From a bacterium BMS3Bbin10 (lineage in GTDB: Bacteria; Pseudomonadota; Alphaproteobacteria; Rhizobiales; Methyloligellaceae), in assembly GCA_002897995.1 (NCBI GenBank), contig BDTT01000031.1:1-52029 (forward strand): a stretch of DNA of 52,029 nucleotides, written 5' to 3'. The notes beneath the pieces are model-generated. The model worked only from the letters and a program-made list of their open reading frames with translations, had not been told where the DNA came from and searched no databases. Every line of letters begins with the position of its first letter. The first letter of the stretch is position 1. The translations under genes were made by a program, and so were the position numbers. This document shows positions 1 to 52,029 of this stretch, one piece after another.

Positions 1-255
1 CGAATAGAGCAGCATCGACCCGTGACCCGCCGACAGAACGAACCGGTCCCGGTCCGGCCAGTCCGGCGCCGAGGCATCGAATTTGAGAAACCGCGTGAAC
101 AGCACCGCCGCCACGTCCGCCATCCCCATCGGCATGCCCGGATGACCCGAATTGGCCCGCTGAATGGCGTCCATCGACAAGGCGCGCAGCGCGTTGGCGA
201 GGCCGCGCTGCGCCACCTCGCTCGCGGCGTTCTCATTAGCCAAGGCTTCCCCCAT
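1..255 (-). CDS. tkt: Transketolase, N-terminal part (cut by window edge)
   Basis: Only the first 85 codons are present and the frame runs off base 1. The product starts at an ATG at 255 and carries the transketolase opening: an [19 protein letters not shown] stretch (the conserved SGHPG with its pyrophosphate-binding His), then [12 protein letters not shown], and later [16 protein letters not shown]. Transketolase moves two-carbon ketol groups between sugar phosphates using thiamine diphosphate in the cytoplasm. The gene lies 46 bases downstream of phosphoribulokinase on the same strand, so it is probably the third gene of a glpX-prk-tkt run. The family is certain; whether it is a dedicated CBB-cycle copy (cbbT) cannot be judged from this piece. 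Confidence 0.93.
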
Positions 256-301
256 TCACCCCTCCTGTCTGTTCTGATTGGCCGGCATTGAAATTCAATA
301 T

Positions 302-1231
302 TCAAACGGCATGGATGCCCATCGCCGCCTTGACCATGTGAAAGGCTACGATGAGCTGCGTCAGCGCCAGCGGATGAGAGACGCTTTCACCGCTCGCCGT
401 ATCATAGCGCCCCACCTGATCGCGCAAATGCCCTGCTTCGGGCAACAGAGTCCAGAGCAGATCTTCAATGCGCTCGGCCCGCTTGTCGGAAATGCCGCCC
501 TCGATCTGCAGCATGTCCACCGGCTTGCCGTCTTTATCGCGCGCCATCTCCAGATGCAGCCCGCTTCCCCCCGACCCGTCGAACAAAGGAGAGAAGTCGG
601 GATGCGGCAGGGTCGGGCGCAGAATATGCTGCACGTCCAGATTGGCGTCCGATCCGTTCGCGCCATTTGGCTTCTGGAAGCGGATGACGATATCGGCAAA
701 CATGCGCTGGGGATGAATATAAGTCGGGCTGTCCTCGGTGCGCCGCTCAAGCGAAGCCAGGACCTGTTCCCTGTTGTAACCGCGCCGCGTGGTGTCGCGG
801 TAAATTTTCCATTTGATCCGCAGGTCTTCTTCCGGATCGAGATAAATCTTCACGTCAAAGCAGTCGCGCATGGCGCGGGTTGTATAACCGAGCAGCCCTT
901 CGGCGATCACAAAGTCCTTCGGCGAGACTTCCTGCGGCGGAAAGCGCGTGCCGGTCGAATGATCATAAACCGGTTTCAGAATTGGCTGACCGCGGCGCAG
1001 CAACTGCAGATGCTGCTCCAGAATGTCGATATGATTTGCGCGCGGGTCGAGCGCGGAAATTCCCCGCTCGCGCCGCTCGGAGCGATCGTAACGATGATAG
1101 TCGTCGGTGCAGATGGTCGTGCATCTGTCCTCACTCAGGATTTTTGCGACCCCCGAGGAAAGCGTTGTTTTGCCGGTCGCCGAATCTCCGACGATCCCTA
1201 AAATGATCGGGCGATTGAGTGTTTTCGGCAT
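302..1231 (-). CDS. prk: Phosphoribulokinase
   Basis: 309 aa. An N-terminal P-loop (GDSATGKT, residues 15-22) is followed by CTDDYHRYDR and a DPRANHID stretch, then KPVYDHSTGT, all typical of phosphoribulokinase. The enzyme phosphorylates ribulose 5-phosphate to ribulose 1,5-bisphosphate. The P-loop and length differ from the 290-aa type that accompanies form I RuBisCO in classic proteobacterial cbb operons. The gene starts 10 bases after the fructose-bisphosphatase stop and precedes transketolase, so the three are likely co-transcribed. No RuBisCO gene is in the window. In Methylobacterium the product RuBP serves as a ligand for the regulator QscR rather than for carbon fixation, so this gene alone does not prove autotrophy. 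Confidence 0.92.
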   Translation of the reverse strand: MPKTLNRPIILGIVGDSATGKTTLSSGVAKILSEDRCTTICTDDYHRYDRSERRERGISALDPRANHIDILEQHLQLLRRGQPILKPVYDHSTGTRFPPQEVSPKDFVIAEGLLGYTTRAMRDCFDVKIYLDPEEDLRIKWKIYRDTTRRGYNREQVLASLERRTEDSPTYIHPQRMFADIVIRFQKPNGANGSDANLDVQHILRPTLPHPDFSPLFDGSGGSGLHLEMARDKDGKPVDMLQIEGGISDKRAERIEDLLWTLLPEAGHLRDQVGRYDTASGESVSHPLALTQLIVAFHMVKAAMGIHAV

Positions 1232-1241
1232 ATCTTGTCTT

Positions 1242-2216
1242 TCAGGTTCTGGGGTCTGGCAAATAGTTGGTGAGAATCTGCCGCTCGCGGGTCTGCCCCG
1301 TAATCATCAGTGTCTGTACTTTGGTCTGGCCATCGCTCCGTTCGACGCCTTCCAGCATAAGGCCGGTTGTAATTCCCGTCGCGCAAAAGAAGACATCGGG
1401 TGAAGACGCAAGCTCCTCGAGCTTGCACCAGCGCCGGGTATCGAGCCCTGCTGCTTCCACCGCCTGCTTCTCCGTTTGCAACTGCGGATCGAGACGCCCG
1501 AGAAATTCACCGCCAAGTCCGCGAATGGCGCAGGCCGACATGATGCCTTCCGGCGTGCCGCCCGTGCCCATCAGCGCATCGATGCCCGACCCCGGCATGG
1601 CGGCGAGCAGCGCGCCGGCCACATCGCCTGCCGGGTAAAGCGCCACCCGGGCGCCGGCGTCATAGATGTCCTCGACGAGCTTGCGGTGGCGCGGTTTTTC
1701 CAGAACAAACACCGTGAGGTCGCAAATGTCCTTGCCCAGAACCTTCGCCAGTTCCTCCAGCCGCTTTTTCGTGGGCCATGCGGGGTCGATTTTCCCCTTC
1801 GCCTTCGGAGGAACCGCCAGCTTCTCCATATAGAAGGCCGGGCCGGGGCTCATCAGGGAGCCGGCGGGCGCGACCGCGATCACCGCCAGGGCGTTGGTCA
1901 GTCCCTTGGCCAGATAACTCGTGCCCTCCACCGGGTCGACCGCGATATCGGCCTTGAACGCGGCATCGGGGCGGCCCACCCGCTCGCCGTTATAAAGTTG
2001 CGGGGCTTCGTCTTTTTCGCCTTCGCCGATGACAACGGTCCCGTCGATGTCGATATCCTCGAGGGCCGCGCGCATGGCGTCGACCGCCGCCTTGTCGCCC
2101 TCGTTGGATTTGCCCCGGCCAATCCAGTCAAACGCGGCGCAGGCGGCGCGCTCGGTCACGCGGCGCAGCGCAAATACCAAATCCGATTGAGCTTGCGGCG
2201 ATTGCGCCACTGTCAC
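1242..2216 (-). CDS. glpX: Class II fructose-1,6-bisphosphatase (GlpX type)
   Basis: 324 aa, the usual size for GlpX-type class II FBPase/SBPase. Visible motifs are GEGEKDEAP (residues 64-72), an acidic metal-binding stretch, and DPVEGTSYLA (94-103), the family's DP-x-EGT signature; a GTGGTPEG loop lies near residue 217. It hydrolyses fructose 1,6-bisphosphate, and in some bacteria sedoheptulose 1,7-bisphosphate, in the cytoplasm. It is the first gene of the minus-strand run leading to phosphoribulokinase and transketolase. The roughly 200-base gap to the divergent bioD holds the promoters of both; I see no clear operator there. Confidence 0.93.
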   Translation of the reverse strand: MTVAQSPQAQSDLVFALRRVTERAACAAFDWIGRGKSNEGDKAAVDAMRAALEDIDIDGTVVIGEGEKDEAPQLYNGERVGRPDAAFKADIAVDPVEGTSYLAKGLTNALAVIAVAPAGSLMSPGPAFYMEKLAVPPKAKGKIDPAWPTKKRLEELAKVLGKDICDLTVFVLEKPRHRKLVEDIYDAGARVALYPAGDVAGALLAAMPGSGIDALMGTGGTPEGIMSACAIRGLGGEFLGRLDPQLQTEKQAVEAAGLDTRRWCKLEELASSPDVFFCATGITTGLMLEGVERSDGQTKVQTLMITGQTRERQILTNYLPDPRT

Positions 2217-2415
2217 CCCCTTTTGTCAGCCGGGAATCGTGTCGTGCTGATTGAAGCGTTGCGATAGTGTCCCCGCGAGGGAACTTGGCGCCAAGAAAGA
2301 CTCCTGATCGCAATAGGTCAAGTGGACGCGATGTCCCTGCCCTGATCCTCTGTGCAAAAGAACAGGGCAAACAGAGCCCTTGCTCTCACAACCCAATGGC
2401 CTATAGCTCGCACTC

Positions 2416-3027
2416 ATGCGCTGTTTTATCACCGGAAGCGATACCGATGTCGGCAAGACCCTCGCCTGCGCGTGGGTGATGCTCCATAGCCCTGCGCGTT
2501 ACTGGAAGCCCGTGCAGGCCGGGCTTGAGGAAACCGATGAAGGCGCCATTCGCGCGCTGACCGGCGCGAGCGATGACCGCATCGTGCCGACGACTTACTC
2601 CCTGCCCGACCCGCTCTCGCCCCATGAAGCGGCGCGCCGGGCCGGCGTGAGAATCGACATGGAAGATTTCGTCCTTCCAGACGAACCCGGGCCGCTCATC
2701 GTCGAAGGCGCGGGCGGGTTGCTGGTGCCCCTCAATGAAAAGGCGCTTGTGATTGATCTCATTGAGAAATTAGGCCTTCCCGCTATTCTCGTATGCCGCA
2801 CGACACTGGGCACCATCAATCATTCCCTGCTCTCGCTGGCGGCGCTGCGCGCGCGCAATGTCCCGGTTGCCGGGGTCATTCTGAGCGGGCCGGATATTCC
2901 CCATAACAGATCCGCCATCGAGACCTATGGCAGGGTCAGGATCATCGGGCATATCCCGCCTCTCGATCCGTTGACCCGCGACGCGCTCAAGGCCGTCCGG
3001 CCGGAAATCGATCTCATGTCTCTTTGA
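2416..3027 (+). CDS. bioD: Dethiobiotin synthetase
   Basis: 203 aa. The N-terminus is a BioD P-loop (GSDTDVGKT, residues 7-15), followed by KPVQAG (31-36) and VEGAGG (96-101), the substrate and Mg-ATP site motifs. It closes the ureido ring of dethiobiotin from 7,8-diaminopelargonate, CO2 and ATP. It is slightly shorter than the E. coli enzyme (about 225 aa). Its end overlaps the region where bioA begins, so the two are translationally close and probably one transcript. The start ATG at 2416 has only a weak ribosome-binding site, but it places the P-loop at the usual distance from the N-terminus. Confidence 0.95.
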   Translation: MRCFITGSDTDVGKTLACAWVMLHSPARYWKPVQAGLEETDEGAIRALTGASDDRIVPTTYSLPDPLSPHEAARRAGVRIDMEDFVLPDEPGPLIVEGAGGLLVPLNEKALVIDLIEKLGLPAILVCRTTLGTINHSLLSLAALRARNVPVAGVILSGPDIPHNRSAIETYGRVRIIGHIPPLDPLTRDALKAVRPEIDLMSL

Positions 3028-3041
3028 AAGGCCCCCCGAAA

Positions 3042-4346
3042 GTGAGCGATATCCTCGACATCGACAAGCGCCATATCTGGCACCCCTTTACCCAGCATGC
3101 AAGCGAGCGCGACCCCGTTGTCGTGACCGGAGCGAAAGGGGCTTGCCTGTTCGACGAGGACGGCACCGAAATTCTCGATCTGATCTCTTCCTGGTGGACC
3201 TGCATTCACGGGCATGGACACCCGGCGCTGGTCGAGGCACTCGCCGTTCAGGCCGCAAAACTCGACCATGTGATGTTTGCCGGCTTCACCCACGCGCCGG
3301 CCGCAACGCTCTCTCAATCGCTCGCGGGCGTCCTGCCGGGGGATCTCACCAAAGTGTTTTTCTCCGACAATGGTTCCACCGCAGTCGAAGTCGCGCTCAA
3401 GCTGGCGTTCCAGTATCACCGCAACAGGGGCGAGAGCGCGCGTACCGAATTCTTTGCCTTCGAGGGCGGCTATCACGGCGACACATTGGGCGCCATGTCG
3501 CTCGGGCGCGGGTCAAACTTTTTCACCCTGTTCGAGGATTTGATGTGCACGGTGCACGCCACGCCCTACGCCCGGACATGGGAGGGCGACAACGCCATCG
3601 GCCCGCGCGAGGAGGACGCGCTTGAAGCCTTCGCAAAGGCACTGGACGAACACGGGAACAAGGCCGCCGCGATCATCATCGAGCCGCTGATGCAGGGCGC
3701 CAGCGGGTTCCGCTTCTCGCGGCCCGAATTTGTGCGCCAGGTCAGCCAGATGGCGCGCGACGCCGGTCTGCTTGTCATCTATGACGAAGTGGCGACCGGC
3801 TTCGGGCGCACCGGCACCCTGTTTGCCTGCGAGCAGGTAGGGTTCCTGCCCGACATCATCTGCCTCTCCAAGGCGCTCACCGCGGGGATGCTCCCCATGG
3901 CGGTCACGGTCGCGCGGGAGGGAGTTTTCGAGGCCTTCCTGAGCGACAAATTCGACACCGCCCTCGCCCATGGCCACACCTTCACCGCAAATCCGCTGGC
4001 CTGCGCGGTGGCGTGCAAATCGCTGGAGCTGTTCAAACAAGACAAGGCGCTTGAAAAGGTCGCCCATATCGGCGCGCGCAACCGCGATCAGCTGGCGCGC
4101 CTCATGGAGCACCCGCGAACGGAACATGCCCGGGCCATGGGCTGCATGCTGGCGTTCGAGCTTGCCGGATCGAAGGGGCATTACAAAACGCAAGACGGCG
4201 AGCGCCTGCGCGACTGGTATCTGAAAAACGGCCTCAACATCCGCCCCCTCGGGCCAACGGTTTACCTGATGCCGCCCTATTGCATCACCGATGAGCAGCT
4301 CACCCGCGCCTATGACGGACTGTTTGCGGGGCTGGATCAGATTTAG
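3042..4346 (+). CDS. bioA: Adenosylmethionine-8-amino-7-oxononanoate aminotransferase
   Basis: 434 aa from a GTG start at 3042. I prefer this start because GAAAGG (3026-3031) stands 10 bases upstream; a TTG at 3024 in the same frame would add six residues and overlap the bioD stop. The protein begins with the BioA signature DKRHIWHPFTQ, has the SSWWTCIHGHGHP substrate-site stretch, the DEVATGFGRTG loop and the PLP lysine in LSKALTAG (K277 from the GTG). It transfers the amino group of S-adenosylmethionine to KAPA to give DAPA. It directly follows bioD. The far end is convergent with the flhB-like gene across a repeat at 4367-4426. Confidence 0.95.
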   Translation: MSDILDIDKRHIWHPFTQHASERDPVVVTGAKGACLFDEDGTEILDLISSWWTCIHGHGHPALVEALAVQAAKLDHVMFAGFTHAPAATLSQSLAGVLPGDLTKVFFSDNGSTAVEVALKLAFQYHRNRGESARTEFFAFEGGYHGDTLGAMSLGRGSNFFTLFEDLMCTVHATPYARTWEGDNAIGPREEDALEAFAKALDEHGNKAAAIIIEPLMQGASGFRFSRPEFVRQVSQMARDAGLLVIYDEVATGFGRTGTLFACEQVGFLPDIICLSKALTAGMLPMAVTVAREGVFEAFLSDKFDTALAHGHTFTANPLACAVACKSLELFKQDKALEKVAHIGARNRDQLARLMEHPRTEHARAMGCMLAFELAGSKGHYKTQDGERLRDWYLKNGLNIRPLGPTVYLMPPYCITDEQLTRAYDGLFAGLDQI

Positions 4347-4366
4347 TATTTTTATCGCGCATTTTA

Positions 4367-4426
4367 TCCGATAACCGGTTTCCATCCCCGCCTTCGCGGG
4401 GACATGCTTATCGGTGATACGCACTA
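4367..4426 (-). repeat. Mosaic palindromic repeat, copy 1
   Basis: A 60-base unit, read here on the minus strand, that matches copy 2 (49686-49745) at 59 of 60 positions. It has outer arms TGCGTATCACCGATAAG and ACCGGTTATCGG and an inner palindrome CCCCGCGAAGGCGGGG. It lies between the convergent bioA and flhB-like genes. Its first three bases (TAG, 4424-4426) are the stop codon of the flhB-like gene. The sequence past the ACCGGTTATCGG arm, towards bioA, has drifted from the tail seen in copies 2 and 3. Confidence 0.9.
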
Positions 4427-4696
4427 GCTGATTTTTCCGCTCGCGCGCAGGACAAAGGCGATGACTTCCGCCACCGCTTCATAGAGTTCCATGGGGATGC
4501 TCTCATCGAGTTCGACACCGCTCAGGGCTTCGGCCAGATGCGGATTGGCTTCGATCACGACGCCATGTTCTTCGGCCACGGCAATGATCTGCTCCGCAAT
4601 GGCGCCATAGCCCTTTGCGATGACGCGCGGCGCCTCGCGGGTGCCGGTTTCATATTCAAGCGCCACCGCCAGATTGTTTTCCTGCCTCCCCGTCAT
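4424..4696 (-). CDS. FlhB C-terminal-like export switch protein
   Basis: 90 aa. It matches the cytoplasmic C-terminal domain of FlhB/YscU export-switch proteins: AVALEYETG, then PRVIAKGYGAIAEQI, EANPHLAEAL and IPMELYEAVAEVIAFV. It has no membrane part, and the autocleavage motif NPTH is missing: the corresponding place reads QENN. Stand-alone proteins of this kind sit beside fliK in many bacteria and are thought to take part in the switch from hook to filament export. The ATG overlaps the fliK-like stop (ATGA), so translation is coupled. The stop codon is provided by the edge of a dispersed repeat. Confidence 0.85.
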   Translation of the reverse strand: MTGRQENNLAVALEYETGTREAPRVIAKGYGAIAEQIIAVAEEHGVVIEANPHLAEALSGVELDESIPMELYEAVAEVIAFVLRASGKIS

Positions 4697-6363
4697 GAGC
4701 TATTGTCCATAAACGCGCCAACGGGCTTTTTCGCCTGCGGCGGATGGCCGTGACGGCAACGGATGGTGCCGGGCTCCAGACCGCGCGCGGACAGGGAGTC
4801 TGCCAGTTCCTCCTGCCTTTCCTTCAGGACCTGTGCCGTCTCCTCGCGTTCCGCCCACAGCATGACACCCGTCTTGCCGCCGCGCAGGGAGACGGTTGCG
4901 CCGACTTCGCCGGTCCGGCTGAAATTGATCGAAAAGCGCATTTTCCATTCACCGCCCCGGTCCTTGCCGCCCTTTTTGCCGCCATCGCGCGAAATCTGGA
5001 ACTGCCCGATGCCCACCTCTTTTCCCAGCAGGAGCGGCAATTCGAGGTTCAGATCCGATGCCGCCCCCTGGGCCGGACGCGCCGCACCCTCGGGCGGCAG
5101 CGAGGAAATCTGGGTCAGGCGCATGCGCGCCAGCGCCGCCTCGGCCTGCCCCAGCAGCCTTGCGCCGGCTTCCGCATTTGGAAGTGCCGGCGCGGGAGGG
5201 GGGCCGGAGGGCGGGGCCGCGCGCGGATGCGCACCCGATGTGGGCGGCGGCGGGCGCGCTTCGTTTCGCGCCGGTGGCTGCGCGTCGCCGCCAAGCCAGG
5301 CCCGCAGAACATTGCGCAGATTAAGAAGCGCGCTCTTGAGGTCGCCCTGCGGCGAGGCTTGAGCGCCGCCCTTCAGCAGCGTGTTTTCAAAGAGAATACC
5401 TGAGCGCGTAATCGCCTCCTTGAGCCCGGCCCCATCGAGTGGTTTGGCGCTCAGATTGAGCTGGCCAGCGAGCAGCCGGGCGCCTGCCTGCGCGACCGGT
5501 TTCGGCAGTTCCGAGATCTTGCCGCCCAGTCCTGCAAGGCTCGTCAGAAGGGCGGTGATACTGTCCTGACGCATGACCGCGTTCAGCACCGTCTGCGCCA
5601 CCGCCTGGGCAACGGGACTGGGCACAGGTTGCGCGGGAGGCTGGCCCTGGAGGCCCGCCTTGGCGCTTTCCGGCGCCCCGACAGGAACCAGAACCGGCCG
5701 GGCACTGGCGCCGCTGCCCTGAATCTGGAACCGCAATACGGTCCCCGGTTCAATCCGGGCCGCCGCTGCGGTTTGAACGCCAGGGGGCGTTGGCAGTTGC
5801 CCGCCCTGAGTCGCAGTCCCCTGGCCCGGCGCGATTTTCCCCGATGCCATCAGTGCGAGGGGCGGGGGCTGCACGCCATTGGGCGCATTGCTCTGAGGCG
5901 GCGCCTGCGGGAGGGCGGCAGGCTGGCCCGCATTTGCAGATGGAGCCGCAACGGATGGAGGGGGCGCATTCGCGCCCCGCGCCGGCACCTGAGGCGTGCC
6001 CGCCGGCGGCGCGTTTCCCGGAACCGGGGGGGCGGCCTGCGGGGCTTGTGCTTGCGGCGGGGCCGGCAGCACGGTCAACCGCGTATTCGCGCCCGCGCCC
6101 TGGACCAGCAACTGGATCAATACACCAGTTTGAATGCGGACGGATAAAGCGGCCTCCACCAACTGCCCGCCGATGGCGAGCTGCGTCGTGCCGCCCTGCC
6201 CGGCGCCAGCCACGCGCGCTTCGACAACCTGACCCGTTCTGAGCGCCAGGGTCTCCACCGGCAACACCGGGGTCCGGGCCGTTTGAGCTGTACTGACGGG
6301 AAGTGAATTCGCCACGCGCCAAGGCCTTGTCAATCCGCGGCGCAGCAGCCCTGCGCCATTCAC
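4693..6363 (-). CDS. fliK: Flagellar hook-length control protein FliK-like
   Basis: 556 aa. The middle (about residues 95-245 and 355-400) is low-complexity, rich in Pro, Ala and Gln, as in FliK rulers. The C-terminal 130 residues form the Flg_hook-like domain: leucine-rich start (LNLELPLLLGKEVG), a basic GGKKGGKDRGG loop, then beta-rich WKMRFSINF and TVSLRGGKTGVMLWAERE. FliK measures the hook and triggers the export switch through FlhB, which fits the FlhB-C-like partner overlapping its stop. No other flagellar gene is in the window. A partial CtrA-like motif lies 23-37 bases upstream of the start. Family assignment rests on domain layout and context, since FliK proteins are poorly conserved. 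Confidence 0.8.
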   Translation of the reverse strand: MNGAGLLRRGLTRPWRVANSLPVSTAQTARTPVLPVETLALRTGQVVEARVAGAGQGGTTQLAIGGQLVEAALSVRIQTGVLIQLLVQGAGANTRLTVLPAPPQAQAPQAAPPVPGNAPPAGTPQVPARGANAPPPSVAAPSANAGQPAALPQAPPQSNAPNGVQPPPLALMASGKIAPGQGTATQGGQLPTPPGVQTAAAARIEPGTVLRFQIQGSGASARPVLVPVGAPESAKAGLQGQPPAQPVPSPVAQAVAQTVLNAVMRQDSITALLTSLAGLGGKISELPKPVAQAGARLLAGQLNLSAKPLDGAGLKEAITRSGILFENTLLKGGAQASPQGDLKSALLNLRNVLRAWLGGDAQPPARNEARPPPPTSGAHPRAAPPSGPPPAPALPNAEAGARLLGQAEAALARMRLTQISSLPPEGAARPAQGAASDLNLELPLLLGKEVGIGQFQISRDGGKKGGKDRGGEWKMRFSINFSRTGEVGATVSLRGGKTGVMLWAEREETAQVLKERQEELADSLSARGLEPGTIRCRHGHPPQAKKPVGAFMDNSS

Positions 6364-6385
6364 ATGCGATGGTCGCCGATTATGG

Positions 6386-6400
6386 TTAATGCAAGCTAAC
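6386..6400 (-). promoter_or_regulatory. Possible CtrA-like motif upstream of fliK
   Basis: On the minus strand the sequence reads GTTA-N7-TTAACCAT, close to the CtrA consensus TTAA-N7-TTAA, with a good TTAACC half and a poor other half. It lies just upstream of the fliK-like start at 6363. CtrA commonly controls flagellar genes in alphaproteobacteria, but one good half-site is weak evidence. Confidence 0.35.
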
Positions 6401-6510
6401 GATCCAGGTCATGAACTCCAGATGCCTCCCTTTCCCGATCCCGCACGGTGCTTTAGGCTTCATGCTCGACCAGATTATCGGCCGGATTTCCCGAACAGCA
6501 GGACAGGCTC

Positions 6511-7002
6511 ATGGAACGCAAGAATATCGATCTGGAGACTTTCCTGGAAAGTCTCCCGGCGGAGGGCGCCGCCAATGCCAGGGCCGCGGCCGCGCGCATA
6601 GACGAGCTTGAGCGAGCGGCCCAGCGTATCGGCCGGTCAGAACGGCGCTATATCTTTCTGTTTGCGGGAGCCGGGCTCCTTGGGCTCGCCGCCGCCGTCA
6701 TGACCTTTGGCGGTTATCATCTGTTCGGCAAGGGAAACATGACCCTGGGGGACGTGGTCGTCCTGGCGATGGCCGGAGCATTCCCGATTCTGATATTGGT
6801 CTACAGCTTGCGCATGCGCGAACGCACCAAGATCGACAGTGAGAAATTCAAGATCATCGAAACCTTTTTCCTGCCCTTTGACGGCATCTATTTCCCGCCG
6901 GGACCGGAGCAAAAGACCGGCACGGTCTCGGTCAGTCCGCGTGCAAAGGCCTGGCGCCGGCCAAACACCAGAGACGCCAAAAAGGCGCGCGCCTACTGGT
7001 AG
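6511..7002 (+). CDS. Small two-helix membrane protein of unknown function
   Basis: 163 aa, not recognised. An N-terminal Ala- and Arg-rich, probably helical segment (residues 10-45) precedes two hydrophobic stretches (about 47-70 and 80-101), then a soluble basic tail ending in RAKAWRRPNTRDAKKARAYW. A ribosome-binding site AGGACAGG stands just before the ATG. It is alone on its strand between the divergent fliK-like gene and the convergent bioC. It could be an accessory inner-membrane protein; nothing in the sequence names a function. Confidence 0.7.
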   Translation: MERKNIDLETFLESLPAEGAANARAAAARIDELERAAQRIGRSERRYIFLFAGAGLLGLAAAVMTFGGYHLFGKGNMTLGDVVVLAMAGAFPILILVYSLRMRERTKIDSEKFKIIETFFLPFDGIYFPPGPEQKTGTVSVSPRAKAWRRPNTRDAKKARAYW

Positions 7003-7095
7003 GGCATTTGATGCCGGATGAGATCGGGCCGCGTGGCCCGGTCTTTGCCGGGCGCCTCGCCTGCGATTTCAATAAGCGCCTCAAGGAGCCCGATT

Positions 7096-7845
7096 TCAGG
7101 AGCGAATACGGTCTGGCGCGCAAAGCACGCCATACACAATCCGCCAGCTCACCCGGGCTCCGTCATCCTGTTCCAGCTTCCGCAACGCCGCCCGAAGGCT
7201 TCCCGGCGGCAGGGGATCATATCCGGCACGCGGCGTCGCCGCGCCGATGGCCTTGAGCGCGTTCAGGAAGGCGGCGGCGTTTCCATACTCCACTTTACGG
7301 GTTTCGCGCTCCACCACGCCCGGAAGTTGCGGCATTTCGATCACCCCCCGGCGCAGGCCGCACGCCTCAAGCGCGGCGCGCCATTCGGGAAAGCTGCCCG
7401 GTCCCGGAGCCGAAAAAACCAAAGTCCCGCCGGGCCTCAGCAAGTCCCGCAGGCGTTGCAACCCGGCCAAAGGATCAGCGAACCATTGCAGCGTCATCGA
7501 CAGGGCGATGAGATCGAACCGCTCCGTGCAATCGGGCGCTTCGCCATCCATGATGGCGAAACGGATCGCCCGGCCATTGGCGAGGCTGTAGCGCGCGCGG
7601 CATTGCATAACCATTTCCGGCGCCAGGTCGGTAAGAAGGAAGTCTCCATGCGGATACCGCGCCAGAAGATGGCGCGTCAGGAACCCGGTGCCGCAGCCGA
7701 TTTCCAGAATTTTCCGGTGGCCCGACCCGGGCAAGTGCTGCGCGAGCTTTTCAGCGACGTCCGCCTGCAGGGCTGCATTCCGCTCATAGTCGCGCGCGCG
7801 CGCCGCGAACGCCCCGGCGATCTGCTGGTTACGACTCAAGGTCAT
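7096..7845 (-). CDS. bioC: Malonyl-ACP O-methyltransferase
   Basis: 249 aa class I SAM methyltransferase. The glycine-rich motif I (LEIGCGTGFLTRHL) lies near residue 46, followed by a DLAPEMV acidic loop and FDLIALSMTLQWFADP, a stretch typical of BioC (the LQW motif). BioC methylates malonyl-ACP so that fatty-acid synthesis can elongate it to pimeloyl-ACP methyl ester. Its start overlaps the end of the bioH-like gene by 17 bases, making a tight bioF-bioH-bioC unit. The context makes the BioC call firm; by sequence alone, other small methyltransferases would be hard to exclude. Confidence 0.9.
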   Translation of the reverse strand: MTLSRNQQIAGAFAARARDYERNAALQADVAEKLAQHLPGSGHRKILEIGCGTGFLTRHLLARYPHGDFLLTDLAPEMVMQCRARYSLANGRAIRFAIMDGEAPDCTERFDLIALSMTLQWFADPLAGLQRLRDLLRPGGTLVFSAPGPGSFPEWRAALEACGLRRGVIEMPQLPGVVERETRKVEYGNAAAFLNALKAIGAATPRAGYDPLPPGSLRAALRKLEQDDGARVSWRIVYGVLCAPDRIRS

Positions 7846-8461
7846 CGGCGAATCTGTTGATATGCTCCGCGCACCATTGCGGATGGGTCAGCGGCAGCAG
7901 ATGCCCGCCGCTCTCAAGCCAGTGCAGCTCCGCCACCCCATTGCCCCAGATGGCTTCGGTCATTTCCTCGCGGGCAACCAGATCATCCCGGGCGGCAAGG
8001 GCGAGAACCGGAGCGCCGAGATTTTTAAGCTCCTCCCCCGCATCCCATGTTGAAATCCAGTCGAGCCCGCCGCGCAGACCCCCGGTGTCGAGTTCACCGC
8101 CCGGTTCATGCCCGGCAAATCCGCCCCGCTTCCAGAAACTCCGCATCTGCTCCTGCGGATTGCGGCGCATTCCCTCCCGCATGGCGGCCAGCACATCCTT
8201 GGGCACATATTTATGCAGGCAATCGAAGCCGGCGATGCTCACCAGTGCGCGCATGGGCCGGGGGCCATGCTTGAGCAGCCACATGACGCCGAACGAATGG
8301 CCGATGCAGAGCGAATCGGCCGGCATGTCATTCGACGCCCTGGGGCCGCCGCGGACAAAACCCAGATCTATGCAGTGGAATTCATGGTCTCCCAAATGCG
8401 GGATGAGAGCGTCCCAGACCCCGGAATGAAACCCCCACCCATGTACGAGAACGATTTTCAT
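7829..8461 (-). CDS. bioH: Pimeloyl-ACP methyl ester carboxylesterase (short BioH type)
   Basis: 210 aa alpha/beta hydrolase. It opens with [16 protein letters not shown], which provides the HGWG oxyanion hole seen in BioH. The nucleophile elbow is GHSFG, an Asp candidate lies in LAARDDLV, and a C-terminal SGGHLLPL stretch supplies the His. It is about 45 residues shorter than E. coli BioH, with a reduced lid region. It should remove the methyl ester from pimeloyl-ACP, ending the BioC-primed chain. The ATG at 8461 overlaps the bioF stop by four bases. A longer reading further upstream would run through bioF and is not believed. Confidence 0.85.
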   Translation of the reverse strand: MKIVLVHGWGFHSGVWDALIPHLGDHEFHCIDLGFVRGGPRASNDMPADSLCIGHSFGVMWLLKHGPRPMRALVSIAGFDCLHKYVPKDVLAAMREGMRRNPQEQMRSFWKRGGFAGHEPGGELDTGGLRGGLDWISTWDAGEELKNLGAPVLALAARDDLVAREEMTEAIWGNGVAELHWLESGGHLLPLTHPQWCAEHINRFADDLES

Positions 8462-9642
8462 GCGCCCGATGCCCGCTTGGCTCCACGCGATCCCGAAAGC
8501 TCTTCCAGAAGCGCGTCGATCTGCGCGGGAGTATGCGCGGCGCAGAAGGTCAGGCGAAGCCGCGCGCTCCCTTGAGGCACCGTCGGCGGACGGATTGCGC
8601 CCGCCCAATAGCCGGCGTCTTTCAATTGCGCGCTCAGGGCCAGCGCGTCATCGGCCCCGCCGACGATCAACGGCACAATCTGTGTCGCCGATGCGCCCGT
8701 GTCGTAACCCAGACGCCTCGCCCCCTCGCGAAATCTGTTCGCCAGGGCGGAAACATGCGCGCGCTCCGCATCGAGCCCGGGCACAAGCTCCAGGCTTGCG
8801 TCGATTGCCCCCAGCACCGGCGGCGGCAGGGCGGTTGAGTAAATCAGGCCCGAACAGCGGTTCACCAGATAGTCGCGCATGGTCTCGCTGCAGGCAATGT
8901 AAGCGCCGTAGCTGCCCATGGCCTTGGAGAAGGTGCCGATGACAATATCCGCCGCGCCGCTCAGCCCCTTCCCCCCTGCTCCCAGAATGCCCGTCGCATG
9001 GGCATCGTCGCAGATGAGAAGGGCCTGATGCTCCTCCGCCAGCGCGGCGATATCCGCCATCGGAGCAATGTCCCCGTCCATGGAAAACACGCTTTCGGTG
9101 AGGATGAATTTCGGGGCCCTCCCGCGCCCATGTTTCGCCAGAAGAGCGCTCAGATGCTCCACGTCGCGGTGGCGGTAGCGATGCTGGCGCACGCCCGCCG
9201 CCTGGCAGCCGAAATGCATGCTTGCATGGTTGAGCCGGTCGGCGAAAACGAGCGGTTCCGCCTCCAGTACCTGTTTGTCGAAAAGGGCCTGCAAGACCGA
9301 TGCATTGGCCTGAAACCCGGAGGCCATCACAAGCGCCGCGGGCTTGTCTTTCAATTTTGCGACCCGGGCCTCGATCCCCTCAAACAGATCGAGGTTACCG
9401 GTAACCAGACGCGAGGCCCCGGCGCCCGCGCCATGGCGCCCCGCCCATGCGCGGGCGCGCTCGATCAGTGCGGGATGCCGCGAAAGGCCCAGATAGTCAT
9501 TGCCGGAAAAATTTACATAGGACGCGCCGCCAAAGCTCACCCGGCCAGGCGCATCATGTTCCGCGCTCTGCAATACACGCAGCAGACCTGCGCTCTCCCG
9601 CGCGCTGGCCCACGCCCGATAACGGCTTTCTCTTCCATCCAT
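8458..9642 (-). CDS. bioF: 8-amino-7-oxononanoate synthase
   Basis: 394 aa, standard length. It belongs to the alpha-oxoamine synthase family (fold type I PLP): [11 protein letters not shown] near residue 44, [29 protein letters not shown] with the PLP-contacting Asp and His, and the Schiff-base lysine in [11 protein letters not shown] (K240). It condenses pimeloyl-ACP or -CoA with L-alanine to give KAPA. It is the first gene of bioF-bioH-bioC. The 70-odd bases between it and the divergent bioB must carry both promoters; I saw no clear BioR-type (TTATMKATAA) or BirA-type box there. Confidence 0.95.
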
Positions 9643-9715
9643 GTTCTTGTATTACCGGAGCGCAGATGACGCGGCAATCACGCAGATAAAAACTGCACAG
9701 CCCAGACCCGGTAAG

Positions 9716-10738
9716 ATGTCGAACATGACCCAGAACACGATTGAACAGAACGGATGCGAAGCCACGCCGCAAGAGCGTCACGACTGGAGCGTGGATGAAA
9801 TTCTCACGATCCTCAAGAGCCCCCTTGACGAGCTGGTCGACCGGGCGCAGGGCGTGCACCGCCAATGGCACGAGGAAGGCACGGTGCAGCTGGCCAGCCT
9901 GCTCTCCATCAAGACAGGCGCCTGCCCGGAGGACTGCAAATATTGCCCGCAGTCGGCCCACTACGCCAAGGATACCGGGCTTGAGAAGGAAGCCCTGCTT
10001 GAGGTCGATACGGTGCTGGCCTCCGCCAGCGCCGCAAAGGAAGCGGGCGCAACACGGTTCTGCATGGGCGCGGCCTGGCGCGAGGTGCGCGAGGGAGACG
10101 AATTCAATCAGGTGCTGGAGATGGTTTCGGGCGTCCGCGACATGGGGCTGGAAGCCTGCGTGACGCTCGGCATGCTCAACCAAAGCCAGGCTGATCAGCT
10201 TGCCGAGGCCGGACTCACCGCCTACAACCACAATCTCGATACCTCCCCGGAATTTTACGGCGAAATCGTCTCCACCCACAGCTACCGGGACCGGATCGAT
10301 ACGATTTCCTGCGTCAGAAAAGCCGGCATCACCGTGTGCAGCGGCGGCATCATCGGCATGGGCGAAAGCGAACGCGACCGGGCCGCCATGCTGCAGGTTC
10401 TGGCAAACATGGACCCGCATCCCGAAAGCGTACCGGTAAATTCGCTGGTGCCCGTGCCCGGCACGCCGCTTGAAGGGCGCGACCCGGTTGAGCCGGAAGA
10501 AATGGTGCGCATGATCGCGACGACGCGCATCGTCATGCCGAAATCGCGGGTGCGGCTCTCCGCGGGACGCGAGGCCCTGCCGAAGGAAACCCAGATCGCG
10601 TGCCTGAAGGCCGGCGCGAATTCAATTTTTTACGGTGAAAAGCTGCTGACCACACCCAACCCGGACACGGTGCAAGACCTTGCGATGATCCGTGAAGCCG
10701 GTTTACGCGTGCTGGAAGCGGACGCAAAAGAGGAATAA
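9716..10738 (+). CDS. bioB: Biotin synthase
   Basis: 340 aa from the ATG at 9716. An in-frame ATG at 9641 would add 25 residues unlike the family and reach into the bioF start. Radical-SAM CxxxCxxC (C70, C74, C77) lies in [14 protein letters not shown], and the product has the [12 protein letters not shown] and [12 protein letters not shown] stretches, GGIIGMGES and RLSAGRE typical of BioB. It inserts sulfur into dethiobiotin using 4Fe-4S and 2Fe-2S clusters. It is followed four bases later by an aminotransferase gene, so the two probably form one transcript opposed to bioF. Confidence 0.96.
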
Positions 10739-10742
10739 CGCC

Positions 10743-11591
10743 ATGTCGCGCATCGTCTATCTGAATGGCGAATATGTCGCGGAGGAAGATGCGAAGATTT
10801 CGATCTTCGACCGCGCCTTCCTGTTCGCGGACGGCATCTATGAAGTCACCGCCGTAATCAACGGCAAGATGGTGGACTTTGAGCCGCATATGGCGCGCCT
10901 GCATCGCTCGCTTGGAGAACTCGGCATGGCGCAGCCCGTCAGCGACGCAGACCTCAAAGCGATGCATCTGGAACTCATATCCCGCAACAGCCTGAACGAG
11001 GGCCTGATCTATATGCAGATCACGCGCGGGGTTGCCGAGCGGGATTTCGGCTATCCGGAGAACGCCAGACAGACGGTGGTTGGCTTTACGCAAGCCAAAG
11101 AACTGATCGATCCCCCTTTGGCGAAAACCGGCATAAGCATCATTACGGTTCCCGACATCCGCTGGCAGCGCCGCGATATCAAGACGACCGGCATGCTGGC
11201 GCAGGCCATGGCCAAGGAAGCAGCCAAGCGCGCCGGCGCCAACGATGCCTGGATGGTGGAAGACGGATTTGTGACCGAGGGGACATCCAACACCGCGTTT
11301 ATCGTGCTGGACGACGACATATTGGTTACCCGGCCGCTCTCGAACCAGATTCTCCCCGGGATAACGCGGCGCGCGATCATGACGCTTGCGGAGAAGGGCG
11401 ACATAACGGTCGAAGAGCGGCCCTTCACGGTGGACGAGGCAAAAGCGGCCTGCGAGGCATTCCTGACCAGCGCCTCCAGCTTCGTGACCCCGGTTGTGGA
11501 AATAGACGGAGCGAGGATTGGCGGCGGCCAGCCCGGCCCGGTGACCCGGAAACTGCGCGAAATCTATGTCTCCGCCGCGCGGAACGGGTAA
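10743..11591 (+). CDS. dat: D-amino-acid aminotransferase-like class IV PLP enzyme
   Basis: 282 aa, the D-alanine aminotransferase size. It belongs to fold type IV: an ISIFDRAFLFADGIYEV start, QITRGVAERDF with the carboxylate-binding Arg, the PLP lysine in DIKTTGML (K147), and the EGTSNTAFIV phosphate-binding loop. D-amino-acid aminotransferases interconvert D-alanine and D-glutamate with their oxo-acids, for example for the cell wall. Aminodeoxychorismate lyase and branched-chain aminotransferases share the fold; the length and the R/E pattern favour Dat. Its place four bases after bioB is unusual and has no known role in biotin synthesis. Confidence 0.82.
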   Translation: MSRIVYLNGEYVAEEDAKISIFDRAFLFADGIYEVTAVINGKMVDFEPHMARLHRSLGELGMAQPVSDADLKAMHLELISRNSLNEGLIYMQITRGVAERDFGYPENARQTVVGFTQAKELIDPPLAKTGISIITVPDIRWQRRDIKTTGMLAQAMAKEAAKRAGANDAWMVEDGFVTEGTSNTAFIVLDDDILVTRPLSNQILPGITRRAIMTLAEKGDITVEERPFTVDEAKAACEAFLTSASSFVTPVVEIDGARIGGGQPGPVTRKLREIYVSAARNG

Positions 11592-11717
11592 AAAGTGCAA
11601 ACGGTCAAATTGAGGAACCCTTTGTTAACCATAGGCGCGTATATTTGATACTCAGCGGAACGCCTCGGCGCCCCGCGATACTTGACCCCCCCCTTGATAC
11701 GTTGCGACAGCAACAGG

Positions 11718-11749
11718 TTCGGTCCGGTGCCCCCCAGCACCGGACCGAA
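11718..11749. other. Perfect 13-bp hairpin between dat and the GNAT gene
   Basis: TTCGGTCCGGTGC pairs perfectly with GCACCGGACCGAA across a six-base loop. It lies in the gap between convergent genes (11592-11812). No T-run follows on either strand, so it is not a textbook intrinsic terminator, but it may stop transcripts from both sides. A TTAACCAT half-site (the CtrA-type half) at about 11628 lies upstream of it on the plus strand, so a small RNA is another possibility. Confidence 0.55.
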
Positions 11750-11812
11750 TTACATTGGGAGCGTTCATCTGAATATCCCGGAGCAGGCGGCTAGGAATAG
11801 TTTGAACGGGAA

Positions 11813-12268
11813 CTAGAGATACAGCTTGAAGCCCACATGGGTCGGCTGGAAGCCGATCCGCTCATAGAATTTTATGGCATCCGGGCGCTGCTTGTTGCTT
11901 GTGAGCTGAACGATCCTGCAACCACGCTCTTTCGCCATATCGATGACATGTTGCATCAGCGCCCGGCCAAGCCCCCTGCCCTGATGACTGTCAGCCACGC
12001 GCACGGCCTCAATCAGGGCGCGGCGTCCCCCTTCAAAACTCAGATTGGCGATAAATGTGACCTGCACGCAGCCGACAGCCTTGCCGGCATCCTCCGCCAC
12101 CAGCACCATATTATTGGGGTCCGCCTCGATCTCGCTGAAGGCGTCTTCATAGACTTGGATACCCGCCCCGGCGGATTCCCGGGTTGCCCCCAGCGGATCA
12201 TCGGCCAGGAGCGCCACGATCTCCGGCAAATCGCTTTTGTTCGCCGCTCTGATGGGGAGTGGTTTCAT
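11813..12268 (-). CDS. GNAT family N-acetyltransferase
   Basis: 151 aa with a full GNAT fold. It starts PIRAANKSDLPEIVALL, followed by a central acidic strand VLVAEDAGKAVGCVQV, the acetyl-CoA loop in SHQGRGLGRALMQHVI (the Q/RxxGxG/A motif), and the C-terminal KFYERIGFQPTHVGFKLYL. Such proteins acetylate small molecules or protein termini with acetyl-CoA. The similarity to the YjgM and phosphinothricin-type branches does not fix a substrate. It lies alone, 43 bases after the start of the tolC-like gene's downstream end on the same strand, and could be read from the secretion genes' transcript. Confidence 0.85.
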   Translation of the reverse strand: MKPLPIRAANKSDLPEIVALLADDPLGATRESAGAGIQVYEDAFSEIEADPNNMVLVAEDAGKAVGCVQVTFIANLSFEGGRRALIEAVRVADSHQGRGLGRALMQHVIDMAKERGCRIVQLTSNKQRPDAIKFYERIGFQPTHVGFKLYL

Positions 12269-12311
12269 AATGGTGGCTGTTCACCCTGCTCGGGAACGCG
12301 CGTTATCACGC

Positions 12312-13985
12312 CTAACGAGACATGCCCCAATAGGTTTCGTCATCGGATTTGACCGATCGCAAAGTGGTTCTGGGGGGTATTGCGGCGGTTGCCAGGCGGG
12401 CGGTGTCCGAAACCGGCATTTCGGTGACAGACATTGCCCACTGAGCCTGGGCCGCTTCTTGAGATGCCGCTGGCTCCAGCACCCGCACGTCCACCCTATC
12501 TTCCGCCCGTGTTTCCGCCGGCGCAAACAGCCGCGGATACGCGCTGGCCTCCTTCGGCGTTCCCTCATTCGCAAACAAGCGCTCTCGGCGCACCGCGTCA
12601 TCAAGGTCCGGATAGTCAACCGGCAGGTTCAGATAGGAAGCGGTAAGCCGCCCGGTCGCCGCAAGCAGCGTATAGCCGGACACCACATGATCGTTTTGCG
12701 CACGCGCCAGCGCCACCTCGCCATTGACCAGTTCGCGCTGCGCATCGAGAACCTCGAACAGAGCGCGTTCGCCTACCTTCACTTCGATTCTGACGCCCTT
12801 CAGGGCCTCGCGGGCCGCCTTGACCTGCTGGCGGGCCGCCCTGATGCGCGCGCGCGCGGCATGAAGCTGCTTCCAGGCGTTGATGACATTCGCCCGCGTC
12901 CGGCGGCGCGAGTCGGTGACTTCGTATATTGCCCCGGTTTCCCTCGCCCGCGTCTGACGGACGCGCGAGCGCAGCTCGCCGCCCCGGTAGAGCGGCATCT
13001 TCATGCGCACGAAGAGCGACGACACCTCTTCCCTGTCGATCGACGCGGAGGTGTTGCGGTCAATACCATGGCTGAGTTCAAGCGAGACGGTTGGCAGCAG
13101 CGCGCCATAGGCCTCCCGTTTGGCCCGCCGCGCGGCCTCTTGCTGATGCAGCGCGCCGACAATGGCCGGGTTGGCGCTCTTCGCTACGCCCAGCGCAGCC
13201 TCAAGGGAGGGCGGCAATCCGGGCGGCATGCGCGGTGCGGCGAGCGCGCCTGGACGGCGCCCGATGATGGCCTCGAAGCTCGCTTCGCTCGCTTCCACAT
13301 CCGCCTCCGCCTGGGCGAGATCGGCTTTCCCCCCGAACAGCCGCGTGCGGGCCTGGGCGACATCGGTCTTGGACAGATCACCAGCCTTGCGGCGCGCCCT
13401 GGAGGCTTTCAGTTCACCGTTGAGGAAGCGGACATTATCGCGCCTGAGTTTCACGATCTTGCGGTCCCGGACCACATCCATGTAAGCGGTAGCGGCGTCG
13501 AGCAGGACGCTTTGCTCGCGGCCATGCAGCTGCGACTCGCCCGCCCGCGCTTCGGCTTTTACACGGCGCGTTCCGTTCAGTGTCTGGAAGCCCCGGAACA
13601 GTGGCTGGGTCAGCGTCACGGAGTAGCCGTCGGGATCGAGCTTGGTCGTCCGCGAGGAGGAATTGAGCCGGCTGTGCTCACCGCCTGTATAAGCATCCAA
13701 AGAGAGGTTTGGCAGCCCCTTGGCCCGCTCCAGCTTGATGCTTTCCTCATCCGCGCGCTGGCGGGCACGTTCCGCATCGAGCCCCGGATTGCCGGAAAAG
13801 GCACTGGTGAGGGCTTCATTCAAGGATTGCGAGCCGGCTTCACCGGGGCCGAGAGATACCAGCGCAAGGGCAAGCGAACAGACCGCGAGGCATGAGTTCG
13901 CCCGCACCGCGCCAAGGGTTGAAGGCGCCCCTTCCCGCGCGCCGTACCCGCAGGCAGGTTGCGCTTTGTGTCGATTGGTTCGCAT
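12312..13985 (-). CDS. TolC family outer-membrane channel of a type I secretion system
   Basis: 557 aa. A hydrophobic signal segment (about residues 29-46) follows an unusually long N-terminus; a GTG start near codon 27 would give a more normal signal peptide. The rest shows the two OEP repeats: [41 protein letters not shown], and in the second half SLFVRMKMPLYRGGELRSRVRQ, with long helical stretches between. A C-terminal tail of about 80 residues after the channel is Pro- and Ala-rich. TolC proteins form the outer-membrane tunnel of type I exporters. It follows the HlyD gene by 173 bases, which contain a CtrA-like site, so it may have its own promoter. Confidence 0.88.
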   Translation of the reverse strand: MRTNRHKAQPACGYGAREGAPSTLGAVRANSCLAVCSLALALVSLGPGEAGSQSLNEALTSAFSGNPGLDAERARQRADEESIKLERAKGLPNLSLDAYTGGEHSRLNSSSRTTKLDPDGYSVTLTQPLFRGFQTLNGTRRVKAEARAGESQLHGREQSVLLDAATAYMDVVRDRKIVKLRRDNVRFLNGELKASRARRKAGDLSKTDVAQARTRLFGGKADLAQAEADVEASEASFEAIIGRRPGALAAPRMPPGLPPSLEAALGVAKSANPAIVGALHQQEAARRAKREAYGALLPTVSLELSHGIDRNTSASIDREEVSSLFVRMKMPLYRGGELRSRVRQTRARETGAIYEVTDSRRRTRANVINAWKQLHAARARIRAARQQVKAAREALKGVRIEVKVGERALFEVLDAQRELVNGEVALARAQNDHVVSGYTLLAATGRLTASYLNLPVDYPDLDDAVRRERLFANEGTPKEASAYPRLFAPAETRAEDRVDVRVLEPAASQEAAQAQWAMSVTEMPVSDTARLATAAIPPRTTLRSVKSDDETYWGMSR

Positions 13986-14070
13986 ATGCTGTGACCGTCA
14001 CTATCCCCGTAACGTTCCGGCTCAGTCGAATTCGATGATTCTCTAATGGGAACAGCATGTTGCACGCCCC

Positions 14071-14085
14071 TTAACCTAGGGTTAA
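14071..14085 (-). promoter_or_regulatory. CtrA-like box upstream of the tolC-like gene
   Basis: TTAACCTAGGGTTAA fits TTAA-N7-TTAA exactly and is also an inverted repeat TTAACC-TAG-GGTTAA. It lies 86-100 bases upstream of the tolC-like start. CtrA is the alphaproteobacterial cell-cycle and motility regulator. A match this exact is unlikely by chance in GC-rich sequence, but binding is inferred. Confidence 0.55.
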
Positions 14086-14158
14086 CTGGCGTGCGATTTT
14101 GAAACGCTTGCTGGATTGCGCGGCGCGCCAGGGCGGTTTCGATGAAACCGGAACCGCG

Positions 14159-15493
14159 CTAGCGCTCGGAAAAGCCGATGTCGAGGGAACGATAGACCGG
14201 CTTCAGGAGGTATCTGACGAGTGATTTGGAACCGGTGATGATATTGGCTTGCGCCACCATGCCCGGCTGGATAAGGCGCCGCCGGTTGCCTTTACCCACA
14301 TAGCGCTGCCCAAGCGCCACAACGACCTTGTAATAGGGTTCGCCGTCCTCGTTCTTGAAGGTGGAGGCGGAAATGACGTCAATCTTGCCTATGACGGCGC
14401 CGAACACATTCGGGTCGAATGTTGAAAGTCTGACCTCGACCTGATCGCCAACCTTTATATGGCCGATATCTTTCGGGTCTATGCGCACCTCGGCGACAAC
14501 GCCTGAGTCGAGGGGGACGACCTTTGCAACCAGATCTCCGGGCCGCACCACCTCGCCCGGCGTTTTCTGCGCCAGTTCCTGCACAATTCCCCGAATCGGC
14601 GATTTCACGGCCAGCCGGTCCACCCGGTCCTTATATTTGCCGATCTGCTGCTCGAGTTCGGCCAGTTCGGCGGAAAACCTGGAACGTTCCTCATTGAGCA
14701 GTTTGATGCTTTCCGCCTTGCCTCCCTCGAGCGCGCTTTTTGCCTCATTGAGCTGTTCCCTGGCGGATTCGCGCCGTCCGGAAATGGAGAAGTGCCGCGC
14801 CCTGACTTCCTCCAGAGACACTTTGGCCTGCAGGTAAGCGCGACGCGACGTGTAGCCGGATTTCAGCAGTTTGGACCGGATCGCAAGCTGCTCTTTGTTG
14901 ATCTCTATCTGGCGCGACAGGCTTTCCGCCTCCAGTTCAGCCGCCTCGAATTCCGCTTGCCGCTGCGAAACTCTGGCCTTCGATGCGCGGTATTCTGAAG
15001 AAATCTGATCGTGTTTGGACGTAAAGACCTGCATTTGCTCGGCGGCCAGTTCAGGGAAATCTTTCGCAACCGCGGTGAAATCGGGAGCACGGTCTTCAAT
15101 AAGCGCGCTCATCGCCTCCTTCTGCAGGCGCAAATTTGCCGCCCGGACATGGAGCTGATTGAGGTCGCTGGCAGCTGAAACCAGGCTCAGACGCATCAGC
15201 ACCGTGCCGGCTTCGACCTGTTGTCCTTCGCGCACATCGATGCTTTCGACCTGCCCGCCTTCAAGGTGCTGGATTGTCTGGACATAGCCGGAGGGGGCGA
15301 TTTCGCCGCGGCCGATAGCCAATTCGCGCATTTCCGCAAAGGACGCCCAAACGAGCGCAGCCACAAACAGCATGCAGAACAGGTTGGTGAGCTTCCCGAA
15401 CATATGCGGGATGCGCCCGTCCTCCAGTTCGGCAGGCAATGTGAACCGCTGGCCCCGGATATCGGGCTCGCTGCTCCAACTGGGCTGCCACAT
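14159..15493 (-). CDS. HlyD family periplasmic adaptor (membrane fusion protein)
   Basis: 444 aa. A short cytoplasmic head and one membrane helix (about residues 33-52) precede a beta-barrel and lipoyl start (GYVQTIQHLEGGQVESIDVREGQ split around the strand), a long coiled coil (about 100-285, Glu-, Gln- and Lys-rich) and the returning lipoyl half VKSPIRGIVQELAQKTPGEVV. This is the layout of HlyD, PrtE and LapC adaptors, which connect the ABC exporter to TolC. It lies 53 bases downstream of the second ABC gene. A small hairpin (CGGTTTC-GAT-GAAACCG, 14134-14150) after its stop may end part of the transcript before the tolC-like gene. Confidence 0.92.
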   Translation of the reverse strand: MWQPSWSSEPDIRGQRFTLPAELEDGRIPHMFGKLTNLFCMLFVAALVWASFAEMRELAIGRGEIAPSGYVQTIQHLEGGQVESIDVREGQQVEAGTVLMRLSLVSAASDLNQLHVRAANLRLQKEAMSALIEDRAPDFTAVAKDFPELAAEQMQVFTSKHDQISSEYRASKARVSQRQAEFEAAELEAESLSRQIEINKEQLAIRSKLLKSGYTSRRAYLQAKVSLEEVRARHFSISGRRESAREQLNEAKSALEGGKAESIKLLNEERSRFSAELAELEQQIGKYKDRVDRLAVKSPIRGIVQELAQKTPGEVVRPGDLVAKVVPLDSGVVAEVRIDPKDIGHIKVGDQVEVRLSTFDPNVFGAVIGKIDVISASTFKNEDGEPYYKVVVALGQRYVGKGNRRRLIQPGMVAQANIITGSKSLVRYLLKPVYRSLDIGFSER

Positions 15494-15546
15494 TCCATAC
15501 TCTCCGTATACTTCTATGCAGCAGAGTTGGGGGCAGCGCTTAAAAT

Positions 15547-17796
15547 TTAGCTAACTTTCTTTTCCTGCATTTGGGCGAGGAGCGCCGGGACAACCTCATC
15601 GGGAGGACCGTCGGCGGCAATTTGACCGCGGTCGAGAACGACCACCCGGTCGGCGCAGCGCATGTGGCTTGGGCGGTGGGTGACCAGCAGAACCGTGGCG
15701 CGGCCGGACAAGCTTTTGATTTTTCTTATGAAGGCCTCGTCTCCGGCCCTGTCAAGCCGGCTGCCCGGATCATCCAGCAGATAGATGGGGCAATCCTTGA
15801 CATAGGCGCGGGCGAGAATAAGCTGCTGCAGCCTTCCATCGGTCCAGGCACGCTGATCGACGGTTCTGATCCGCGTATCCAGGCCTTCCGGAAGCGACTT
15901 GACGAAATCGGATGCGCCGGCTTCCGCGAGAGCCTTCTGCATTGCCTCCGGCGTGATTTCCGGATCGGCCAATTTCAGATTTTGCGCCACCGTGCCATAG
16001 AAAACATCCAGGGCTTCGGGCACATAGGCCACGGATTGCCGGTATTCGGCTGCGTCAACCTGCCGCAGGTCGAGCCCATCGGCGCGCACGGCTCCCATCT
16101 GCGGCCGGTAAAGACCGGCCACCAGTTTGAGCAGCGTGGATTTACCGGCGCCCGAATTGCCGGTGATGGCGACAACCTGTCCGGCGGGGATGTCGAGCGA
16201 TACGCCGCGCAGCGCCGCTTCCGCCTGAGCGGCGTAGCGGAAACCCGCTTCGACAATCGATATGTGGCCATAATATTTGCGGCCTACCGTCGCCATCTGG
16301 TTGGCGCGGCGTTCAGGCTGCATCCGCATCAGATTGTTGACCTGCTTCATCGTGTCGATGCCCTGCCCGATCTGGTTGAGCCCCAGAAAAATAGCCTGAA
16401 TGGGTGAAAGCAAACGCCAGACAAGTGCGATGACGGCAATCAGCGCACCGACGCTCAGATTGCCGTCAAGCGCCATCACCGCGCCGTAGGAGACCGTCGA
16501 GACGCCGGTCACCATCACCAGCATCTGCGAAGCGGTCTGCAGCATTGTGTTGAATTGCTGTGCCTTGAACTGGCGCAGAAGATAGGTGCTGAACAGCCCC
16601 TTGCAGCGTTCGATCCAGACTTCCTCCGCGCCATTCTCGCGCACCGACCGGCGCTTGTCGGCAAGTTCCATGACGAAGTCGCGCGCCCGGGTATTGGCAT
16701 CGCCGGCGAGACGGATACGGCGCCGGGTCAGCGGAACCGTCGCGACGGCCGCAACCAGGAATACGACGAACAGGGCAAGGGGGATGAAGCCCAGCGGACC
16801 GCTGATCAGGAAGATCGCACCGAGAAAAACGAATACGAAGGGGAGGTCCGTGAGCGCGCCGCCAAGTTGCCCGACGAACAGATCGCGGATACCGGCGAAC
16901 TGCTTCAGCCGTGAAATTTGCGCCGAAATGGGGGCGGTTTCCGTCATCGCCAGCGGAAGGTTCAGCAATTGCTGCATCGCGGCGATGGTGACCAGGCTCT
17001 CGAAGCGGGCGCCGAGAAAGGCGATAACGCGTGCGCGAACCGTGCGCAGTCCCATCTCGAATGCCACGACAATGAGTATTCCGATGAGGAAGAAGAGCAG
17101 CGTCATCGGCGATTTCGCCCCGATTGCCTTGTCATAGACGTTCATGACGTAAATCGGAACGGCCAGCGCCAGCACGTTTACGGCAAATGCCAGGGCGAAG
17201 ACGGTATAGATCGATCTCCTGAACCGGCCGAAGGCGTATTGCACCCAGCCATGCTTGTGTATCGTTTCGAAAATATCGTCGCCCTTGATTGGCGACACCA
17301 GATACACATCGCCCCTGGTCCTGTCCGCCGGCACGTGAACCAGGGATTTCTTCACGCCGTCGAAGGTGAGCAGACTCCCGTCCGGCTCGATGCCGAGGAT
17401 GACCGATACCCGGTCTCCGTTACCCTGGCTGAACAGGCAGGGCAGCATACCCGGCCTGAGTTCCGAGCGCCTGAAGGCGCGGTGCGTGGTACGGTACCTG
17501 ATCCGCGCCAGCAGGGCGCGCAGATCGTCAATGTCGTGGAGCGGTTCGAGATGGGGCAGCGCCTCCATCAGATGGCGTTCCTGCCCGGTCCACTCAAGCG
17601 CCAGGAGAAGCGGTTTCAGGCAGGCCGCCGCCGGTGTTGAGTCATCCAGCTTGGCCAGTTTGTCCCCGGCCAGGGCGGATCCGAGCCGGCCCTGCAAATC
17701 ATGCACGGGATTGCCGCTTTCGCCGGCGCCTGCAACAGGACTTGCGGGTGTATCAGGAGCACCCCCTTCCCTCCCCTGTGCGCCCGTAACCGTCAT
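15547..17796 (-). CDS. Type I secretion ABC exporter, second subunit (degenerate signature, Asp for catalytic Glu)
   Basis: 749 aa. Residues about 50-175 resemble the inactive C39-like domain of LapB/HlyB-type exporters, followed by a six-helix membrane domain (about 195-480) and an ATPase domain. Walker A is intact (GNSGAGKS, 546-553) and the H-loop His is present (H707), but the Walker B end is D675-D676 instead of Asp-Glu. The LSGGQ signature is replaced by WTDGR (651-655), and the Q-loop position reads Glu. It overlaps the first ABC gene by four bases (ATGA). Paired with that subunit it would make a heterodimer, comparable to RtxB/RtxE of Vibrio cholerae. The secreted substrate is not nearby. 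Confidence 0.9.
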   Translation of the reverse strand: MTVTGAQGREGGAPDTPASPVAGAGESGNPVHDLQGRLGSALAGDKLAKLDDSTPAAACLKPLLLALEWTGQERHLMEALPHLEPLHDIDDLRALLARIRYRTTHRAFRRSELRPGMLPCLFSQGNGDRVSVILGIEPDGSLLTFDGVKKSLVHVPADRTRGDVYLVSPIKGDDIFETIHKHGWVQYAFGRFRRSIYTVFALAFAVNVLALAVPIYVMNVYDKAIGAKSPMTLLFFLIGILIVVAFEMGLRTVRARVIAFLGARFESLVTIAAMQQLLNLPLAMTETAPISAQISRLKQFAGIRDLFVGQLGGALTDLPFVFVFLGAIFLISGPLGFIPLALFVVFLVAAVATVPLTRRRIRLAGDANTRARDFVMELADKRRSVRENGAEEVWIERCKGLFSTYLLRQFKAQQFNTMLQTASQMLVMVTGVSTVSYGAVMALDGNLSVGALIAVIALVWRLLSPIQAIFLGLNQIGQGIDTMKQVNNLMRMQPERRANQMATVGRKYYGHISIVEAGFRYAAQAEAALRGVSLDIPAGQVVAITGNSGAGKSTLLKLVAGLYRPQMGAVRADGLDLRQVDAAEYRQSVAYVPEALDVFYGTVAQNLKLADPEITPEAMQKALAEAGASDFVKSLPEGLDTRIRTVDQRAWTDGRLQQLILARAYVKDCPIYLLDDPGSRLDRAGDEAFIRKIKSLSGRATVLLVTHRPSHMRCADRVVVLDRGQIAADGPPDEVVPALLAQMQEKKVS

Positions 17797-19742
17797 GCCG
17801 CCGATCCCTGGACCGGCGTTTGGGCCGCGCGGGTTTCCTCCCTCTCGCGCTGCAACTCCAGCGTGCCGTCCTTGAGCGCATAGACCCTGTCGGCAAGGCT
17901 GAGAAAGGACGGCCGGTTGGAGACGATGATCACCGTCACCCGGCCCTTGAGGCTCAACAGCCCCTGGCGAAGAGCCCCGTCGCTCCGGAAGTCGAGCAGG
18001 GTATTCGCCTCGTCGAAGATAAGGATTTTCGGGTTGCGCGCGAGCGCCCGCGCGATGGAGATGCGTTGCAGCATACCTGAGGAGAGCTCCTGGGCCACGC
18101 CTTGGGAAAGCGGCGTGTCATAGCCGTCCGGCAAACGGTGGATGTCCTCTTCCAGCCCGATGAGCTTGGCCGCCTGCTGCGCTGCCTCAACTGCCGCTCC
18201 GGGGCGAAACATTGTGATGTTTTCAAGAATGGTGCCCCTGAACGTCGCCGTATTGGCCGAAACATACGCCACGCCCTTCACCTGCAAATGCTCGCGGTCC
18301 GGCTGCGAGGCCAGCCCGCCTATGACCACGCCGCCGCTGGTGGGTTCAAGTTCCCCGGTGATGAGCTTCACCAGGGTTGAACGGCCGCTGCCGCTCTCGC
18401 CCCTGATGCCGACGAACTCCCCCGGAGCCACCTGCAGCGAGATGCCGGCGAGGCAGGCGTTTTTGTTCGTACCGGAATACTGGAACGCCACATCGTTCAG
18501 ATCGATGGCGCCCGTGATTTCACCGGCCGCAGGCGCCGCCGCGCTGTCTCCGGCCTCAAGATCACCGAATTTTCCGGCACGTTCCTGGGCCAGTTTTATG
18601 TTCTGAAACTCGGTCCACATATGGATGCCGCGCAGCACCGGCTGTGTCAGCCGCCCCGACAGCAATGAGCTACAGGCAAGCCCGCCGATGCTGAGGCTGC
18701 CGGCCATGACCAGCAGGGCCCCCACCGAAACCACCGATATCATCATCAGGTTGGCGAACAGGATACCCATGGACTGAAGGTTGTTGCCGAGCAGGATCGT
18801 GTCGTAACTGGCGACCGCCGAACCCTTCTGCAGCCGTTCGAAACGGCGCAGAATCATCGGCTCCATGGCCAGGCCCTTCAGCGTGTGAATGCCGGACAGG
18901 CATTCGACCAGAAAGTCATGCTTGCGGTTATCCTGCTCCGAGCGGACGGCTAATACATTTTGCAGACGCGAACCGTGAATGGCCGCCAGTGCGCCGAACC
19001 CGATGATCAGCAGGATCGGCACGATAATGAGCGGTCCGGCGACAAGGCCCAGCATAATGAGGAAAATGCCGGCAAGAGGGATGTCCAGGGTGAGCAGACG
19101 CGACTGCCCTCCCTCAAACGCGCTCAGTTCACGCACCGCTTCCAGGCCGTCGACCCAGGTGGCGGGGGGCTCCTTTTCCACCCTGGCGTGAGGCGCCCTA
19201 AGCAGACGCGTGACGGCGGTGAGCTGCGCGTCAAAGCCGGAATGAACCGCGCTCCACCCCAGCAGATAAGAGCGCATGACTTTCAGCAGGGCATCCAGTG
19301 CAAAAGCGACGAACAGACCCAATGTGAGCAGCGTCAGCGTATCGACCGACTGGTTCGGGAGAATGCGGTCATAGATTTGCAGCACCGCCAGCGGCAATGC
19401 CAGCCCGAGCAGGGAGGAAACGACGGAAGCGACGATGATCGGAGCCGGCAGGCGCAGGCCCTCCTTGAAGATTTCAAGGAAGCCGCCGAGATTGTGAGCT
19501 TTTGGCCTCTCCTTCGCTCTTGCCGCAGACCGTGCCTCGGCTGGTGCAGATGCGGGCGCGGGAGAGGGTGCGGCGGGCGGATCGGACTTTTTCGGTTTTG
19601 CCTTGCGCCTCAGCCATGACCTTTTGGGGCGCGGCCCGGCGCCCCCGGCATTTTCATTTTCAGCCCTCAGACGATTGCGCAAACTCCGGACGGTCGGGCG
19701 ATCCCCGCCGTCCCTCTCACCTTGGACCAGTTGATCGTCCAT
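17793..19742 (-). CDS. Type I secretion ABC exporter, first subunit (Walker A Lys and H-loop His lost)
   Basis: 649 aa. A charged, Pro- and Ala-rich cytoplasmic head (1-85) precedes six membrane helices (about 100-380) and an ATPase domain. Walker A is GESGSGRS (448-455), with Arg454 in place of the ATP-binding Lys. The H-loop residue is Asn609 and the Q-loop lacks its Gln (YVSANTATF), but Walker B keeps Asp577-Glu578 and the signature LSSGM (553-557) is nearly normal. It is the first gene of ABC-ABC-HlyD-TolC. With the next subunit it can form only one near-complete ATP site, made of that subunit's Walker motifs and this one's signature. Confidence 0.9.
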   Translation of the reverse strand: MDDQLVQGERDGGDRPTVRSLRNRLRAENENAGGAGPRPKRSWLRRKAKPKKSDPPAAPSPAPASAPAEARSAARAKERPKAHNLGGFLEIFKEGLRLPAPIIVASVVSSLLGLALPLAVLQIYDRILPNQSVDTLTLLTLGLFVAFALDALLKVMRSYLLGWSAVHSGFDAQLTAVTRLLRAPHARVEKEPPATWVDGLEAVRELSAFEGGQSRLLTLDIPLAGIFLIMLGLVAGPLIIVPILLIIGFGALAAIHGSRLQNVLAVRSEQDNRKHDFLVECLSGIHTLKGLAMEPMILRRFERLQKGSAVASYDTILLGNNLQSMGILFANLMMISVVSVGALLVMAGSLSIGGLACSSLLSGRLTQPVLRGIHMWTEFQNIKLAQERAGKFGDLEAGDSAAAPAAGEITGAIDLNDVAFQYSGTNKNACLAGISLQVAPGEFVGIRGESGSGRSTLVKLITGELEPTSGGVVIGGLASQPDREHLQVKGVAYVSANTATFRGTILENITMFRPGAAVEAAQQAAKLIGLEEDIHRLPDGYDTPLSQGVAQELSSGMLQRISIARALARNPKILIFDEANTLLDFRSDGALRQGLLSLKGRVTVIIVSNRPSFLSLADRVYALKDGTLELQREREETRAAQTPVQGSAA

Positions 19743-19813
19743 TATCGGCCTATTTCCGGTCTTGCCGCCACTTTACGGGGTTCTTGTGTTCAGTCCCTCC
19801 TACCTCCTATTCC

Positions 19814-19832
19814 TTAGCCCTTCGTTAACCAT
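19814..19832. promoter_or_regulatory. CtrA-like box upstream of the secretion operon
   Basis: The plus strand reads TTAG-N7-TTAACCAT (19814-19832), one mismatch from TTAA-N7-TTAA and with the favoured TTAACC half. It lies 72-90 bases upstream of the first ABC gene (start 19742) and 170 bases before the divergent metallophosphoesterase gene. A further 10-bp palindrome ACAATATTGT at 19936-19945 lies nearer the phosphoesterase. Function is inferred from the motif only. Confidence 0.5.
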
Positions 19833-20001
19833 AAACCTTTGCCCGCGGGCACGGTTTGCGCAAAAAACCGCGCGCTCCCGTGAAGGCAGCCGGTTTTCAG
19901 CCATGCGGCATATGTTTCTGCCCGAAAAAGGATGTACAATATTGTCGCGAGAGGGGCGCATTTCCGCGCATTTTACCAGTACAAACAAATAGGATAGCCG
20001 C

Positions 20002-21807
20002 ATGCCTGAAACGTCGCACATCACTGCAGAACGCCATGTGGCCGGTCCCCTTCTGTTCACTTTCGCAATCGTCACCGATACGCATATCCGCCCGCCCGAA
20101 GGAGACCAGTCCTCCCCTTTTCCCGTCAATGAGCTGGCCAACGCCCGGGCCCGCCACGCGGTCGCGGCAATTGCCCGCCATGCCCCCGATTTCACCATTC
20201 ACCTGGGCGACATGGTGCACCCGGTTCCAAATCTGCCGAGTTACGGCCCGGCGGCGGACGAAGCCCTGTCAATCCTTGAGCCGCTGGCCGAGGGACTGCG
20301 CTTTGTGCCGGGCAATCACGATGTCGGCGACAAGCCCATGCCCGCCACGCCGGCGGCGCCGGTCGACCGGCACAGCGTCGATATTTACGAGAAATATTTC
20401 GGCCCCGGCCATTACAGTTTCGACCATGGGGCTGTGCATTTCGTTGTTGTGAACTCATCCCTTGTCAACGCCGGCAACGCCTATGAGGAGAGCCAGCGCC
20501 AGTGGCTTGAAAAGGATCTGGCGGAGAATGGCGCGAAGCGGACGCTCCTGTTCTCCCATTACCCTCCCTTCATCGACAACACCTCAGAACCCTCCCACTA
20601 TGACAATTACGGCGAGCCGGGCCGGGCCTGGCTGCTGGCCCTGCTCGCGCGCCATGATGTGGAGGCCGTTTTTTCCGGTCATGTGCACCAGTTTTTCTAC
20701 AACCGGGTAGCGGGCATGAAACTCTATTGCCTGCCCCCGACGAGTTTCACGCGGCAGGACTATAGCGAGCTCTATGGCATCGGGCCCGCGCCCGAATACG
20801 GACGCAATGACGAGGGCAAGTTCAGCTACGCGATGATCGATGTCTTCGAGCGCGGGCACGCGCTCAGGGTTTATCCGACCGAAGGGCGCGGCCTCGAGGC
20901 CGGCGCGGCCATCGAACCCGAACCAGTCTCAAACAGTGGCGCGGTTAATCCCGTCACCGTGCATCTGCGCCACGGCTGGGCCAGATCCATGGACATGCCC
21001 TATAACGGCCCGATGGAAGAGTTTTCGCGCAAGCGCGCGCGCAACGACTATTCCTTATTGCGTTTGTGGCAGATGGGCATTACCCGCGTGCGCACGCCCC
21101 TTTGCGACCTTGCCAGCGGGCAGTATGGCCCCCGGGTGCAGGACTTTCACGCCGCCGGATGCAGCTTCACCTTTTTCTGCGCCGGTGTCGCGGAGCGCGC
21201 GGCGTGGGAGGAATGCTGCCGGAACACCCATCTGATCGATGCGGTGGAGTTCGTGACCTGCCGCGCCGATCTGTCGGATATCGGCGATGCGCTGGCGGGT
21301 TTTGAGCCGGGGCAAGGGCCCGAGATACATCTTGGAAAATTCCATTCCTCCGCCGATGAGCCGAAACACGGGTCGACCTTCGCCCATTCGGTGAGCTTCG
21401 GTTTCAAATGGGAAGACCGGGACGTGCTGCTCCCGGCGCTGAAAAAAGCCGACCCGAAGGGCGTTATCAAGGCGCTCGTCTTCCAGGTCAATATGGAGGA
21501 TGATTTAGCCGGGCGGCTCGGTGAAATAGATCAATTTGTGAAGGACAATGGCCTGAAAGGTGTCGCGAATATCCGCTTCGCCAATGTAAACCCGGCAATT
21601 GCCAATTTCGACGACAGGGCGATTGCGGCGCGCGTCGGGGAGGCCGCCGATATTGCTCCCGCGCTTGAGCGCACCAGCCTGCAATTCGACACCTTCGCCG
21701 ACATTGACCGCGGCTATCATCCACGGCACGGCCTGCTGGACGGGCGGTATAATTTCCGCCCCGCGGGCCGCGTGCTCATGGCGCGCTTCGGCCCCGCCGC
21801 GCCATAG
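20002..21807 (+). CDS. Calcineurin-like metallophosphoesterase with an extra C-terminal domain
   Basis: 601 aa, no signal peptide. Residues 20-235 hold a full two-metal phosphoesterase site: DTH (D26, H28), GDMVH (D70), GNHD (N105-D107), H186 and GHVH (H227, H229). Residues about 310-600 are a second domain that I do not recognise, rich in alternating strands and helices (RVRTPLCDLASG, VEFVTCRADLSD, GVANIRFANVNP), perhaps a barrel. Enzymes of this fold hydrolyse phosphomono- or diesters. A ribosome-binding site AGGATAG precedes the ATG. The gene faces the sulfatase block across a palindromic repeat and may belong to the same locus, but it is on the opposite strand. Confidence 0.85.
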   Translation: MPETSHITAERHVAGPLLFTFAIVTDTHIRPPEGDQSSPFPVNELANARARHAVAAIARHAPDFTIHLGDMVHPVPNLPSYGPAADEALSILEPLAEGLRFVPGNHDVGDKPMPATPAAPVDRHSVDIYEKYFGPGHYSFDHGAVHFVVVNSSLVNAGNAYEESQRQWLEKDLAENGAKRTLLFSHYPPFIDNTSEPSHYDNYGEPGRAWLLALLARHDVEAVFSGHVHQFFYNRVAGMKLYCLPPTSFTRQDYSELYGIGPAPEYGRNDEGKFSYAMIDVFERGHALRVYPTEGRGLEAGAAIEPEPVSNSGAVNPVTVHLRHGWARSMDMPYNGPMEEFSRKRARNDYSLLRLWQMGITRVRTPLCDLASGQYGPRVQDFHAAGCSFTFFCAGVAERAAWEECCRNTHLIDAVEFVTCRADLSDIGDALAGFEPGQGPEIHLGKFHSSADEPKHGSTFAHSVSFGFKWEDRDVLLPALKKADPKGVIKALVFQVNMEDDLAGRLGEIDQFVKDNGLKGVANIRFANVNPAIANFDDRAIAARVGEAADIAPALERTSLQFDTFADIDRGYHPRHGLLDGRYNFRPAGRVLMARFGPAAP

Positions 21808-21822
21808 TTTTCCATGCCGCAT

Positions 21823-21863
21823 ATCCTTCGAGACGGCGCTTCGCGCCTTCTCAGGATAAGGAT
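21823..21863. repeat. REP-like palindrome, copy A
   Basis: ATCCTT/AAGGAT arms flank a GGCGC-TTC-GCGCC hairpin. It contains CTTCGAGACG, which returns in inverted form in copy B (21917-21926). This resembles the palindromes ('CCTTCGAGACG...CTCAGGATGAGG') that are common in rhizobial and related genomes. It lies between convergent genes and may act as a two-way terminator. Confidence 0.7.
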
Positions 21864-21894
21864 TGTGTGAGGAAACCCGAATACACACCTCATG

Positions 21895-21927
21895 GCTCGG
21901 AGCGCCCGCGAGGGCGCGTCTCGAAGC
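21895..21927. repeat. REP-like palindrome, copy B (inverted to copy A)
   Basis: A GCGCCC-GCGA-GGGCGC hairpin is followed by CGTCTCGAAG, the reverse complement of CTTCGAGACG in copy A. The two copies face each other, with a TGTGT/ACACA pair between them, as in paired REP elements. The sulfatase stop is 34 bases further on. Confidence 0.65.
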
Positions 21928-21960
21928 ATCGGCGAAGAGTCCAGGGCAACGCCCCCGGTA

Positions 21961-23427
21961 TCAGTCGAATTCCGGGGTCACGCCGGGCGGCACGGAAAAG
22001 CCGAGGTCGCCGCGTTCAATAACGGCATCGCGCCCGCCTTTTTCCTTCAGCAGCTTTTTCTGCGCGTCCTTGGCCGCGGCATCGATCGCGCGCGGGTCGC
22101 AGATCTCAAACAGCTGGGCCTTCAACTCTTCCAGAATAGGCTTTGCGTTCGCGTCCTCCGCAAGGTCGTTGAGTTCTTCGGGGTCTTCTCCAAGGTCGAA
22201 GAGTTGCGGCGGGTAGTTGGCGTAGTAGACGAGTTTGTAGGGACCTTTGCGGATCATGTAGGCTGCGGTCTTCGAGCCCATGGCATGATACTCGGAAAAT
22301 ACCGCACGGTCCTTCCCCTCCCCGGCGATCAGCCGCATCACATCAATGCCCGGATGGTCATCGGTGAGCGTTTCAGGCGATGTCTCGCCGGTGCATTCCA
22401 TGAAGAAGGGATAGAGGTCCAGAAGATTGGTCGGCGTGTCCACCGTAACTCCGGCCGGAATATCGGGACCGCTCATGATGAGCGGGACGCCAACAGATTC
22501 CTCCAGCATGGTCGACTTGCCCCACAGTCCCCGGGCGCCCAGATTGTCACCATGATCGGATGTGTAAACGACGCGCGTATCGCCGGTCAGGTCAGCGTCG
22601 TCGAGCGCCTGAAGGACGTTTCCGACATTATAATCGAGAAAACTGCACAGGCCCAGATACCCGGCCTGGGCACGCTTCACCATATCCGCATTTTCAAAGA
22701 AATCGTCATAGGCGAATGATGCGCGGTAGTCCTCAAGATAGGGGTGCAATGGCTTGTCGCGCATCGCGTAAAGTTTGGGTTCCGGCAAATCCTGATCGTA
22801 ATAGGGATAGAAGTATTCCGGCGGCGCCGTCAGCGGAAAATGCGGGCACACGAAGGACACGAACAGCACCCACGGCTTGTCGGTAAATTTGCCGGCTTCC
22901 TCGCGCAGCCAAACCTGCGCAAGGGCGGCGATCTCCCGGTCATAGGTGGTGTAAATCGACTCGCCCGGCCCGGCCATGCGGGCCATCTTGTAAGCGCCGC
23001 CGCGCTTGGGCATATCCTCGTCGCGGACAAGACCAAGCAGATCGCCCTCACCGTCGACAATGTGCATGCCGATCCGTTCGTCGGAGAAGCCGTTGTCGTC
23101 GTCGCTGGACTGGAAATGGAGCTTTCCTATGGAAACGACCTGATGGCCGCGCTCCCGCAACAGGGCGTGCCAGCTCGGCAACGACCCGTCGAAAGGCATG
23201 GCGTTGTCCCACAGCCCGATCTGATGCACATATTTACCCGTGGCGAAGGCCGCCCGCGCCGGAACGCAGACCGGACACGGCGTATAGGCGGCCTCGAAAC
23301 GCGCGCCCTGGCGCGACAACCGGTCCAGGTTGGGCGTTTTGACAATGTCATGCCCGTAGCAGCCGGCCACACGCCGATTGTGCTGATCCGACATGATAAT
23401 CAGAAGGTTGGTAGTTCGTGCGGACAT
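21961..23427 (-). CDS. Cytoplasmic formylglycine-type sulfatase (choline-sulfatase-like)
   Basis: 488 aa from the ATG at 23427. The sulfatase core is complete: metal ligands in IMSDQH (D14, Q15), the formylglycine motif CVPAR (C54 to be oxidised, R58), GKLHF (K102, H104) and TSDHGD (D291, H292). No signal peptide is visible, so it should act inside the cell, as choline sulfatases do. The related phosphonate monoester hydrolases share this fold, so a phospho-substrate is possible. The ATG overlaps the stop of the DUF3604 gene by one base (TAATG), so the two are translationally coupled. No formylglycine-generating enzyme gene is in the window. Confidence 0.88.
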   Translation of the reverse strand: MSARTTNLLIIMSDQHNRRVAGCYGHDIVKTPNLDRLSRQGARFEAAYTPCPVCVPARAAFATGKYVHQIGLWDNAMPFDGSLPSWHALLRERGHQVVSIGKLHFQSSDDDNGFSDERIGMHIVDGEGDLLGLVRDEDMPKRGGAYKMARMAGPGESIYTTYDREIAALAQVWLREEAGKFTDKPWVLFVSFVCPHFPLTAPPEYFYPYYDQDLPEPKLYAMRDKPLHPYLEDYRASFAYDDFFENADMVKRAQAGYLGLCSFLDYNVGNVLQALDDADLTGDTRVVYTSDHGDNLGARGLWGKSTMLEESVGVPLIMSGPDIPAGVTVDTPTNLLDLYPFFMECTGETSPETLTDDHPGIDVMRLIAGEGKDRAVFSEYHAMGSKTAAYMIRKGPYKLVYYANYPPQLFDLGEDPEELNDLAEDANAKPILEELKAQLFEICDPRAIDAAAKDAQKKLLKEKGGRDAVIERGDLGFSVPPGVTPEFD

Positions 23428-25712
23428 TATCTGTATATGTAAATCGGGCTCGACCAAGCCTGATTGCCATCCTCCTGAGTGACCCGGACATAAATAGGAT
23501 TGTCTCCCTCGTCGCGCAACGCGATTTCCTGTTCGACAGTCATCTCGAAGTGAGGATTGTCGTCCGGCAGCCGGAACAGGCGGAGCTTGCGGCCAAGTTT
23601 GCCCGCATCGAACACCGTGTCTTCGAAACCGATGCTCCCGATATCCACTTTCTCGCTCACGACCGGCGTCTGAATATCGATGCTTCCGCTCATTCCCCCC
23701 TCCAGCCAAACGTCGAAGCCGCCGTAATTTCCGGTGGTCAGGGCTCTCCAGGCAAGGGTGGTGCCGCTCACCTGATCGAGCGTCTTGTCCTTGTTGAAGA
23801 AGTTGATGCCGCGGGCCCTGGTCACGCGATTACCGGTGAATTCGGCCGTCCCGTCCCAGATGACCTGGCGGAAGCGGCCGCGATATTCAGCTCCCTCCCA
23901 GATAACCCGTATCCGGTCTCCAAGATCGTCTTCGGCGTAGGGCCTGTGCGTGGCGAGGTGCTCAAGACCATTGAAAATATCGACCCGCTCGATTGGCGCG
24001 GAACCGATCATATGAACTTTGAGCACCGCGTTGCCCGATGGCAGATGCACGATATCGCCCATCATGGCTTCGCGTGAGGCGCTCCCCTGCGCAGCCCCGA
24101 GCGCGGGATCGTCATGGTAGAGTTGGCCTTCCGCGCCGAAGCTCGCCACGACGTCGAGGATCATCCGGTTGCCGGTGGTCCCGTAATGGCGCCGCTTGCG
24201 GTAGCAGTCGAAAATCGCCGCCCGCGTCAACTCGGAGGTGAGGAAGCAGGTGAGCCCGCCAATCGCGCCGAATTTTGAACTTCCGGGATAGCTGGCGCCG
24301 GGCCGGCCCTTGTGGCCGTCGGAATTGCACACCACGCCCATCCGGTATCCCATCTCAAGGGCGTCGTGCAAAATCCATTCGAAGGTTCCCCACGAGGAAT
24401 GCACCTCGACGGCTGTCTCCACCCGGCCGTCATGGGCCACTTTCACATCTGCGTAGCGGCCCCCGCAATGGGCCAGGCAGACCGTGTCCTCGCCATTTTC
24501 GATGAGCTTTTCAAACAGCTCCGCCGCAGTGCCGCAGTCGGTATCGACATCGCTGAGATCGTTGATGAGCGCGTGGGAGGAGCGGTAGATCGGCCTGTCC
24601 TCGGTCATATAGAACACGTTCCGGTCGCCGCCGAGGAATGTGTTTCCCGACCATTCGTAACCCGGCAGGGTGACGAAACGCCCCGGTTCGTTGAATTCGC
24701 CGATAATGTCGTTCAATTCGGCCCAGAACTCTTTGGTGATCTGGAAGTCGTTGCCCTGATGGCCGGTCACATCGACAAAGGCCTTATTCCGGGCGAACTC
24801 CATATATTGCCGGGCGCTGCCCGTCCCGATGGTCTCCTCGCTCTGACCGTGCACATCGCCCCAGAAATGCAATAGCTGGCCGGCTTCAGGTTCAACGATG
24901 CGTATCGGATTGGCGGTCGCCAAGACGTCGCCCGCTTCATTGAGCATTTCAATATGGTACGTTCCGGGCTCATCGGCTTTCAGCCCTTCGATTACTTCAG
25001 CGAATTCGCCGGTTGAAAATGTTACCGTTTCGGGCAGGCCTGACAGTTCCGGTGTGCTGCGCAACCGCACGCTTGCGCTGACCTTGTCGCTCGGATTGCC
25101 CCATTTGTCTTCGGCCTTGAGGGATAAACGGAATGGCTTCCCGGCGGGATGGGTGGTGGGGGCAATGGCGCGCCAGGTTTCGGGCGGGCCGGGTACGATA
25201 TTGATCACCGGCTGATCGGGCACGGGAACATAGGTGTAGGTGGCAATGGCATCGACGAGGACGCGGAACTCGTAGGTGTCCTCGCAGAAAGTCTGCAACC
25301 GCATGCCGGGCGAACCGCCGCTTTGCTCGCCAAACACAATCGTGATCGTGTCCCCTTCCTTCATGAAGCCGTTCACGATCTTGATATAGAGGGTTCTGTC
25401 CCAGGGCCGCACATTGCCCTTGGGGTCGTAGCGCACCTCCAGTTTGGCGTTATTGCTGGCGGTGACGGTGGTGTAGCCCGGCGCCTTGGGATCGTCGAAC
25501 TGGGGATTCGTCTGATCGGACGCGAAGCGCGACACGATCTTGATGCTGCCGCTGTCGTCGATGCCGTAAAAACCCGCCGTGTAAACAAGCGTGAAGCTGG
25601 CCCAGGAGCCGGCTTCTATCGCACCCGATGGCTCTATGGCCGCGGTCCCTGAAAGTTCCAGCGGTATATTGCCTGAAAGATTGCCCAGGAACTGGTTCTG
25701 GCTTCCCTCCAC
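23427..25712 (-). CDS. DUF3604 family protein (PHP-like metal site)
   Basis: 761 aa from a GTG at 25712, chosen because AGAGGAGAG lies just upstream; an upstream ATG at 25799 would add 29 atypical residues. The N-terminal 280 residues form beta-sandwich-like segments. The DUF3604 domain follows, with HFWGDVHGQSEE (near 282-293), a metal site like that of PHP-domain hydrolases, then GHQGNDF, CLAHCGGRYADV and NSDGHKGRPG. The C-terminal part is again beta-rich. No signal peptide is seen. The function of DUF3604 is not established. Tight coupling to the sulfatase suggests that both act on one substrate. It is the last but one gene of the minus-strand block. Confidence 0.82.
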   Translation of the reverse strand: MEGSQNQFLGNLSGNIPLELSGTAAIEPSGAIEAGSWASFTLVYTAGFYGIDDSGSIKIVSRFASDQTNPQFDDPKAPGYTTVTASNNAKLEVRYDPKGNVRPWDRTLYIKIVNGFMKEGDTITIVFGEQSGGSPGMRLQTFCEDTYEFRVLVDAIATYTYVPVPDQPVINIVPGPPETWRAIAPTTHPAGKPFRLSLKAEDKWGNPSDKVSASVRLRSTPELSGLPETVTFSTGEFAEVIEGLKADEPGTYHIEMLNEAGDVLATANPIRIVEPEAGQLLHFWGDVHGQSEETIGTGSARQYMEFARNKAFVDVTGHQGNDFQITKEFWAELNDIIGEFNEPGRFVTLPGYEWSGNTFLGGDRNVFYMTEDRPIYRSSHALINDLSDVDTDCGTAAELFEKLIENGEDTVCLAHCGGRYADVKVAHDGRVETAVEVHSSWGTFEWILHDALEMGYRMGVVCNSDGHKGRPGASYPGSSKFGAIGGLTCFLTSELTRAAIFDCYRKRRHYGTTGNRMILDVVASFGAEGQLYHDDPALGAAQGSASREAMMGDIVHLPSGNAVLKVHMIGSAPIERVDIFNGLEHLATHRPYAEDDLGDRIRVIWEGAEYRGRFRQVIWDGTAEFTGNRVTRARGINFFNKDKTLDQVSGTTLAWRALTTGNYGGFDVWLEGGMSGSIDIQTPVVSEKVDIGSIGFEDTVFDAGKLGRKLRLFRLPDDNPHFEMTVEQEIALRDEGDNPIYVRVTQEDGNQAWSSPIYIYR

Positions 25713-25829
25713 TTCTCTCTCCTCTAATTCGCTTGCCGGGCCCAGGCATACAGATAGCCGCGGGGCGAAGCGCCTTAACACCGCCCTGCAAAAACGCAAC
25801 TCTTTCAGTTATGTGCAGCCATGCGCCGC

Positions 25830-26123
25830 TCAGGCGGCAGCAGCTTGCTGCGGTGCCGCGCCTTTAATTGTTGTGCGGTGCATGGTCCGCTCATATTTCG
25901 AAAACCCGCAGGGCGTTGCGCGGCGCATCGCGCGGCGGTTGTCCCGCATCACGATGTCACCGGGGCGCCACCTGCGGGCATGGATGAATTCCGGCTGTGT
26001 GGCGTGGGCGCAGAGTCGCTCCAGCAGAGCCTCGACCGTTTCCGCATCCGGCGGCTCGGACAAATCGAGGTTCCCGATTTCCCCAACATAGGTTTTTCCA
26101 ATTTTTTTCAACGATATTGCCAT
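25830..26123 (-). pseudogene. Remnant of a TauD/TfdA-type dioxygenase with internal deletion
   Basis: 97 codons that join the N-terminal start of a TauD-like protein (TYVGEIGNLDLSEPPDAETV) directly to its C-terminal end (HATQPEFIHARRWRPGDIV and YERTMHRTTIKG). About 190 residues in between, including the HxD iron motif, are missing without breaking the frame. In the remaining end, the normal W-D-N-R...MHRATP reads R-D-N-R...MRRATP, so the second iron-binding His is also lost. It lies 9 bases after the permease stop, where a TauD is expected beside a Tau/Ssu-type importer. A short protein may still be made, but it cannot be an iron dioxygenase. Confidence 0.8.
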
Positions 26124-26132
26124 GACGCCCTC

Positions 26133-27035
26133 CTATCGCTGCATGCCCCAACGGTTGACGGTGCGAAGCTCAATGTTCCGGAACACGACATTCTCCACGA
26201 CGATGCCGAACAGGATCACCATGAACAGGCCAGCGAAAACGCCATCGGTATCGATGTTCTGGCTGGATTCGAATATGTACCAGCCAAGCCCGCCGCTGCC
26301 CGAAGACGCGCCGAACACCAACTCGGCGCCAATCAGCGTGCGCCAGGCGAAGGCCCAGCCGATCTTCATGCCTGCGAGGATCGAGGGGAGCGCGGCGGGA
26401 ACAAGAATTTTCAGGACATAGAGGATGCCCTTCAGGCCGTAATTGCGCCCGATCATCCGCAGTGTGTGACTGACATTTTCGAACCCGCTATGGGTGGAGA
26501 GCGCGACCGCCCATAGTACCGAATGGATAAGAACAAAGACCAGGCTTGCGGTCCCCAGACCAAACCACAGCATCGCCAATGGCAGCAGCGCAATCGCGGG
26601 CAGCGGATTGAACATGGCCGTGGCCATGGCAATGAAATCGCTGCCGAAGCGGTTTGCCGTGGCCCAGAGGATCAGGAGTGCGGCGAGGATCAAGCCGGCC
26701 GAGTAGCCGATAAGCAGCACTTTCACCGAAAACCAGACCTTGTAGATCAGATCGCCATGGAACAGGGCGTTGTAGAGTGTCGTAAGGGAGACCAGAAAAC
26801 TCGGGAGCATCAGGGGTTCCACGTCGAACCCGACGGTGTAGCCCTGCCAGGTTGCAACCAGACTCAGCAGAATGACAGCCTTGCGAACACCGTTGATGTT
26901 CCAGATACGCTCGACCAGGGAAAGCTTGCGCGCAACATCGCCGGTCTTCGCCTGCGCGATATCGGAAACCTCATATTCGGGACGAATGACAAGCTCGGGA
27001 ATCGAGCCTTTTGGTTTCGCTGATCCGGTACTCAT
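26133..27035 (-). CDS. ABC importer permease 2 (SsuC/TauC type)
   Basis: 300 aa from the ATG at 27035, which overlaps the stop of permease 1 by four bases (ATGA); a further ATG at 27053 would lengthen the overlap. It has six hydrophobic segments and the EAA loop facing the ATPase (ILAGMKIGWAFAWRTLIGAE). The N-terminal stretch TGDVARKLSLVERIWNINGV closely matches TGDVARKLTLFERISDMNSV of permease 1, so the two arose by tandem duplication and probably form a heterodimer. SsuC/TauC permeases carry sulfonates, but nitrate, thiamine-precursor and other importers share this type. Confidence 0.9.
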   Translation of the reverse strand: MSTGSAKPKGSIPELVIRPEYEVSDIAQAKTGDVARKLSLVERIWNINGVRKAVILLSLVATWQGYTVGFDVEPLMLPSFLVSLTTLYNALFHGDLIYKVWFSVKVLLIGYSAGLILAALLILWATANRFGSDFIAMATAMFNPLPAIALLPLAMLWFGLGTASLVFVLIHSVLWAVALSTHSGFENVSHTLRMIGRNYGLKGILYVLKILVPAALPSILAGMKIGWAFAWRTLIGAELVFGASSGSGGLGWYIFESSQNIDTDGVFAGLFMVILFGIVVENVVFRNIELRTVNRWGMQR

Positions 27036-27931
27036 CGTGCCTGCATACCCCACCGGCGAACGGTCCGGTTCTCAATCGCGTTGAAAATAACATTCTCGAC
27101 GAATACGCCGACAAGAATAACCGTGAACAGACCCGCGAACACATGCGCGATCTGCAGGTCCATCTGGTTTGCAAATATGAACCAGCCGAGACCGCCGGAG
27201 GCGCCTTCACTTGTGTCGGAAATCGATCCGCCAAAGACCAGTTCCGCAGCGATGAGCGTACGCCACGCATAGGCCCAGCCGATCTTCAGGCCCATCAGGA
27301 TTTGCGGGAAAGCGGCGGGGATCAGCAACTTGCCAACATAAACAAGCCCCTTCAGTCCGTAGTTCCGCCCGACCATGCGCTGTGTCTCGCTGACACTCAT
27401 AAAACCCACATGGGCATTGAGCGCCACCGGCCAGATCACCGAATGCAGCAGCGTGAAGATAATGGCGTCGGCGCCGAGCCCGAACCACAGCAGGGCCAGG
27501 GGGAGCAGCGCGATGGCGGGGAGCGGATTGAGCATTGCCGTGAGCGTGCTCAGGACATCATTGCCGAACCGGGACATTGTCGCGGCCGTCGTCAGCAAAG
27601 TCGCGATCGCCAGGCCGATCGCGTAACCCGTCACCAATACGGTCATCGAGTTCCACACCATGGCCAGCAGCTGCTCGCTCATTACCGCCTGATACAATGC
27701 CTCGGCGGTCGCGGAGAATTTCGGCAGGATCAGTTCGGAGACCCCGCTCAGCCGCGTGTAAATCTCCCATGCCACGATCACCAGCACCAGGATCGACAGC
27801 TTCCGGACGCTGTTCATATCCGAAATACGCTCGAACAGCGTCAGCTTGCGCGCGACGTCGCCGGTTTCAGCCTTGCCAATTTCGTCGGCCTCGAATTCAG
27901 AACGGACTAGGACATTTGGTACGTTGCTCAT
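27032..27931 (-). CDS. ABC importer permease 1 (SsuC/TauC type)
   Basis: 299 aa, six membrane segments, with EAA loop ILMGLKIGWAYAWRTLIAAE. It is paralogous to permease 2 along its full length, including the soluble N-terminal head. Its ATG overlaps the ATPase stop by one base (TAATG). The usual SsuABC or TauABC importer has one permease gene acting as a homodimer, so two diverged copies are a departure that may allow an asymmetric path or a larger substrate. Confidence 0.9.
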   Translation of the reverse strand: MSNVPNVLVRSEFEADEIGKAETGDVARKLTLFERISDMNSVRKLSILVLVIVAWEIYTRLSGVSELILPKFSATAEALYQAVMSEQLLAMVWNSMTVLVTGYAIGLAIATLLTTAATMSRFGNDVLSTLTAMLNPLPAIALLPLALLWFGLGADAIIFTLLHSVIWPVALNAHVGFMSVSETQRMVGRNYGLKGLVYVGKLLIPAAFPQILMGLKIGWAYAWRTLIAAELVFGGSISDTSEGASGGLGWFIFANQMDLQIAHVFAGLFTVILVGVFVENVIFNAIENRTVRRWGMQAR

Positions 27932-28779
27932 TATGTACGGTCCGCAGCTTGGATTTCGTCCTCCAGGATTCTGTCCGCGAACAGCATGTCATGAATGTGC
28001 TGCTGCACTTTTACGAATTTCTTGTCGCCGACATTGTCATGGTTGAGATGATGCGCGTTCAGCTCCGCCTTGACCTGTCCCGGATGCGGCGACATGACAA
28101 GGATACGGCTGCCTACGATCAATGCCTCTTCAATGGAATGGGTGACAAAAAGAACCGTGAAATGGGTGTCCTCCCACAGTTGCAGAAGTTCTTTCTGCAT
28201 CTGCAGGCGGGTCAGTGCATCAAGGGCGGCGAAGGGTTCGTCCATGAGCAGGACATCGGGTTCCATCGCCATGCCGCGCGCGATCGCAACACGCTGCTTC
28301 ATACCGCCCGACAGCATATGCGGGTACGTATCCTCAAAACCGGTCAGCTTGACCTTGGTGATATACTCCATCGCTATATCTTCAGCCTCGGCCGCGGTAT
28401 CGGTCTTGCCGCCATTGTGAAGCGCGAAAATGATGTTCTGCTTGACCGTTTTCCAGGGCAGAAGCTGGTCGAACTCCTGAAACACCATGACCCGGTCGGG
28501 GCCTGGCTCGGAAATTTCACGGCCCTTGAGGCGAATAGACCCTTCCACCGGCTTCATATAGCCGGCAATGCCCTTGAGCACAGTCGACTTGCCACAGCCC
28601 GAGGGACCAAGCAGAACGAATCTGTCGGCCGGATAGACATCGAATCCGACGCGATAGGTCGCCGTGATCAGATGCTCCTTGGTCTTGTATTGGAGCGTGA
28701 CCCCGTCAACATTGAGAATTGGCTGGGTCGTGGCGGCGGCGGGCTTTTTGCCCGCCGCACTTCCATTGCGTTTAGCCAT
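27931..28779 (-). CDS. ABC importer ATPase (SsuB/TauB type)
   Basis: 282 aa. All ATPase motifs are intact: Walker A GPSGCGKST (58-66), Q-loop FQEFDQLLPW, signature LSGGMKQR (156-163), Walker B LLMDEPFAALD (D180, E181) and H-loop THSIEEA (H214). The Q-loop and EPFAALD wording are those of the nitrate/sulfonate/taurine importers. A short Lys- and Ala-rich head precedes the domain. It lies three bases after the binding-protein stop and is coupled to permease 1. Confidence 0.93.
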   Translation of the reverse strand: MAKRNGSAAGKKPAAATTQPILNVDGVTLQYKTKEHLITATYRVGFDVYPADRFVLLGPSGCGKSTVLKGIAGYMKPVEGSIRLKGREISEPGPDRVMVFQEFDQLLPWKTVKQNIIFALHNGGKTDTAAEAEDIAMEYITKVKLTGFEDTYPHMLSGGMKQRVAIARGMAMEPDVLLMDEPFAALDALTRLQMQKELLQLWEDTHFTVLFVTHSIEEALIVGSRILVMSPHPGQVKAELNAHHLNHDNVGDKKFVKVQQHIHDMLFADRILEDEIQAADRT

Positions 28780-28782
28780 GGA

Positions 28783-29829
28783 TCAGCTGCCGTCCTGATC
28801 GTAGCTGTTCTCCCAGTAATAGTCCTTCCAGCTCGCCGGCATATTCTTGATGGAGCCGATCGAGTACATGAACTTGGCAAACTCCATCGTGCGTTCCGGC
28901 GTTTGCGAATAAAGCATCTCGTTCGGATCGCCGACCATCTTCTCGATGTCCGCAAGTTTCAGCTTTGACTTCGTGAAGCGTTTATACAGGGCGGCGGCGG
29001 CCTTCTTGTCGCCGTTGATCCATTTGATGGCCTCGCCGTATGACGTATAGACGCAATTATACAGTTTCGGATTGGATTTCTTCCATTTTTCCATGTTGTA
29101 CATGGCGACCGTTGAGTGACGTCCACCCAGCACGTCATAGGAGGTGAGAACGTTATGAATCTTGCCGCTTTGCAGCTCCTGGTATGAGGTCGGCAGAGTC
29201 GCGAAGTGGCTCCTCACGGACTGACCGCCGGCCAGCAAGGCCGCGACGGCTGTCGGATGCTTCATCGACACCGTCAAGGGGTCGAGTTTGAATGCCTCCT
29301 TGGCGCCCCATTTCTTTTTGGCCGCCATTTGCAGGACAACCGCCTGGATCGAGACCTTGACCGAAGGCGTGGCGATCTTGTGGTCGGTAAGCCCCACATA
29401 GTCCTCAATCTTCTTGACCCGCGGATCATTGGTATTCAACTTGAGCGGCATCGCCGAAAGCGTCGTCATGGCCCGGACATTCAGCCGGCCCTTGGTCTTG
29501 TCCCAGAGTTTGAGAAGCGGGCCGATACCGCCGGCCGCAAAATCCACGTTACCCGACAAAAGGGCCTGGTTGACGGCCGCGCCGCCGCTGAAGCGATGCA
29601 TGGTGACCTTGATGTCACCAAGACCGGCTTTCGACGCGCAGGACTGGACCATCTTTTTGTCGACGACCACATGCATGGGGAGATAAAGAAGCCCGAATTG
29701 CTGGGCAAATCTCACCTGGTTCGTCTCCTGTGCAAACGCGGCGGACGGCATCGACGCCCCGGCGATCGCGAGGATTGCCGCACCGGCGGCAATTCTGCGA
29801 ACAGGATGTTGCTTGAAAGTTTTTGTCAC
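28783..29829 (-). CDS. Periplasmic substrate-binding protein of the NitT/TauT family
   Basis: 348 aa from a GTG at 29829 with GGGAGGAAAT seven bases upstream. A clear signal peptide (basic start, hydrophobic core, cleavage near AFA-QET at 33) is followed by an SsuA/NMT1-like fold: RFAQQFGLLYLPMHVVVDKK, GGAAVNQALLSGNVDFAAGG, and a hinge with TPSVKVSIQA. Such proteins bind sulfonates, nitrate or pyrimidine precursors, and the pocket residues cannot be read by eye. The gene heads the importer part of the block; a 13-base tandem repeat lies just before it. Confidence 0.9.
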   Translation of the reverse strand: MTKTFKQHPVRRIAAGAAILAIAGASMPSAAFAQETNQVRFAQQFGLLYLPMHVVVDKKMVQSCASKAGLGDIKVTMHRFSGGAAVNQALLSGNVDFAAGGIGPLLKLWDKTKGRLNVRAMTTLSAMPLKLNTNDPRVKKIEDYVGLTDHKIATPSVKVSIQAVVLQMAAKKKWGAKEAFKLDPLTVSMKHPTAVAALLAGGQSVRSHFATLPTSYQELQSGKIHNVLTSYDVLGGRHSTVAMYNMEKWKKSNPKLYNCVYTSYGEAIKWINGDKKAAAALYKRFTKSKLKLADIEKMVGDPNEMLYSQTPERTMEFAKFMYSIGSIKNMPASWKDYYWENSYDQDGS

Positions 29830-29845
29830 TTGGATTTCCTCCCTT

Positions 29846-29871
29846 TTCTACACTGCTCTTCTACACTGCTC
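29846..29871 (-). repeat. Tandem 13-base direct repeat before the binding-protein gene
   Basis: Two perfect head-to-tail copies of TTCTACACTGCTC (minus strand: GAGCAGTGTAGAA), ending 16 bases upstream of the GTG start and 4 bases before the GGGAGGAAAT ribosome-binding site. They lie in the 5' untranslated part or the promoter. They may bind a regulator or be a simple duplication. Confidence 0.6.
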
Positions 29872-29952
29872 TCTGATTGGCCCGATATTGTTGTTGTGGA
29901 CCGGTATTGTATTCACTTCGCTTGGCTGATTCCGCCTGGGTGTGCCTCCGCC

Positions 29953-30777
29953 TCACTCTGCCGCCGCCATCATGGCGCTCGGTCCCACGACACTGAGACC
30001 GGCGCGCAACGCTTCGGTTTCAAAGACATCGTGAGGCATTACATTCGCCAGGTTCACATTCGAGCCAAATTCTGAAATCAGGAATTTCTTGAGGTCATAG
30101 ACGTCGCAATTGCGCGTGCCGGGTATCCAGGGTCCGATCAGCTCGAAAATCACACGGCTCACATCGAGGCCGTCGCGAAGCTCGGCGAGCAGCCGCCGGT
30201 TCGGCTCACCGTCCGTGAGAAGCTCCGCGCCCTCCACCAGAACAACGTCCGCCCCCGCGTCGAAACATTCGTTCGCCTGCGCAATGAGCGTCGCCGCGCC
30301 GGTGTCTTCGCTCTTGGAGCCAACTTCACCATGCACCTCAAGACCGCAATCGACGGCGGTGCGTATCAGGGTCTGGCGCGCTTTGCGATCCAGAGGAACG
30401 CAATTGTCCGACACCTCGATGGCTTCAAAACCGAGCCGTTTGGCTTCCTCGAAATACGGCTTCGCGCTGGATAATCCCTGCGTCGCATAAATATATTCGA
30501 GAAACTGGCCGCCGATGAACGGATGCACATCGTGCTTTTTGTAGAGCGCTATCTTTTGCAGCAAATAGTCTTCTTCATAGAGCCGCGCCGTGCCGGAGAC
30601 GAATTTGGCCAGATCCGCAAAAGGCGCAACAAGATCGAGCCAGTCCTCTTGCATGCCAAGCGGCAGGCCCCAATCCATCATCATCGTCAGCCCGCTGCTG
30701 CGAGGCTTGCTCCGGCTGCGTTCCGCCGGGAGCTGAACAAGGGAAAAAGGTCCGGAACTGGACTTGAGACCTGTCAT
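29953..30777 (-). CDS. Phosphosulfolactate synthase (ComA)-like protein
   Basis: 274 aa from the ATG at 30777, which overlaps the regulator's stop by four bases. It follows the ComA family closely: KPRSSGLTMMMDWGL (24-38), DLAKFVSGTARLY with K58, FIGGQFLEY (88-96), LGFEAIEVSDNCVPL with E121 and D124, and GLEVHGEVGSK (145-155), ending in a GPWIPG stretch. ComA joins sulfite to phosphoenolpyruvate to make phosphosulfolactate in coenzyme M synthesis and in Bacillus spores; plant HSA32 is a relative with another role. Here it lies between a GntR regulator and a sulfonate-type importer, so a C-S bond-making or -breaking role in organosulfur metabolism is likely but unproven. Confidence 0.85.
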   Translation of the reverse strand: MTGLKSSSGPFSLVQLPAERSRSKPRSSGLTMMMDWGLPLGMQEDWLDLVAPFADLAKFVSGTARLYEEDYLLQKIALYKKHDVHPFIGGQFLEYIYATQGLSSAKPYFEEAKRLGFEAIEVSDNCVPLDRKARQTLIRTAVDCGLEVHGEVGSKSEDTGAATLIAQANECFDAGADVVLVEGAELLTDGEPNRRLLAELRDGLDVSRVIFELIGPWIPGTRNCDVYDLKKFLISEFGSNVNLANVMPHDVFETEALRAGLSVVGPSAMMAAAE

Positions 30778-31601
30778 TCGAGTTTCTCCGAGAGCTCGAT
30801 GGGCAGGTGCCCCGGGGGAAGAAAAACCTGCTGGTAGGTCGCGGGCGCATCCCGGTAGGACCGCCCGAGAACTTGCCAGAATGTGCCGAAGCTGCCCTTG
30901 GCAAGCCCCAGTTTTTCGCAGACATCGGGAGCAAGCCGCACGCACTGGACCTGATGTTCAAAACGCAGGGTGGGCATGTTGTAGCTCTTGTTGAGGAATT
31001 CGCGCAAAGTCAGCCCGCTCAACTCCTCATGAGTTCTCTTGAGCAAGGAACCATAACGTTCGAACGGCAGATAGAACCGGGTAACTCCCTTAAAGCGATC
31101 GGCTACATTCATGATGCGTTCGATCCGTACGAACGATTTTCCGGAATTCAGGAATTCCGCCCAGGGCGGCTTGAGGCCCTCCGTCTCGGCGTCAATTTTT
31201 ACAATGGACTCTACCTGCAGATATATCGGCAGGAGCGACTGGCTGTTGTCCGATCTGAAACGGAAATGGACCAGATCGTCCTTTGCGACCATTTTCTCGT
31301 CTGTGCGGTCGGCACGCGGGTTCGCGCCCGCGACAAAAGTGCCCATTCCCGGACGCCGAAAGACGACGCCCTGATCGACAAGGGCGTTCATGGCCTTCTG
31401 GATGGTGCCGAGACTGACGGGAAGACTTTCCATCAGATCTCTTTCGCCGGGCATTCGCGAGCCGGGTCTGAATTCTCCAGACTCGATTGCGTCCAGCATT
31501 GCATTGGACAGCCGCAGATATTTCGGAACTCTTTCCATGCCAAAGGTCGACGACTGCGAGAATCGCTGGGCAATGGAAGATGTATTGAGGGTTTCACTCA
31601 C
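30774..31601 (-). CDS. GntR/HutC family regulator (UTRA domain)
   Basis: 275 aa. The N-terminal winged helix (about 27-95: YLRLSNAMLDAIESGEFRPG, SRMPGERDLMESLPVSLGT, GVVFRRPGMGTFVAG) is followed by a UTRA ligand-binding domain (about 115-270) with VRIERIMNV and a closing TYQQVFLPPGHLP. HutC-type regulators usually repress until they bind a small effector, often the pathway substrate. The gene overlaps the ComA-like gene (ATGA), so it is probably in the operon it controls. A 24-bp palindrome 73-96 bases upstream of its start is the likely operator. The effector should be the imported compound or its product. Confidence 0.92.
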   Translation of the reverse strand: MSETLNTSSIAQRFSQSSTFGMERVPKYLRLSNAMLDAIESGEFRPGSRMPGERDLMESLPVSLGTIQKAMNALVDQGVVFRRPGMGTFVAGANPRADRTDEKMVAKDDLVHFRFRSDNSQSLLPIYLQVESIVKIDAETEGLKPPWAEFLNSGKSFVRIERIMNVADRFKGVTRFYLPFERYGSLLKRTHEELSGLTLREFLNKSYNMPTLRFEHQVQCVRLAPDVCEKLGLAKGSFGTFWQVLGRSYRDAPATYQQVFLPPGHLPIELSEKLE

Positions 31602-31673
31602 GCTTGCGCGCCCTCCCGACCCCGTTTTCGCCGGCTCTTGAAGGCCGTGTGAACGGAGAAATCGTCCCTAAAT

Positions 31674-31697
31674 CTATAAAGCTATATAGCTTTAAAG
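31674..31697. promoter_or_regulatory. Operator-like palindrome before the GntR gene
   Basis: Two 12-base arms, CTATAAAGCTAT and ATAGCTTTAAAG, match as an inverted repeat at 11 of 12 pairs with no spacer; the inner 16 bases AAAGCTATATAGCTTT are perfect. The AT-rich element stands out in GC-rich DNA. Its place in the gap between the AcnX small-subunit gene and gntR suits autoregulation by the HutC-type protein. Confidence 0.75.
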
Positions 31698-31739
31698 TTT
31701 CAGCAGGTCAATGCGGGCGGGCGCTATTTTCCCCCGATG

Positions 31740-32168
31740 CTATTTTCTTTCGATAATTGTCAGCGTTCCCGCGGCGGGATTGACTTCGACAATGTCGCCG
31801 GTCCCGACGGCGCTGGTCACATCATGTTCGAACCGGTCGAGCAGAGGCAGGTCCGCATAGGCGGCCCCCTGCGCCATAATCGGATTTGCAAAGTTCAGAA
31901 CCAGAGCCTTCGGGCCCATGTCGCGGGACATCATCTCCTTGAGCATCCAGGCGGACGCCACGCCCCCCTTCGCGGCGTTCAGGATGAGGATTTTATCGAC
32001 ATAGTTTTCGCCATGCAGTTTGTGCTGGGGGCGTGAGAACCGGCCCTTCAGCCGGTCCAGGTCATAACGGGCGCTGAAATTGTCATGCGCAACCAAAGCC
32101 TCGCCGCGGACCGTATGCCCGATGCCCGGGTGGCCCTTGAGAATATTCTCTTTTCCTTGCCTGGTCAT
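31740..32168 (-). CDS. AcnX small (swivel) subunit
   Basis: 142 aa, the swivel domain of aconitase X. It opens with a GHPGIGHTVRGEALV stretch, then SARYDLDRLKGRFSRPQHKLHGENYVDKILIL, a GGVASAWMLKEM helix and PIMAQGAAYADLP. The equivalent aconitase domain closes over the active site. Known AcnX enzymes dehydrate cis-3-hydroxy-L-proline in bacteria or mevalonate 5-phosphate in archaea. Its ATG overlaps the large-subunit stop (ATGA), so the two are made together. The genes usual beside hydroxyproline dehydratases (ketimine reductase, racemase) are absent. Confidence 0.87.
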   Translation of the reverse strand: MTRQGKENILKGHPGIGHTVRGEALVAHDNFSARYDLDRLKGRFSRPQHKLHGENYVDKILILNAAKGGVASAWMLKEMMSRDMGPKALVLNFANPIMAQGAAYADLPLLDRFEHDVTSAVGTGDIVEVNPAAGTLTIIERK

Positions 32169-33418
32169 CGCACCAACCTGCCCTGGATGGCGGATTCAAC
32201 ACAGCACTCCAGCGAAGCGAGCACCGGCTCATATCCGTAACCGCCGATGATATTGACCAGCTTTGCCGAATTGGTCAGCAGGCGTTTCCATCCTTTTGCC
32301 TCGCCGATCTCACGCGCGCACATCTGATAGAAGCAGACTCCCTGGAGCAGCATGCCGCCGGCCCCCTCGATCTTTGCCGTCACGCCCATGCGATCAGCCG
32401 CCGTTTTCACCTCCGGGGAAACCGTGGCGATCAGCGCGACTTTTTCATTGATCTGCTGGCCGTCGAGCAAATCCGCAACCTCGCTGATTTCCATCAATGA
32501 CAATTGGGGAGCGGCGAACACAACCACGTCAACGACGTCATCCTGCGGCCAATAGGCTTCGATAAACGCGTTTATGTCACTGGTGCCGATCACTCCCATC
32601 GTTTCGGGGGCATCGACCAGCGCAACACGCCCGTCAAACGCCTCGGGCGTAACGCCGACCATATGAAACAGGGCCGTCGACCCGTAGCTGGCGAGAGCCG
32701 CCCCAAAATGTTTCAGCTCATCGGACGTCGGGCGCCGGTGCAATACGTCAAGCTCGACTACCGGGACATCCCAATAGGATTCCATTTGCCGGCCGATGAC
32801 GCCGCCCAGCGCGCCCCAATCCGCAAAGTCCCGGGGTTGATGATCGACTTTGAAAATCTTGCGCCCCCTGCGGTATTCCTCGAGATGAAAACCGTATCGC
32901 GGCGCGCGTCCCGTCAGCGCCGAAGCGAGCGCGGAGGGGCCGCCCTGAAAATTCGTGCGCGCGCCCTGCACGGAGTTGGCGTAGATCGATGAGCCGGTAT
33001 CGCCGAAAGCGAGATGTTCCCCCAGAACCGGCGGCATGATCGTTTGATAGTTGATGCAGGTGTCGGTCATCATGACGCCCATCTCGCGGAAGGCGTCGAT
33101 TGCCCGGCGCTCCAGATCGGCCATCCGGTCGCTCTGGCCAAGCTCCTTGTAATGTTCAAAATCGATGCCGCGCGGATCCGTGACCGTGGGCACCTTGACT
33201 GCACGCTCCTCGGGCGGGTGACCCGCCAGTTTCTCCAGGAACACCACGCCGTCCTCGCCAAGCGATTCGGTATCCGCCATCAGATGAACCTGGGCGACCT
33301 CGACACAGTCTTCGGCATCGAAGAAATTACCGACCTTGACGATCTGGTCCATGCCGAATTGCCGCGGCCAACCGTGTTTTCCGCTCAGCATGTCCTGTTC
33401 ATATTCACTCAATCGCAT
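32165..33418 (-). CDS. AcnX large (catalytic) subunit
   Basis: 417 aa from the ATG at 33418; a GTG at 33472 would add 18 residues not typical of the family. It starts with the AcnX opening MRLSEYEQDMLSGKHG, then VGNFFDAEDCVEVAQVHL, KVPTVTDPRGIDF, CINYQTIMPPVLGEHLAFGDTGSS split over two motifs, and late cysteines in GVCFYQMC and SLECCVES that can hold the Fe-S cluster. It should be a hydro-lyase acting on a hydroxy-acid-like compound. It is the first gene of the block whose later members are the ComA-like protein and the sulfonate-type importer, so its substrate is probably an intermediate of that route. Confidence 0.87.
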   Translation of the reverse strand: MRLSEYEQDMLSGKHGWPRQFGMDQIVKVGNFFDAEDCVEVAQVHLMADTESLGEDGVVFLEKLAGHPPEERAVKVPTVTDPRGIDFEHYKELGQSDRMADLERRAIDAFREMGVMMTDTCINYQTIMPPVLGEHLAFGDTGSSIYANSVQGARTNFQGGPSALASALTGRAPRYGFHLEEYRRGRKIFKVDHQPRDFADWGALGGVIGRQMESYWDVPVVELDVLHRRPTSDELKHFGAALASYGSTALFHMVGVTPEAFDGRVALVDAPETMGVIGTSDINAFIEAYWPQDDVVDVVVFAAPQLSLMEISEVADLLDGQQINEKVALIATVSPEVKTAADRMGVTAKIEGAGGMLLQGVCFYQMCAREIGEAKGWKRLLTNSAKLVNIIGGYGYEPVLASLECCVESAIQGRLVR

Positions 33419-33927
33419 TGGCGCCCCCGTCTCCCCCGCGTGAATTGCACCGAATTCGGTTCGAGCAACCACCCGGCGATCCAGTTATCTCCGCCCGCCC
33501 CGGCCGTATATTCCAGGCAGCGGGCACTGCCCCAAGTCATAAACACATGAATACGGAGAGGGATACCCCCCAGTCTCCACCCGCCGGACCGTCCGCCAAT
33601 CAATGGCGGCGGCGGAACAATTGCGGAGATTGTCCGCATTATCCCAAAAAATGGATCTGCCCTATCCCCGGAAAACGGAAATGAATCTGCGCGGCCCGGA
33701 ATATCTGTTTTGCGCCGCGAGCAATATTCAGTGCTGACAAGCGCCCCCGGCCCCGTGCCACACGAGCCCGTGATCCGGCCCCCTATTCTATGATCCGCAA
33801 TCTTCGGTTATCATCCGGGCCCGTTCGAGGGATCATCTGGAAAAACCGGGCTGGTTGTCTATATTCACCGCCCCCGGAGGGCGCTTAACAGCGCCAATAC
33901 CACGTAGCCGGAGTTGCAGAACTTCAA
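33419..33927. other. Intergenic stretch with small inverted repeats, no gene seen
   Basis: 509 bases between the divergent AcnX large-subunit gene and the membrane-protein gene. No open frame here looks like a protein. I see two small inverted repeats: TGCGGA-GATTG-TCCGCA (33622-33638) and a GGCGCT-TAAC-AGCGCC hairpin (33880-33895) 32 bases before the plus-strand gene. No copy of the GntR palindrome is present. Promoters for both flanking genes must be here, but none is clear by eye. Confidence 0.5.
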
Positions 33928-34704
33928 ATGCCCCAAAATAAAATCAAGAGCGGACCCGGCGCGGGCGCACTTCTGCCCGACCCCGACCGGCGCACGGGCC
34001 CGTACAGGCCGTTTGCCAGCGATCCCGGCTGGAGCGAGGCCTGGTGGTGGCTCGGCATTCCCGCCCTGCTGGCAATCAGCCTGATTGGCATTGAGGCGGT
34101 GTCGAACGAATTCTATGTGACGAAAATTCTCCCCGAAGGCTATGGGTTCCTCGAGCTGAGTCAATTCCTGATCGCGGTTTCCGCCATGCTCGTCGCCTTG
34201 AGGCTGCTGTTCCGGCCCTTTGTCCGTTCACGCCGCCTGCTGTTCGTCTTTCTCGGCATTGCGGCCCTGGGCTGTTTCTATATCGCGGGCGAGGAACATA
34301 GCTGGGGCCAGCATTTTTTCCACTGGCAGACGCCTGAATACTGGGCGGAGATCAACCGTCAGCAGGAAACCAACCTGCACAATGCCATGCCCCTTTTCGG
34401 CAAAAAACCGCGGGTGCTGCTTGAGCTGGGCATCCTGGTCGGCGGGGTGATCCTGCCGCTGCTTGCGGTGCTTTATCCGGCCATCCGCGCAAATCGCTGG
34501 TCGCTGTTCATACCGCCGGGCGCAATCGTTCCCACGGCTCTTGGCGCGGCGCTGTTCAAGGTGGTGGACATGCTATGGAAAACCTTTCAGGTCCCCTCCC
34601 TCGTCCCGCGCCCTTCAGAAGCGATAGAGATATTTCTCTACATGTTCCTGCTGTTCTATCTGATCATGTTCACCCGCCGCATCAGCGAACTTGAGCGTGA
34701 ATAA
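33928..34704 (+). CDS. Polytopic membrane protein of unknown function
   Basis: 258 aa with about six hydrophobic segments (near 41-56, 74-92, 105-120, 170-190, 200-215, 232-246). Between the third and fourth is a conserved-looking polar loop, AGEEHSWGQHFFHWQTPEYW followed by an NRQQETNLHN stretch. Similar EE-x-SWGQ...N-x-Q-x-E-x-NLHN loops are known to me from bacterial membrane proteins without assigned function. The loop's Glu, His and Gln could form a metal or substrate site. It is alone on its strand and convergent with the Rieske gene 45 bases on. Confidence 0.75.
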   Translation: MPQNKIKSGPGAGALLPDPDRRTGPYRPFASDPGWSEAWWWLGIPALLAISLIGIEAVSNEFYVTKILPEGYGFLELSQFLIAVSAMLVALRLLFRPFVRSRRLLFVFLGIAALGCFYIAGEEHSWGQHFFHWQTPEYWAEINRQQETNLHNAMPLFGKKPRVLLELGILVGGVILPLLAVLYPAIRANRWSLFIPPGAIVPTALGAALFKVVDMLWKTFQVPSLVPRPSEAIEIFLYMFLLFYLIMFTRRISELERE

Positions 34705-34749
34705 CGAACACCGGCTCGCGGGCCCCGGAAGATGAAGGAGCGGTTCGGA

Positions 34750-35307
34750 TCAGCCAATCCGGAGCATGCCGTTCTCACCTATGTCATAGGGCGGCAGATA
34801 CAGGTTTTTCGGTGCCGGTCCCTTGCGAATCCGCCCCGCCGTATCGTAGTGCGACCCGTGGCAGGGGCAAAACCAGCCGCCCCAGTCCCCCAGCTTGTCA
34901 CCGGACTTCTGCCCCAGGGGAATGCAACCCAAATGGGTGCAAATGCCGATCACGACCAGCCATTCCTCGCGTTTGGCCCGCGAGGCATCGGTCGCCGGGT
35001 CCGGCAGGTCGGCGCCATCATCCGCCTTCGCCCGTGCGATCTGCCGCTGCGTGCGGTGATCTATGAAGATCGGCTTGCCCTGCCACATGACGGTGACGCG
35101 CTGGCCCAGTTCTATCGGTTTGAGGTCAATCTCGACCTTCGAGACCGCGCGCGTATCGGCCGCCGGGTTCATGGAGTCGATGAACGGCCACAGAGCGGCC
35201 GCCGTCCCGACGGCGGCAAAGGCCGCCGCGGAGACGGTGAGGAAGTCACGGCGGGTTTCTTCCCCGTCGCCAACAGGGGCCCCGGCGGCTTTCGATGCGG
35301 CGCTCAT
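34750..35307 (-). CDS. Rieske iron-sulfur protein (petA-like) without cytochrome b
   Basis: 185 aa. A twin-arginine signal anchor (TRRDFLTVSAAAF, residues 18-30, then a hydrophobic run) precedes a Rieske fold with cluster motifs CTHLGC (123-128) and CPCHGS (147-152), which include the two His ligands. The sequence resembles the bc1 Rieske subunit, which passes electrons from quinol to cytochrome c1. No cytochrome b or c1 gene follows: the gene is the last of its block and is preceded by a small cytochrome c. It is therefore probably an accessory Rieske protein of a separate electron route. Confidence 0.88.
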   Translation of the reverse strand: MSAASKAAGAPVGDGEETRRDFLTVSAAAFAAVGTAAALWPFIDSMNPAADTRAVSKVEIDLKPIELGQRVTVMWQGKPIFIDHRTQRQIARAKADDGADLPDPATDASRAKREEWLVVIGICTHLGCIPLGQKSGDKLGDWGGWFCPCHGSHYDTAGRIRKGPAPKNLYLPPYDIGENGMLRIG

Positions 35308-35368
35308 GGAATTTCTCCTTTTCTTCCCTGCCCCCCTTAAAACCGGTTCCTAGAAACTGTCTCACGCG

Positions 35369-35899
35369 TCATTTTTTCGGCTTGCCGGCCCCGTTCTCCT
35401 TCTCATCCATACGGCGCATCAGAGCGCTGATGCGGGGAGGAATATCCGCCTTGGTAAACTTCTCTTGCTCCTCGGCGCTATGGACGAAGGCGATGATGTT
35501 GGCCAATTCGCTGCCGGTGAATTCGATCTGCTCGCCGAGTTCGTCCTCCTGCACGGAGATCATCGCCGCGGCGCCACGCCACATCTTCGCGGCGAAATCG
35601 AACGGGTTCATGACAACCGGCATGGTCGCGGCGTCCAGCGGCGGCGCATCCTCGCCGCCAACGCCATTGACCGAGTGGCAAACCACGCAGCCCTTGCTGG
35701 CGAAGAGTTTGCGCCCGCGCGCCGGGATCATCATGGGCATTATGAGCATATGTTCCGGGTTGCTGCCCTTCGCCGGGTCGCCCTGACCGGATGGTCCGGC
35801 GGCCGGGCCATGCGTCGCGGCCACGCCGCTACCGATAAACCCGATGCCGGTCAGCGCGGCCAATCCGGCAATGAAAGTGAAAATACCAAGTCTACGCAT
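35369..35899 (-). CDS. Small exported c-type cytochrome
   Basis: 176 aa. It has a signal peptide (residues 1 to about 27), then a single haem motif CVVCH (71-75) in a class I setting: GRKLFASKGCVVCHSVNGVGG. Met residues in the NPFDFAAKMWRGAAAM stretch are candidates for the sixth ligand, and the C-terminus is a charged helix ending in Lys. The start overlaps the methyltransferase stop by eight bases. It lies 61 bases before the Rieske gene and is the likely electron partner of that protein in the periplasm. Confidence 0.87.
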   Translation of the reverse strand: MRRLGIFTFIAGLAALTGIGFIGSGVAATHGPAAGPSGQGDPAKGSNPEHMLIMPMMIPARGRKLFASKGCVVCHSVNGVGGEDAPPLDAATMPVVMNPFDFAAKMWRGAAAMISVQEDELGEQIEFTGSELANIIAFVHSAEEQEKFTKADIPPRISALMRRMDEKENGAGKPKK

Positions 35900-36548
35900 G
35901 TTTTGCTCCCGGGGTTTGGCTGAATTGCGGAATGAATCGCGGAACCCTGGCGGCGTAGCGCCGGTAGGCGCCGCCGAACTCGGCTTCGACTTCGCGTTCC
36001 TCGCTCAGGGCAAGCCGCCAATACATGACGAGCAGAACGGGGAACATGGCGAGGGTGAGGATTGTGGGCCACTGAAAGAGGAAACCGGTCAGGATCAACA
36101 CGAAGCCGGCATATTGCGGATGGCGAATGCGCGCATAGGGGCCCGACCGCGCGAGCGTTCGCGTTCGTTGTGCCTGGTAAAGCACGCGCCAGGCCCTCGA
36201 CAGGAGAACGAAGCCGCCGCCGATGAAGGCGAAGCTCAACAGATGGAAGGGACCGAAATGCGGGTTCGCCTTCCAGCCGAACAGCATCTCGAGAAGATGG
36301 CCGGAATCATGCGCCAGCCAGTCGATCCCGGGATAGTTGGCCTGCAGCCAGCCGGACAGGACATAGATGGTGAGCGGAAAGCCGTACATTTCCGTGAACA
36401 GCGCGACAATGAAGGCGCTGAACGCCCCGAGGGAGCGCCAGTCGCGTTTCGTTCTCGGCCTGAAGAAGGAGAAGGCGAAGATGATGAACACGGCCGAGTT
36501 GATCGCCACGAACAGCCAAAGGCCATAGGCCGGGACAGCGCCGCTCAT
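35892..36548 (-). CDS. Isoprenylcysteine carboxyl methyltransferase-like membrane protein
   Basis: 218 aa from the ATG at 36548 (ATGA overlap with the DUF2933 gene). It has five or more membrane segments and the ICMT/NnrU-type C-terminal motif: GPYARIRHPQYAGFVL (about 143-158), then LALSEEREVEAEFGGAYRRYAARVPRF split across a short turn. Bacterial relatives methylate small lipophilic or metal-related compounds, or have no known substrate. They often sit beside copper and mercury genes, as here. The original prenyl-cysteine substrate is not expected in bacteria. Confidence 0.85.
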   Translation of the reverse strand: MSGAVPAYGLWLFVAINSAVFIIFAFSFFRPRTKRDWRSLGAFSAFIVALFTEMYGFPLTIYVLSGWLQANYPGIDWLAHDSGHLLEMLFGWKANPHFGPFHLLSFAFIGGGFVLLSRAWRVLYQAQRTRTLARSGPYARIRHPQYAGFVLILTGFLFQWPTILTLAMFPVLLVMYWRLALSEEREVEAEFGGAYRRYAARVPRFIPQFSQTPGAKHA

Positions 36549-36787
36549 TTGCCGCCCTCCCCTGGCTCGTCGTCGTTCGGCCCTTTGCCGCCGCCGTGGC
36601 CGCCATGCATGAAAAAATGCATCCCTACACAGGCGCCAAGCAAGAGGATCACCGGCAGATACGTCATGATGTGCACCTGATGCTCGGCCCACATGAAGTA
36701 CCCGGCCACGGCGAGGAGCCCCACCAGAACCAGATTGGTCCTGGTTGCCAGCACCCGCCATAAGCCGTTGTTATTTGATTGGGCCAT
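36545..36787 (-). CDS. DUF2933 small membrane protein
   Basis: 80 aa. One or two membrane helices (about 18-55, NLVLVGLLAVAGYFMWAEH and YLPVILLLGACVGMHFF) are followed by a His- and Gly-rich tail (MHGGHGGGKG). This is the layout of DUF2933 proteins, found beside copper-resistance P-type ATPases and ICMT-like genes. The His and Met residues may bind metal. Its stop overlaps the start of the ICMT-like gene. Confidence 0.8.
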   Translation of the reverse strand: MAQSNNNGLWRVLATRTNLVLVGLLAVAGYFMWAEHQVHIMTYLPVILLLGACVGMHFFMHGGHGGGKGPNDDEPGEGGK

Positions 36788-36814
36788 CCGCGCAATTCCT
36801 CTACAAAAATGCCG

Positions 36815-37891
36815 TTACGAGCCGGGTGACAGGACCATTTGGTGTCCCTTGCCGCCGATTGAAATCTTCCCGAGTACGGCAAGGTTTTTCTGATCGACCA
36901 CCCAGACACTGGGCTGCTCGGCGCTGGAGATATAGAGTTTGCCGGTATTTCCGACCGAGGCGAGGTGATAGGGTGCCGGGACGACCGAAGCCTCACGCTT
37001 TTTCGCCGTACTCAGATCGATGGCGACCAGCTTGTTTTGCCCCAATGCGCTTACGAACAGCGTGTTCCCGTCCTTCGACAGGTCTATACCGTGCAGGGCC
37101 CCGCCAATCTCGAAGGTCTTTACTGTCCCGCCGTCTTTCGTCGCAATCGCGGAGACGGTGCCGCCATCCGCATTGGCGACATAAAGCCGTTGACCGTCCT
37201 GCGAGGACACCATGTGCTCGGGGCTGTTTCCGGCCGAAATATTGCGACGGACGCTCCAGCTTCCCGTGTCGACTTCGCTGACCGTGTTGTTGCCGGCATT
37301 GCTGATAAAGACGCGCTCACTGCCGGGACTGAAGACGGCGTAGTTTGCAAGCGGTCCTGTAGAAAGAGTGGCGGCGATCTCGTAGGACGCCAGGTCGATC
37401 GCGGTGATCGCGCCCTCGCTGGGATGTGTCACGACCGCGTACCGCCCGTTCGGGCTGACCGCCACATGATGCACGGCGCCCGGCACCTCAATCCGCCGCA
37501 CGACCGATCCGTCGGCCGTTCGTATGACCGACACGGTGCTGACGGCCGCGCCATCCTTTTTGGCGCCGGCGGGCGCTGCGCTGTGATGCGCGGCATGCTC
37601 TTCGGCGGACATGCCGGCCGGTTTCTTGGGCGCCGCGCCACCAGCCTCGCGCTCCTCGAAACTGCCGGCAACCAGGAATTTCCCATCGGGGGTTCTGGCG
37701 AGGCCGTGAACGGCCGTGACGCCGCTTATCGTATTGACGATTTCATCTTTTGCGGCGTCGGCGACGATAATCTTCCCCTCTCCGCCCAGCGGCACATATA
37801 CCAGCGGCTCGGCGAGGGCAGCTTGCGTTCCCAGTCCAAGGGCGATCAGACCGGCCCAGGCCGCGGGCCTGAGAATTGATGCGGTTTTCAT
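36815..37891 (-). CDS. Exported YVTN-type beta-propeller protein
   Basis: 358 aa from the ATG at 37891 (GGAG nine bases upstream); an ATG five codons earlier exists. A signal peptide ends near ALA-EPL. About seven propeller blades follow, with repeats such as ITAIDLASYEIAATLSTG, VSEVDTGSWSVRRNI, LYVANADGGTVSAIATKD and LFVSALGQNKLVAIDLS. An insertion (about residues 70-105) is rich in Ala, Lys and His. Such propellers are binding scaffolds or, with other domains, nitrite or copper enzymes; here no catalytic motif is seen. It stands between the Cu ATPase and DUF2933, so a periplasmic metal or electron-route role is plausible. Confidence 0.83.
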   Translation of the reverse strand: MKTASILRPAAWAGLIALGLGTQAALAEPLVYVPLGGEGKIIVADAAKDEIVNTISGVTAVHGLARTPDGKFLVAGSFEEREAGGAAPKKPAGMSAEEHAAHHSAAPAGAKKDGAAVSTVSVIRTADGSVVRRIEVPGAVHHVAVSPNGRYAVVTHPSEGAITAIDLASYEIAATLSTGPLANYAVFSPGSERVFISNAGNNTVSEVDTGSWSVRRNISAGNSPEHMVSSQDGQRLYVANADGGTVSAIATKDGGTVKTFEIGGALHGIDLSKDGNTLFVSALGQNKLVAIDLSTAKKREASVVPAPYHLASVGNTGKLYISSAEQPSVWVVDQKNLAVLGKISIGGKGHQMVLSPGS

Positions 37892-37944
37892 GTTCTGTGT
37901 CTCCATTTCACTGAGGTTGAATCACCGCGCAAGGCGGAGTTTTT

Positions 37945-40293
37945 CTAGATCTTGACCGAACGCAGCCGAAGCGCGTTGCCGACCACGGACAGGGACGACA
38001 GACTCATGGCGGCAGCCGCGAAGATCGGTGAAATCAGAATGCCGAAGAACGGGTAGAGGACGCCCGCCGCAACGGGCACGCCCGAAGCGTTGTAAGCCAG
38101 CGCGAAGAACAGGTTCTGCTTGATATTGCGCATGGTCGCCTGGCTCAGCTTGCGCGCCCGCACGATGCCGTCGAGATTGCCCTTTATCAGAGTAAATCCG
38201 GCGCTTTCGATGGCCACGTCGGCCCCGGTGCCCATGGCAATCCCCACATCCGCCTGCGCCAGCGCCGGCGCATCGTTGACGCCGTCGCCGGCCATGGCGA
38301 CCTTGCGGCCCTCGTCCTGCAGTTCCATGATGATCCGGGCCTTGTCCTCGGGCAGCACATCGGCGCGAATCTCGTCAATGCCGAGCCGGCCGGCGACAGC
38401 CTTGGCCGTGCGCTCATTGTCGCCGGTCGCCATGATGATGCGGAACCCTTGCGCGTGCAGCGCTTTCAGCGCATCGGGCGTGGTTTCCTTGACCGGATCG
38501 GCAACCGATACGAGACCGGCGATCTTGGAGCCGATGATGACGAACATCACCGTTTCGCCTTCGTCGCGCCGGGCATTGGCGGTCTTGGCAAGCTTGCCAC
38601 CGTCAAGCCCCATATCGGCGACCAGCCTGGCATTGCCGAGCGCCACGGACTTGCCGCTGACGACGCCCTTCACGCCCTTGCCGGTGATCGCCTCGAAGTC
38701 CTTGGTCTTGGCGAATTTGACGCCGCGCTCTTCCGCTCCGGTGACAATTGCTTCAGCGAGCGGATGCTCCGAGCCCCGCTCCAGGCTCGCGGCCAGATGC
38801 AGCACCTCGGCCTCGTCATAGCCTTTCTGCGGCAGCACGGCGACCAGCTTGGGCTTGCCTTCGGTCAGGGTGCCCGTCTTGTCGACGATCAGCGTATCGA
38901 CCTTGGCGAAGCGCTCCAGCGCCTCGGCGTTCTTGATCAGAACGCCCGCCTGCGCCCCGCGCCCCGTCGCCGTCATGATCGACATGGGCGTGGCGAGGCC
39001 CAGCGCGCAGGGGCAGGCAATAATCAGAACGGCTACCGCCGAGACCAGCCCGTATGCGAGCGCCGGGGACGGCCCCCAGATAGCCCAGGAGATGAAGGAG
39101 ATGATCGCGATAACAATCACCGCCGGCACGAACTTTCCGGCGACGGCATCGGCGAGTTTCTGAATCGGTGCGCGGCTGCGCTGCGCGTTGGCGACCATCT
39201 CGACGATTTGGGCAAGCATGGTGTCGGCGCCGACGCGTTTGGCCTCCATCACCAGAGAGCCCGTGCCGTTGATCGTGGCGCCGGTGACCTTGTCGCCCTT
39301 GACCTTCTCGACCGGAACCGGTTCACCCGAGATCATCGACTCGTCGATCGACGAGCGGCCCTCGACCACCACGCCATCGACGGGAACCTTGTCGCCGGGG
39401 CGGATCCGAAGCTTGTCGCCGACCACGACATCTTCGAGCGGAATTTCTTCCTCGCGCCCGTCCTCGCGGATCACGCGGGCGGTCTTGGCGGCCAGATCGA
39501 GCAGCGCCCGGATCGCCGAGCCCGTGCGCTCGCGCGCGCCAAGCTCCATCACCTGGCCGAGCAGGACCAGAACCACGATCACCGCCCCGGCTTCGAAATA
39601 GACGCCGACATTGCCGTCCGGATCGCGAAATCCGCCGGGGAAAATTTCCGGCATGAGCACCGCGACCACGGAGAAGATATACGCCGCGCCGACGCCCATG
39701 GCGATGAGCGTGAACATGTTCAGGTTGCGGCTGATCACCGACTTGACGCCACGCACGAAAAACGGCCACCCGGCCCACAGAATGACCGGCGTGCCGAGGA
39801 TGAATTCGACCCAAAGGGTCATCCGCTCGCCCAGAACTTCTCGCACGACGCCGAGCCCCACATAGGGACCCATTGTCAATACCAGGAGCGGGACCGTCAG
39901 CACGGCGCCGATCCAGAAACGGCGCTTGAAATCGACCAGCTCCGGGTTCGGCCCTTCGTCGGCGGCCGGTATCCCCATCGGCTCGAGCGCCATGCCGCAG
40001 ATCGGACAGTCATCCGGCCCGTCGCGGATGACTTCGGGGTGCATTGGGCAGGTGTATTTGGTGCCCTCGGGCAGGTTCTCGTCTACTTTCTTGTGCGCGC
40101 CCGAGAGAAAATGCTCCGGATCGTCCACAAACTTGTCGTGACATTTCTGCGAGCAGAAATGATAGGTCTCGCCCTTGTGCTCCGCGCTGGGCTTGCCCGC
40201 GTCAGGATCGACACTCATTCCGCAAACCGGGTCCTTGACGCTCATGGCGTCCGGGGCGTGGCTGCTGTGATCGTGATGATTGTGCTTGTTCAT
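37945..40293 (-). CDS. copA: Cu(I)-exporting P1B-type ATPase with YHS metal-binding head
   Basis: 782 aa. Instead of an HMA domain the N-terminus has a His-rich start ([11 protein letters not shown]), a YHS domain (DPVCGMSV...[12 protein letters not shown], 21-55) and a zinc-ribbon-like CPMHPEV...[12 protein letters not shown] (82-107). The pump follows: SGEP loop (322-325), the membrane CPC motif (427-429) of Cu(I)/Ag(I) ATPases, the phosphorylated Asp in DKTGTLT (D471), a GSEHPLAEA motif and [10 protein letters not shown]. It exports monovalent copper or silver to the periplasm at the cost of ATP. Eight transmembrane helices are expected. It lies between the phosphotransacetylase and the propeller gene on one strand. 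Confidence 0.93.
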
Positions 40294-40376
40294 GTGCTTG
40301 TCTCAACTTCCGTGTTTCGAGTTCTGTGGAATTCAACGATTTCCGGTAACTGGAACGTCTGCCGCGTGGGGCCTCC

Positions 40377-41381
40377 TCAGGACAGCGGACAGCAGGCATG
40401 TTCGGGCTGCGGCGCGCAGTGCAGGCTGGGTTCGGGTGCGGCTGTCTTGACCGGTGCGGCCCTGGGGGTCTGGTGGTGCATCAGGCTGGCGAGCGCGAGG
40501 GCCGCAAGACGCGCGGCCGGCGGGTCGGCGCGCGAACTCAGCGTCACGGGCACGCTAAGTCCGACGACCACGCCAGCGGCCACGGCGCCGGCCAGATACT
40601 CCAGGTTTTTGGCCAGGATATTCCCCGAAACGAGGTCGGGCGTCAGGACAATGTCGGCATCGCCCGCGACATCGGAGACGATGCCCTTCTCTTTGGCCGC
40701 TTTCGCGGAGATGGCGTTGTCGAAGGCCAGCGGGCCGTCGACCACGGCGCGGCCAATCTGACCGCGCCGCCCCATCAATGCGAGGCAGGCGGCGTCCAGC
40801 GTCGAAACAATGGCCGGGTTGACCGTCTCGACCGCCGACAGCGCGGCCACTTTCGGCTCTTCGACGCCGAGCAGATGGAACAGCTCGACCGCGTTCTGCA
40901 GAATCTGCGCCTTGGCGGTGAGATCGGGCGCGATATTGATCGCCGCGTCGGTGATGCCGAACAGCTTGGGGTACGCCGGAATGTCGGTTACGAAAACGTG
41001 GCTCACCCGCCGCTCCGGCAGCCGCAGGCCACTTTCCTTTTTGAGCAGCGCACGCATCAGCACGTCGGTATGGATATTTCCCTTCATGATGGCGTCGGCC
41101 TCGCCGTCACGCACCAGATCGACGGCTTTCGCGGCCGCCGCCGGGTCGCTCGACGCCGGGACGATCCAGTCGTCGCGAGCCGCCCAGCCGAGGTCCCGGC
41201 ACGCATTTTCGATGGCCTCGGGGACTCCGATCAGGCGCGGATTCACGATCCCCAGTCCATGCGCCTCGCGCAGGGTCTCGATCACCAGCCCCTGCGCTGC
41301 GTCGACAACGGCAACCCGGATCGGTTCAAGTTTCCGAGCCTGGTCAATGAGGTCTTTCAGAGTGCCAAAATGCGCCGGCAT
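40377..41381 (-). CDS. pta: Phosphate acetyl/butyryltransferase with Cys-rich tail
   Basis: 334 aa of the short phosphotransacetylase/phosphotransbutyrylase type: an IRVAVVDAAQGLVIETLREA start, GEADAIMKGNIHTDVLM, SHVFVTDIPAYPKLFGITDAAINIAPDL over two strands, and GPLAFDNAIS. It converts acyl-CoA and phosphate to acyl phosphate. The acetate kinase gene ends three bases before it, so the pair makes ATP from acetyl-CoA. The last 18 residues are odd for the family: LHCAPQPEHACCPLS, with three Cys and two His near the end, which could bind metal. The next gene is a Cu ATPase. Confidence 0.88.
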   Translation of the reverse strand: MPAHFGTLKDLIDQARKLEPIRVAVVDAAQGLVIETLREAHGLGIVNPRLIGVPEAIENACRDLGWAARDDWIVPASSDPAAAAKAVDLVRDGEADAIMKGNIHTDVLMRALLKKESGLRLPERRVSHVFVTDIPAYPKLFGITDAAINIAPDLTAKAQILQNAVELFHLLGVEEPKVAALSAVETVNPAIVSTLDAACLALMGRRGQIGRAVVDGPLAFDNAISAKAAKEKGIVSDVAGDADIVLTPDLVSGNILAKNLEYLAGAVAAGVVVGLSVPVTLSSRADPPAARLAALALASLMHHQTPRAAPVKTAAPEPSLHCAPQPEHACCPLS

Positions 41382-41384
41382 CGC

Positions 41385-42596
41385 CTACGCCTCCCGAACC
41401 ATGAGCTGCGCGCCAAGGAAATGCAGGACGCCGCGCGCAATCACCTGCTCTTCGTCCGTGGGAAAGGCCTCGACGACTACCTCGCTGCCGCTGCCGGAAA
41501 TTGTTTGCTTCCCGGCGGCGTTGCGGGTTCCGTCGAGCACAATTCCCAGATAGCCGAGGCCTTCGCAGATCCCGGTGCGGATTTCCGAAGCGTTTGCGCC
41601 GATACCGCCGGTGAAGACCAGGCGGTCGAGACCGCCCAGGGATGCGGTGAGCGCGGCCAGATGTTTCCGGGCCTGGTAGCAGAAGAAATCGACCGCCTCG
41701 GCGGCGGCGGCCACCATGTCGGATTGGGCGAGAAGTTCCTTCATATTCCGGCTGAGACCGGATATCCCGAGCAATCCCGACTGCTCGTATAGAAGGTGCA
41801 TCACCTGCTCGGCGGTCATGCCCTTCTCCATCAGCAGATGGAGAACGATCCCCGGGTCGAGATCGCCCGAGCGCGTGCCCATCAGCAGGCCGCCAAGCGT
41901 GCTGAACCCCATCGACGTGTCCACGCTCCGGCCGCCCTCGATCGCCGCCATCGACGCACCGTTGCCGAGATGGGCGACGATTATGCGTTCCCCGGCCACG
42001 GCCGAACCATGCCGGCGGCGCAACTCGCCCATCACATACTCATAGGACAGGCCGTGGAAACCATAGCGGCGGATGCCTTCTTTTTCGAAACGGCGGGGCA
42101 GCCCGGTCAATCGGGCGAGGCGCGGCAGCCCTTTGTGAAACGCGGTGTCGAAGCAGGCCACCTGAAGAAGATCGGGGCGGCGCACGCGAACCGCCATGAT
42201 GCCCGCGAGGTTGTGCGGCAGATGCAGGGGCGCGAGCGGGATCAGCTTTCGCAGCCGGGCCTCGAGCGCGGGCGTGACCGGAAGCGGACAGTCGCAATCG
42301 TCGCCGCCATGGACCACGCGGTGCCCGACGGCCTGGATCTGGTAATGCGGCCCGAGCGTCTCCACCCTGGAGAGGAGTAAATCCAGCGCGGAGACGTGAT
42401 TGGGGATGTCATGGGTCTCGTCGATCAGAATGTTCCGGTCTTCATCCCGGGCCCTGAAACGGGCCTCGGGAAGGCCAAGACGCTCCAGGGCGCCGGACAC
42501 CAGACGCCGCTGCGCGTCGCCCTCGCCGGCGAAGAGAGCGAACTTGACGCTCGACGAACCGCAGTTGATGACCAGGATTGCGCTGTCAGATTTCAT
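41385..42596 (-). CDS. ackA: Acetate kinase
   Basis: 403 aa, standard length. It starts with VINCGSSSVKFALF (ASKHA fold, phosphate-1 loop), then GHRVVHGGDD with the catalytic Arg, CFDTAFHKGLP, RRYGFHGLSYEYV, IVAHLGNGASMAAI and a late FTGGIGANASEIR. It reversibly phosphorylates acetate with ATP. It works with the adjacent phosphotransacetylase. Together with DUF3141 upstream this forms a trio found in many alphaproteobacteria, usually expressed under low oxygen or stress; no FNR/FixK box (TTGAT-N4-ATCAA) is visible near it. Confidence 0.95.
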   Translation of the reverse strand: MKSDSAILVINCGSSSVKFALFAGEGDAQRRLVSGALERLGLPEARFRARDEDRNILIDETHDIPNHVSALDLLLSRVETLGPHYQIQAVGHRVVHGGDDCDCPLPVTPALEARLRKLIPLAPLHLPHNLAGIMAVRVRRPDLLQVACFDTAFHKGLPRLARLTGLPRRFEKEGIRRYGFHGLSYEYVMGELRRRHGSAVAGERIIVAHLGNGASMAAIEGGRSVDTSMGFSTLGGLLMGTRSGDLDPGIVLHLLMEKGMTAEQVMHLLYEQSGLLGISGLSRNMKELLAQSDMVAAAAEAVDFFCYQARKHLAALTASLGGLDRLVFTGGIGANASEIRTGICEGLGYLGIVLDGTRNAAGKQTISGSGSEVVVEAFPTDEEQVIARGVLHFLGAQLMVREA

Positions 42597-42632
42597 TGGA
42601 ATTCACTCCTTCGGCCTTCGGACCGTCATCGA

Positions 42633-44444
42633 TCATTTCCCGGCGATCGCATCGCCCGAGTTTCCGTAAAGCAGGCCGAAGGTCTGCTCATAGACGCAGT
42701 CGCGCACCGTCCGGGCGGTCTTGAAACATTCCGAGACCTCGGCCAGGAGCTTCCGCTCCCGCCCGATCAGCGGATGGTCCCGCGGCAGTGGTTTCCGGTT
42801 CGCGGCCACGGCTTCGGCAAGAATTGCAACGCCGCGCATCCCCGGATTGAAGGCCTCGGAGAACAGATAACGGCTGACGCGCATCGGATGCGTCCATTTC
42901 ATCACCTCGGCCGACCACGGGTTGGCGGCGGCCTGAACCCAGGGGCTGACGAAGTTTTTGTAGAACCACTCGTTGGCCTCCGATACGGCGCGGACCCGCT
43001 CGAACGCCTCGCTCTCCTTTGGAAACCGGAGATCCTCGACCTTCCGCTCTTCGAAGCGCACATTGTAATGGGGCTTGTGGCAATCGGGATCGCCGCTCGG
43101 GTTGTCGATCTTCATCTCGTAGAGGCCGGGCTCCAGCGCCTCGATATCGTCGAGGCTTTCGAGAATGGCCCGGTGCTCGAACCGCGCGACCTTGGCCGAC
43201 ACGAAGAGCCCCAGATGACCCACATGGGGATTTGTCAGATAGACGATCTGCTGTCCGGCCTGCCTGAGATCGTCGCTGTCCTTATAGACCACCGGGATCC
43301 AGCCCAGCGCCTGATGCGGCGGAGTGATGTTGTCGCCATAGGAGGCAAAGATCACGAGCGGGTTGCGGATACGCCGCAAATCGGCGGTGCAGCCGTCGCA
43401 AATGCGAAAATTCCCCCGCTCGAGCTTGTTGCCGATGAACAGATTCTCGACGATAGCGACAATCTCCTCGCGGCTAAGCATGTAAAAACCGTTCCACCAG
43501 CGCTCGAATTCGAGGAAACGCTCACGCTCGGTATCGACCTTGTTGAAAAGGCCGGCGTATTTTTCCCAGATCGCCTTTTCCGGCTGAAGGCTCTCGAAAT
43601 TCTGCGCCAGCCAGGCGCCGTCGAAGCGGCCATCGCCAAGGTCCGACATGAAATGCGCGAGCCAGGTGCCGCCGGTGAGAGAGCCGGCCACGCGCATGGG
43701 GTTCACACCGGACTCCCCGGCCCAATAGGAGAGCGGCGATCCGTTGAGCACCACGGGGCCGGTCAACCCCACGCAGTCGGCCGAAAGCAGGGTTACGGCC
43801 CATCCGGCCTGGCAATTGCCGTACAGAACCGGCGGCTTGCCCGGGTGACGTCCGGCGACTTCGGTGACGAACTTCCGCAGCGCGTGGTGGACATCGGCCA
43901 GCGTCTGTCCCGGTTCGGGCTCGGGGTAGAAAATCACAAAGTAAACCGGGTGGCCCTCGTGAAGCGCCATGCCGACTTCCGAGTCCCGCTTGAACCCGCC
44001 GATGCCGGGCCCGTGCCCGGCACGCGGGTCGACTACGATCACCGGCGGCTTTTCGGGATCGATACAGTCCTCCCGGCAATCCCCGCCCACTTCGGTGATG
44101 CGCAGCAGGGCGTAATTTGCCGGTTCATCAAACTGCCGGGCGTCCAGGATCAACTCGTATTTGAAGTCGAGCAAAGGCGGCAGACCGGCGCGCTCATGCT
44201 CGAGCATGTTGTTCGCACGCTGGCGCAGCACTTCCATAAACAGGACGCCGCGCTGCCATACATCAAGCGCATAAGGCCAGGCTTCATCGGCCGCCGCGGC
44301 GGCGGGCACGGCAACGGATGCCTGCTGGCGGTTTGACGGGGCTTTGGGCGCGGGCCGGGGGGCGCGCTTGCCGGAGGACCCGGCATGCTTGCTCCTGCGT
44401 TCGAGTTTCCCGCCCGCGACCTGTTCGGTTGTTTGTGCATTCAT
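42633..44444 (-). CDS. DUF3141 family alpha/beta-hydrolase-like protein
   Basis: 603 aa. A basic low-complexity head (1-50, many Lys, Arg, Pro, Ala) precedes a domain resembling class III polyhydroxyalkanoate synthases. VVDPRAGHGPGIGGFK stands at the oxyanion side, and the elbow is GNCQAGW (C211 where PHA synthases have G-x-C-x-G). Later stretches read IFASYGDNITPPHQALGW and VYLTNPHVGHLGLFV with Asp and His candidates for the triad. The function of DUF3141 is not established; PHA-like synthesis or acyl transfer is possible. It lies 36 bases before ackA. Confidence 0.82.
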   Translation of the reverse strand: MNAQTTEQVAGGKLERRSKHAGSSGKRAPRPAPKAPSNRQQASVAVPAAAAADEAWPYALDVWQRGVLFMEVLRQRANNMLEHERAGLPPLLDFKYELILDARQFDEPANYALLRITEVGGDCREDCIDPEKPPVIVVDPRAGHGPGIGGFKRDSEVGMALHEGHPVYFVIFYPEPEPGQTLADVHHALRKFVTEVAGRHPGKPPVLYGNCQAGWAVTLLSADCVGLTGPVVLNGSPLSYWAGESGVNPMRVAGSLTGGTWLAHFMSDLGDGRFDGAWLAQNFESLQPEKAIWEKYAGLFNKVDTERERFLEFERWWNGFYMLSREEIVAIVENLFIGNKLERGNFRICDGCTADLRRIRNPLVIFASYGDNITPPHQALGWIPVVYKDSDDLRQAGQQIVYLTNPHVGHLGLFVSAKVARFEHRAILESLDDIEALEPGLYEMKIDNPSGDPDCHKPHYNVRFEERKVEDLRFPKESEAFERVRAVSEANEWFYKNFVSPWVQAAANPWSAEVMKWTHPMRVSRYLFSEAFNPGMRGVAILAEAVAANRKPLPRDHPLIGRERKLLAEVSECFKTARTVRDCVYEQTFGLLYGNSGDAIAGK

Positions 44445-44513
44445 CTCACATACTCACTGCTTTGCGGTTCGCGCCCGCGAGTCATTCGGTTGTTCGGAAG
44501 GGCGGAACCTGTC

Positions 44514-44816
44514 CTAGGCCTTGGCGCAGATGCTTTCAGCCTTGAGGGTTTCCTTTTGTTCGAGAGCTTCCGCCTGCGTGTTATAGGGGCCGCCGGCTTT
44601 CAGCCATGACCGGCTGCGGTAATCGCCTCCGATGCTGATAAGGAGGGCGGTCTGGCAATATCCGGTCTTGTCGTGACGCAGGACAAACCATTTCGCAGAT
44701 TGGTGCGCGGCCTCCTGGCCGGCGGATTGCTGAGCCATCGCCCCCGCGCCGGGAAACCCGGCCAGGAGCGCGAAAGCCAGCAGGGCGGACCCGGAAAATT
44801 TGGTTATCCGTGACAT
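44514..44816 (-). CDS. Small exported protein of unknown function
   Basis: 100 aa. It has a clear signal peptide (residues 1-28, cleavage near AMA-QQS), then a compact domain with WFVLRHDKTGYCQTALLIS, GGDYRSRSW and a C-terminal helix ending SICAKA. Two cysteines (in YCQT and ICAK) could form a disulfide in the periplasm. It lies between CFA synthase (start of the block) and DUF3141. I do not recognise a family. Confidence 0.72.
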   Translation of the reverse strand: MSRITKFSGSALLAFALLAGFPGAGAMAQQSAGQEAAHQSAKWFVLRHDKTGYCQTALLISIGGDYRSRSWLKAGGPYNTQAEALEQKETLKAESICAKA

Positions 44817-44850
44817 TGGTCATCTCCAAAGTTAGATCTTCGGTTCTGAT

Positions 44851-46092
44851 TTACGCCGCCAGCCTGGCCGCGGTTGGAATTGCCTCGGCCGCGCTGACGC
44901 GCTCCCACTCGGTGATGTAATCGCGGGTCAGCGGCACCGCGTCGCGCCGCTTGGCGAGCTGCACCTGGAACACGAAGTGATCGCCATAGCGGAAGGCGGC
45001 TTCGCTCGCGGCCAGGTAAAACTCCCACATGCGGCAAAAGCGTTCGTCGAGGAGATCGGCCACCTTGTCCCGGTTGGCCTGAAAGCGGCGGCGCCACGCG
45101 CGCAGCGTATCGGCGTAGTGCAACCTCAGTATCTCGATATCGGTTACCCATAGTCCGCTGCCTTCGATCGCCGCCAGCACCTCTGAAAGTGCCGGCGAAT
45201 AGCCGCCCGGGAAGATGTATTTGCGAATCCACGAGCTGGTCGTGGACGGGCCGGCCATGCGGCCGATGGAATGAAGGAGGCAGACGCCATCCTCGCTCAG
45301 CAGTTCCTTCACCTTGTCGAAGAATTCCGGATAGTGATTTACGCCGACATGCTCGAACATGCCGACCGAGACAATGCGGTCATAGGTTCCGGTCTCCTCG
45401 CGGTAATCGCGAAGATGAAAGCGGACCTTGCCGGACAGACCGGCCTTGGCCGTGCGGCGTTTCGCGGTTTTCAGCTGTTTTTGCGACAGAGTGAGCCCGG
45501 TGACCTCGCCACCCCCGGCACGGGCCAGAAAATGCGCCAATCCACCCCATCCCGAACCGATGTCGAGAATTTTCTGGTCCGGCTCAAGAAGCAGCTTCGC
45601 CGCCAGGTGGCGCTGCTTGTTGACCTGCGCCGTTTCAAGATCGTCGTCCGGCGTCTGGAAATAGGCACAGGAATATTGCCGGTCCTGATCGAGGAACAGG
45701 TCGTACAGCCGGTCCGGCAGGTCGTAGTGATGGGCCACGCGAATCCGCGACCGGCTGACCGGATTGTATTGCTGGAACCGGCGCCACAGCCAGCAAAGCC
45801 GGTCATAGAGGGTATACAAAGGAAGGGTCTGGCCGAACTCCAGATTGGATGTCACCACCTCCATGAAGTCCGGAAGCGTGCCCTTTTCGATGGTCAGGGT
45901 GCCGTCCATATAGGCTTCGCCGAGATACAGGTTGGGATTTACAAGCAGCTTGTAATGCAAGGCGCGATCATGGAGCCGAATGGTAACTTCCGGCCCCGGA
46001 CGCCCGGAGAAAGTATGCTGCTTGCCATCAGCGTCAATCACCTTGAGGGTGCCGACACGAACCGTGCGTTCAAGTAAACGAGACAGTAACAT
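44851..46092 (-). CDS. cfa: Cyclopropane-fatty-acyl-phospholipid synthase
   Basis: 413 aa. The N-terminal lipid-binding region (about 1-110, with YLGEAYMDG) is followed by HHYDLPDRLYDLFLD (121-135), a CFA-synthase hallmark, the SAM-binding motif ILDIGSGWGGLA (175-186), LTLSQKQL and VSVGMFEHVGVNHY, and a C-terminal basic helix. It adds a methylene bridge to unsaturated phospholipid acyl chains from SAM, at the inner membrane, usually in stationary phase or under acid stress. It shares the strand with the YHS and DUF5676 genes upstream. Confidence 0.94.
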   Translation of the reverse strand: MLLSRLLERTVRVGTLKVIDADGKQHTFSGRPGPEVTIRLHDRALHYKLLVNPNLYLGEAYMDGTLTIEKGTLPDFMEVVTSNLEFGQTLPLYTLYDRLCWLWRRFQQYNPVSRSRIRVAHHYDLPDRLYDLFLDQDRQYSCAYFQTPDDDLETAQVNKQRHLAAKLLLEPDQKILDIGSGWGGLAHFLARAGGGEVTGLTLSQKQLKTAKRRTAKAGLSGKVRFHLRDYREETGTYDRIVSVGMFEHVGVNHYPEFFDKVKELLSEDGVCLLHSIGRMAGPSTTSSWIRKYIFPGGYSPALSEVLAAIEGSGLWVTDIEILRLHYADTLRAWRRRFQANRDKVADLLDERFCRMWEFYLAASEAAFRYGDHFVFQVQLAKRRDAVPLTRDYITEWERVSAAEAIPTAARLAA

Positions 46093-46161
46093 TTCGGGTT
46101 CCTTTCCTGTTTGATCGCTTCAGTCGAGAGGACGATCTCCGGCTGACCGGGCGTCCCTATC

Positions 46162-46500
46162 TCATGGCTCCGTACCGGTTCCCGATTTCATCGCGAAGAA
46201 GTTGTAAAGCGGCCCAAAAATGAGCGCGATGTACCAGCCGTAGGCGAACGACTCGACGAGACCGAGGAAAAAGCTGGGCCAGCTGATCCAGGTGAAACCT
46301 GGCAGGAGCGGCGCCCAGATCGGGTTCATCGCCAAGGCCGGGAACCAGAGGTCGAACAGTACACACAACACGAATGTCAGTGCAAAAAACGTCCCCAGAC
46401 TCATGCCCAGAGCCACGACCGGGACACGTGGAGCGCTGCGCACGGGCAGCGGCGTGCCGATGCGGCCATGTTGCTCAAAGGCGGTCGTGGTCTCACGCAT
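46162..46500 (-). CDS. DUF5676-like small membrane protein
   Basis: 112 aa from the ATG at 46500, which overlaps the YHS gene end by eight bases. Two hydrophobic stretches (about 28-50 and 68-98: VVALGMSLGTFFALTFVLC, FFLGLVESFAYGWYIALIF) carry the DUF5676-like pattern of Gly, Trp and a Y-x-F end. The N-terminal 27 residues are soluble. DUF5676 proteins are often found in heavy-metal clusters with YHS proteins, as here; their role is unknown. Confidence 0.75.
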   Translation of the reverse strand: MRETTTAFEQHGRIGTPLPVRSAPRVPVVALGMSLGTFFALTFVLCVLFDLWFPALAMNPIWAPLLPGFTWISWPSFFLGLVESFAYGWYIALIFGPLYNFFAMKSGTGTEP

Positions 46501-46837
46501 GGGAGTGCTCCAGCTTTTGTTGACCGGGGTCACTGACAGCGACGTACTGACCAGGCGCGGCCTCGAACACCTCGCGGCATTCGCGGGAGCAGAAATAATA
46601 GACGTTACCGGCGTAGACACTGGGCTTCGCCTTGTCGGTGGCCACCGTCTTGCCGCAGACCGGATCGATGTCCTTCACCGGCGGCACCCAGCGAATTTCG
46701 GGACCGCCGGCATTCCCGGCCACGTTTCGGGTCTGCTCGCCGCCATGACCTTTTCCCATTATATGCGCGCCGCAGCCGAAACGCATCATCAAGAAGATGA
46801 GACCGGCCCACACGGCGAAATAAATCAGCGCTTCCAT
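46493..46837 (-). CDS. Membrane-anchored YHS-domain protein
   Basis: 114 aa. An N-terminal membrane helix (about 3-18, ALIYFAVWAGLIFLMM) is followed by a spacer with His and Gly, then a YHS domain: DIDPVCGKTVATDKAKPS, VYYFCSRECREVFE. The Cys residues match the metal-binding YHS head of the CopA-type ATPase encoded downstream. It probably binds copper at the membrane. It overlaps both neighbours (13 and 8 bases), so all three are coupled. Confidence 0.85.
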   Translation of the reverse strand: MEALIYFAVWAGLIFLMMRFGCGAHIMGKGHGGEQTRNVAGNAGGPEIRWVPPVKDIDPVCGKTVATDKAKPSVYAGNVYYFCSRECREVFEAAPGQYVAVSDPGQQKLEHSHA

Positions 46838-47091
46838 TGCAACCTCCGTTCTTCCCGCTTCGCCATCCGTTCCCGCCGCCGTAATCCTTCAAAAGCGAGG
46901 GGGCTGAACCCGTGGCGGCCGGTTTCATGCCCGGCCACCCGCCGGCCGGCCGTTCCCTCGCGCATGGCCTCCATCAGACCTTCCACCTCTTGTCTCGTGA
47001 CGCCGTCACGGGCCATCATCGTCTGGACGATCGGGTCGGCCAGCATCTCCTGAAGCGAGAGCTCTGCGGAGGCTGTCGTAAAATCCGTCAT
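46825..47091 (-). CDS. Small soluble protein, unknown
   Basis: 88 aa, charged and mostly helical: a SLQEMLADPIVQTMMARDGV helix pair, then EVEGLMEAMREG and a basic C-terminus (RRRERMAKREERRLQWKR). No membrane helix or metal motif is seen, apart from a few His. It overlaps the YHS gene by 13 bases, which supports that it is a real gene. Short 'DPIVQ...DGV' proteins occur near other envelope-stress genes, but I do not know a function. Confidence 0.7.
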   Translation of the reverse strand: MTDFTTASAELSLQEMLADPIVQTMMARDGVTRQEVEGLMEAMREGTAGRRVAGHETGRHGFSPLAFEGLRRRERMAKREERRLQWKR

Positions 47092-47182
47092 TGCTTGTTC
47101 TCTCCCTTTTGTATCTCGCCGGTCCCCGGGCCCGTGCGGCGCTAACTCTTCGCACCGGAGGGAGGTTCGCTCCGGCTGGTTT

Positions 47183-47416
47183 TCAATCCGTCGGGTGCGG
47201 CCCCATGAGCGGATGCTCCGGGTTTAACGCGGCCCGGCCGCGCCGCCCGCTTCGCGCCAGGAGCGCCGGTGCGGCGACCGCACTCTCATGCGCCATCGCC
47301 CTTTCGTGAATTTTTCCCAAGATGGTGGCGGCGGCCGAAAACGGCGGCCCGCCCGCTCTGGCAAGCGCTTCCGCTCCGGCTATCGCGGCCTGTTCCGATG
47401 TGCCAATCTGTCTCAT
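47183..47416 (-). CDS. Small protein, unknown, first gene of the minus block
   Basis: 77 aa from the ATG at 47416, rich in Ala, Arg and Gly, with a helical middle (SAAATILGKIHERAMAHE). Composition and the position directly opposite the two-component system favour a real gene, but there is no homology that I recognise, and codon bias alone could produce such a frame. It would share the promoter region (47417-47578) with the response regulator. Confidence 0.45.
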   Translation of the reverse strand: MRQIGTSEQAAIAGAEALARAGGPPFSAAATILGKIHERAMAHESAVAAPALLARSGRRGRAALNPEHPLMGPHPTD

Positions 47417-47500
47417 GGGGCTGCCTCTTGCTTGGTGTCCTTGTGCACCTTCCATGTAGTCATCGCGCGTAACGGGTCGATCACGGGAAGCGCGGCATTT

Positions 47501-47547
47501 GGTAACGGACTGTCACAAGTTCGGCGCCGGTTACGGTTCGTTACAAA
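47501..47547. promoter_or_regulatory. Four-half-site direct repeat, likely response-regulator box
   Basis: Two 19-base units (47501-47519 and 47529-47547) agree at about two thirds of positions. Each holds two GTNAC pentamers five bases apart: GTAAC-N5-GTCAC, then GTTAC-N5-GTTAC. A 10-base spacing in tandem is the pattern of OmpR/PhoB-type binding sites (compare CpxR, GTAAA-N5-GTAAA). The box lies 32-78 bases upstream of the response regulator start and faces the minus-strand block as well. Confidence 0.6.
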
Positions 47548-47578
47548 TTTCTTCGCGATCACGGCTTCCACGGGAGAT

Positions 47579-48340
47579 ATGTTTGCCCCCATGAGCGCAC
47601 CGGACGCAGGAAACAAGGCTCACTTGCTTGTCGTCGACGACGATCACGAGATACGCGATCTGCTTGGCCGGTTTCTGACCAGGCACGGCTACAGGGTCAC
47701 GACGGCGCGGGACGGCAAGGAGATGCGGCGGGCCCTTTCGGACTGGCACATCGATCTGATCGTCCTGGACCTGATGCTGCCCGGAGAGGACGGCCTGTCA
47801 CTGTGCCGGGACTTGCGGGCCAAGTCGCAAATTCCCGTTATCATGCTGACGATGATGGGCGAGGAGACTGACCGGATCATCGGCCTCGAAATGGGGGCCG
47901 ACGACTATCTCCCCAAACCGTTCAATCCGCGCGAGTTGCTGGCGCGCATGAAAGCGGTGCTTCGCCGGTCCCAGAGCGCCGCCGCCGCACCGGCGGCGGG
48001 CGGGCGGAGAATTCTGTGTTTCTCCGGCTGGAAGCTTGATCTGGGTCTGCGCCGTCTGGAATCTCCGCGCCAACTGATCGTGGATCTCAGCGCCGGAGAG
48101 TTCGATCTCCTGGCCGCCTTCGCCGAGCACCCGCAGCGGGTGCTTAACCGGGACCAGCTCCTGGACCTGACCCATGGACGCACCGAAGCGCCGTTCGAAC
48201 GGAGTATCGACATGCAGGTGAGCCGTCTGCGCCACAAGATCGAGAAGAACCCCAAGGAACCCGAACTGATCAAGACCGTGCGCGGCGGAGGCTATATTTT
48301 CACGGGGAGTGTGACACAGGATGAGACGGCTGATACCTGA
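47579..48340 (+). CDS. OmpR/PhoB family response regulator
   Basis: 253 aa from the ATG at 47579; an ATG at 47591 is equally possible (GGGAG at 47572-47576 fits neither spacing well). The receiver domain has the acidic triad (DDDHE, 20-24), the phospho-Asp D64 in VLDLMLPGEDG, the LTMMGEE switch region and the KPFNPRELLARM lysine. The C-terminal winged helix ends in TVRGGGYIF. It overlaps the kinase gene by 20 bases, so the two form one pair. The direct repeat just upstream is its likely own binding site, and the adjacent minus block with CopA and envelope genes a probable target. Confidence 0.92.
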   Translation: MFAPMSAPDAGNKAHLLVVDDDHEIRDLLGRFLTRHGYRVTTARDGKEMRRALSDWHIDLIVLDLMLPGEDGLSLCRDLRAKSQIPVIMLTMMGEETDRIIGLEMGADDYLPKPFNPRELLARMKAVLRRSQSAAAAPAAGGRRILCFSGWKLDLGLRRLESPRQLIVDLSAGEFDLLAAFAEHPQRVLNRDQLLDLTHGRTEAPFERSIDMQVSRLRHKIEKNPKEPELIKTVRGGGYIFTGSVTQDETADT

Positions 48341-49688
48341 CACCATAGCCGCCAGAACCCTGCTGGTTCTGCTCATCGGGCTGACCGTGTCGCACCTGCT
48401 GAGCGTCGCGCTGTATTTCAACGATCGCACGAGCGCGCTCCTGTTCACGATCGGGAAGCAGACCGGGGAGCGGATCACGTCCATCCAGCGCCTCGTCGAG
48501 AATGCGCCTCAAGCCGAACGGCGGCGGATCGTCGAACACGCGGATCATCCCAGGCTCCACGTCGCCTGGAGCCAGGAAAGCACCATAGAGGCCCACCCGG
48601 ACAAAGGCTGGCAATCCGACGTGCTCCTCGACGCCCTGGTTGCGCATCTCAACGCCGGCGGGGGGCAGATTTTCAGGCTGCGCTACTCGGACGGGGCCAT
48701 GACCGGTGCGTGGCAGGAGCACATGCGCAAAAAACCCAAGGCGGTGAAACCCGGTCAGACGCTGATGGTGTCCCTCCGGTTAAGCGATGGGAGCTGGCTG
48801 AACTTCGCCGCGCCGATCGAGCCGCCCAAGTCTTTCTGGTCGCTTCGTTTTGTCCTCTCGATGGGGATCATGCTGCTGGGGGTGGGCATTTTGTCGACCT
48901 TGGTCGTGCGCCATCTGACCAGACCGCTCGGGACATTTGCGCGCGCGGCACATCGGCTCGGGACCGATGTCAAGGCGCCCCCGATACCGGAAAAGGGCCC
49001 GGCCGAAGTGCGCCAGGCCATACGGGCGTTCAACGAGATGCAGGGCCGGCTCCGGCGTTTCATCGAGGACCGGACGCAGATGCTGGCGGCCATTTCCCAC
49101 GACCTGGGCACGCCGATAACGCGTCTGCGGCTGCGCGCCGAATTCATAGAGGACGAGGACCAGCAGGAGAAGATGCTCGCCGATCTCGACGACATGGAAA
49201 AGATGGTGTCTTCGGCCCTGTCGTTCGCACGGGACGAGGCCACCAGCGAACCCCACGCGATGGTCGATCTCAGAACTCTGCTCCAGCGTGTCTGCGACGA
49301 CACGGCTGACGCCGGGCATGCGGTCACGCTGGACATCGGCGATAATGCGGTGCCCTTTGCCTGCCGGTCTGTCGCGCTGCGCCGCGCGCTGAGCAATCTC
49401 ATCGGCAACGCCGTCAAATACGGGCGCCGGGCCCGCGTGTCGCTGGCGGAACAGGACGACGCCATTGTGATCACAATCGACGATGACGGGCCGGGCATCC
49501 CCGAAGACCGCCTGGAGGATGTATTCAAGCCCTTCCGCCGGCTTGAGGAATCGCGCAGCCGGGAGACCGGCGGTACGGGCCTCGGCCTGACCGTCGCGCG
49601 AACAATCGTCCGCGCGCATGGCGGCGGCATTGCGCTGAGCAACCGCGACGGGGGCGGCCTGAGCGTGGAAGTGAAGCTCCCCCGCTAG
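48321..49688 (+). CDS. Sensor histidine kinase
   Basis: 455 aa. One membrane helix at the N-terminus (about 13-32) and a second (about 173-197) enclose a periplasmic sensor of about 140 residues with no recognised fold. A HAMP linker (about 198-250) follows, then the phosphoacceptor His in LAAISHDLGTPITRL (H260; DLGTP in place of the usual ELRTP) and an ATPase domain with N-box NLIGNAVKYG, DDDGPGIP and GGTGLGL. It should phosphorylate the adjacent regulator. The signal is unknown; copper or envelope damage would fit the neighbours. The stop codon TAG is the first three bases of repeat copy 2. Confidence 0.92.
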   Translation: MRRLIPDTIAARTLLVLLIGLTVSHLLSVALYFNDRTSALLFTIGKQTGERITSIQRLVENAPQAERRRIVEHADHPRLHVAWSQESTIEAHPDKGWQSDVLLDALVAHLNAGGGQIFRLRYSDGAMTGAWQEHMRKKPKAVKPGQTLMVSLRLSDGSWLNFAAPIEPPKSFWSLRFVLSMGIMLLGVGILSTLVVRHLTRPLGTFARAAHRLGTDVKAPPIPEKGPAEVRQAIRAFNEMQGRLRRFIEDRTQMLAAISHDLGTPITRLRLRAEFIEDEDQQEKMLADLDDMEKMVSSALSFARDEATSEPHAMVDLRTLLQRVCDDTADAGHAVTLDIGDNAVPFACRSVALRRALSNLIGNAVKYGRRARVSLAEQDDAIVITIDDDGPGIPEDRLEDVFKPFRRLEESRSRETGGTGLGLTVARTIVRAHGGGIALSNRDGGGLSVEVKLPR

Positions 49689-49745
49689 TGCGTATCACCG
49701 ATAAGCATGTCCCCGCGAAGGCGGGGATGGGAACCGGTTATCGGA
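49686..49745 (+). repeat. Mosaic palindromic repeat, copy 2
   Basis: 59 of 60 bases identical to copy 1 (4367-4426), in the opposite orientation on the chromosome. It has outer arms TGCGTATCACCGATAAG and ACCGGTTATCGG and the inner CCCCGCGAAGGCGGGG palindrome. The first three bases (TAG) are the histidine-kinase stop codon. A tail shared with copy 3 follows (about AAATGATATGCATAAACA, 49746-49765), then the hairpin at 49771-49811. Confidence 0.9.
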
Positions 49746-49770
49746 AAAATGATATGCATAAACAAAAGGT

Positions 49771-49811
49771 TAGATCGCGGTTTTGATTCCATCAAAACAT
49801 GAAGCGATCTA
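49771..49811. terminator. Stem-loop after the histidine kinase gene
   Basis: Outer arms TAGATCGC/GCGATCTA enclose inner arms TTTTGAT-TCC-ATCAAAA. It lies between the convergent kinase and patatin-like genes, directly after the tail of repeat copy 2, and resembles hairpins attached to rhizobial intergenic mosaic elements. It could end transcripts from either side, although no T-run follows the outer stem. Confidence 0.5.
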
Positions 49812-49850
49812 GGGACGGATATTCTGCGTGGAGATAAACACCGAAAGCGC

Positions 49851-50705
49851 TTACGCCTTCTGCAGCAACTCTCGCAGCTCCTTCAGCGAGGCCCGCACTG
49901 CGCGATTTCCGGCGGCAATACAGACCCGTTTTTGGGAAAATTCCAATATATCTATTGCGAACGGAAATTGCGGCTTAACAACGAAGTCAGCCTCCCTGAA
50001 GCGCAGGCGGGCATGTTCATGTGAACAGATGTCCATGGCCCTCAACATCGCCTGGACGCCGTTTGAGGGAGGGCGAGGATCGATTTGCTGCTGGACATCG
50101 ACGGCAACGACCACATCGATATCCGACCCCCTGGCCACGTCGATGGGAGCCAGGTCCGCATAGCACCCGTCCGCAAGCAAACCCTCGTCGTGAGACAGGG
50201 GCGGCAACAGGCCGGCTAGCGCTGCGCTGGCATATGCGGCCCTGGCCGCATTCCCGCGCCGGAGGACAACCCGCCGGCCCCGGCACAGGTCCGTGGCGAC
50301 GGTTGCGACACGAATATGTCCATCTTCCAGCCGACGCCCCAGAGTCAGGCTGTCCAGAAGGGATCGCCCCCATTCCAGGGTGCGGGCGCCCACGCCCCAG
50401 CCCAGAACCATGTCCTGCAGCATTCGCTCCGATGCCAACAGCGCCCGAATACGCTCTTTGAAGTTGCCGCTGGAAGCTTTGGGAGGTTCCGGAAATCCCT
50501 GGGTGTCCATGTTCACCAAGGCCCTGTACCAATCCGGATTCAGGGCGTAGGTCACCGCTACAACCGCGCCCATGGACACGCCCACAACCGCGCTCGGGCG
50601 AAAACCGTAATGCTCAACCGCCCGCAGCACTCCGGCATGTGCCAGGCCCCGAGCGCCGCCGCCGGCCAGGACCAGGGCAAAGGGAACATGCGCTTTCGGA
50701 CTCAA
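49851..50705 (-). CDS. Patatin-like phospholipase (RssA type)
   Basis: 284 aa. It has the glycine-rich oxyanion motif GGGARG (15-20), the nucleophile in GVSMG (S44) and the catalytic Asp in LLADGCYADLAP (about residue 190), which make the Ser-Asp dyad of patatins. No signal peptide or membrane helix is visible. Such proteins remove acyl chains from phospholipids in the cytoplasm or at the inner membrane face. It is convergent with the kinase gene and followed upstream by repeat copy 3 and tRNA-Lys. Confidence 0.9.
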   Translation of the reverse strand: MSPKAHVPFALVLAGGGARGLAHAGVLRAVEHYGFRPSAVVGVSMGAVVAVTYALNPDWYRALVNMDTQGFPEPPKASSGNFKERIRALLASERMLQDMVLGWGVGARTLEWGRSLLDSLTLGRRLEDGHIRVATVATDLCRGRRVVLRRGNAARAAYASAALAGLLPPLSHDEGLLADGCYADLAPIDVARGSDIDVVVAVDVQQQIDPRPPSNGVQAMLRAMDICSHEHARLRFREADFVVKPQFPFAIDILEFSQKRVCIAAGNRAVRASLKELRELLQKA

Positions 50706-50795
50706 AACAACCTCGCCTTGTGTTGTTTTTTCCGGTCTGTGGGGCCAAGGCTACTCTAGAGGCCGGCAGGCCACAAGGAACCGGAGCGCTCTTGG

Positions 50796-50862
50796 TTTTG
50801 TTTATGCGTATCAATTTCCGATAACCGGTTTCCACTTATCGGTCTTATCGGCGATACGCACC
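50796..50862 (-). repeat. Mosaic palindromic repeat, copy 3 (without the inner palindrome)
   Basis: Read on the minus strand it has the same outer parts as copies 1 and 2 (TGCGTATC-x-CCGATAAG at one end, ACCGGTTATCGGAAA and TGATACGCATAAACAAAA at the other). Its middle reads ACCGATAAGTGG in place of the 24 bases with CCCCGCGAAGGCGGGG. The ends TGCGTATC and GATACGCA form a perfect 8-bp terminal inverted repeat. It lies between the patatin-like gene and tRNA-Lys. Confidence 0.85.
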
Positions 50863-50885
50863 AGCTTCGGTCTCATTGCAAAAAC

Positions 50886-50961
<76 letters not shown>

Positions 50962-51088
50962 GTAATGTTGAAAGGGAGGTCTTCGCTCCCCTGCCGCTTC
51001 GCTATATGAGGGACCGCCAGATATGCTCCCACGCCTCTCCCATATCACCGTCACCGCAAGGCTGTCCAGATGGCCGCCGGGAACCGGA

Positions 51089-52029
51089 TCAGATCACGCC
51101 GATCTCGTGCGGCCGGAACCTGGTCCTGCGGTGCATATGGGCGTTGAGCACAAGGCCGAAACCAAACATCAGCGTAATCATCGAGGTGCCGCCGTAAGAG
51201 ACAAGCGGCAGCGGCACGCCAACGACGGGCACGAGCCCCATGACCATGGCGACATTGATGAAGACATAAACGAACATGGTGATCCCGACGCCGGCGGCGA
51301 CAAGACGTGCGAACTGGGTCTGGCAGCGCAGCGCCATATAAACGATAGACATCAGCACAAGAAGATAGAGCGCCAGCAGGCCCAGCGACCCGACAAAACC
51401 CATTTCCTCCGCGAACATGGTGAAAATGAAATCCGTGTGTTTTTCGGGCAGGAAGTTCAACTGGCTCTGTGTTCCCTGCATATAGCCCTTGCCGGTGACG
51501 CCGCCCGAGCCCAGGGCAATCTTCGACTGAAGGATATGGTACCCCGCACCCAGAGGATCCTTGTCCGGATCGAAGAAGGTCATCACCCGCGCTTTCTGAT
51601 AGTCGTATAATGAATTCCACGCGAATGGCAGCGCGCCCAGCACGCCGGCGATGCCGAACACAAAATAAATCCAGCTCGCGCCGGCAAGAAACAGCAGCCC
51701 GCCGCCAACCGCGGCGAACAGCACCGCGGTGCCCAGATCGGGCTGCAACACCACCAGCACCACCGGAACGGCGATCATGACAACCGGCACAATCAGCGCC
51801 AGCGGGTTCGATATATGTTTGGGTGGAAGCCATTCGTAATAGCGCGCCAGGGCCAGAACCAAAGCAACCTTCATGAGTTCCGCGGGCTGCACGCTGACGC
51901 TGCCCACATTCAGCCAGCGCTGGGCGCCGCCGATTTCAACGCCCAGAACCGGAACCATCACGAGCAGCGCCAGCGCCAGCAGATACACCGGATAGGCCAG
52001 CCGCACCCACACCCTGACGTCGGTCAGCG
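51089..52029 (-). CDS. rodA: RodA (SEDS peptidoglycan glycosyltransferase), C-terminal part
   Basis: 313 codons are visible; the N-terminus lies beyond the window. It is a polytopic SEDS protein: RWLNVGSVSVQPAELMKV, then QPDLGTAVLF, the large loop with GKGYMQGTQSQLNFLPEKH and TDFIFTMFAEE (the region of the catalytic Asp), and PLPLVSYGGTSM near the end. RodA polymerises glycan strands for rod-shape growth with PBP2; FtsW would be the division paralogue, and the GTQSQLNFLPEKHTDF wording is that of RodA. The gene upstream (outside) is probably mrdA. Confidence 0.95.
   Translation of the reverse strand, partial: LTDVRVWVRLAYPVYLLALALLVMVPVLGVEIGGAQRWLNVGSVSVQPAELMKVALVLALARYYEWLPPKHISNPLALIVPVVMIAVPVVLVVLQPDLGTAVLFAAVGGGLLFLAGASWIYFVFGIAGVLGALPFAWNSLYDYQKARVMTFFDPDKDPLGAGYHILQSKIALGSGGVTGKGYMQGTQSQLNFLPEKHTDFIFTMFAEEMGFVGSLGLLALYLLVLMSIVYMALRCQTQFARLVAAGVGITMFVYVFINVAMVMGLVPVVGVPLPLVSYGGTSMITLMFGFGLVLNAHMHRRTRFRPHEIGVI

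Follow-up and report, generated by a model that had tools for sequence, protein, structure and literature searches.

The window, the whole stretch of 52,029 nucleotides that was analysed, carries a run of 11 genes on the minus strand, which begins with an aconitase X gene pair and ends with the genes for a DUF3604 protein and a sulfatase. The genes and features are listed below, with the basis of each assignment in parentheses.

20002–21807, plus strand: calcineurin-like metallophosphoesterase with a C-terminal extension, convergent with the sulfatase (Pfam)
21961–23427, minus strand: S1 formylglycine-type sulfatase, 488 aa, CVPAR, no leader by inspection (Pfam, NCBIfam, structure-sequence matches)
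23425–23429, minus strand: TAATG one-base stop/start overlap (DUF3604/sulfatase junction)
23427–25712, minus strand: DUF3604 protein, 761 aa (Pfam, AlphaFold2 model)
25830–26123, minus strand: tauD remnant, 97 codons (comparison with relatives)
26133–27035, minus strand: ABC importer permease 2, SsuC/SaoP/TauC-like (Pfam; NCBIfam below cut-offs)
27032–27931, minus strand: ABC importer permease 1 (Pfam)
27931–28779, minus strand: ABC importer ATPase (Pfam)
28783–29829, minus strand: ABC importer substrate-binding protein, SsuA family (NCBIfam below cut-off)
29953–30777, minus strand: ComA/phosphosulfolactate synthase-like protein (Pfam, NCBIfam)
30774–31601, minus strand: GntR/UTRA regulator (Pfam, NCBIfam)
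31740–32168, minus strand: aconitase X small subunit, swivel domain (Pfam)
32165–33472, minus strand: aconitase X large subunit (Pfam)

The stop codon of DUF3604 (TAA, 23429–23427) and the start codon of the sulfatase (ATG, 23427–23425) share one base, as noted in the preliminary description, and the minus strand reads tac aga TAATG tcc at this position. No Shine-Dalgarno sequence is visible at the sulfatase ATG, which fits re-initiation. The overlap probably couples the translation of the sulfatase to that of DUF3604, as a routine operon junction. With the starts chosen here, five of the ten junctions in the run overlap by one or four bases (for ComA, at 30777, and permease 2, at 27035, the ATG was picked so as to give the overlap). 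The ATPase/permease 1 junction is likewise TAATG, and four-base overlaps are found between the two aconitase X subunits, GntR and ComA, and the two permeases. Among relatives, the DUF3604/sulfatase junction is TAATG, ATGA, or a gap of 39 bases. The TAATG junction is therefore rejected as a special feature, and the earlier suggestion that the two proteins are made in a fixed ratio is not upheld, as the junction type is ordinary in this run and is not conserved.

The DUF3604 gene starts with GTG at 25712, with GAGGAGAGAGAA just before it. The protein matches the DUF3604 family (PF12228) with 49.9 bits, above the Pfam gathering cut-off of 20.4. It consists of Ig-like β domains (residues about 16–276), a PHP metallohydrolase domain (about 280–515), and a C-terminal β-rich part. 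Residues 280–515 of the AlphaFold2 model (pLDDT 88) share the fold of the PHP metallohydrolases TM0559 (2anu) and BVU_3505 (3e38), with Z scores from structure comparison of 17.7 over 194 residues and 17.2 over 217 residues, respectively; the next match has a Z score of 10.5. Among the best 50 of the 1983 Foldseek matches of the whole model, there is no PHP protein, and those present are β-rich, Ig-like, and unrelated multi-domain proteins.

The GDVHGQ (D286, H288) and SDGHKG (D465, H467) motifs are both found in the protein. D286, E353, H415, D465 and H467 are invariant in 27 DUF3604 sequences, and H288 is nearly so, which makes these residues candidate metal ligands. They make up a DxH…E…H…DxH set of acidic and His residues, a point of resemblance to PHP-family and CehA/McbA proteins. 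The first motif of PHP proteins is HxH, whereas that of DUF3604 is DVHGQ; a further difference is that DUF3604 is wrapped in the Ig-like and C-terminal β parts. By its predicted structure, DUF3604 carries the PHP metallohydrolase fold, and the PHP-type metal site proposed earlier is in agreement with both this fold and the conserved acidic and His residues.

The sulfatase is a member of the S1 family, with 136.6 bits to PF00884 (cut-off 25) and the CxPxR signature present as CVPAR. It begins straight at the catalytic core and shows no leader, which bears out the proposed cytoplasmic location as far as inspection goes. Its best NCBIfam model is choline-sulfatase (TIGR03417), and the closest solved structures are choline sulfatases, with 214 bits for 6fny as compared to 144 for the best match otherwise named. 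These matches, together with a weak match of permease 2 to a choline ABC permease (32.8 bits, cut-off 363), would be expected if the sulfatase were a BetC homolog feeding betaine synthesis from choline-O-sulfate, with DUF3604 as an accessory. BetC (6fny, 7pth) shares the S1 family and the CxPxR signature with the window sulfatase. However, the TIGR03417 score is 297.3 bits, below the cut-off of 433.45, the operon is different, and none of the 10 proteins scanned has a BetA- or BetB-type model. Moreover, the choline hairpin (GW-X13-WYHN) described in PMC9063841, with its Trp129/His145 clamp, is absent; Trp129 aligns with Leu and His145 with Tyr in an alignment read by hand. The choline sulfatase identity is rejected on the failure of both the cut-off and the hairpin, and the use of choline-O-sulfate by this operon is highly improbable.

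The genome of the window (given as 97.7% complete) shows no FGE match and no anSME match over the cut-off (best 50.5 bits of 349). Unmodified choline sulfatase retains low activity, according to PMC6189696.

The importer satisfies the Pfam ABC and permease models. The best NCBIfam models, run on the binding protein and permease 2, are SsuA, SsuC, SaoP and TauC, all below cut-off; a sulfonate-type importer beside the pair, as described earlier, is supported at this level. For the binding protein, no related solved structure is found at E ≤ 0.01. ComA scores 189.5 bits in Pfam (cut-off 25.2) and 161 bits against the phosphosulfolactate synthase model TIGR03849 (cut-off 280). Aconitase X is over the Pfam cut-offs with 362.6 bits (PF04412) and 72.9 bits (PF01989). 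The binding protein, permease 2, ComA, aconitase X, and the sulfatase each score too low for the NCBIfam cut-off of the closest named family.

The tauD gene has 97 codons here as compared to 287 in relatives, due to an in-frame internal loss. TauD dioxygenases have an HxD…H facial triad. This triad is not intact in the window, where the middle is lost and the distal metal His is replaced by Arg; it is whole in two relatives (L076 and L077). The whole TauD of the relatives has 180 bits to solved TauD and to phenoxypropionate dioxygenase, and 114 to AtsK.

Phosphoesters are the usual substrates of enzymes with PHP and calcineurin-like folds, and 2anu and 3e38 are titled phosphoesterases. The operon might instead degrade a phosphorus compound. 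The 'sulfatase' would then belong to the alkaline phosphatase superfamily as a hydrolase of phosphonate monoesters or phosphodiesters, DUF3604 would act as a phosphoesterase of the PHP type, and the metallophosphoesterase encoded convergently would complete the path. Solved phosphonate monoester hydrolases do match the sulfatase (4upk with 101 bits, 2w8s with 96 bits), and the GntR regulator weakly matches PhnF (42.8 bits, cut-off 156.8) and PhnR, although HutC scores higher. On the other hand, the nearest sulfatase structures are the choline sulfatases, and the ComA, TauD, TauE, Xsc and FGE neighbors indicate sulfur. We regard this phosphorus pathway as unlikely.

The gene order (aconitase X, GntR, ComA, SsuABC-like importer, tauD, DUF3604, sulfatase) is kept in L076 and L077, two related MAGs with intact tauD, and L078 shares it from GntR through the sulfatase. 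A reshuffled set is found in the L097 and L098 genomes, with the sulfatase at 63%, ComA and DUF3604 at 60–61%, and GntR at 27–29%, plus TauD and the importer; no aconitase X is present on the stretches examined of these genomes. In L119, aconitase X, ComA, the metallophosphoesterase, TauD and DUF3604 are together, without a sulfatase. L077 has a metallophosphoesterase homolog at the corresponding position, and L119 has one next to TauD/DUF3604. An AlphaFold2 model of the metallophosphoesterase from three sequences (pLDDT 57) was set aside. Relative to L076, dN/dS is 0.13 for DUF3604, 0.07 for the sulfatase, and 0.36 for the tauD remnant; relative to L077, where dS is near saturation, the values are 0.04, 0.05 and 0.26.

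DUF3604–sulfatase pairs also occur elsewhere. Of 124 DUF3604 loci, 14 have an S1 sulfatase no more than 10 kb away; in 8 of these the distance is at most 400 bp, and in 6 of the 8 both genes lie on the same strand. These are loci rather than genomes, as some contigs are counted twice (L047 = L151) and some genomes have two loci. The search used BLAST with the sulfatase of the window as query and may miss others; in the remaining 110 loci it turned up no sulfatase on the stretch examined, and many of these stretches are short. Filomicrobium insigne (L088) and Rhodobium orientis (L104) carry close DUF3604 genes, and neither stretch gave a sulfatase match. The sulfatases near DUF3604 also belong to other S1 subfamilies. 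In L070 and L071, TctA, TctC and DUF3604 are followed by a CxPYR sulfatase, L072 has a sulfatase neighbor, and the order in L135 is GntR, DUF3604, TctC, sulfatase, TauD, sulfatase, FGE. As the two are close in several unrelated arrangements, the objection that they are not adjacent elsewhere fails.

Immediate neighbors (up to 600 bases from DUF3604) were surveyed with a home-made ORF caller, giving 203 after near-identical ones were collapsed, of which 181 of at least 125 aa were used (92 upstream, 89 downstream). A TauE/SafE exporter accounts for 11 of the 92 upstream neighbors, at least 5 of them from SAR116/Puniceispirillum MAGs, and for 13 of the 181 overall as compared to about 0.2 expected, kinship being ignored in these counts. 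TRAP and tripartite-tricarboxylate transporters occur beside DUF3604 about as often as TauE (upstream DctM 9/92, TctC 4/92 and TctA 3/92; downstream TctC 6/89). The downstream sulfatases (3/89) must be those of L076–L078, with the same operon type as the window, as are three of the four upstream TauD. Xsc (sulfoacetaldehyde acetyltransferase) is the next upstream gene in L085 and L102, with SauS in L085. A divergent sulfatase adjoining DUF3604 in L090 was dropped as too short and its twin in L146 apparently collapsed, and the survey does not extend to the distant loci L070–L075 and L039–L041.

Co-occurrence was counted in 384 genomes (own excluded, kinship ignored). DUF3604 (E ≤ 1e-100) is present in 16 of 28 genomes having this sulfatase clade (full-length, at least 41% identity, at most four candidates scored per genome) and 14 of the 356 others; the counts are 9/28 and 7/356 for ComA, and 15/28 and 24/356 for aconitase X, both over the Pfam cut-off. 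The partners seldom meet away from DUF3604. Twenty sulfatase-centred stretches contain ComA twice, aconitase X twice, and DUF3604 never; ten ComA-centred stretches contain none of the sulfatase, aconitase X, and DUF3604; and ten aconitase X-centred stretches contain the importer twice, but neither the sulfatase nor DUF3604.

This scarcity, and the detection of a sulfatase near few of the DUF3604 genes examined, would be expected if the adjacency reflected operon drift with no common pathway. Drift is very improbable in view of the conserved gene order, the set that recurs in reshuffled form, the purifying selection, and the sulfatases that have paired with DUF3604 independently several times. 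The DUF3604–sulfatase contact is beyond chance as part of an operon, not as a special junction.

DUF3604 could also be a CehA/McbA-kind hydrolase of carbamates, amides or esters, acting on nitrogenous organics, while the sulfatase serves other substrates. It has a weak profile match to the CehA/McbA model NF038032 (21.2 bits, E 1.6e-4), and genes with an annotation as amidohydrolase, Zn-dependent hydrolase or amidase lie within 10 kb of DUF3604 in two plasmid loci. According to PMC8292978, CehA hydrolyses carbamates as an esterase-type enzyme and has essential His residues; the literature searched gave nothing on CehA together with 'McbA family'. However, the profile score is far under the cut-off of 80 bits, and a sulfatase, TauE, Xsc or TauD recurs near DUF3604 in unrelated loci. 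We consider such a role for DUF3604 unlikely.

The reading we favor, with somewhat better than even confidence, is that the pair belongs to an 11-gene cytosolic organosulfur-catabolic operon, in which DUF3604 hydrolyses one bond and the sulfatase another. The operon looks built to import and dismantle a small sulfur-containing molecule, and the neighbors of DUF3604 hint at its role. The SsuABC/TauABC-like importer would bring in a small organic anion that carries a sulfate or sulfonate group. The metal site of the cytosolic DUF3604 enzyme, with its predicted PHP fold, may then serve to hydrolyse one bond of this anion (ester, amide or phosphoester), and the S1 sulfatase would take off a sulfate ester. 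In relatives, judging from its family, intact TauD could oxygenate the sulfur-bearing carbon and free sulfite, a step whose gene is decayed in the window genome. The known reaction of the ComA family is PEP + sulfite = phosphosulfolactate; here ComA may handle sulfite or a sulfonate, and aconitase X may dehydrate the hydroxy-acid skeleton. The GntR/UTRA regulator presumably controls the run. The preliminary description had envisaged a two-step breakdown. Its PHP-type site, sulfatase and importer are supported, and the adjacency recurs elsewhere, but the two steps, like the fixed ratio, find no support, as aconitase X, ComA, TauD and a metallophosphoesterase accompany the pair. For the phosphorylated substrate that it also named, the evidence speaks neither way.

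The tau, ssu and ats operons serve sulfonate and sulfate-ester scavenging. The window operon has the SsuA/SsuC/TauC-like importer in common with them, as do its relatives the whole TauD-family dioxygenase, but it has ComA, aconitase X, DUF3604 and the S1 sulfatase in addition, and its tauD is broken. A link to Xsc/SauS sulfoacetaldehyde catabolism is seen in L085 and L102, whereas there is no Xsc among the 12 listed window genes. The literature searched contained nothing on a phosphosulfolactate synthase and a sulfatase in one operon. A bolder proposal, which we hold only tentatively and think improbable, assigns the hydrolysis of an organosulfur compound to DUF3604 directly. It would then be a metal-dependent enzyme, and the first with a PHP fold, to split a sulfate ester, sulfamate or sulfonate-ester bond (or to set sulfite free). 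It would work in tandem with S1 sulfatases, TauD and TauE exporters, and ComA and aconitase X would also take part in this undescribed pathway for organosulfur compounds.

DUF3604 is scarcely mentioned in the literature searched, yet the family spans proteobacteria and reaches archaeal plasmids. Sulfatases, TauE/SafE exporters, TauD and Xsc recur in its vicinity, which provides a testable class of function and points to an unassigned catabolic path for organosulfur compounds, with bacterial ComA and a two-subunit aconitase X as further members.

The DUF3604 and sulfatase genes end a run of 11 collinear genes on the minus strand (33472 to 21961). Pfam and NCBIfam assign the run as the large and small AcnX (aconitase X) genes, GntR/UTRA, ComA (phosphosulfolactate synthase-like), an SsuA-family binding protein, an ATPase and two permeases, a tauD piece, DUF3604 and the sulfatase; for the ATPase and permease 1, the assignment comes from Pfam alone. 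The tauD piece covers just the last 59 positions of its family in Pfam. Two features of the window are as follows.

25830-26123, minus strand, tauD remnant, about 190 codons missing in frame, distal metal His reads Arg
14159-19742, minus strand, two ABC transporter-like proteins (649 and 749 aa, 4-base overlap) and an HlyD-type protein (444 aa), collinear

The latter genes resemble a type I secretion set; the Pfam scan covered the 749- and 444-residue proteins.

The minus strand at the DUF3604/sulfatase junction reads ...TACATATACAGATAATGTCC... The DUF3604 stop codon (TAA, 23429-23427) and the sulfatase ATG (23427-23425) thus have one base, 23427, in common. DUF3604 starts at GTG 25712, with GAGGAGAGAGAA directly before it. 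No Shine-Dalgarno sequence is visible at the sulfatase ATG, so ribosomes that terminate at the end of DUF3604 could plausibly re-initiate there. The pair and its TAATG overlap, as reported in the preliminary description, are real, and Pfam confirms both families. The junction is nonetheless routine rather than a special feature. With the start codons that we chose, five of the ten junctions in the run overlap (by 4, 4, 1, 4 and 1 bases), and the ATPase/permease 1 junction is also TAATG. Among related loci, the DUF3604/sulfatase junction is TAATG in L076, ATGA in L077, and a 39-base gap past the stop in L078.

Relatives were scanned with one genome per species, giving at least 568 confirmed relatives, of which 80 loci were kept. 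The entire run is found in unchanged order in two Hyphomicrobiales MAGs (L076 and L077), and from GntR to the sulfatase in L078, whose contig starts there. The most telling evidence for a functional group is a reshuffled set in two Rhodospirillaceae MAGs (those of L097 and L098). There, about 22 kb holds, in a different order, GntR (27-29% identity to the window), sulfatase (63%), ComA and DUF3604 (60-61% each), TauD, and the importer with its binding protein (73-74%), ATPase (84%) and permeases (72-77%). AcnX was not found on the stretches examined there. A gammaproteobacterial locus (L119) combines AcnX, ComA and a homolog of the window's metallophosphoesterase with TauD and DUF3604; at E ≤ 1e-30, nothing in that genome matches the sulfatase. 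DUF3604 and AcnX also occur together in L049, L060, L137 and L148. Overall, the window queries matched sulfatase in 10, ComA in 8 and AcnX in 5 of the 80 kept loci, and in 4, 3 and 2, respectively, of the other 44.

The dN/dS values of the window against L076 and L077 are 0.13 and 0.04 for DUF3604, and 0.07 and 0.05 for the sulfatase; the tauD piece gives 0.36 and 0.26. In the comparisons with L077, dS is close to saturation. The tauD gene is whole in L076, L077 (287 aa) and L078, with dN/dS of about 0.07 between L076 and L077 (dN 0.10, dS 1.46). Therefore, selection appears to maintain the run while tauD decays. The window's own genome has two further TauD-family genes.

Of 124 loci, 8 have an S1 sulfatase at most 400 bp from DUF3604 (same strand in six) and 14 have one within 10 kb; none was found on the stretch examined in the other 110. 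The two divergent cases (L090 and L146) are apparently near-copies of each other. The same-strand pairs are L076-L078, of the window's operon type, L070 and L071 (order TctA, TctC, DUF3604, CxPYR sulfatase), and L072 (two sulfatases, then DUF3604), where one sulfatase is 50% identical to the window's. In a Burkholderiales MAG (L135, 9128-18725), one strand carries GntR, DUF3604, TctC, sulfatase, TauD, sulfatase and a piece of FGE (sulfatase maturation enzyme) truncated by the stretch end. The sulfatases of L070, L071 and L135, like the L072 one closer to DUF3604, share 25-27% identity with the window's, so this pairing has probably had more than one origin. L070 has two DUF3604 reading frames in tandem ahead of the sulfatase (8983-13498).

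Away from DUF3604, the partners are sparsely co-located. Among 20 stretches centered on sulfatases of the window's clade, ComA is found in two (L185, L186), AcnX in two (L187, L188), TauD in one (L195), importer parts in one (L204), and DUF3604 in none. Sulfatase, AcnX and DUF3604 are all absent from ten ComA-centered stretches, one of which (L174) matched none of the queries. Ten AcnX-centered stretches contain neither sulfatase nor DUF3604; two (L177, L181) have the importer. In these two, the AcnX pair is followed by the window's importer type (binding protein 41-42%, ATPase 67-75%), with no DUF3604 or sulfatase match on the stretch examined. The gene group is therefore loose outside the loci around DUF3604. 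Across 384 genomes (own excluded), in counts uncorrected for kinship, the sulfatase clade is present in 16 of 28 genomes with DUF3604 versus 14 of 356 others, ComA in 9 versus 7, and AcnX of any type in 15 versus 24. In L207 and L208, a molybdopterin oxidoreductase adjoins sulfatase and ComA, with another TauD-like gene (36-37%) at a distance of a few kb.

TauE/SafE is the commonest family upstream of DUF3604 (11 of 92 neighbors); other upstream neighbors include DctM (9), GntR (6), TauD (4, three of them in L076-L078) and TctC (4). The 89 downstream neighbors include Acyltransf_2 (7), TctC (6), sulfatase (3, which must be L076-L078), AcnX (2) and TauE (2). From 183 TauE genes in 58 genomes (about 162 Mb), and assuming one gene per 1.05 kb, about 0.2 would be expected among 181 neighbors; at least 5 of the 11 upstream cases are from SAR116/Puniceispirillum MAGs and are not independent. 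Xsc (sulfoacetaldehyde acetyltransferase) is the adjacent upstream gene in L085 (929 bits) and L102 (877 bits; cut-off 676). L085 also has SauS (758 bits, cut-off 600). Its region 3792-13053, where DUF3604 and ComA (apparent ATGA overlap) are accompanied by Xsc, SauS and genes resembling succinyl-CoA ligase, has the look of a locus for sulfoacetaldehyde or sulfoacetate. In another genome without a DUF3604 match (G037, contig 14, 73127-74704), ComA and a TauE/SafE gene are about 200 bases apart.

The AlphaFold2 model of DUF3604 (37 sequences) has a mean pLDDT of 88 and pTM of 0.89. With VIA-align, residues 280-515 superimpose on the PHP protein TM0559 (2anu; Z 17.7, rmsd 2.9, 194 residues), and the model matches 3e38 with Z 17.2 (217 residues), the following match having Z 10.5. 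No PHP protein is among the 50 Foldseek matches listed, probably because the N-terminal β domains fill the list. Asp286, Glu353, His415, Asp465 and His467 are invariant, and His288 nearly so, in 27 DUF3604 sequences down to 28% identity. The CehA/McbA NCBIfam match is weak (21.2 bits, cut-off 80). Passages of PMC8292978 describe CehA as a carbamate hydrolase of the esterase type with essential histidines, which may correspond to residues of DUF3604.

The sulfatase has a CVPAR motif, and its closest match is choline sulfatase (6fny, 214 bits). It misses the cut-off of that family as well as the choline clamp described in passages of PMC9063841, and we rejected this identity; in an alignment read by hand, Leu and Tyr occupy the places of Trp129 and His145 of the choline sulfatase BetC. 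Full-length relatives (at least 41% identity) occur in 31 of 385 genomes, own included. The own genome has three sulfatase-family matches, no match to FGE (PF03781), and no anaerobic maturase over the cut-off. All eight other genomes searched have FGE-family matches; those of the L076 and L078 genomes are only split ones within one longer reading frame, which may be EgtB-like. Choline sulfatase left unmodified retains weak activity, according to passages of PMC6189696.

The chemistry shared by DUF3604 and the sulfatase, proposed earlier as a two-step breakdown of a sulfated or phosphorylated small molecule, is supported in part, and the idea needs widening. For bacterial type II AcnX, the literature passages give no substrate; we infer in which order DUF3604 and the sulfatase act, on what substrate, and what ComA and AcnX contribute. 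The evidence supports the run as a module that breaks down an organosulfur anion after its import, in which DUF3604 would be a metal-dependent hydrolase and the sulfatase a second cytosolic hydrolase.
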